From: a virus
Reading direction: 5' to 3' (one strand)
DNA: 26,848 bases
IMG/VR virus record: IMGVR_UViG_3300034198_007918
Coordinates: 1-26,848 of that record
The stretch's first letter is position 1. Every line of letters begins with the position of its first letter. The position numbers were made by a program, and so were the translations under genes. Shown here in pieces: positions 1-26,848 of this stretch. Under the pieces are notes generated by a model. It did not search any database, was not told the origin of the DNA, and saw only the letters and a program-made list of their open reading frames with translations.

Positions 1-138
1 CATTCCTACTACAACTACACTGCGCGTGATGCACTGATGGAGCAGATCATGCGTGGCCAATCGAGTGAAGTCTTGGACAAGAAAGAGCATCGGGATGGGC
101 GGCTCGTGAAGGACCGCTATCGTAGGTTCATCGGGTAA
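1..138 (+). CDS. C-terminal fragment of an unidentified protein
   Basis: The window opens inside a reading frame that runs for 45 codons and stops with TAA at 136-138. The visible tail is rich in charged residues (ending KDRYRRFIG) and shows no recognisable domain. It is followed at once by a promoter-like sequence, so this gene probably ends the preceding transcription unit. No terminator hairpin is visible after it. The start and most of the gene lie outside the window, so no function can be assigned. Confidence 0.6.
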   Translation, partial: HSYYNYTARDALMEQIMRGQSSEVLDKKEHRDGRLVKDRYRRFIG

Positions 139-151
139 ATCCCTGCCTGTG

Positions 152-180
152 TTGACGTAAGCGTAACAATGTGGTACACA
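152..180 (+). promoter_or_regulatory. Putative sigma-70-type promoter of the AAA/VWA operon
   Basis: TTGACG at 152-157 is followed after 17 bases by TACACA at 175-180. The -35 element is good and the -10 element is poor, as is common in alphaproteobacterial-type promoters (TTGAC with a loose -10). It lies in the only sizeable gap before the first complete gene, with an inverted repeat at 231-246 between it and the start codon. Inferred from sequence alone. Confidence 0.4.
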
Positions 181-230
181 TTAAATACTGAGTGGGCGGG
201 TGCAACTTTCGCCCATTCGGTCAACCAAGC

Positions 231-246
231 CTTAACCGTGGTTAAG
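231..246. promoter_or_regulatory. Operator-like inverted repeat CTTAAC-N4-GTTAAG
   Basis: CTTAACCGTGGTTAAG is a dyad with 7-base arms around GT. It sits between the putative promoter and the ribosome binding site (GGAGCAAAC at 253-261) of the AAA+ ATPase gene. The same 6+4+6 pattern recurs at 2231-2246 and 7051-7066. The position suits a repressor or activator site; an RNA hairpin near the start codon is the alternative. Confidence 0.45.
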
Positions 247-265
247 CAATTCGGAGCAAACGACT

Positions 266-1333
266 ATGACTACCCTGACATTCGGTTCGACTGTTTCACT
301 CAAGGAAGCAGCGCAGCTTATCATGACCAACCCGCTGGTGCGGTTCCTTGTTCGCGGGGAGCCGGGCATCGGCAAGTCCACCATGCTGTCGATCATCGCA
401 AAGGCCAAGGCATCCACGCACAACGCTGCGTATATGGACGTGCCGAACATGGACCTTGGTGACATCGCCATGCCTGTGGTCGATCACGAAGCGCGGGTGA
501 CGCGCTATTATCCAAACTCACGCTTCCGTCTGCATGAAGGCAAGCCGGTGGTTATCATGCTCGACGAGTTCACCAAGGGTGCCGAGCCTATCAAGAACAT
601 GCTGCATCCGTTGCTTGAGGTGACCAACCCGCGCTTGGGTGACGTGCCTATCGACGAAGAGAGCATCGTGTTCATGACGGGCAACCTGCTGACTGACGGT
701 GTGGGCGACAACATGAAGGCGCATACCCGCAACCGCATCGTGGAGATCGTGGTGCGCAAGCCTGACGCAGACGAGTGGTTGGAGTGGGGTCTCAACAACG
801 ACATCGACGCATCGGTGTTGGCTTGGGTCCGTCAGTTCCCGCATGCGCTGTCGTCCTACACTGATGGGGATAATGACAATCCTTACATCTACAACCCGCG
901 CAAGCAGCAAGCAGCTTACGTTTCGCCCCGCTCGTTGGCCATCGCCTCTAACGTGGTTAAGAAGCGCGACGTGAACGGCAGTGCACCGACTATCTCCGCG
1001 TTGAAGGGTGCCATCGGTGAGGCTGCGGCCCGTGATATGGAAGCGTTCATTGCCTATCAGGACCAGCTTCCATCGTGGGATAGCATCGTAGCGAATCCAC
1101 AGAACGCACTTGTTCCTACGTCAGCAGGTGCATGCGCTGTCATGGTGTTTGGCGCAATCTCCAAGATTGATCGGCAGTCGATGACCCCGTTCATGAAGTA
1201 CATGGAGCGGTTCGATGCAGAGTGGCAGGCGGCGTTCGCCATCAACGTGGCGAAGAACCCGACGAAGCAGTCGGTTGCGTTCTCATGCGCTGCGTTCGCA
1301 GACTGGGTTCAGGCCAACGAAGACCTGCTTTGA
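266..1333 (+). CDS. MoxR-type AAA+ ATPase
   Basis: A 355-residue AAA+ ATPase of the MoxR/CbbQ/CobS type, predicted to couple ATP hydrolysis to remodelling of a partner protein or complex in the cytoplasm. Visible motifs are Walker A GEPGIGKST (residues 31-39), Walker B VVIMLDE (95-101), a sensor-1 segment FMTGN (136-140) and an arginine-finger-like stretch around AHTRNR (152-157). The ATG at 266 is chosen because GGAGCAAAC lies 4 bases upstream, a leader shared by several genes here. The next gene encodes a VWA-domain protein; MoxR ATPases are classically paired with VWA partners, so the two probably form one machine. Related AAA and VWA pairs occur in N4-like and other phages, where their role is poorly understood. 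The substrate cannot be inferred. Confidence 0.88.
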   Translation: MTTLTFGSTVSLKEAAQLIMTNPLVRFLVRGEPGIGKSTMLSIIAKAKASTHNAAYMDVPNMDLGDIAMPVVDHEARVTRYYPNSRFRLHEGKPVVIMLDEFTKGAEPIKNMLHPLLEVTNPRLGDVPIDEESIVFMTGNLLTDGVGDNMKAHTRNRIVEIVVRKPDADEWLEWGLNNDIDASVLAWVRQFPHALSSYTDGDNDNPYIYNPRKQQAAYVSPRSLAIASNVVKKRDVNGSAPTISALKGAIGEAAARDMEAFIAYQDQLPSWDSIVANPQNALVPTSAGACAVMVFGAISKIDRQSMTPFMKYMERFDAEWQAAFAINVAKNPTKQSVAFSCAAFADWVQANEDLL

Positions 1334-1355
1334 TAGCAGGAAGAGGAGCAAACAC

Positions 1356-2576
1356 GTGGAACAAAAAGACAAGGAAGAGCGCAAGCTTAAGAAGGTCAAG
1401 ATCGGCCTAATGCGCAACCCGCAGTTCGCGCTGTGGTCGGGCATCATGATGGTGGGGAAAACAGTCTTAACCGAAGACATCCCGACTGCGGCGACGGATG
1501 GCAGGGACGAGTATTACGGGCGTGAGTTCGTGAAGTCCCTACCAGAGAAGCAGTTGGCCTTCGTCGTGCTGCATGAGAACATGCACAAGGCGCTGCGGCA
1601 TCTGACTACGTGGCGCAAGCTGTACGACGACCAGCCCATGCTGGCTAACATCGCATGCGATCACGTCATCAACATTATGATTATGGAGATGGACCCAAGC
1701 GGCCAGTTCCTTGAGTTCCCGACTGACAAGGAGGGGAAGCGCATCGGTGTGCTGGACCCTCAGTACAAAGGCATGACGGCACGGCAAATCTTCGACCTGC
1801 TCAAGCAGCAGCAGAAGGACAACCCTAACGGTGGTGAAGGCGGCGGCGAAGGCGAACAAGGCTTCGACCAGCACGACTGGGAAGGCGCGAAGAGCCTGTC
1901 CGGTGAGGAGAAGCAGGAACTTGAGCGGGAGATTGACCAAGCCATCCGGCAGGGGATGATCGCTCAACAGAAAGCCATCGGCAACAAAGCGGGCAACATG
2001 CACCGAGAGTTGGGCGACCTGCTCGACCCGCAAGTCGATTGGCGTGACGTGCTGCGTGAGTTCGTCAGTGCCATCTGCTCCAACAAGGACACGTCCTCTT
2101 GGCGTAGGGTTAACCGTCGCTTCATCGGCAGTGACATCTACCTGCCTACCATGATCGGGGAGCGCGTTGGTTCACTGGCTATCGGCGTAGACACATCGGG
2201 TTCAATTAGCGGGCCTGAGATTACGCGGTTCTTAACGGAGGTTAAGGGTATCGCAGAAGGTGTTCACCCTGAGAAGATCGACCTGATCTATTGGGACAGC
2301 GCAGTGGCAGCGCATGAAGTTTACGAGGAGCATGACATGCTCAATCTCGTGAGCAGCACGAAGCCAAAGGGTGGGGGTGGCACCGACCCCCGCGCCATGA
2401 TGAAGTACATGAAGGACAAGCAAATCAAGCCTGAGTGCATCATCATGCTAACTGACGGTGAAATATATGACTGGGGCAATGAGTGGGAAGCCCCGATCAT
2501 GTGGGTAATTTGTAACCGCTATCGTAACAATAGCATCACCGCACCTGTCGGTAAGACGGTGCATATTAAGGAGTAA
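1356..2576 (+). CDS. VWA-domain protein with N-terminal zincin-like domain (DUF2201-like)
   Basis: A 406-residue partner of the preceding AAA+ ATPase. The N-terminal half carries an HExxH zinc-peptidase signature, HENMH at residues 73-77, in a helix context (FVVLHENMHKALRH) as in the DUF2201 N-terminal putative metallopeptidase domain. A Gly/Glu/Gln-rich linker at about 152-172 leads to a C-terminal von Willebrand A domain with a complete MIDAS: DTSGS (279-283), the GGTD threonine (about 341-344) and LTDG (365-368). GTG at 1356 is the start because GGAGCAAAC lies just before it; upstream in-frame codons overlap the ATPase gene and lack a ribosome site. The pairing implies that the ATPase acts on or through this protein. 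Whether the zincin half is catalytically active is unknown. Confidence 0.85.
   Translation: MEQKDKEERKLKKVKIGLMRNPQFALWSGIMMVGKTVLTEDIPTAATDGRDEYYGREFVKSLPEKQLAFVVLHENMHKALRHLTTWRKLYDDQPMLANIACDHVINIMIMEMDPSGQFLEFPTDKEGKRIGVLDPQYKGMTARQIFDLLKQQQKDNPNGGEGGGEGEQGFDQHDWEGAKSLSGEEKQELEREIDQAIRQGMIAQQKAIGNKAGNMHRELGDLLDPQVDWRDVLREFVSAICSNKDTSSWRRVNRRFIGSDIYLPTMIGERVGSLAIGVDTSGSISGPEITRFLTEVKGIAEGVHPEKIDLIYWDSAVAAHEVYEEHDMLNLVSSTKPKGGGGTDPRAMMKYMKDKQIKPECIIMLTDGEIYDWGNEWEAPIMWVICNRYRNNSITAPVGKTVHIKE
2231..2246. repeat. Inverted repeat CTTAAC-GGAG-GTTAAG
   Basis: A perfect 6-base dyad with a 4-base spacer inside the VWA gene, matching the 6+4+6 pattern at 231-246 and 7051-7066. It may be an internal regulatory site or codon-level coincidence. 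Confidence 0.4.
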
Positions 2577-2582
2577 GTTCCA

Positions 2583-3005
2583 ATGCAAGAAGTAGAGAAA
2601 ATCACAGTTCGCAAAGTCCTTCGCATCCTTGATGCTGTGAAGGATCACATCCAGTACGCCGTTGAGTTCGACGGTGTGACTTACGGCAACCGCAAGTTGG
2701 CAGAGGTGAAGGTACACAAGCGCAACGCGCAGTATCCGAAGGGCGCTACCCGTAAGCACTACGTGCCTTACCTTAACCGTGTTAAGGACGGTGGCCTTGT
2801 GAATGTCCCGTTCGGTGGGTTTGACGGCAAGGTACTGTCAGCCAACATAAGCGCATACTGCGTCCATGAGTTCGGTAAGGGCAACGCGACAGTCCACAAG
2901 AATGAGGCAAGCCAGTGCATTGAGGTGTTCGTCACGCCCAAGGTGCAGGTTTCGGCGCTGGAACGCTCGTTGCTTGACCTGTGGGACGACGAGGACGAAG
3001 CTTAA
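2583..3005 (+). CDS. Hypothetical phage protein
   Basis: An unrecognised 140-residue cytoplasmic protein. AAGGAG at 2568-2573 gives a good ribosome site 9 bases before the ATG and overlaps the end of the VWA gene, so the genes are probably translationally coupled. The protein is mixed alpha/beta in appearance, basic in the middle (about residues 38-62) and acidic at the end (DDEDEA). No signal peptide or membrane segment is visible. It lies between the ATPase/VWA pair and a UUCG hairpin. A role as an accessory of the ATPase pair is only a positional guess. Confidence 0.75.
   Translation: MQEVEKITVRKVLRILDAVKDHIQYAVEFDGVTYGNRKLAEVKVHKRNAQYPKGATRKHYVPYLNRVKDGGLVNVPFGGFDGKVLSANISAYCVHEFGKGNATVHKNEASQCIEVFVTPKVQVSALERSLLDLWDDEDEA
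2771..2787. repeat. Inverted repeat CCTTAAC-CGT-GTTAAGG
   Basis: A perfect 7-base dyad with a 3-base spacer, close in sequence to the operator-like site at 231-246 but with one base less between the arms. A degenerate relative, CTTAACCGTGTTAGG, follows at 3024-3038 in the next intergenic gap. Confidence 0.35.
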
Positions 3006-3035
3006 GAGTTACGGGCCGGGCGAGCTTAACCGTGT

Positions 3036-3057
3036 TAGGGCTACTTCGGTAGCCCTA
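3036..3057 (+). terminator. Intergenic stem-loop with UUCG tetraloop
   Basis: A perfect 9-base-pair stem (TAGGGCTAC with GTAGCCCTA) closes a TTCG tetraloop. It lies in the 74-base gap between two genes of the operon. The downstream bases ACACTTTCATC are not a true U-tract, so it is more likely an mRNA processing or stability element, or a weak attenuator, than a full terminator. The next gene still has its own strong ribosome site. Confidence 0.5.
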
Positions 3058-3079
3058 CACTTTCATCAGGAGCAAACAG

Positions 3080-3325
3080 ATGACCAAGGCAATCGTACGC
3101 ATGGGCTACGACACATACGTCGTGGACGCTAAACAAGCGCTGCTTATCCATGAGATATTGGCGGAAGCAGAGTTGTATCACCGCAAGTATCGCAACAGCG
3201 AGGAGGGTGGACCCCTGCATTACATCTACCCGCAGGACGCCACGACTGAAACGAAGTCATTCGAGATCATACCCGAAGGCTTATACCGCATGGCCAAGCT
3301 GGCCGGTAAACCAGACGAAAAATAA
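3080..3325 (+). CDS. Hypothetical small phage protein
   Basis: An 81-residue soluble protein that I do not recognise. GGAGCAAAC at 3069-3077 places the start firmly at ATG 3080. The sequence looks alpha-helical from about residue 15 to 40 (QALLIHEILAEAELYHRKY), followed by an aromatic stretch and a short C-terminal helix. It has no cysteine pairs, membrane segment or known motif. It follows the UUCG hairpin and precedes a DUF3150-like gene, so it belongs to the same operon. Confidence 0.7.
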   Translation: MTKAIVRMGYDTYVVDAKQALLIHEILAEAELYHRKYRNSEEGGPLHYIYPQDATTETKSFEIIPEGLYRMAKLAGKPDEK

Positions 3326-3346
3326 AAAACAAACGGAGCAAACATC

Positions 3347-4201
3347 ATGAGCATAACATCATCATCGGTGCTGGTGGAGATGAACATCAGCGTGTGGACG
3401 GCTAACAAGCTGGACAAAGGCGCTACCGACGCCGTTCTTCTTAGCAATGGGGCTACTGTAGCAGACGCAGCGCAGGTTCGTAAGAACCTGATGGCTGGCA
3501 CGACACTGCGTAAGCAGATCGCAGACTATGCTGCTGGCTGTCGCCTGTGGCACAACACGCGCACGTTGCCGTGGTCAGACAAGGGACCGCGCATCCTGCC
3601 GACCAGTCTGTTCATGGACTACAAGCAGGAGCTAAACATCCGCCGCGATACGTTCCTTGGGATGACCGAAGAGTTCCGCACAAACTACCCAGCCCTTGTG
3701 CAGACAACAGCTAACTATATGGGAAGCTTGCACAATCCAGACGATTACCCGTCTGTCGATGAAGTCATGGGCAAGTTTGGCTTCAAGGTGGTGTTCTCCC
3801 CTGTGCCGGAGTCGGGCGACTTCCGCTTGGACATACCGCAGCAGGAGTTGGATGAGGTGAAGCAGGTATACGACGCTGCTTTCGACACGCGGTTGGCCGA
3901 GGCCATGCGGACACCGTGGGACCAGCTACACAAGATGCTGTCGTCCATGTCCGACAAGCTGACCGAAGGCGACGAAGAGACGAAGCGCCGTTGGCACGAC
4001 ACGTTCCTGACCAATGCACAGGACATGTGCGCCATGCTGACGCACCTTAACATCACCAAGGACCCGAAGCTGGAAGCTGCACGTAGGCAGCTAGAGACAG
4101 CCATGCTTGGCGCTGACATTGATGATATCAAGGAGAACGAAGGCGTCCGTGCTGACCTTAAGGTTAAGCTTGATGCAATCCTCAAGGGGTATGAGTGGTG
4201 A
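3347..4201 (+). CDS. DUF3150-like phage protein
   Basis: A 284-residue soluble, mostly helical protein. GGAGCAAAC at 3335-3343 supports ATG 3347. Its layout resembles, from memory, the phage family DUF3150: a short N-terminal strand with a Trp (about residues 8-18, LVEMNISVWTA), a following segment with a basic helix, and a mid-protein segment ending FGFKVVFSPVP (about 143-154). A charged C-terminal half is probably coiled coil (about 165-280). I could not confirm the family by search. Proteins of this family are seen near phage AAA/VWA pairs, which fits this operon. It could be the adaptor or substrate of the ATPase machine, but that is inference. Confidence 0.65.
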   Translation: MSITSSSVLVEMNISVWTANKLDKGATDAVLLSNGATVADAAQVRKNLMAGTTLRKQIADYAAGCRLWHNTRTLPWSDKGPRILPTSLFMDYKQELNIRRDTFLGMTEEFRTNYPALVQTTANYMGSLHNPDDYPSVDEVMGKFGFKVVFSPVPESGDFRLDIPQQELDEVKQVYDAAFDTRLAEAMRTPWDQLHKMLSSMSDKLTEGDEETKRRWHDTFLTNAQDMCAMLTHLNITKDPKLEAARRQLETAMLGADIDDIKENEGVRADLKVKLDAILKGYEW

Positions 4202-4434
4202 GCAACAAGAACCCGAAGCAAGAGGCACTGCCAGAGTGGGTGGTCGAGTTCGAAATGCACCATGACGACCAAACTTTCAAAGTGGCCAAGGTCTATTACA
4301 CTACAACGATGGACGCACCGCACAAACCCTTCCTGCGCGTCAATGCTATCGACGAGATTGCTGCGTTCAACAAGGCACGGAACATGATGGTGCAGTTGGG
4401 CTTCAACGCCGCACGCGACCCTAACGACGGTTAA
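4198..4434 (+). CDS. Hypothetical small phage protein
   Basis: A 78-residue unrecognised protein whose GTG start at 4198 overlaps the previous stop codon as GTGA, a sign of translational coupling. AAGGGG at 4184-4189 is suitably spaced for this GTG; an alternative GTG lies one codon upstream at 4195. The product appears to be a small alpha/beta domain: strands around residues 14-36 (VVEFEMHHDD and FKVAKVYYTTT), then a helix around 50-66. No catalytic motif, membrane segment or cysteine cluster is visible. Confidence 0.65.
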   Translation: MSNKNPKQEALPEWVVEFEMHHDDQTFKVAKVYYTTTMDAPHKPFLRVNAIDEIAAFNKARNMMVQLGFNAARDPNDG

Positions 4435-4458
4435 GCATATCAGACTAGGAGCAACAGA

Positions 4459-5325
4459 ATGTACGATGACATAAACTTCGATATCACGACACTGGACCTG
4501 CCGAACATCGTCTACGCCCACAAGAAGGGCAATGTGGTGCAGATGGTAAGCCATCCGTTTATACGCCCGCTGCTTATCAAGCTGGCTAAGGCGCGACCCA
4601 AGTGGCGGCTGGTTGGTACAGGCTTTAACACCCGTCCAGAGGAGCCGCACTGGGCACATGCCTTTAGGGTTTTCGAAGGCAACGTGGAACTGGGTATAGT
4701 CAGGAAGGACTATAACTACTCCACCAGTTCTGACTGCTTTAGTATCGACAACCCACGCATGGCTGCCGCACGTCAACGCGGTAGCACGACGCTGACCAAG
4801 GACATGACCAAGGCGTTCAAGATCATCACCAGTAAGTTCTACAGCAAGACGCCCGAAGAAATGCTTAAGGACGCGAAGGAGCGGGCATCGGGGCAGGTGC
4901 AGATGAACGTGCGTAGCCGTGACCACAACTACAGGGGGATCGTCGGCAACCTACGTGACGGGATGCTTGCGTATGCAGAAGCTAACTGGGATGCGTTCGT
5001 AGAGTTCGCCAAGCAGAGTAAGAACGTCGGCACGTTGAACCTCGACAGATATCACGAAGCCAAGGCGGACAACGCGCAAGGTGCTACTCTGGCAGACGCA
5101 TGGAACGCAGGTACGGCGTCCGTCGTCGTGCTGCGTGGCTCCGAGTATATCGTCAACGGCCCTAACGGGGCTAAAATCCTAGCCCATGACGACCTGACCC
5201 CGTGGGAGAAGCGGGCGATAGGCATGCTTAAGCTGGCCGATACAGGAGTGTTCATCCCCCCATTCGGCGTCAAGAGTGGCGAGGGCGAGATGTGCATACT
5301 GCCAGAGATGAAGGAAGATAAATGA
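4459..5325 (+). CDS. Hypothetical phage protein
   Basis: A 288-residue soluble protein of unknown function. A variant of the shared leader (GGAGCAAC at 4448-4455) precedes ATG 4459. The N-terminal half contains alternating strands and loops with many aromatic residues. A Lys-rich helical region spans about residues 111-145. The C-terminal third includes a short beta-rich piece, VVVLRGSEYIVNGPNGAKIL (about 224-243), that looks like a small barrel or edge domain. No nucleotide-binding or nuclease signature is seen. The next gene overlaps its stop as ATGA. Confidence 0.75.
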   Translation: MYDDINFDITTLDLPNIVYAHKKGNVVQMVSHPFIRPLLIKLAKARPKWRLVGTGFNTRPEEPHWAHAFRVFEGNVELGIVRKDYNYSTSSDCFSIDNPRMAAARQRGSTTLTKDMTKAFKIITSKFYSKTPEEMLKDAKERASGQVQMNVRSRDHNYRGIVGNLRDGMLAYAEANWDAFVEFAKQSKNVGTLNLDRYHEAKADNAQGATLADAWNAGTASVVVLRGSEYIVNGPNGAKILAHDDLTPWEKRAIGMLKLADTGVFIPPFGVKSGEGEMCILPEMKEDK

Positions 5326-5606
5326 CTGACCTGCCGATATTGCCCGACTGGGTGCTGATCGAAGCCGCGAAGCGGTTTGAGTGGGACAACGTAGCCACAT
5401 CAGAACTTCGCAGGCATTACCACGATGAAAACTATATCGGCTACCGCGCTCTCTGCGACATGATCGCCAAGCACGAGCAGCCGCCCGTTGATCGCAAGCT
5501 GTTGTGTGCGCGTGAGGCAGTGCGGGAGATGCGGCGCAGGGACGGAGATAACGTGTGTCTTGGCGTCCGCGCCATCGAACTTTGGGAAGAGGGGTTTGGG
5601 AAATGA
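5322..5606 (+). CDS. Hypothetical small phage protein
   Basis: A 94-residue soluble protein that starts within the previous stop (ATGA at 5322-5325) and is therefore coupled to it. The sequence is helical, with Trp and Tyr in the first half and a basic stretch LCAREAVREMRRRDGD (about residues 61-76). It has no recognised domain, membrane segment or metal-binding pattern. It is the first of three small genes joined by ATGA overlaps that end the operon. Confidence 0.65.
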   Translation: MTDLPILPDWVLIEAAKRFEWDNVATSELRRHYHDENYIGYRALCDMIAKHEQPPVDRKLLCAREAVREMRRRDGDNVCLGVRAIELWEEGFGK

Positions 5607-5839
5607 CTGACGATTTCAAAGAGCGGCTGCGGAACACCGACCATAACTGGCACGCGGCGGCTTGTGCGGAAGCTGAACACCGCATCGAAGCCCAAGCGGC
5701 AGAGATTGAGATGCTACGTGGGCATTTGGAAATATGGATATTCCACAATCAGCGGGCGATGGGGCAGAAGTCTGAAGATGCCCGCGCCTATGCCAAGGCT
5801 TGGCTTTTCCGCAATGCAAACGGGGAGGAACCGGAATGA
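5603..5839 (+). CDS. Hypothetical small coiled-coil protein
   Basis: A 78-residue protein starting at ATG 5603, which overlaps the preceding stop as ATGA; this coupling decides the start over the earlier in-frame ATG at 5555. Residues about 18-45 form a likely amphipathic helix or short coiled coil (AEAEHRIEAQAAEIEMLRGH). The rest is helical with several aromatic residues. No function can be assigned. Confidence 0.6.
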   Translation: MTDDFKERLRNTDHNWHAAACAEAEHRIEAQAAEIEMLRGHLEIWIFHNQRAMGQKSEDARAYAKAWLFRNANGEEPE

Positions 5840-6009
5840 CCGAACAACCGAAACGATACAGGGGCCAGCGCGGCCCTAACAAGGTGAAGAAGGAGTCCAT
5901 GGTAGCGGTCTCCATACGCCTACCAAAGCATGTGGTAGACTATTACAAGAGGTGCACACCCCTGATGCGGGCTGCGCTGATTGAGTTCATGCAGAACAAC
6001 CCAGACTAA
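5836..6009 (+). CDS. Ribbon-helix-helix DNA-binding protein
   Basis: A 57-residue basic protein starting at ATG 5836, which overlaps the previous stop as ATGA. After a basic arm (KRYRGQRGPNKVKKE, residues 6-20) comes a beta strand VAVSIRLP (23-30), then two helices (31-39 and 42-53), the layout of Arc/CopG/BrnA-type ribbon-helix-helix proteins. Such proteins bind palindromic operators as dimers through the paired strands and often act as repressors or antitoxins. It is the last gene before a strong terminator. It is the obvious candidate to bind the CTTAAC-N4-GTTAAG sites, including one in front of its own operon. No toxin partner is evident. Confidence 0.65.
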   Translation: MTEQPKRYRGQRGPNKVKKESMVAVSIRLPKHVVDYYKRCTPLMRAALIEFMQNNPD

Positions 6010-6030
6010 CCACCGTTATGCTCCAACCTT

Positions 6031-6070
6031 AGGGGGGTCAGCTTTATGCTGGCTCCCCTTTTTTTGTTTT
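6031..6070 (+). terminator. Rho-independent terminator ending the AAA/VWA operon
   Basis: A 12-base-pair stem (6031-6042 with 6048-6059, including two G-U pairs) has a TTTAT loop and is followed by seven T, a G and four more T. It lies just after the ribbon-helix-helix gene. The -35 element of the next promoter overlaps its tail. Confidence 0.9.
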
Positions 6071-6096
6071 GACACTGTAAAATGTTATGCTACGGT
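6069..6096 (+). promoter_or_regulatory. Promoter of the replication operon (cassette copy A)
   Basis: TTGACA at 6069-6074 opens a 19-base stretch, TTGACACTGTAAAATGTTA, that recurs exactly at 13664-13682. A 16-base spacer leads to a weak -10, TACGGT, at 6091-6096; GCTACGGT at 6089 also resembles the alphaproteobacterial GCTANA-type -10. It is placed between a terminator and the VRR-NUC gene. Confidence 0.6.
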
Positions 6097-6120
6097 CGCA
6101 GTCCACATAGGGGGCAGACT

Positions 6121-6420
6121 ATGGCTAAAACGCCTGAGAAGATCGTAAAAGATAAAGTCGTGTCGGTATTGAAAGCCGAAGGCGTATATTACTTCTTTCC
6201 CGCTACGCATGGCTTTGGCCGCAGCGGCGTTCCCGACATCGTATGCTGCGTTAGCGGCAAGTTCCTTGCCATCGAGTGCAAGGCTGGGAAGAACAAACCC
6301 ACAGCCCTTCAAATCCGCGAAATCGAAGCTATCCGTAGCTGCGACGGCGTAGCTGTCGTCGTGGACGAAACCAACTGGGACATGGTGCGCGATATGGTCA
6401 AGCGCCTTAAAGCTGCGTGA
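6121..6420 (+). CDS. VRR-NUC domain nuclease
   Basis: A 99-residue stand-alone VRR-NUC protein, a PD-(D/E)XK-fold nuclease found in many phage replication modules and thought to act on branched or replicating DNA. The catalytic pattern is VPD at residues 37-39, then IECKAG with Glu52 and Lys54, and Gln64 after the active site. The ATG at 6121 is preferred because it follows GGGGCAGACT, the same leader seen before the gene at 13715; the earlier ATG at 6082 lies inside the promoter. It is the first gene after the promoter and lies directly before the DNA polymerase. The length fits minimal phage VRR-NUC proteins. Confidence 0.85.
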   Translation: MAKTPEKIVKDKVVSVLKAEGVYYFFPATHGFGRSGVPDIVCCVSGKFLAIECKAGKNKPTALQIREIEAIRSCDGVAVVVDETNWDMVRDMVKRLKAA

Positions 6421-6454
6421 TAGTACCTATGATAGTTCCAGACAGAGGTGAACG

Positions 6455-8275
6455 ATGAACGTCATCACAATCGACTTCGAAACCTACTACGACCAGCAGT
6501 ACAGCCTGTCGAAAATCACGACCGAAGAGTATGTGCGCGACGAGAGCTTTGAGGCTATCGGCGTATCTGTACAGGTGGATGCCGGTGAGCCTCAGTGGTT
6601 CAGCGGAACCAAGGCGCAGACGCAGCGGTGGCTGGACCAGTTCGATTGGGATAACGCAGTAGCTGTAGCCCACAACGCTATGTTCGACATGGCCATCCTT
6701 AACTGGCAGTTCGACATCCGACCCAAGCGCATCGCTGATACACTGTCCATGGCCCGTGCACTGCATGGCAACGAGACGGGGGTTAGCTTGAAGGCGCTGG
6801 CCGAGTTCTACGCGCTGGGCGAAAAGGGCAATGAGGTGGTGAACGCACTGGGCAAGCGCCGTCTCGACTTCACGGCTGATGACCTTGCCCGCTACGGTGA
6901 GTATTGCCGTAACGACGTTAAGCTTACCTACGCGCTTTTCGAAGCCATGCTGCCTATGTTCCCGTTGGTTGAACTTAAGCTGGTGGACCTGACCATCCGC
7001 ATGTTCACGGAACCGATGCTGGAACTGGATAAGGCCACGCTTGAGAGCCACTTAACCAAGGTTAAGCAGAAGAAGGCGGACCTGATGTCGGCTGTTGAGG
7101 CCGATAAGGACATCCTGATGTCCAACCCGAAGCTTGCCAACCTTCTCTTACAGTTGGGCGTTAGCCCACCGATGAAAATCAGTACGGCGACGGGCAAGAA
7201 AACATGGGCATTCGGTAAGACAGACGAGGGCTTCAAGGCACTGCTCGACCACTGGGACCCACGGGTACAAGCCGTAGTCGCCGCACGTATGGGCGTTAAG
7301 TCTACGCTGGAAGAGACAAGGACAGAGCGGTTCATCAAGATCGCTGAACGCGGAACGCTGCCTATCCCCTTGCGCTACTATGCAGCCCACACTGGGCGTT
7401 GGGGTGGTGACGATAAGGTGAACATGCAGAACCTGCCGCGCAAGTCACCGCTTAAGAAGGCAGTGCTGGCACCAGAGGGCTATACCTTTATCGACTGTGA
7501 CAGCAGCCAGATCGAAGCGCGGACCTTGGCGTGGCTGGCTGGGCAGCAAGACCTTGTGGATGCGTTCGACCGTGGGGAAGACGTTTATAAGATCATGGCG
7601 TCCGCTATCTACGGTGTGCCTATCGAAGACGTGACGGACGACCAGCGGTTCGTGGGTAAGACCACCATCCTTGGCTGTGGCTACGGTATGGGTGCCGCTA
7701 AGTTTCAGGCGCAGCTTAAGGCGATGGGCGTTGCGCTGGAGATGGACGAGTGTGAGACCATCATCCGCATCTACCGGCAGACCTACCCCAAGATACCTGA
7801 ACTGTGGAAGGAAGCACAAAGGGCGATCATGGCTATGATCGGACAGGCTACGGCACCGCTGGGTAAGGAGGGTGCAGTCGTGGTTAACATGATGGGTATA
7901 CGTCTACCTAACGGGCTATACCTAAGATACAATAACCTCCGGGCTTGGGAGAACCCCGACACCATGAAGCTGGAATACGTCTACGACCAGAAGAAGGGTC
8001 GTGCGACGATGAAGAACCGCATCTACGGTGGGAAGCTAATCGAGAATGTCTGTCAGGCGTTGGCCCGCATCGTGATCGGTGAGCAGATGCTGCTGGTAGC
8101 AAAGAAGCTGCGGGTGGTGATGACCGTGCATGATGCCGTTGGTGCGCTGGTACCCACGGAGCAAGCTGATGAAGGACGTGCGTATGTTGAGCAGTGCATG
8201 CGCAAGCGCCCCACGTGGGCACCTGAACTGCCGTTAAACTGTGAAAGCAAGATGGGAGCAAGCTATGGTGGATGA
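6455..8275 (+). CDS. Family A DNA polymerase with 3'-5' exonuclease
   Basis: A 606-residue replicative polymerase of the Pol I family, lacking a 5' nuclease domain. The DEDDy proofreading domain shows DFE (residues 7-9), AHNAMFD (Asn74, Asp78) and YCRND (Tyr150, Asp154). The polymerase domain shows TGRW...NLP (313-328), motif A DSSQIEAR with Asp349 and Glu354, motif B R398-x3-K402-x7-Y410-G, and motif C HDA (559-561). Four residues after the O-helix Lys is Leu406, the position of E. coli Phe762. AGAGG at 6444-6448 supports ATG 6455. Neighbouring genes supply the nuclease, helicase and primase functions expected for phage genome replication. Confidence 0.95.
   Translation: MNVITIDFETYYDQQYSLSKITTEEYVRDESFEAIGVSVQVDAGEPQWFSGTKAQTQRWLDQFDWDNAVAVAHNAMFDMAILNWQFDIRPKRIADTLSMARALHGNETGVSLKALAEFYALGEKGNEVVNALGKRRLDFTADDLARYGEYCRNDVKLTYALFEAMLPMFPLVELKLVDLTIRMFTEPMLELDKATLESHLTKVKQKKADLMSAVEADKDILMSNPKLANLLLQLGVSPPMKISTATGKKTWAFGKTDEGFKALLDHWDPRVQAVVAARMGVKSTLEETRTERFIKIAERGTLPIPLRYYAAHTGRWGGDDKVNMQNLPRKSPLKKAVLAPEGYTFIDCDSSQIEARTLAWLAGQQDLVDAFDRGEDVYKIMASAIYGVPIEDVTDDQRFVGKTTILGCGYGMGAAKFQAQLKAMGVALEMDECETIIRIYRQTYPKIPELWKEAQRAIMAMIGQATAPLGKEGAVVVNMMGIRLPNGLYLRYNNLRAWENPDTMKLEYVYDQKKGRATMKNRIYGGKLIENVCQALARIVIGEQMLLVAKKLRVVMTVHDAVGALVPTEQADEGRAYVEQCMRKRPTWAPELPLNCESKMGASYGG
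7051..7066. repeat. Inverted repeat CTTAAC-CAAG-GTTAAG
   Basis: A perfect dyad with 7-base arms around AA, inside the DNA polymerase gene. It is the third exact instance of the CTTAAC-N4-GTTAAG pattern in the window. Confidence 0.4.
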
Positions 8276-8801
8276 ACCACACGCAGTAGTGAAGCTACTG
8301 GTCGCACGGATGGAGAGCCATCCAGAAGAGTTTAAGCGTGAAAGTCCTGATTACCACCACCGTTGGTATTCGACCGTTAGCGACATAACCGAGTACGGGA
8401 ACGAGGCCGACAAGGCTGCAATCGACGCAAAGCTGCGCGACATCCGGCTGGGCGAAGCCCACGAAGATATGATGGACGAACTGCTCAACGGCCCTGATCG
8501 TCGCCGCAAGCAGGCGGAAGACGCTGAGTACGAGCGTAACCTGATTATGCAGCAAGCAAGGGCGCAGCGGAACACATCCATTCAGCAGCAAGCAGCGCAG
8601 TCTTATGCACAGCAATATCAGAACGCCGCAGGCACATTCACGCCCGGACTTCGCGGTAAGTCTATTACTGGCACTTGGATAGATGAGGCTTACGGCACCC
8701 TTACCACCATGGGCACCACTACCAACGCAAACGCCCTGCAACTGGGCAGCGAGAAGCTGGATGAGGGCATCCTCAAGAAACTGAAAGGACTACTGAAATG
8801 A
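8265..8801 (+). CDS. Hypothetical phage protein
   Basis: A 178-residue soluble protein. The start is set at ATG 8265 because it follows GGGAGCAAGCT, a form of the leader used elsewhere; this overlaps the last codons of the polymerase gene. Residues about 55-110 are strongly charged and helical (KLRDIRLGEAHEDMMDELL, then RRRKQAEDAEYERN), followed by a Gln/Ala-rich stretch (110-130) and a Thr-rich segment near the C-terminus. No known domain is visible. Its stop overlaps the next start as ATGA. Confidence 0.7.
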   Translation: MVDEPHAVVKLLVARMESHPEEFKRESPDYHHRWYSTVSDITEYGNEADKAAIDAKLRDIRLGEAHEDMMDELLNGPDRRRKQAEDAEYERNLIMQQARAQRNTSIQQQAAQSYAQQYQNAAGTFTPGLRGKSITGTWIDEAYGTLTTMGTTTNANALQLGSEKLDEGILKKLKGLLK

Positions 8802-9436
8802 GCGAGTACCAATTCACCAAAGACTGGTTCCAGTGGGCACCGGAGGTCTGGAAGCAGCTTATCCCGCTGTTGCCGGAGCGTAAGGCTTTCCTTGAAATAG
8901 GTTCCTTTGAAGGCCGCAGCACAGTCTGGATTGCTGAGAATATGGTAGGACCTGAGGATTGGGGCGAAATCCACTGCATCGACACGTGGGAAGGCGGCGA
9001 AGAGCATAAGGAGTCTGGTGAGGACATGGACAGCGTGGAAGCGCGGTTCGATCACAACATTGCATTGCTCCAAACCAAGCAGGATGTAGGGGTGTCGGGG
9101 AAGACAATCCCCAAAAATAACATCCATAAGCACAAGGGCACCTCAGCCCAGCACCTCGCTCACTGGCTGGTGGAAGACCCGAAGGACCACCCGACCTTTG
9201 ACTTTATCTACATCGACGGGAGCCACAAGGCACCGGACGTTCTGACTGATGCTTGCATGGCATGGCCGCTGCTCAAGGTCGAAGGGCTTATGGTATTCGA
9301 CGATTACACATGGGGCAACCCGCGTGACGCACTGCACCGGCCCAAGATCGCAATCGACGCCTTCACCAACATCTTCGGTGAGACGGCAGAGATTATCCAC
9401 GTTGGTTATCAACTCGTAGTAAGGAAGAAGGGGTAA
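8798..9436 (+). CDS. Class I SAM-dependent methyltransferase
   Basis: A 212-residue Rossmann-fold methyltransferase of the Methyltransf_24-like type. Motif I is FLEIGSFEGRST (residues 31-42), which binds S-adenosylmethionine. HCIDTWEG (59-66) follows strand 2, and FDFIYIDGSHKAPDV (134-148) together with GLMVFDDYTWG (163-173) forms the metal- or substrate-binding part typical of sugar and small-molecule O-methyltransferases. It lacks the (D/N)PPY motif of adenine-N6 or cytosine-N4 DNA methylases. The start overlaps the previous stop as ATGA. A glycosyltransferase lies about 500 bases downstream, so the pair may modify a glycan or a modified nucleobase; the target is unknown. Confidence 0.85.
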   Translation: MSEYQFTKDWFQWAPEVWKQLIPLLPERKAFLEIGSFEGRSTVWIAENMVGPEDWGEIHCIDTWEGGEEHKESGEDMDSVEARFDHNIALLQTKQDVGVSGKTIPKNNIHKHKGTSAQHLAHWLVEDPKDHPTFDFIYIDGSHKAPDVLTDACMAWPLLKVEGLMVFDDYTWGNPRDALHRPKIAIDAFTNIFGETAEIIHVGYQLVVRKKG

Positions 9437-9624
9437 TGGTTATGATTGATCTGGTTAGCGTGTGCATCAGCGTAGTTTTCGGTGGGATTATTGGCGTAGT
9501 CGTCATGATGCTTTCTGAAATCGGGAAAATGACCAAGCTCAAGGAAGAGAACGAGCGGCTGAACCAGAAGCTACAGCGCGACAATCCCCGTGATGCACAC
9601 GGGCGTTTCACAAGGAAGAAGTAA
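9436..9624 (+). CDS. Small single-span membrane protein
   Basis: A 62-residue protein joined to the methyltransferase gene by a TAATG overlap. Residues 3-26 (starting MIDLVSVCISVVFGGIIGVV) form one hydrophobic transmembrane helix. A charged coiled-coil helix follows (EIGKMTKLKEENERLNQKL, about 28-46), then a basic tail ending in DAHGRFTRKK. By the positive-inside rule the tail faces the cytoplasm. It has no lipobox or Rz-like proline-rich region, so a spanin role is not supported. It could anchor a partner at the inner membrane. Confidence 0.65.
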   Translation: MVMIDLVSVCISVVFGGIIGVVVMMLSEIGKMTKLKEENERLNQKLQRDNPRDAHGRFTRKK

Positions 9625-9782
9625 TGGGAAAAGGTAAGAAGGCGAAGACCGCCGCTGGGCAGGTCAAGGTCATTCCGAAGCGGGCACCGTTCCGCAAGGT
9701 GTGCAGCACCTGCCACTCAAGCTGGCTGGGTGATCTGATCTACGACTGCGGCCACAACGACTTCGTAGAAGTGGACATCTAG
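9624..9782 (+). CDS. Small zinc-ribbon-like protein
   Basis: A 52-residue gene starting at ATG 9624, which overlaps the stop of the membrane-protein gene as TAATG, with AAGGA just upstream. The N-terminus is a basic arm (GKGKKAKTA, then PKRAPFRK). Cys27-x2-Cys30 followed by Cys42-Gly-His44 gives a plausible four-ligand zinc site in a short beta ribbon, ending in acidic FVEVDI. Proteins of this shape bind nucleic acids or protein partners. It is supported by coupling to both neighbours and by the intact Cys pattern; family membership was not tested. Confidence 0.6.
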   Translation: MGKGKKAKTAAGQVKVIPKRAPFRKVCSTCHSSWLGDLIYDCGHNDFVEVDI

Positions 9783-9791
9783 ATCGTGGTG

Positions 9792-9962
9792 ATGGTTAGG
9801 AAGGGCGTCTTCAAGTGGACGCCGGAACTGGAAGCAAAGCTCGTGGGCCTGTTCGATTATGGCCTTAGGGCTGCTGACGTAGCCGAACAGATGGGCATCT
9901 CTATCTGCGCTGCCGAAGCGCGGTATCGCAAACTTAAGAAGGCACAGCAAAATGACGGATGA
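9792..9962 (+). CDS. Small helix-turn-helix protein (GcrA/SANT-like)
   Basis: A 56-residue basic protein. It begins FKWTPELEAKLVGLFDYGL (from residue 7) and continues with AADVAEQMGISICAAEARYRKL, a helix-turn-helix at about residues 25-48. The pattern of a WT start, a first helix, and then an A-x-IA-x-x-hG style HTH recalls GcrA- and Myb-like DNA-binding domains. ATG 9792 follows two in-frame GTG codons (9786 and 9789) and lacks a clear ribosome site, so the start is uncertain. It overlaps the next gene by 11 bases. A role in regulating transcription or chromosome binding is inference. Confidence 0.5.
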   Translation: MVRKGVFKWTPELEAKLVGLFDYGLRAADVAEQMGISICAAEARYRKLKKAQQNDG

Positions 9963-10722
9963 GATTAAGGTATCGACCAAGCGACCGAGCATCATGATCG
10001 CTACTCCCATGTACGGTGGTATGTGTACGGGGGCTTATGTGCAGGGTCTGCTGATGACTATGGCCAAGATGCGGGAACTGGGCATCAACGTGGCATGGTG
10101 CCAGATCATGAACGAAAGCCTCATTACCCGTGCACGTAACGAACTGGCCCGTGTGTTCCTTGAGAGCAATCACGACTATCTGATGTTCATCGACGCTGAC
10201 ATTGGCTTTGACAGCGAGGCTGTCGCCCACCTGCTGGCCGTGGATGACGACATCGTGTGCGGCATCTACCCCAAGAAGGAAGTGAACTGGGATAGCGTGA
10301 AGCGCGCGGCACTCGCAGGCAAGGAAGACCTTGAAGACCACGGCGGTGCCTTCGTGTTCAACATGGTTGGTGACCAGCACGTTGAGACTGACGAGCGTGG
10401 CGTCATTGAAGTGCGCCATGGAGGCACAGGCTTCATGCTCATCAAGCGTGGGGTATTCGACCACCTTGCGCCACACGTGCCGACCTACCGCACGTCGTCA
10501 TTCGTCAGGCCAGATGGTGAGTACGACAAGCCACTGACTTATGAGTTCTTTGCTACCAGCATCGACGAGAGCGGTGCGCTGCTGTCGGAGGACTACCACT
10601 TCTGTGAACTGTTTCGCAAACATGGAGGGAAGATTTACGCCCACCCCTTCATCAAACTCGACCACGTTGGGACCTATATCTACAACGGGGACATTCTGAA
10701 ATCGGGCGGCAACCTCAAGTAA
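9952..10722 (+). CDS. GT-A fold glycosyltransferase
   Basis: A 256-residue glycosyltransferase of the GT-A fold. The N-terminal strand SIMIATPMYGG (residues 13-23) starts the nucleotide-sugar domain. YLMFIDADIGFD (76-87) contains the DxD motif (81-83) that binds the metal and sugar-nucleotide. HGGTGFMLIKRGVFDHL and SEDYHFCELFRKHGGKIYAHP further on match the acceptor-side and catalytic segments seen in phage relatives. No membrane segment or signal is present, so it acts in the cytoplasm. Lying among replication genes rather than tail genes, it could modify phage DNA or a host surface precursor; the sequence does not decide. ATG 9952 overlaps the HTH gene. Confidence 0.85.
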   Translation: MTDEIKVSTKRPSIMIATPMYGGMCTGAYVQGLLMTMAKMRELGINVAWCQIMNESLITRARNELARVFLESNHDYLMFIDADIGFDSEAVAHLLAVDDDIVCGIYPKKEVNWDSVKRAALAGKEDLEDHGGAFVFNMVGDQHVETDERGVIEVRHGGTGFMLIKRGVFDHLAPHVPTYRTSSFVRPDGEYDKPLTYEFFATSIDESGALLSEDYHFCELFRKHGGKIYAHPFIKLDHVGTYIYNGDILKSGGNLK

Positions 10723-10734
10723 GGAGCAAACACA

Positions 10735-11139
10735 ATGATTAAGAAACTAGGCTACGGCCAGAAGGCCGCACGGATTATGGAGTTGCTGAACTCTTCCGAT
10801 TGGACAGACCATCAGATTGCTTATGCTGTGAAGTGTCATGTAAGCTACGTCAGGCACCTGCGGAAGAAGATGGCACATCTTGATAGCCTGATGGAGCCGG
10901 AAGAAGTCGAGACCGAAACCGCAAACGACATCCAGATGGGCGGCGACCATTATAAGCGCCTTGGCGTTGAGCCTTGGGATGTGTTCGATACATGGCCTAT
11001 CGAACAGCGCATCGGTGCGTACCGTGCCAATTGTACCAAGTATGTGATGCGGCTGGATGCCAAAGATACCCCCTTGCTAAACGCCCAGAAACTGGCGCAT
11101 TACGCCCAGAAGTTGGTAGAGGTACTAGAGGAAAGATAA
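10735..11139 (+). CDS. HTH plus DUF3310 protein
   Basis: A 134-residue protein with two parts. Residues 8-46 look like a helix-turn-helix (AARIMELLNSSDWTDHQIAY, then VSYVRHLRKKM). Residues 67-134 match the phage domain DUF3310: GGDHYK at 69-74, then WDVFDTW, EQRIGAYRANCTKYVMRL and a C-terminal helix LAHYAQKLVEVL. DUF3310 is widespread in phage early regions and its role is not established; the usual form lacks this DNA-binding-like N-terminus or has a variable one. GGAGCAAAC at 10723-10731 supports ATG 10735. Confidence 0.85.
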   Translation: MIKKLGYGQKAARIMELLNSSDWTDHQIAYAVKCHVSYVRHLRKKMAHLDSLMEPEEVETETANDIQMGGDHYKRLGVEPWDVFDTWPIEQRIGAYRANCTKYVMRLDAKDTPLLNAQKLAHYAQKLVEVLEER

Positions 11140-11140
11140 C

Positions 11141-11812
11141 ATGACAGCGTGGTCGTACAGCAGCATTAAAACCTTTGACCAGTGCCCGAAGAAGTACTTC
11201 CACCTCAAGGTGGTCAAGGACGTCAAGGACGAAGGCAACGAGGCATCACGCTATGGCAACGATGCGCACGAAGCTGCTGAACACTACATCAAGCACGGCA
11301 CCCCGATACCGGACAAGTTCAAGATTATGCGGCCAGTCGTAGAGACGCTGGCCAAATTTCCGGGCGAGAAGCACACCGAGATGAAGCTGGGTGTCCGCAA
11401 GACGGACACTGGTTACGAGCCGTGCGGCTTCTTCGACAAGGACGTCTGGTATCGGGGCATCGTGGACTTACTGATCGTGGACGGGCCGAACGCCCACATG
11501 ATCGACTATAAGACCGGCAAGAACGCCAAGTATGCCGATATGAAGCAGTTGGACCTGATGGCTGGTGCTGTGTTCACGCACTTCCCTGACGTCCTGCGCA
11601 TCAAGTCTGGGCTGGCCTACGTCGTGTCGGAAGAGTTTCTAAAGAAGGTGCACGTCCGCACCGAGCTAAGCCAGTATATGAGCGTGTTCGACAACCAGTT
11701 GAACAGCCTTGAAGATGCAACGCAATCGGGGGTCTATAACCCCAAGAGTGGCCCTTTATGCGGGTGGTGTCCTGTGGTACAGTGCGAACACCATCGTCCA
11801 AGGAGGCGTTAA
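11141..11812 (+). CDS. Cas4/AddB-like PD-(D/E)XK nuclease with Fe-S cysteines
   Basis: A 223-residue exonuclease-type protein of the RecB/Cas4 superfamily. SYSSIKTFDQCPKKYF (residues 5-20) is the usual N-terminal signature with Cys15. GNDAHEAAEHYI carries His43, GIVDLLIV carries Asp109, MIDYKTGK carries Asp122 and Lys124, and Gln136 is in the following helix. Cys207, Cys210 and Cys215 near the C-terminus complete the four-cysteine pattern that holds a 4Fe-4S cluster in Cas4 and AddB. No cas1 or CRISPR array is present, so a role in phage DNA end processing or recombination is likely. GAGG before ATG 11141 supports the start. A SNF2 helicase lies two genes downstream. Confidence 0.88.
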   Translation: MTAWSYSSIKTFDQCPKKYFHLKVVKDVKDEGNEASRYGNDAHEAAEHYIKHGTPIPDKFKIMRPVVETLAKFPGEKHTEMKLGVRKTDTGYEPCGFFDKDVWYRGIVDLLIVDGPNAHMIDYKTGKNAKYADMKQLDLMAGAVFTHFPDVLRIKSGLAYVVSEEFLKKVHVRTELSQYMSVFDNQLNSLEDATQSGVYNPKSGPLCGWCPVVQCEHHRPRRR

Positions 11813-12105
11813 TGCCCATGAAGGTCCGCAATTATCGCCGCGAGTACGAGACGTACCAAGGCAGTGAGCAGCAGAAGAAGAACCGCGCTGCCCGCAACGC
11901 TGCCCGCGCCAAGATGATGAAGGCCGGTAAGGTCCACAAGGGTGACGGGAAAGACGTAGCCCACGTGAAAGCCTTCGATAAGGGCGGCAGCAACAAGACT
12001 GGGCTTAAGGTAGAAAGCGCATCGACAAACCGCTCGTTCAAGCGTGATGCCAAGAGGAACCTTGTTTCCGAAACGAGCAATCGGGAACGTAAAAGGAAGA
12101 AGTAA
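11812..12105 (+). CDS. Very basic HNH-like small protein
   Basis: A 97-residue, highly basic protein starting at ATG 11812, which overlaps the nuclease stop as TAATG; AGGAGG at 11801-11806 is a strong ribosome site, and ATG 11818 is a possible alternative. Residues 47-74 (KDVAHVKAFDKGGSNKTGLK, then VESASTNRSF) match, from memory, a phage family with a reduced HNH pattern: D-x-x-H, GG-x-N, and a final Asn. Here the residue before the His is Ala where relatives often have Asp, so catalysis is doubtful. The Lys/Arg-rich tail suggests DNA binding. Confidence 0.65.
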   Translation: MPMKVRNYRREYETYQGSEQQKKNRAARNAARAKMMKAGKVHKGDGKDVAHVKAFDKGGSNKTGLKVESASTNRSFKRDAKRNLVSETSNRERKRKK

Positions 12106-13667
12106 TGCAGATCATTGACGATAAGGTGCTACTCGTCAGGACGCCAAACCCCAAGCCGATCACCAGCCAGATCAAAAAATCGAAGGTGCTGACGACGAAG
12201 GACGGTGTATCGGAAGTAGCGATATACTGGGGTATCGACGAAGCAAGGATGCTGGCGAAGATGAAGGCACCTAACGTGCCTTCTCCCATCCTACGTGACT
12301 ATTCATGGACAGGGCGGCTGACGCCGTTCGATCACCAGAAGACCACCTCCTCATTTCTGACGCTGCATGACCGCGCCTTCTGCTTCAACGAGCAGGGTAC
12401 AGGTAAGACGGCTTCCGTCATCTGGGCTGCGGACTATCTGCTTAAGCGCAACGAGATCAAGCGCGTCCTGATCCTTTGCCCCCTGTCCATCATGGATAGC
12501 GCGTGGCGGCAGGACCTGTTTAAGTTTGCCATGCACCGCTCATGCAGCGTGGCGCACGGGAGTGCCAAGCAGCGGGCCAAGATCATCAAGGCGGGTGCCG
12601 AGTTCGTCGCCATTAACTTTGACGGGCTGGCAGTCGTAGAGGACGAGATCATCGCTGGTGGGTTCGACCTGATCGTGGTGGACGAGGCCAACGCCTACAA
12701 GAACCCGACGACAAACCGCTGGAAGGTGCTTAACCGCATCGTTAACGCACTGAACCCGCGCCTATGGATGCTTACTGGTACGCCAGCAGCACAAAGCCCT
12801 GTGGATGCGTACGGTCTGGCGAAGCTGGTTAACCCTGATGGTTGCCCCAAATATTTCGGTCAGTTCCGCGACAGCGTGATGTACAAGGTGACGCAGTTCA
12901 AATGGGCATCGCGACCCAATGCCGAGAAGACGGTGCATAACGTGTTGCAGCCAGCGATCCGGTTCGAGAAGAAGGACTGCCTTGACCTGCCGGAAGTGAC
13001 GCACGTCGAGCGTGAAGCCCCGCTGACCAAGATGCAGATGGATTACTACCGTAGGCTCAAGACCGAGATGCTTATCGAAGCAGCCGGTGAAGAGGTAAGT
13101 GCGGTCAATGCGGCGACTAAGCTGAACAAGCTACTACAGATCAGCGGTGGTGCGGTCTATTCGGACGATGGCGCTGTCATCGAGTTTGACGTGTCCAACC
13201 GCCTGAACGCCGTGCTGGAAGTGATCGAAGAGGCCAATAACAAGGTGTTGGTCTTCGTGCCGTTCACGCACACCATAGAGCTACTGCGCGCCAAGCTTGA
13301 GAAGGAAGGCATCTCGTGTGATGTCATCAACGGCAAGGTGCCCGTGCATCGGCGCGGAGAGATTGTCACAGAGTTCCAGACCAAGAAGAACCCGCACGTG
13401 CTGCTCATACAGCCACAGGCAGCGTCTCACGGACTTACACTTACGGCAGCAGACACAATCATCTGGTACGCCCCGGTAACGAGCGTAGAGACTTACCTGC
13501 AAGCCAATGCCCGCATCAACCGTCCGGGCCAGAAGAACGCGATGACCATCGTGCACATCCGTGGTAGCGACGTGGAAGCAAAGCTGTACCACATGCTGCA
13601 AAGCAACATCGACAACCACGTGAAAATTATCGACCTTTATCGTCGGATAGTCTCTTCTACGTCTTGA
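12105..13667 (+). CDS. SNF2-type superfamily 2 helicase
   Basis: A 520-residue ATP-dependent DNA translocase of the SNF2/RapA type. Motif I is NEQGTGKT (residues 95-102), motif Ia lies around LILCPLSIM (122-130), motif II is VVDEAN (191-196), motif III is MLTGTPAAQ (222-230), and motif VI is QANARINRPGQ (466-476, with Arg470 and Arg473). The two RecA-like halves are joined by a helical insert at about 245-330. Its start overlaps the previous stop as TAATG. Phage relatives sit beside Cas4-like nucleases and polymerases and probably remodel replication or recombination intermediates. Its TGA stop lies inside the -35 element of the next promoter. Confidence 0.93.
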   Translation: MQIIDDKVLLVRTPNPKPITSQIKKSKVLTTKDGVSEVAIYWGIDEARMLAKMKAPNVPSPILRDYSWTGRLTPFDHQKTTSSFLTLHDRAFCFNEQGTGKTASVIWAADYLLKRNEIKRVLILCPLSIMDSAWRQDLFKFAMHRSCSVAHGSAKQRAKIIKAGAEFVAINFDGLAVVEDEIIAGGFDLIVVDEANAYKNPTTNRWKVLNRIVNALNPRLWMLTGTPAAQSPVDAYGLAKLVNPDGCPKYFGQFRDSVMYKVTQFKWASRPNAEKTVHNVLQPAIRFEKKDCLDLPEVTHVEREAPLTKMQMDYYRRLKTEMLIEAAGEEVSAVNAATKLNKLLQISGGAVYSDDGAVIEFDVSNRLNAVLEVIEEANNKVLVFVPFTHTIELLRAKLEKEGISCDVINGKVPVHRRGEIVTEFQTKKNPHVLLIQPQAASHGLTLTAADTIIWYAPVTSVETYLQANARINRPGQKNAMTIVHIRGSDVEAKLYHMLQSNIDNHVKIIDLYRRIVSSTS

Positions 13668-13692
13668 CACTGTAAAATGTTAAGTTATTGTC
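13664..13692 (+). promoter_or_regulatory. Internal promoter (cassette copy B)
   Basis: TTGACA at 13664-13669 starts the same 19-base stretch found at 6069, followed by a 16-base spacer and TATTGT at 13686-13691, a better -10 than in copy A. The distance to the start codon (51 bases) and the final GCAGACTATG also match copy A (52 bases). The -35 overlaps the helicase stop codon. It should drive the coiled-coil, SSB-like and primase genes. Confidence 0.65.
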
Positions 13693-13714
13693 AGGGTGTC
13701 GAAAGGAGCAGACT

Positions 13715-14125
13715 ATGGAAGACGTGAGCAAAATGCCGGTGGATGAGCTAGTACGCATCTACCGCAAAATCCGTGACGCAGTAGCGGAGCGGGAAGAAAC
13801 CTTTAAGGAAGAGATTGGCACCCTTAAGGGTCAGTTGGACACGGTGGCGACAGCACTGCTGGACATCTGCAATGCACAAAACGCCGACAGCATAAAGACG
13901 CAGCACGGTACAATTTCTCGTCGGGTATCTGAACGCTACTGGACTACTGACTGGGAAAGCATGTACCGTTTCATGCAAACTAACGATGCGCCTTTCCTTT
14001 TGGAGCAGCGTATCCATAATGGGAACATGAAGCAGTTCTTGGAGGAAAACCCCGACGCGTTCCCCGTGGGTCTCCAGTGTGATCGCAAGTACGCAGTCAC
14101 CGTACGTAAACCAACATCCAAATGA
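13715..14125 (+). CDS. Hypothetical phage protein with N-terminal coiled coil
   Basis: A 136-residue protein. Residues 8-50 (starting PVDELVRIYRKIRDAVAERE) form a long amphipathic helix or coiled coil. A compact domain follows at about 60-134: GTISRRVSERYWTTDWESMY, then IHNGNMKQFLEENPDAFP and a final strand YAVTVRKP. Proteins of this shape are common beside phage SSB and recombination genes, and the plan loosely recalls Mu Gam-like proteins, but I cannot assign a family. ATG 13715 is chosen because AAAGGAGCAGACT precedes it; the in-frame TTG at 13688 falls inside the promoter. Confidence 0.72.
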   Translation: MEDVSKMPVDELVRIYRKIRDAVAEREETFKEEIGTLKGQLDTVATALLDICNAQNADSIKTQHGTISRRVSERYWTTDWESMYRFMQTNDAPFLLEQRIHNGNMKQFLEENPDAFPVGLQCDRKYAVTVRKPTSK

Positions 14126-14132
14126 GGACTAT

Positions 14133-15050
14133 ATGAGCAATCTTACCATCTTTAAGCAAGCAGGTGCGGTATCGACCGCTAATACCCGTGGTCAGACATC
14201 GCTGGGGCAGTCCCTTGCCGCAACCAGCACGATGCGTCGCATCGCCACCAACACCAACGGCACGTTCAAGCGCGTCGTAAATGGTGAGCAGATCGGCAAT
14301 GCCATCCGTGGCGAGTTCAACGCGATCATCGTGGACGCGCTGCCCAAGGTCAGCCGCACATACTACGCTGGCAAGTACGACCCCAATGCTAAGGCTACGC
14401 TGCCTGATTGCTGGTCGAACCTTGGTGACAAGCCAGAAGCAGGTGCATCCAACAAGCAGGCTACCAACTGCGCCGCATGCCCGCAGAATGTCAGTGGTTC
14501 GGGTGACAACGGTTCCAAGGCTTGCCGCTACCAGCGCCGCATCGCTATTCTGGTAGAAGGTGATCCGACTGGTGAAGTGTATCAGTTCAACGTGCCAGCT
14601 AAGTCGTTGTTCGGTAAGGGCGTCGGCAACGTGCATCCGTTCGAAAGCTATGTGAAGTACCTGCTGGCTAACGGCGAGAACCCTGACACGGTTGTGACCA
14701 ACATCAGCTACGATCTGAATGCTGCTTCTATGGAACTGCTGTTCACGCCGCTGCGCGGCATCAGCGACGAAGAGTACGAACTGGTTGTGGCGGCACAGAA
14801 CGACCCCGAAACCAAGAAGTACGTGCAGCTTACCGTTGCTGCCGCTGATGGTGTGAAGGCTGCGCCCAAGCAGGAAGCACCGAAGCCTGCCCCGCAAGTG
14901 ACTCGTTCAGATGAACCGGACGATGAGGAAGAAGCAGTCTTCACGCCTGTCGAAGAGCCGGTGAAGCGGGCAGCGAAGAAGGAAACGCTGTCTCTCGAAG
15001 AGAACAAGAACCTTGCGTCGATTGTCGATGCTTGGGGCGATGACGACTAA
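14133..15050 (+). CDS. Probable ssDNA-binding protein with Cys4 site and acidic tail
   Basis: A 305-residue protein with the build of a phage single-stranded DNA-binding protein. A core of about 230 residues contains Cys93, Cys113, Cys116 and Cys131 (DCWSNLG, NCAACPQN, ACRYQRR), a likely structural zinc site. A Pro/Ala/Glu-rich linker (about 232-285) then leads to an acidic C-terminus ending SIVDAWGDDD, like the partner-binding tips of SSB proteins. GAGGA before ATG 14133 sets the start, which overlaps the end of the previous gene region. It lies between the promoter cassette and the primase. The SSB role is inferred from architecture and context, not from a recognised OB-fold motif. Confidence 0.68.
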   Translation: MSNLTIFKQAGAVSTANTRGQTSLGQSLAATSTMRRIATNTNGTFKRVVNGEQIGNAIRGEFNAIIVDALPKVSRTYYAGKYDPNAKATLPDCWSNLGDKPEAGASNKQATNCAACPQNVSGSGDNGSKACRYQRRIAILVEGDPTGEVYQFNVPAKSLFGKGVGNVHPFESYVKYLLANGENPDTVVTNISYDLNAASMELLFTPLRGISDEEYELVVAAQNDPETKKYVQLTVAAADGVKAAPKQEAPKPAPQVTRSDEPDDEEEAVFTPVEEPVKRAAKKETLSLEENKNLASIVDAWGDDD

Positions 15051-15061
15051 GGATATTTTTA

Positions 15062-15292
15062 GTGACACAGGGCTACAGCCTACGCCTTCGTGACCTGAAC
15101 CGGAGGGCACCCAGCAAGTTGTTGGGTGTCCGCCTCGGGCGCGTCTGCATCAAGCATGATATCCCTGCTTCGATTGTCGCGGGTAGGATGGGTGTGTCTC
15201 GGCAAGCAGTGTACAACTGGTTCCGTGGCACATCCAACCCCAACCAAAGCCTGACTGGCGTAATCGAGCAGTTCATCTCCTCCTTAAGCTAA
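15062..15292 (+). CDS. Cro/CI-type helix-turn-helix protein
   Basis: A 76-residue DNA-binding protein. Residues 34-57 (IPASIVAGRMGVSRQAVYNW and FRG) form a clear helix-turn-helix of the lambda-repressor-like class. The C-terminus is a short helix, and there is no protease or dimerisation domain. GTG 15062 is preceded by AAGGA at 15050-15054 with 7-base spacing, overlapping the SSB-like stop. Small Cro-like proteins directly before a primase gene are known in other phages and may regulate replication-gene expression or help bind the origin. The operator is unknown. Confidence 0.78.
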   Translation: MTQGYSLRLRDLNRRAPSKLLGVRLGRVCIKHDIPASIVAGRMGVSRQAVYNWFRGTSNPNQSLTGVIEQFISSLS

Positions 15293-15342
15293 GCTGGAGC
15301 TACCAATAATCTGTAACGCGGGGTCTCCCTGCCGTGGGTGCT

Positions 15343-18222
15343 ATGACCAATTTTGACCTCTTAGATGCAGTGCAACCCTCTGGCGGCTGGTACGCAGTGG
15401 TAGGCATCAAGGGCGTCGATAATACCAAGCAGTATCTTGTCGAAACGCGGGAAGAAGTTGACGAAATCGCAGCAATGCTGGTGCAGCAGCAGCGTAACGT
15501 GTTCTTCGGTGTGGCGAAATACAAGGACGGGTCTGGGCGTAAAAAGAGCAATGTGCTGGCGCTTAAGTCCTTCTGGCTGGATATCGACTGCGGCCCTACC
15601 AAAGCTGTTGTTAACGCAAAGACCCAGAAACCGGGCGGCTATATAGATCAGGAAGCTGGTCTCTCAGCCCTACAGGCGTTCTGCAAGCATGTCGGCCTAC
15701 CAAAGCCAACCATCGTCAACTCAGGGCGCGGCCTGCACGTATACTGGACGCTGAACCAAGAGATCACGCCGCAAGAATGGGAGCCAGTGGCAGCAAGGCT
15801 GCGCGAACTCTGCGTCACGCATGACCTGTATGTTGACTCAGCGGTTTTCGAAACGGCCCGCGTACTACGCATCCCGAACACATATAACTTTAAAGACGAT
15901 CCGGCTACGCTCGTATCTGTAATTACGGTAGGTAAGCCGTCGGACCTTATAGACTTGATAACCGTTCTTGGCGTCAAGCAGGCACCGCCCGTGCTATCGC
16001 TATTCCCTTCGGGGCGTGGGCTTACGGCGCTTGGGAAGATTATGCAGGAGGCTTCAAGCAAGTCCTTCTCCAAGATCATGCGGCGCAGCGCCAACGGCGA
16101 CGGGTGCCCACAGCTACTGGACTGCTACGAGAACCGTGACAGTTTATCAGAAGCCCGCTGGTTCGATGCGCTGTCCGTTGCCAAGTTCTGCTCTGACAGG
16201 GACAAGGCGATCCACAAGATTTCGGCGGGTCATCCTGACTATGACCCCGTTAAGACGCAGCAGAAGATCATGCACATTGAAGGGCCGCACAACTGCGCTA
16301 CCTTCGACCGGAATAACCCCGGCCTGTGTGCGACCTGCCCGCACTTCGGGAAGATCAAGAACCCGATCATGCTCGGCACGGAGGTGAAGGCAGCGCCGAA
16401 GGAGAGCCTGACGGCCAAGCTTCTGAATGAAACCACAGGGGAGATAGAGGTCTTCGAAATCCCCGAATACCCAAAACCATTCTACTGGGGCGAGAATGGC
16501 GGCATCTGGAAGAAGTTACCCGATCCCGAAGCAGACCCCGTGTTTGTGTACCGATACCACCTATATGTGGTGAAGCGCATGCACGATCCCGTGCTGCGTG
16601 ATGTCATGGTGATGCGTCTGCACACACCGAATGACGGTGTGAAGGAGATACTGATCCCAAACAAGCAGGTGTTCGACAAATCAGAACTGCGCAAAGCACT
16701 GGCGGGTGAAGGCGTCATGTGCGGCAACACCCAGTTCAACCTGATTTTCGAGTACATAATTATCGCAGCAAACGACCTACAGGACTCAAGGAAGGCAGAA
16801 CTAATGAGAACACAATTTGGCTGGGCTGATAACGACAGCAAGTTTATCATCGGGGACAAGGAGATCACGGCAGACGGCGTGTTCTACAGCCCCCCATCAT
16901 CAACCACGGAAGCAATCTCTAAGCACCTTGGTGCATGCGGTGACTTCGATAAGTGGCAGGAAGTTTTCAATCTCTACGGTACACCGGGCTTGGAAGCACA
17001 TGCGTTCGCTGCGCTGACTGCCTTTGGTGCGCCACTGTTCAAGTTCACAGGCCAGTCGGGTGCGGCTATCAACGTCATCCACCCCAACTCTGGTACGGGC
17101 AAGACGACCATCCTGCACATGTGCAACAGCGTCTGGGGCCACCCGAAGGAACTCTGCTCGACGCAGAAGGACACCGACAACGCACGTATCCTCAAGCTGG
17201 GTACGATGAACAACCTGCCCTACTGCGTGGACGAAATTACCAACATGTCCGGTATCGCGTTCTCTGACCTCATCTACGCCATGTCGAACGGTAAGGGTAA
17301 GGACCGCATGGAAGCCAGCGGCAACAGGCTGCGGGCCAATACCACAAAGTGGCAGACCATATCGCTCATGTCGTCCAACGCTGCGTTCTACGAGAAGCTG
17401 ACTGGGCCGAAAGCCACACCAGACGGCGAAATGATGCGCATGCTGGAGTACAAGATCGACTATAGCGACGTACTGGATGTGGGTGTCGCCAAGACCATGT
17501 TCGACCACCAGCTTATGGACAACTACGGCCATGCAGGGCCTATCTACGCTGACTGGATACTGCGTCACCGCGAAGAGGTGATCGCCAATGTACGGGCTAT
17601 TCAAGCCAAGATTGACCGCGAGTTGAAGCTGACACAGCGTGAGCGCTTCTGGTCGGCAGTCGTTGCCGCCAACATCACGGGTGGTTTGATCGCAATGAAG
17701 TACTGCAAGCTCATGAACTGGGATATGCAGCGCATCTACGACTGGGCAACGCAGATGATCCTCTCGCTACGCGACGATGTGAAGCCACCAGCTACTGACG
17801 TAGCATCAGTGATCGGTGACTATTTGAACCGCCGGATCAACAACGTGCTGGTCGTTAACGATGCAGTGGACCAGCGCAGCAACATGCCGATGCTGCCATT
17901 GATCGAGCCGAAGGGCGAACTGCTCGTACGGTATGAACCTGACACCAAGAAGATGTTCATCGCAGCTAAGCCGTTCAAAAGCGACTGCGTGGAGTTCCAA
18001 GTGAATTACAAAGAGACGCTGGATACGCTCAAGAAGAGCGGCGTGTTTCTCGGTACGGGGGTGAAGCGGCTGTCAAAGGGCATGAAGGTGGTGACGCCCG
18101 GTGTGTACTGCCTGATCTTCGACACGACAGCGGGCAATTTCCTTAACATAGACGAACTGATCGACCTCCCCAAGGAGGCTGCACAGGATGCGGACACAGC
18201 GGATGCTGGTGGAGGGAGTTAA
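15343..18222 (+). CDS. Primase-helicase fusion (AEP-like primase, DUF927-like ATPase)
   Basis: A 959-residue replication protein. The N-terminal part matches archaeo-eukaryotic/RepB-type primases: FWLDID with Asp80 and Asp82, NSGRGLHVYW (126-135), then VDSAVFETARVLRIPNTYN (about 164-182) with the conserved Arg pair. A probable zinc site follows at Cys318, Cys329, Cys332 and His334. The C-terminal ATPase shows Walker A HPNSGTGKTT (Lys587) and Walker B YCVDE (Asp630, Glu631), in a context like DUF927 helicases (about 520-760). Together these could unwind the fork and make primers. ATG 15343 has no clear ribosome site; GTG 15334, with GGGG 10 bases upstream, is an alternative giving 962 residues. 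Confidence 0.85.
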   Translation: MTNFDLLDAVQPSGGWYAVVGIKGVDNTKQYLVETREEVDEIAAMLVQQQRNVFFGVAKYKDGSGRKKSNVLALKSFWLDIDCGPTKAVVNAKTQKPGGYIDQEAGLSALQAFCKHVGLPKPTIVNSGRGLHVYWTLNQEITPQEWEPVAARLRELCVTHDLYVDSAVFETARVLRIPNTYNFKDDPATLVSVITVGKPSDLIDLITVLGVKQAPPVLSLFPSGRGLTALGKIMQEASSKSFSKIMRRSANGDGCPQLLDCYENRDSLSEARWFDALSVAKFCSDRDKAIHKISAGHPDYDPVKTQQKIMHIEGPHNCATFDRNNPGLCATCPHFGKIKNPIMLGTEVKAAPKESLTAKLLNETTGEIEVFEIPEYPKPFYWGENGGIWKKLPDPEADPVFVYRYHLYVVKRMHDPVLRDVMVMRLHTPNDGVKEILIPNKQVFDKSELRKALAGEGVMCGNTQFNLIFEYIIIAANDLQDSRKAELMRTQFGWADNDSKFIIGDKEITADGVFYSPPSSTTEAISKHLGACGDFDKWQEVFNLYGTPGLEAHAFAALTAFGAPLFKFTGQSGAAINVIHPNSGTGKTTILHMCNSVWGHPKELCSTQKDTDNARILKLGTMNNLPYCVDEITNMSGIAFSDLIYAMSNGKGKDRMEASGNRLRANTTKWQTISLMSSNAAFYEKLTGPKATPDGEMMRMLEYKIDYSDVLDVGVAKTMFDHQLMDNYGHAGPIYADWILRHREEVIANVRAIQAKIDRELKLTQRERFWSAVVAANITGGLIAMKYCKLMNWDMQRIYDWATQMILSLRDDVKPPATDVASVIGDYLNRRINNVLVVNDAVDQRSNMPMLPLIEPKGELLVRYEPDTKKMFIAAKPFKSDCVEFQVNYKETLDTLKKSGVFLGTGVKRLSKGMKVVTPGVYCLIFDTTAGNFLNIDELIDLPKEAAQDADTADAGGGS

Positions 18223-18397
18223 CTACGACATTAACTGGCGGGCGTTCAGGAAGGGCACTTCGATCTTCATCCCGTGCCTTGATCCGAAGGAGGCCAAGCG
18301 TACCATATCGTGTGTCTGCGTTCGCCTGCGTATCAATATATTGACGAAAGTGGTCATCTGCGAAGGGATTAGGGGTTTACGTATCTGGCGTCGGTAA
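18188..18397 (+). CDS. Short conserved-looking phage protein
   Basis: A 69-residue basic protein that starts inside the end of the primase gene. AAGGAGG at 18173-18179, 8 bases before ATG 18188, is the strongest ribosome site in the window and supports translation of this overlapping start; ATG 18203 is an alternative. The core, GVNYDINWRAFRKGTSIFIP (residues 10-29) and DPKEAKRTI followed by a strand-rich C-terminus, resembles small proteins I recall downstream of phage primases. It has no known catalytic motif. It is the last gene before the convergent terminator. Confidence 0.72.
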   Translation: MRTQRMLVEGVNYDINWRAFRKGTSIFIPCLDPKEAKRTISCVCVRLRINILTKVVICEGIRGLRIWRR

Positions 18398-18444
18398 GTA
18401 TAAACGGCACCGGAAGTTTGCTCCTTCCTTGGTCAATGCACCGA

Positions 18445-18481
18445 TGGCCCCCCAGTCTGCACCACTGGGGGGTCATTTTTT
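18445..18481 (+). terminator. Rho-independent terminator between convergent gene blocks
   Basis: A 12-base-pair stem (TGGCCCCCCAGT at 18445-18456 with ACTGGGGGGTCA at 18464-18475, one G-U pair) with a 7-base loop is followed by six T. It ends rightward transcription of the replication module. The T-run reaches the TAA stop (18480-18482) of the opposing giant gene. Only the rightward direction has a U-tract. Confidence 0.9.
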
Positions 18482-21400
18482 ATTTGGGCCGGAACTGTTC
18501 CGCCATGCTCACGTCCCGCTGCGCAGTCTTCTTGGTCACCTGCATACCCTGCACGGTATTGGCACGGGCTGTGGCACGCCCCTTAAGCGAACGTTCGATG
18601 GTATCCATCGTGATTGCCAGCGACGGATCGGGATACGTCCGGTTGAAGGGTATGATCTCTTCCGCGATGTAGTTATCGAAGTCCGCACGGTCCTTAATGT
18701 CGCCGTCGCGGATGCCCTTCTCCAGCCCGTCAAGAATTTTGCGCTTCTCGCTCTCGATAGCCTTCTCGTTCTTGGCACGGGTAATGTAATAGTCCTGCCA
18801 CCGTGCAAGGTCCATCGGACGGAACCCAAGCAGCGAACGAGCGGAGTCGAAGCCGTCGATATCTTCCTTCGGGATGATGACGTTACCCTTGCTGTCCTTC
18901 ACACCTTCATGTGCTGCCTGTGCGGTAGCTACCCACGAACGGAAGAATGCAGGGAGCATCTTCTTCAGGCCGTTCTCGATGTTGCCTTCCGTGAAGTCGT
19001 CCCAGCCGTTCAAAATCTGCACGGCCATCTGCCCACCTGCGATGTTAGCGATGGCGAACTTGATGGCGCTCATCGCCGTGCTGTCTTCCGCAGCCGTCTC
19101 GCGGAACCACATGTTCTTCAGGTCGAGCGAGGTGCGACTGGCTACGTCCGTATTGGTAATCGCACTGACCGGCCCATGGATAAGCATATCAGCAAGCGTA
19201 ACGCCGCTGTTCTTGTCCTCTGGGTTGTTCATCTTGTCCATGATCCACTTACGGAACATGGTGTCGCTGTCGTAGGCCATGCGCGGGTCAAGCTGCATGA
19301 GACGCTTTACGTCCTCATCATCCTCATCGTCGAAGCCTTCGGCCAGTGCCCACGCCATCAAGGAGTAGAGTGGCATGCCTGTCAGACCGCCGAACATGCC
19401 AGCCATCATCAGCACGCCGGTCAGTTCCTTCATGGCACCGACACGATCACCACCTGTACCACGCACAATGGCATTGAAGCTCTGCACGAAGAACTTGGTC
19501 TGGATAATAGCGTACATCTTGAACAGGAAGAGTGCCCGGGTGACATTACCCTTGGCCAGACGCGGGCGTTCAAAGCTGCTGAAGTCGCCCATCGTGTCGC
19601 GGATCATGGACGTGCCTTCTTCAAGCGCATGCTCGAAAGCTTCGTCTTCTGTAGCCTGTGGGTTCTTCGCCTTGAAGTCGTCGTATGCCAGTTCAAACGT
19701 CATGAAGAAGCTGACCTGCCGCGAGATGTTTTCCATCCCGTTGAACATGACGCCCATGACCTTGGCCGTTTCGGTTGCAACATCGGCGGCTGCGCCAGCT
19801 ACACCACGGCTTTCCTTACGAGCCACTTCCCGCTCGTTCTGCACAAGGGTGTCCGACACGGTCTGCAACAGGTTGCGTTCCGATGCTGCCTTCGCTGCCT
19901 TCTGTAGAAGCGCGGCTTTCGGCCCCTTCTTAAGGAAGTCCGAACCAAGCACGCTGGGCATGAGAGCATGCAACTGGTCACCCATGCCGGTCTTGATCTT
20001 CTCGGTCTTGGCGATGCCGATGCTCTTGTACACGTTCATGTACTTAACCCACATGGCGGTGCCCTTGGCATAGCCATACTGACGCCAAAGGCGCGGAACC
20101 ACGCGGATAGGGATCGAAGTGGGCTGCACAAGGGCCGTGGCTGCGGACGTCAGGTAGTAGAAGAACGACATCCGGTTAAGGAAGTTGACGACTGCACCCT
20201 GCGGCTCTGGGTTGATCTCCTGCTCTGTGCGCTCTTTAATCTCGTCGATTACGTCACGCAGCTTGCTCTGCCGATCATTCGGACGGTCCTTGATGTTTTC
20301 GTACGCACCCTTGATCTCGCCACGGATGCGGCCCGCATAGGCCATCTTCGAAAGCTGGTTAGCGTAAGCCGTCACCTGACGGGAGAACTGGTTCAGGACA
20401 TCCGGCGAGAAGCCGGTCACTTCTTCCGCGTGCATCATGCGCCGACGCGCCGACCGCTCAGGCGTGGTCATCAACCATGTCTGGTAGATAGCGTCACTGA
20501 TGTCCTTAAACTCGATGCTACCCCCTGCATCGCTTGTCGCTTTTGCCTTGTTAACGATTTCGAACACCTTCTGCATCAAGGCATCTTCGTTCTTAAAATC
20601 TTCTTGTAGGGAAGCGATGTTGTTACCAAACGTGAGTTCGCTCTGGTCGTTGGGGTCCACACCCAACTCTTTAGCTACCGCCAGCTTTGCACGGTTGAGT
20701 TCCTTGGCATTCTCAAAGGTGTAGAGCCTGCGTTCGCGCTTACCCTTCTTAGCCTTTACGTACAGCCAGTACTGCCCATCACGCATAAAGGGGAAGTAGT
20801 CCTTCTGGAACAGGTCTGCGGGCACGTCCCAGAAGACGTCGCCCTTTTTCTTGGCTTCGGCTGGGTCCAGCGTCTCACGCATGAGGTCTGCACGGACGTC
20901 GCGCAGGCGCTTTGCCTGCTCCTTGTCTGCTACCTGCTCAATACGCGCATCAAGGAGTGCCAACTCAGCTTCGAACATGTCCTTATAGAACTGGCGGGTG
21001 TCCTTATAGAGCTTCTGTCCGCCCTTCTGTTCACCAAGCTTGTCCCATGCAGCATGCACGTCGCGGATGCGCCGGGTCATTTCCGTAAGCTGCTTAACCT
21101 GATCGGTCGTTAGCTTTACGTCGATAGCCACCTTATCAAGCTCAGTGATAAGCTTGCGGACTTCCGGCGTGAGCTTAGTCGGCCCCTCTTCAACCCGTGT
21201 CTGCGACTTACCTGCAAGGGTGAGGGCTTTCAGTTCGTCGATGATCTGACGGGCACGCTTCTTGTCGTTCGAGTTGGTAAGGATGCGGTCTTCGACCAGC
21301 GTGATTACGCCGTGCTTTTTAAGAGCTTCCTCCATCGAAGCGAACTCGTCGGGGGAGTACTCGTTAATACGGCTGATCGACTGTGCAGCAGCAAGGGTGT

Positions 21401-24400
21401 TGCTACCGTATGTATCGACAAAGGCTTTGATCCGCTGCGCGATGTCGTCACCGGCAGCGATGATGTTCGCCTTCATGTTCGTCATCTTGTTGACGAGTTT
21501 ATCCACCTCTTTGAGTGCCGTCGTCTCACCGCTGAACCAGTCAAGGATGCCAGATGTGGGCAGTGAGATGAGGGTAGCCTTGAACACCGAAGGGTTCATG
21601 TTCGCTAAGTTTTCTTTGATGCCAGCGAGATAGGGCTTGGCAGTATGCCCACGGATCGCATCACCCATACCTTGCGCCATGCCGTACACACTCTGGCTGG
21701 CCGTGGTGCGACGCAAGCCGTCACTAACGTCGCCGGTAGCCATGAAGAGGTCTTCTTTGGTCTGCTCCGTGGTGTCCATCTTGGCGTTCTTCGGCTTCTT
21801 ACGGCTGAAGATATAGCGGACGCCTTTCACAGCACTGCTCGTTGCATCGCCCTTGGTTACGAGACGGTGGGCAGCAGAGAGGATTGCGTTCACGTCGCCA
21901 TCAGACAGGTTCAGATCGAAGCCAAGCCGACGAGCAAAGTCGCGGACAACGGCAGTGAGCCGCTGCATAATCGACTGGGGAACGATGCCAGCTTCAGACT
22001 GTTCGGCCAGTACTTCTTCTACAGCACGTACAATGCGGCTGTCGCCCGGATAGGCGTCAGGGTTTTCCTTCATCCACTTGTCAGTGGCTACACGGATGTT
22101 CTTGTTGCCGTAGTAGAGCGATTTCAGCACGTCATCGAGACGTTCGCGGAACAGCTTCTCAAGCCCGATATGGCCAAGCCCTTCATGGAACAGGGTCGCA
22201 CGGGCGTCCTCTTTCGACATCAGGTTGCTGGCAATCAGGTAGACGGTGCCGTCTGTATCGACGAGACCCTTGGCGTCCGTGGCCCCATCCGCTTCGACTA
22301 CTGCTCGCAGAGCCGACGGTAGCTGGTCAGTTGTGGATACTACCGTAACAGGAACACCACTCTTCCATCCGGATACGATGTCGTTAACAATACGCTGGAC
22401 GGCAGCGGGCGACATACCCGCGCCTTCGCCGCGCTTGTACTTCTGCACCTTGGTCTCACGCTCGTCGATCCGGGCTTCGCGGAGTTCGGCTTTAGCCTCG
22501 TTCTTACCTGTCTCAGCGACGCGTAGCTTATCATTAGCAGCGCGCATGCTTTCTTGGGCGGCGCGAAGGCGCTTAGTAGTTTTACGGACTTGTGCTTTTG
22601 CGGACTCGACCCGTGCATATTGGCGGCGAACGTCAGGCAGAAGAGCATTAGCTCCTTCTCCACCGGATATGACGTACTCTTCTTGTGCCGCAGCAAGCTC
22701 GGTATTAGCTTCGTCAAACGAAGCTTTGGCAGCGTCCAGTTCAGTCTTGGCGTTTTGCGCCACTACCACTGCTTGTGCTATTTGTGGCCGTGCTTCTATC
22801 CTACCCAGCTCTTCCTTGGCTTCCTGCTGGCGCACCCTTGCACCCAACCGCTCATCGACACGGGTTTCCACCATGGTCTTCATGCGGGCACGAAGGGGAT
22901 TGAGCAGGCCGTTCTGCACAGCAGCCGTTAGCTGCTGGTTGATCTCACCGATCTTGGCGGTCGCCGCTTCGCGCTGCTGGTCATCCTGTGCAGCACGGAA
23001 CTCTTCCATGGCCTTGTTAACTTCGGCTTCACGGCGGGCAATCGTGTCGTTTGGCTTTGTCTGCCCATTAGGCAGCACTCGGTAGGCGTTCGGGCGTTCC
23101 AGACGGGACAGGAGTTCAGCACGCTGGCTATTGTCGATCTGCCCTGCCTGATGCAGTGTGTCCACTTCGCTGGTGAACTGGCGGATCATGTCCGTCGCAA
23201 CCGTAGGTTCGGTGGTGTCTACTTCTTCTACCGTCTGTGCGCTCAGTTCGGATGGTGGCACGAACGGCGTAAGCTCCATCATCTGGCCGTAGACCTGATC
23301 GGAGAACTCTTGCAGCGTCGGTGCGGACAGCACGACTTCAGGCTTCTTACCAAGCTGGGTTTCAGCTACCAGCTTATACGGGTTCTTCTTATCTTTCGGG
23401 GTATAATCGACCTTGTAGACGGCATTCTCTGGAGCCTGCGCACGCAGTGCGAACTCGATATCACCCAACGTTTCAACGCGGTTCTCTTCGTCAAGCTTAG
23501 TACGCTGTGCGATCTGTGTAGCTGCCGCTGCACCAGCTTCTTCCTGCTGTGCGATGCGCTCTTCTGGTGTGGTGTTCAGCTTAAGCTGCTGGAGTTCTTC
23601 CGCCTTATCGAGACGGTTCTGCTCTTGCGTAGGTAGCGCACCAAACAGACCTTCATCGGCAGTCGTCTTGGACGGACGACCACGGGAGTACCTAATGGGA
23701 GGGCCAGTGTAAGTGCCTTCCTTAATGGCATCCAGCACATAGGGATCGCCACCAGATGCTTCGAAGTCGCTTAGCCGTACAGGGTCATTCAGGATATCGG
23801 CTGCGCGCTGGGGTCCAACTTCCGTGGGCTGGGGGGTATATTTCTTAGGGGCAACCGGTGCAGTGGGGGCAGCTTCTCCGCCCACTACGAGAGCATCCAG
23901 CGCCTCTTGATTGCGAAGGTTTGCTTCTTCAGCACCGACATCCCGCTGTTCCGTTTGCTGTGCAAGCAGTGGCTCAATTGTAGCACTTTCTTTTCCGACG
24001 AACTGCGAAAACGCGGGCATGCGTTCCGGGGAGATAACACCCTCGATACCAGTGGTCTTCATAGCACCAACATAACGGCGCGCTATGCTCTCAACGAGCG
24101 GGGCCGGGGCTGGCTGCCCCTTTGCGGCAAATGCTGTGTATTCGTCTATCTGAGCGTTCAAATCCGGTGCGCGACGTGCAGTGGGAGCGGCGGCAGGAGC
24201 GGCGGCCTGACCCCTAGCAAGGGCATCCAGTTCTTCTTGGTTGCGAAGGTTGGCTTCTTCCTCGCTGATACCGGCAGCGGCTTCCCGCTCCATGCGAGTG
24301 GGTTCCTTGCGGAATACCCCCGGTGCTTCACCTGCGGTAAATTGCTCTTCTTCGATAGGCGCAGCTTCGCCACGCGCCATGGCTTCCGCATCACGCTCAG

Positions 24401-25640
24401 CACGTGCGGCTTCGGCCTTCCGAAGCTCTTCAGCAATAGTTGCTTTCTCAGTTACAAGCCGGTCAACAATTGTACGGGCGGTTTCTTCGTTGATCCCGCG
24501 CCGCGTGAACCGCTCAGTCGCACTGACAATGTCTTCGTCGGTTGGGTTTTCGGGAAGTTCCGCTCCGACAGAGGTAACCTCTTCCCGGATGGCATTCATG
24601 TTCTCGGCGTTGGTTTCCTTGATGCCACCGACACCGCCAAGGAACAGAGACGCGATGCCTTCAAAGGCACCCTGCCCGATGACACCTTCCATCGGATCAA
24701 CGTCATAGCCCTGCCGCTGAAGCGCCTTGTTCTGCGCATAGCGCTCTTGGGCACCCTGCAACCCTTCGGGAACAGCTTCTTCGACTGCACCTTTGACGCC
24801 GCCCATGAGGACACTCTTGGGGGCCGTACGCTTAACCGTCTCTTCGGCTACGCCTTCAAGGACTTCGGCAGCAGCACGCTTTCCAATAGCCGAACTGATC
24901 TGACGCGGAAGACCTGTGGCGTTAGCCGCTGCCCCGATGACAGTACCAAGAGCAATCTGGTCAAGGTTCTCACCACCGTATTCCTGTGCCTTTTCTGCGA
25001 CCGCCGCCGCCTGCTCGTCGCTTGCCCCGGCCTCTTTAGCATTCTTATATGTAGCGTCGTAGATGGAACCCTTGATGGTACCGGCACCCGAAGCAGCACC
25101 AAGTCCAGCCATAGCGGCGACAGGCGCAAGGCTAGAGCCACCGGACGGAGCAGCAGCGAGACCAGCGGCAACAAACGGGACAGCCGAACCAACAAGGCTG
25201 GCCGTGGTATCGAGTGGGCTGCGCATGAACGCACTGCCCGCAGCTTTGATCTGTTCCCACGCACCCTTCTTGCCCGCTTCTTTCATAGCAGCAGCGTTGA
25301 TTGCTTCATCTTCACGGGACTCTGAAGACCGCCAACTACCGGCTGTCTCAGCGACATCGCCAAGGAAGTTAGACGCCGCGTTACCCGCACCGAACACATC
25401 GGTGAAGCTCTTGCCCGTACCGGCCAGACCCTGAACGAGACTAAGCGGAATGTCTGCTACCGCAGCCGCTGCATTACCAAGGGCACCTGACCGCTCAAGT
25501 GCGTTCTCTTCTTGTGGTGGAAGGCCCGCTTCGGGAGCGCGTGCGAGAATTTTCTTCTTGATCTGCTCTTTGGTTACACCGGAAGGACCTTCGATCTGGT
25601 ATATCTTACCGTTCTTACCGGTAATCTGGTAGATAGGCAT
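18480..25640 (-). CDS. Giant polyvalent virion protein (internal/ejection type)
   Basis: A 2386-residue protein, probably packaged in the capsid and ejected with DNA. It begins with a short domain MPIYQITGKNGKIYQIEGP seen at the start of many phage proteins. A Gly/Ala-rich hydrophobic region follows (about 140-250) that could insert in membranes. Low-complexity Ala/Glu/Pro linkers with a repeated EEANLRNQE segment (about 460-580) come next, then long coiled coils (about 860-1070). HEGLGH at 1152-1157 resembles the zinc-peptidase-like motif of phage polyvalent proteins. The C-terminal third is helical with hydrophobic segments (about 1710-1730 and 2070-2100) and recalls large-polyvalent-protein-associated (LPD) regions. 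GGGAGG lies 6 bases before the ATG at 25640. Ejection and membrane roles are inferred. Confidence 0.82.
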   Translation of the reverse strand: MPIYQITGKNGKIYQIEGPSGVTKEQIKKKILARAPEAGLPPQEENALERSGALGNAAAAVADIPLSLVQGLAGTGKSFTDVFGAGNAASNFLGDVAETAGSWRSSESREDEAINAAAMKEAGKKGAWEQIKAAGSAFMRSPLDTTASLVGSAVPFVAAGLAAAPSGGSSLAPVAAMAGLGAASGAGTIKGSIYDATYKNAKEAGASDEQAAAVAEKAQEYGGENLDQIALGTVIGAAANATGLPRQISSAIGKRAAAEVLEGVAEETVKRTAPKSVLMGGVKGAVEEAVPEGLQGAQERYAQNKALQRQGYDVDPMEGVIGQGAFEGIASLFLGGVGGIKETNAENMNAIREEVTSVGAELPENPTDEDIVSATERFTRRGINEETARTIVDRLVTEKATIAEELRKAEAARAERDAEAMARGEAAPIEEEQFTAGEAPGVFRKEPTRMEREAAAGISEEEANLRNQEELDALARGQAAAPAAAPTARRAPDLNAQIDEYTAFAAKGQPAPAPLVESIARRYVGAMKTTGIEGVISPERMPAFSQFVGKESATIEPLLAQQTEQRDVGAEEANLRNQEALDALVVGGEAAPTAPVAPKKYTPQPTEVGPQRAADILNDPVRLSDFEASGGDPYVLDAIKEGTYTGPPIRYSRGRPSKTTADEGLFGALPTQEQNRLDKAEELQQLKLNTTPEERIAQQEEAGAAAATQIAQRTKLDEENRVETLGDIEFALRAQAPENAVYKVDYTPKDKKNPYKLVAETQLGKKPEVVLSAPTLQEFSDQVYGQMMELTPFVPPSELSAQTVEEVDTTEPTVATDMIRQFTSEVDTLHQAGQIDNSQRAELLSRLERPNAYRVLPNGQTKPNDTIARREAEVNKAMEEFRAAQDDQQREAATAKIGEINQQLTAAVQNGLLNPLRARMKTMVETRVDERLGARVRQQEAKEELGRIEARPQIAQAVVVAQNAKTELDAAKASFDEANTELAAAQEEYVISGGEGANALLPDVRRQYARVESAKAQVRKTTKRLRAAQESMRAANDKLRVAETGKNEAKAELREARIDERETKVQKYKRGEGAGMSPAAVQRIVNDIVSGWKSGVPVTVVSTTDQLPSALRAVVEADGATDAKGLVDTDGTVYLIASNLMSKEDARATLFHEGLGHIGLEKLFRERLDDVLKSLYYGNKNIRVATDKWMKENPDAYPGDSRIVRAVEEVLAEQSEAGIVPQSIMQRLTAVVRDFARRLGFDLNLSDGDVNAILSAAHRLVTKGDATSSAVKGVRYIFSRKKPKNAKMDTTEQTKEDLFMATGDVSDGLRRTTASQSVYGMAQGMGDAIRGHTAKPYLAGIKENLANMNPSVFKATLISLPTSGILDWFSGETTALKEVDKLVNKMTNMKANIIAAGDDIAQRIKAFVDTYGSNTLAAAQSISRINEYSPDEFASMEEALKKHGVITLVEDRILTNSNDKKRARQIIDELKALTLAGKSQTRVEEGPTKLTPEVRKLITELDKVAIDVKLTTDQVKQLTEMTRRIRDVHAAWDKLGEQKGGQKLYKDTRQFYKDMFEAELALLDARIEQVADKEQAKRLRDVRADLMRETLDPAEAKKKGDVFWDVPADLFQKDYFPFMRDGQYWLYVKAKKGKRERRLYTFENAKELNRAKLAVAKELGVDPNDQSELTFGNNIASLQEDFKNEDALMQKVFEIVNKAKATSDAGGSIEFKDISDAIYQTWLMTTPERSARRRMMHAEEVTGFSPDVLNQFSRQVTAYANQLSKMAYAGRIRGEIKGAYENIKDRPNDRQSKLRDVIDEIKERTEQEINPEPQGAVVNFLNRMSFFYYLTSAATALVQPTSIPIRVVPRLWRQYGYAKGTAMWVKYMNVYKSIGIAKTEKIKTGMGDQLHALMPSVLGSDFLKKGPKAALLQKAAKAASERNLLQTVSDTLVQNEREVARKESRGVAGAAADVATETAKVMGVMFNGMENISRQVSFFMTFELAYDDFKAKNPQATEDEAFEHALEEGTSMIRDTMGDFSSFERPRLAKGNVTRALFLFKMYAIIQTKFFVQSFNAIVRGTGGDRVGAMKELTGVLMMAGMFGGLTGMPLYSLMAWALAEGFDDEDDEDVKRLMQLDPRMAYDSDTMFRKWIMDKMNNPEDKNSGVTLADMLIHGPVSAITNTDVASRTSLDLKNMWFRETAAEDSTAMSAIKFAIANIAGGQMAVQILNGWDDFTEGNIENGLKKMLPAFFRSWVATAQAAHEGVKDSKGNVIIPKEDIDGFDSARSLLGFRPMDLARWQDYYITRAKNEKAIESEKRKILDGLEKGIRDGDIKDRADFDNYIAEEIIPFNRTYPDPSLAITMDTIERSLKGRATARANTVQGMQVTKKTAQRDVSMAEQFRPK

Positions 25641-25656
25641 CGTTTACCTCCCGGGG

Positions 25657-26848
25657 TTAATCGTCCCACCCACCTACAGAAATAGGTTGCGCTGCGCCAG
25701 CACCAGTACCGGGTGCACCGAGAAAACCAGCAGTATCCGCAGGTGGGCGCTTCATCGCATAGTATTCTTTTAGCATCTGTTTCTGCTCTGGGGTACCCTT
25801 TGACAGGATTTCCATGGCCGACTCAAATTCAGTCGGGTTTGTGCTACGCAGGCTTGCAATTGCGAGCTGTGCATTGCGGTTGAGTTTGGACTCTTCCTCA
25901 CGCGACGTAAGCTCCTGCCGTTGGAAGTCCAACGACCGTTTCGCTTGGTCCGCAGATACACCGGTCTTATAGATGTCCATACCGACTTCGACGCCCGCAA
26001 TAGCCGTCTTGCGGTCCACATCTTCCAGAGCCATGAGGGTCTTGACCGCATCGTCCTTGACGGCTTTGCGCTCCTTCTTGGACAGCTTCAGTTCTGGTAG
26101 CGTAGCAGTGGCAGCTTCACCGATGGCTTGCAGGATATTCGGGCTATTAGAACTTGCCAGACGGAAGCCCATCGCAGCCAGACCTTCCCACATATCCGCC
26201 TTGGCGGCTTGCTTCTGTACTTCTGGGTCAAGCTGCTCAAGAGCATACTTTCTGGCACGCTCCATCTCTTCGCGGGGGAAACCGGAAACCAAATTCCGTC
26301 CCGCAGCCTGCGAGTCCTCAAACGACATACCCCGACCCTGAGCAGTGCTGGTGTCGGCTTCACGGGGCATGGGAGTAGCTTCCTGACCAAGACGGCGCAT
26401 GAGGTCTGCCCCGTACGCCTGCGTTTTTGGTCCGTGGCTTTTTTTGTCAGGTCCAGCGAAGTAGTATTGCGCCGCAAGCTGGGGGTCACCCTTCGCGTAG
26501 CTCCATGCCTCCTTTGTGGCTTCGGCGGTAAGAGCGTCCTGATACTCGCGTGAAGCCTCATCATCGCCCGCAAGAAGTTCAGGGCGGTAAGCACGGCCAA
26601 GGCGTTTAGCCAGCGCACGTGCGGTGTCAGGCATAAGCTGTCCGATGCCCATAGCCCCAGAACCTTCAGCGTTAGGGATACCGTAACGACCGCCGCTTTC
26701 CTTAGCGATAATAGCATTGTGGAAATCGTTGTACCCACCACGCGCAAACGCAACGAGACCACCGCCAGCATAGCCGTCATCGAAGCCACCATTGCTGGGT
26801 TCATCGAACATAGTGTCAGGCAAAGGGAGCGTGGTAAGTCCACCTCCC
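25657..26848 (-). CDS. Virion lytic transglycosylase-type protein, N-terminus outside window
   Basis: 396 residues are visible, and the frame stays open to the window edge, so the true start probably lies beyond it (in-frame TTG at 26823 and ATG at 26811 lack a good ribosome site). After a Gly-rich N-terminal stretch (DDGYAGGGLVAFARGG) comes an SLT lysozyme-like domain: AKESGG with the likely catalytic Glu50, GAMGIGQLMP (64-73) and a closing segment QYYFAGPDKKSHGPKTQAYG (about 127-146). It would cut peptidoglycan during DNA entry, like the N-terminal domain of T7 gp16. The C-terminal half is helical and coiled-coil. It sits 13 bases before the start of the giant protein, with which it probably forms the ejected complex. 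Confidence 0.85.
   Translation of the reverse strand, partial: GGGLTTLPLPDTMFDEPSNGGFDDGYAGGGLVAFARGGYNDFHNAIIAKESGGRYGIPNAEGSGAMGIGQLMPDTARALAKRLGRAYRPELLAGDDEASREYQDALTAEATKEAWSYAKGDPQLAAQYYFAGPDKKSHGPKTQAYGADLMRRLGQEATPMPREADTSTAQGRGMSFEDSQAAGRNLVSGFPREEMERARKYALEQLDPEVQKQAAKADMWEGLAAMGFRLASSNSPNILQAIGEAATATLPELKLSKKERKAVKDDAVKTLMALEDVDRKTAIAGVEVGMDIYKTGVSADQAKRSLDFQRQELTSREEESKLNRNAQLAIASLRSTNPTEFESAMEILSKGTPEQKQMLKEYYAMKRPPADTAGFLGAPGTGAGAAQPISVGGWDD

Follow-up and report, generated by a model that had tools for sequence, protein, structure and literature searches.

Organization of the gene block at the 5' end of the window

Do the ten genes at the start of this phage fragment, headed by a MoxR ATPase and a VWA protein, form one dedicated multi-protein system, as an earlier note proposed, and what would such proteins do in a phage? 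The window, i.e., the whole stretch of DNA analyzed here, is a 26.8 kb fragment, and the block under study corresponds to its first ~6 kb. Ten co-directional ORFs were indeed found at positions 139-6070, most of them preceded by RBS-like sequences. Stop and start codons overlap in ATGA at 5322, 5603, and 5836, and two ORFs share 7 nt at 4195/4201. The recurrence of each gene was counted in 72 relatives. The genes of the block and its neighbors are as follows.

1-138, + strand, C-terminal end of a conserved gene (the upstream-gene profile matches the fragment at 3.5e-11)
266-1333, + strand, gene 1, MoxR-family AAA+ ATPase, relative of N4 gp24 (PHROG 1297, 1.3e-43; 259 phage records)
1356-2576, + strand, gene 2, zincin (DUF2201_N, HExxH) and VWA (DUF2201, MIDAS) protein, GTG start, relative of N4 gp25
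2583-3005, + strand, gene 3, accessory ORF (4/72 relatives; no phage match found)
3080-3325, + strand, gene 4, located between the VWA and DUF3150 genes in a subset of relatives (30/72)
3347-4201, + strand, gene 5, remote DUF3150-family protein, third component of the triad (PF11348 in relatives; cyanophage match)
4195-4434, + strand, gene 6, accessory ORF (1/72)
4459-5325, + strand, gene 7, lineage-conserved protein (61/72)
5322-5606, + strand, gene 8, accessory ORF, ATGA-coupled (1/72)
5603-5839, + strand, gene 9, accessory ORF, ATGA-coupled (1/72)
5836-6009, + strand, gene 10, small RHH-like (BrnA-antitoxin-like) protein with a basic N-terminus (48/72)
6121-6420, + strand, Hjc/VRR-type Holliday-junction resolvase-like nuclease, first gene past the block (PF01870 over cut-off)
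6455-8275, + strand, family A DNA polymerase, PolA (PHROG 17, 1.8e-99)

The fixed 5' border that had been claimed for the block did not hold, bases 1-138 being the C-terminus of another conserved gene of the same block. A homologue of that gene lies directly 5' of MoxR in 38 of 61 loci. The block of the relatives starts several kb further upstream than in the window. The first 6 kb would correspond to the 3' portion of a phage early region, a placement that shares the roughly even chance we give to the best explanation as a whole.

The block was also said to have its own promoter and a strong terminator, and both signals are present.

152-180, + strand, promoter TTGACG-17 nt-TACACA (same-position pattern in relatives)
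6031-6065, + strand, intrinsic terminator (12-pair stem then T-run; -23.6 kcal/mol)

The promoter, missed by a simple promoter scan of the window, is conserved: the pattern lies upstream of MoxR in 44/75 loci, the window being counted among them, and in 1.9% of shuffles. The terminator is the sole + strand match in the first 7.5 kb. A terminator-like match follows the RHH gene in only 14 of 69 relatives (controls, 3-8%), about half of those matches being distant, and we rejected the terminator as a universal block border because it is kept in a minority of relatives.

The MoxR ATPase and the zincin-VWA protein

The assignment of gene 1 to the MoxR-type ATPases was confirmed by its Walker A motif (GEPGIGKS) together with Walker B and sensor motifs and MoxR-type relatives, its Pfam AAA/AAA_5 score being slightly under cut-off. 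In the alignment of relatives, G31, G34, G36, K37, S38, D100, E101, N140, and R157 are invariant. The best solved relative was midasin (3e-8).

Gene 2 likewise proved to be the zincin-VWA protein that had been announced, combining in Pfam a DUF2201_N putative metallopeptidase domain (3e-25) and a DUF2201 VWA-like domain (5e-17), with PF13203 and PF09967 both over cut-off, as expected for DUF2201 zincin-VWA proteins (putative peptidases). Its motifs, H73 E74 H77 on the one hand and D279-x-S281-x-S283, T343, and D367 on the other, are invariant in 10 relatives. The database label "HNH endonuclease", common for the VWA protein, conceals this family.

A DUF3150-like third partner

Six to seven proteins of the block had been considered unassignable, which no longer applies to gene 5, a remote relative of DUF3150. 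PF11348 matched 6/10 relatives of gene 5 (best, 5.2e-6), and no match to the window protein itself was reported at E<=1. The curated cut-off of PF11348 (24.9 bits) was not reached by the relatives with printed scores, so that they are not members by that cut-off, and a plasmid protein named DUF3150 by NCBI likewise stays under it with 22.1 bits. As a single sequence, gene 5 matched the DUF3150 protein of cyanophage MinM2 at 3e-21; the iterated profile matched those of pMTS2 (7e-74) and MinM2 (7e-78), both of which were in the set used to iterate it. Gene 5 is thus linked by profile to proteins named DUF3150, and these share the same MoxR/VWA neighborhood. The DUF3150 assignment of the window protein should be read as remote and as resting on its relatives.

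A DUF3150 pattern scan of viral contigs yielded at least 584 confirmed relatives. The predicted structure of the DUF3150-like protein was of moderate quality (pLDDT 75.8); Foldseek returned no PDB match at E<=0.001, the N-terminal half being barely probed, and a fold assignment from a second structural comparison was rejected, the matches being generic helical bundles with Z of 11 or less. The word "DUF3150" was absent from the literature searched.

Linkage and spread of the triad

Of the distinct loci having 4.5 kb or more of flanking DNA on each side, 33 of 33 have the MoxR, zincin-VWA, and DUF3150 genes clustered on the same strand; three gene orders occur, and the sample was selected by similarity to gene 5. 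These triads are carried by phage relatives, a cyanophage, Burkholderiales plasmids (in the order MoxR-DUF3150-VWA), and bacterial chromosome contigs (L106 and L108). Among cyanophages, Pag-Yong1, Pra-JY27, and MinM2 possess the triad, and palindromes were also found in Pra-JY27 and MinM2. Sequence comparison thus establishes that the triad is inherited as a linked co-directional unit over phages, plasmids, and bacterial chromosome contigs, and only this triad moves between unrelated elements. The DUF3150 partner was looked for in seven phages having only the MoxR/VWA pair and was not detectable, suggesting that the pair can act without it. Plasmid-type mobile elements with cobS and VWA genes were also noted, as in pAQU1.

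For the rest of the block, with the relatives themselves defined by the DUF3150 gene, the in-order recurrence that had been proposed as a check was observed for gene 7, the RHH gene, and gene 4; genes 3, 6, 8, and 9, found in just 1-4/72 relatives, gave the opposite result, and for these four genes the reading of ten genes as one system fails. Recurrence in order of gene 7, the RHH-like gene, and, less often, gene 4 appears confined to this phage lineage only. The AlphaFold model of gene 7 is confident (pLDDT 93.6); it has no PDB match and resembles solely phage proteins of unknown function, and no consistent result came from scanning 38 members against PHROG. As to the putative RHH nature of the last gene product, PF14384 (BrnA antitoxin) matched 6/24 homologues (best, 3.3e-7) and the window protein weakly (E 0.22); a PDB sequence search gave no convincing relative. 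Past the block, the Hjc/VRR-like nuclease (PHROG 93, 5.6e-17) is present in 64/72 relatives.

We consider it very improbable that the ten genes form one dedicated system. The continuous co-directional operon with its ATGA couplings and terminator, as well as the in-order recurrence of gene 7 and the RHH gene, would fit such a system, but besides the rarity of genes 3, 6, 8, and 9, the cyanophage triad has no detected gene 7 or RHH gene, gene 7 was detected in only two bacterial or archaeal contigs, and the plasmid triads have no RHH gene. What stands of the original proposal is that the block is co-regulated and its promoter conserved, with the MoxR/VWA pair at the core and a linked partner recurring with it.

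Dispersed palindromes in the early block

The window contains a series of short palindromes:

231-246, no strand, palindrome CTTAACC-GT-GGTTAAG, between the promoter and the MoxR start
2231-2246, no strand, dispersed palindrome CTTAAC-GGAG-GTTAAG (12/12 match)
2772-2786, no strand, dispersed palindrome CTTAAC-CGT-GTTAAG (12/12 match)
3025-3039, no strand, dispersed palindrome (11/12 match)
4420-4435, no strand, dispersed palindrome (11/12 match)
6908-6922, no strand, dispersed palindrome (11/12 match)
7051-7066, no strand, dispersed palindrome CTTAACC-AA-GGTTAAG, last good site of the window (12/12 match)

These seven sites with at least 11/12 matches, compared with 0.15 in shuffles, all lie within the first 7.1 kb. 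In 52/75 loci a perfect palindrome precedes MoxR, against 4% in the null. In relatives, the palindrome block ends at the PolA start, with 332 palindromes before PolA (340.6 kb) vs 3 after it (106.7 kb). In the contig G002, 13/13 sites fall inside 9.4 kb of 66.5 kb and, in G003, 13/13 inside 9.6 kb of 52 kb. The half-site varies between phages. The early block is tiled with palindromes in most relatives, few or none being present in about a quarter of the loci of the larger ones.

A probable role for the palindromes is that of operators or "stoperators", where a phage-encoded dimer would bind and damp early transcription. RNA hairpins were considered as well; in most phages the gap is 0-2 nt, too short for an RNA loop unless pairs open, and a DNA site is therefore preferred, although gaps of 3-4 leave room for a loop. 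Two candidate readers found no support. The RHH strands KLVAIR, AHVNLR, VYLPVR, and LFCTSLR all occur with the half-site CTAACA, and the strand HVSLR with CGTGGC. The recognition helix (mostly V[ST]RQTVYNWF) of a Cro-like HTH_3 protein (15062-15292), conserved in 15/16 contigs, is nearly constant over phages with CTAACA, CTTAAC, and TTAGTGA. Neither the RHH strand nor this helix co-varied with the palindrome.

Dispersed copies of short operator-like sequences within phage genes, many per genome, are known from the mycobacteriophage L5 stoperators and the SPbeta repeated elements. The present sites differ in their perfect palindromic symmetry and phage-specific half-site, and in the CTAACA contigs checked they keep to the early block.

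Comparison with known MoxR-VWA systems

RavA-ViaA and NorQ-NorD also combine a MoxR ATPase with a VWA protein (PMC9976466, PMC10585395) and provide precedents for MoxR/VWA chaperones (also PMC13036017). The targets of these pairs are host metabolic ones, and neither a zincin domain nor a DUF3150 partner is known in them.

The closest phage counterpart is the gp24/gp25 pair of N4, belonging to the Schitoviridae core, in which MoxR is followed by zincin-VWA in a non-structural region, with homology over 80-96% of the length. Identity is only 23-30%, however, a different gene set surrounds the triad in this phage, and the DUF3150 partner was not detectable next to the N4-type pair of CB1 or EE36phi1. 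In a check for Schitoviridae features within the 26.8 kb fragment, the 2386-aa protein encoded at 18480-25640 matched DarB-like antirestriction proteins and not the giant virion RNA polymerase (vRNAP) that, along with an N4-type gene order, marks this family. The earlier remark that the role of such pairs in phages is not settled remains valid, since gp24 ("unknown") and gp25 ("vWFA") are listed among the N4 middle genes as core genes without known function (PMC4193335), and we found nothing on their function in the literature searched. The two-gene core is thus known from N4; no description of its third partner or of the palindromes came up in the literature searched.

Group 2.2 jumbo phages have the same domains and pairing, MoxR with a vWA protein carrying an N-terminal metallopeptidase (PMC7824862), but virion assembly was proposed there, whereas here the genes lie in an early region with DUF3150. 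The Burkholderiales plasmid cluster, e.g., that of Cupriavidus pMTS2, is a co-directional MoxR-DUF3150-VWA array; it differs by its own gene order and its position near a PRTRC cassette, RHH and dispersed palindromes not being detected. MoxR-vWA ternary conflict systems (VMAP, iSTAND, and FtsH types) likewise comprise a third conserved component (PMC7159879). In our case this component is DUF3150-like, the vWA protein carries a zincin, the genes are phage- or plasmid-borne, and the effector repertoire was not seen; none of the ten ORFs encodes a VMAP, iSTAND, FtsH, or beta-propeller third component, so the block does not belong to the conflict systems by that measure.

Possible functions of the triad

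Most likely, the triad is an early AAA+ remodeling machine whose targets are host or DNA-maintenance complexes rather than virions, since it is found on conjugative plasmids and beside replication genes. A MoxR hexamer would spend ATP on remodeling a protein complex that the VWA domain would hold via the metal site of its MIDAS. Once exposed, the target may be cut by the zincin domain, with the helical DUF3150 protein as a putative target-specific adaptor or scaffold. The best explanation as a whole, a three-component AAA+ machine at the core of an early region with palindromes as putative operators, is about as probable as not.

A chaperone of virion assembly, in which MoxR-VWA would remodel or process structural proteins, appears unlikely. 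Such a role was proposed for the zincin-vWA/MoxR proteins of jumbo phages of group 2.2, the tail of the archaeal virus ATV serving as precedent (PMC7824862); the pair sits among structural genes in Serratia phage BF, and roseophage RPP1 has extra virion proteins near its homologues of N4 gp24/25 (PMC4193335). Here, however, the triad lies in an early block with replication genes as neighbors, and it also occurs on chromosome contigs and on conjugative plasmids, which make no virion. The possibility that it serves as a replication or DNA-maintenance accessory, remodeling replication or recombination complexes, can be entertained tentatively: the Hjc-like nuclease, PolA, an exonuclease, and a helicase come after the triad in this lineage, the genes adjoin DNA polymerase I in Rhizobium phage TM29, and they are near PRTRC genes on a Cupriavidus plasmid. 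Yet the terminator, the palindrome boundary, and other genes stand between the triad and PolA, and Bacillus phage G and Serratia phage BF have no adjacent replication gene.

Anti-defense or host takeover, the triad taking apart a host defense or regulatory complex early with genes 3, 6, 8, and 9 as counter-defense cargo, is possible if somewhat doubtful. It would agree with the early position and the strong conserved promoter, with the sharing of the triad by phages and plasmids, which meet the same defenses, and with the fast turnover of accessory genes between relatives; against it, DUF3150 is conserved rather than fast-evolving, and none of the ten proteins matched PADLOC-DB (the 2023 defense-system library) at E<=0.01. 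We regard as similarly speculative a combined reading, in which a widespread mobile-element triad would remodel or cleave a host complex (e.g., a defense assembly) early in infection or plasmid entry, and in this phage lineage the entire early block would be under the control of a novel array of dispersed palindromic operators. The array sequence would differ between phages and its layout, including the sites inside genes, would be kept by a phage-encoded reader.

Relatives of the N4 gp24/gp25 pair travel with a third partner on phages, on plasmids, and on chromosome contigs, which speaks against a role in virion assembly alone and offers a defined three-protein set to reconstitute. The palindromes confined to the block would mark the borders of the early regulon directly in the sequence, and the palindrome CTTAACCGTGGTTAAG could serve as a short DNA probe for isolating its regulator.

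Gene Layout and Borders of the Block

The window is a virus record of 26.8 kb. Its first 6 kb carry ten co-directional ORFs, with ATGA overlaps at three junctions; here the ORF calls agree with the earlier note. The features are as follows.

266-1333, MoxR
1356-2576, zincin-VWA (GTG start)
2583-3005, ORF (gene 3)
3080-3325, ORF (gene 4)
3347-4201, ORF (gene 5, DUF3150-like)
4195-4434, ORF (gene 6)
4459-5325, ORF (gene 7)
5322-5606, ORF (gene 8)
5603-5839, ORF (gene 9)
5836-6009, RHH-like (ribbon-helix-helix) gene
6031-6065, strong terminator, 3' of the ten ORFs
8798-9436, methyltransferase-domain protein (Methyltransf_24, 1.5e-21), between the DNA polymerase and exonuclease genes
18480-25640, opposite (-) strand, DarB-like giant protein of 2386 aa (match to DarB-like antirestriction proteins, 1.3e-28)

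Past the terminator, which was found as previously described, follow in order an Hjc-like nuclease, a family A DNA polymerase (PolA), a methyltransferase-like protein, an exonuclease, a helicase and a primase-like protein. Several gene starts are preceded by GGAGCAAA (at 253, 1345, 3069, 3335 and 10723; n=5 observed vs 0.6 expected), an extended ribosome-binding or start-associated motif.

The promoter claimed for the block was missed by a simple scan between 139 and the MoxR start, and was recovered by comparison: TTGACG-17-TACACA at 152-180 matches a promoter pattern present 5' of MoxR in 44/75 loci vs 1.9% of shuffles. A perfect palindrome also occurs 5' of MoxR in 52/75 loci vs 4%, that of the window being located between promoter and start codon. 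The block runs leftward past the window edge; bases 1-138 encode the C-terminal end of a conserved gene of the block. In one relative (L002), the large terminase gene lies on the opposite strand just past the upstream end of the block.

A Three-Gene Core

MoxR and VWA were easily recognised, the Walker motifs, HExxH and MIDAS DxSxS/T/D all being invariant in alignments of relatives. Gene 5, previously listed as unknown, matched the DUF3150 protein of Synechococcus phage MinM2 (3e-21); Pfam DUF3150 was matched by 6 of 10 gene-5 relatives (best 5e-6), and a plasmid protein named DUF3150 matched the iterated gene-5 profile (7e-74). Judged by Pfam's own cut-off, gene 5 is a remote DUF3150 relative and no certified member. 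At least 584 viral contig stretches, and 11 bacterial or archaeal contigs, were found by profile search to contain a gene-5 relative.

MoxR, VWA and DUF3150 (the triad; M, V, D) were on one strand in 33/33 loci (near-duplicates removed, each flank 4.5 kb or longer), a sample found via gene 5 and thus skewed to relatives of the window phage. The order was MVD in 27 loci, MDV in 4 and DMV in 2, and MoxR-DUF3150-VWA was present on conjugative plasmids of Cupriavidus and Simplicispira. The variable orders and the existence of plasmid and chromosome cases argue that this linkage is maintained, not merely inherited.

The earlier observation holds once corrected; the proposal that all ten genes form one system was not supported. 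Among the 72 relatives whose downstream flank reached 4 kb or more, gene 7 recurred in 61, the RHH-like gene in 48 and gene 4 in 30; genes 3, 6, 8 and 9 recurred in 4, 1, 1 and 1. The Hjc-like nuclease and PolA were present in 64 and 60. Neither gene 7 nor the RHH gene was detected at the cyanophage triad, among the bacterial or archaeal contigs just L101 and L102 had gene 7, and no RHH gene was found at plasmid triads; both thus look like lineage-specific early genes outside the triad. The fold of gene 7, predicted with confidence (pLDDT 93.6), matched nothing in the PDB. What is supported is a single regulated early block whose core consists of three genes, its "early" status being inferred from position and host-type promoters.

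Relation to Known Pairs and Possible Function

MoxR is related to gp24 of phage N4 and zincin-VWA to gp25, which are core genes of N4-like phages, listed as "unknown" and "vWFA domain", respectively (PMC4193335); MoxR has relatives in 259 phage records and zincin-VWA in 772. The zincin-vWA/MoxR pair is also known in jumbo phages, where a role in virion assembly was proposed (PMC7824862). Seven phages that bear the pair were checked for DUF3150 (two Schitoviridae, Bacillus phage G, Vequintavirus EdH4, Rhizobium phage TM29, Serratia phage BF and Thermus phage phiFa), and it was detectable in none. The triad is therefore a variant of an already known pair. The word DUF3150 was not found in the literature searched, and ternary MoxR-vWA conflict systems have other third components (PMC7159879). 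PHROG 1314 names the zincin-VWA family "HNH endonuclease", a label now on many RefSeq phage records.

By analogy with NorQ/NorD and RavA/ViaA (PMC9976466, PMC10585395), the triad may be an ATP-driven remodelling machine, in which MoxR would form the hexamer, VWA would be the adaptor holding the target via its MIDAS, the zincin domain would possibly clip the target and DUF3150, predicted to be mostly helical, would be the third partner. Such a machine could serve anti-defence, host takeover or replication. A purely virion role is less likely because plasmids carry the triad, which here lies within the early block.

Dispersed Palindromes

Unexpectedly, the palindrome also occurs beyond the promoter. 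CTAACA-N0-3-TGTTAG was found in 40 copies 5' of MoxR and 342 elsewhere in ~1 Mb of loci, for an estimated expectation by base composition of well under one. The window has its own variant:

231-246, 2231-2246, 2772-2786, 3025-3039, 4420-4435, 6908-6922, 7051-7066, CTTAAC-N3/4-GTTAAG (at least 11/12 matches)

These seven copies (vs 0.15 in order-2 shuffles) are all in the first 7.1 kb, with none in the remaining 19.7 kb of the window. In whole related contigs, the CTAACA sites were confined to one block (G002, 13/13 within 9.4 kb of 66.5 kb; G003, 13/13 within 9.6 kb of 52 kb; G015, 9/9 within 9.1 kb of 63.6 kb), and across loci 332 sites preceded the PolA start (340.6 kb) vs 3 after it (106.7 kb). 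The early blocks of relatives are tiled by phage-specific versions, with half-sites (one arm of the palindrome) TTAGTG, TTAGGG, CTGATA, CGTGGC and GGGTAC, and GGTTCAG in the cyanophages among them; several relatives have few or no palindromes. MinM2 (OQ594354.1) carries GTTCAG-N-CTGAAC 21 times over 65 kb, densest round its MoxR-DUF3150-VWA region.

Of 94 sites in six relatives, 51 fell at junctions between genes and the other 43 within a gene. Several junction palindromes overlap a start or stop codon; in L003, the one at 7989 falls on the VWA start codon and the one at 11826 on the RHH stop codon, so that a single motif can cover stop as well as start signals. As candidate proteins binding the palindromes, neither the RHH-like protein nor a small Cro-like HTH_3 protein (15062-15292), conserved in 15/16 related contigs and hardly varying in its recognition helix, co-varied with the half-site. 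What makes the locus interesting is the DUF3150 partner, together with the palindromes that mark the block.
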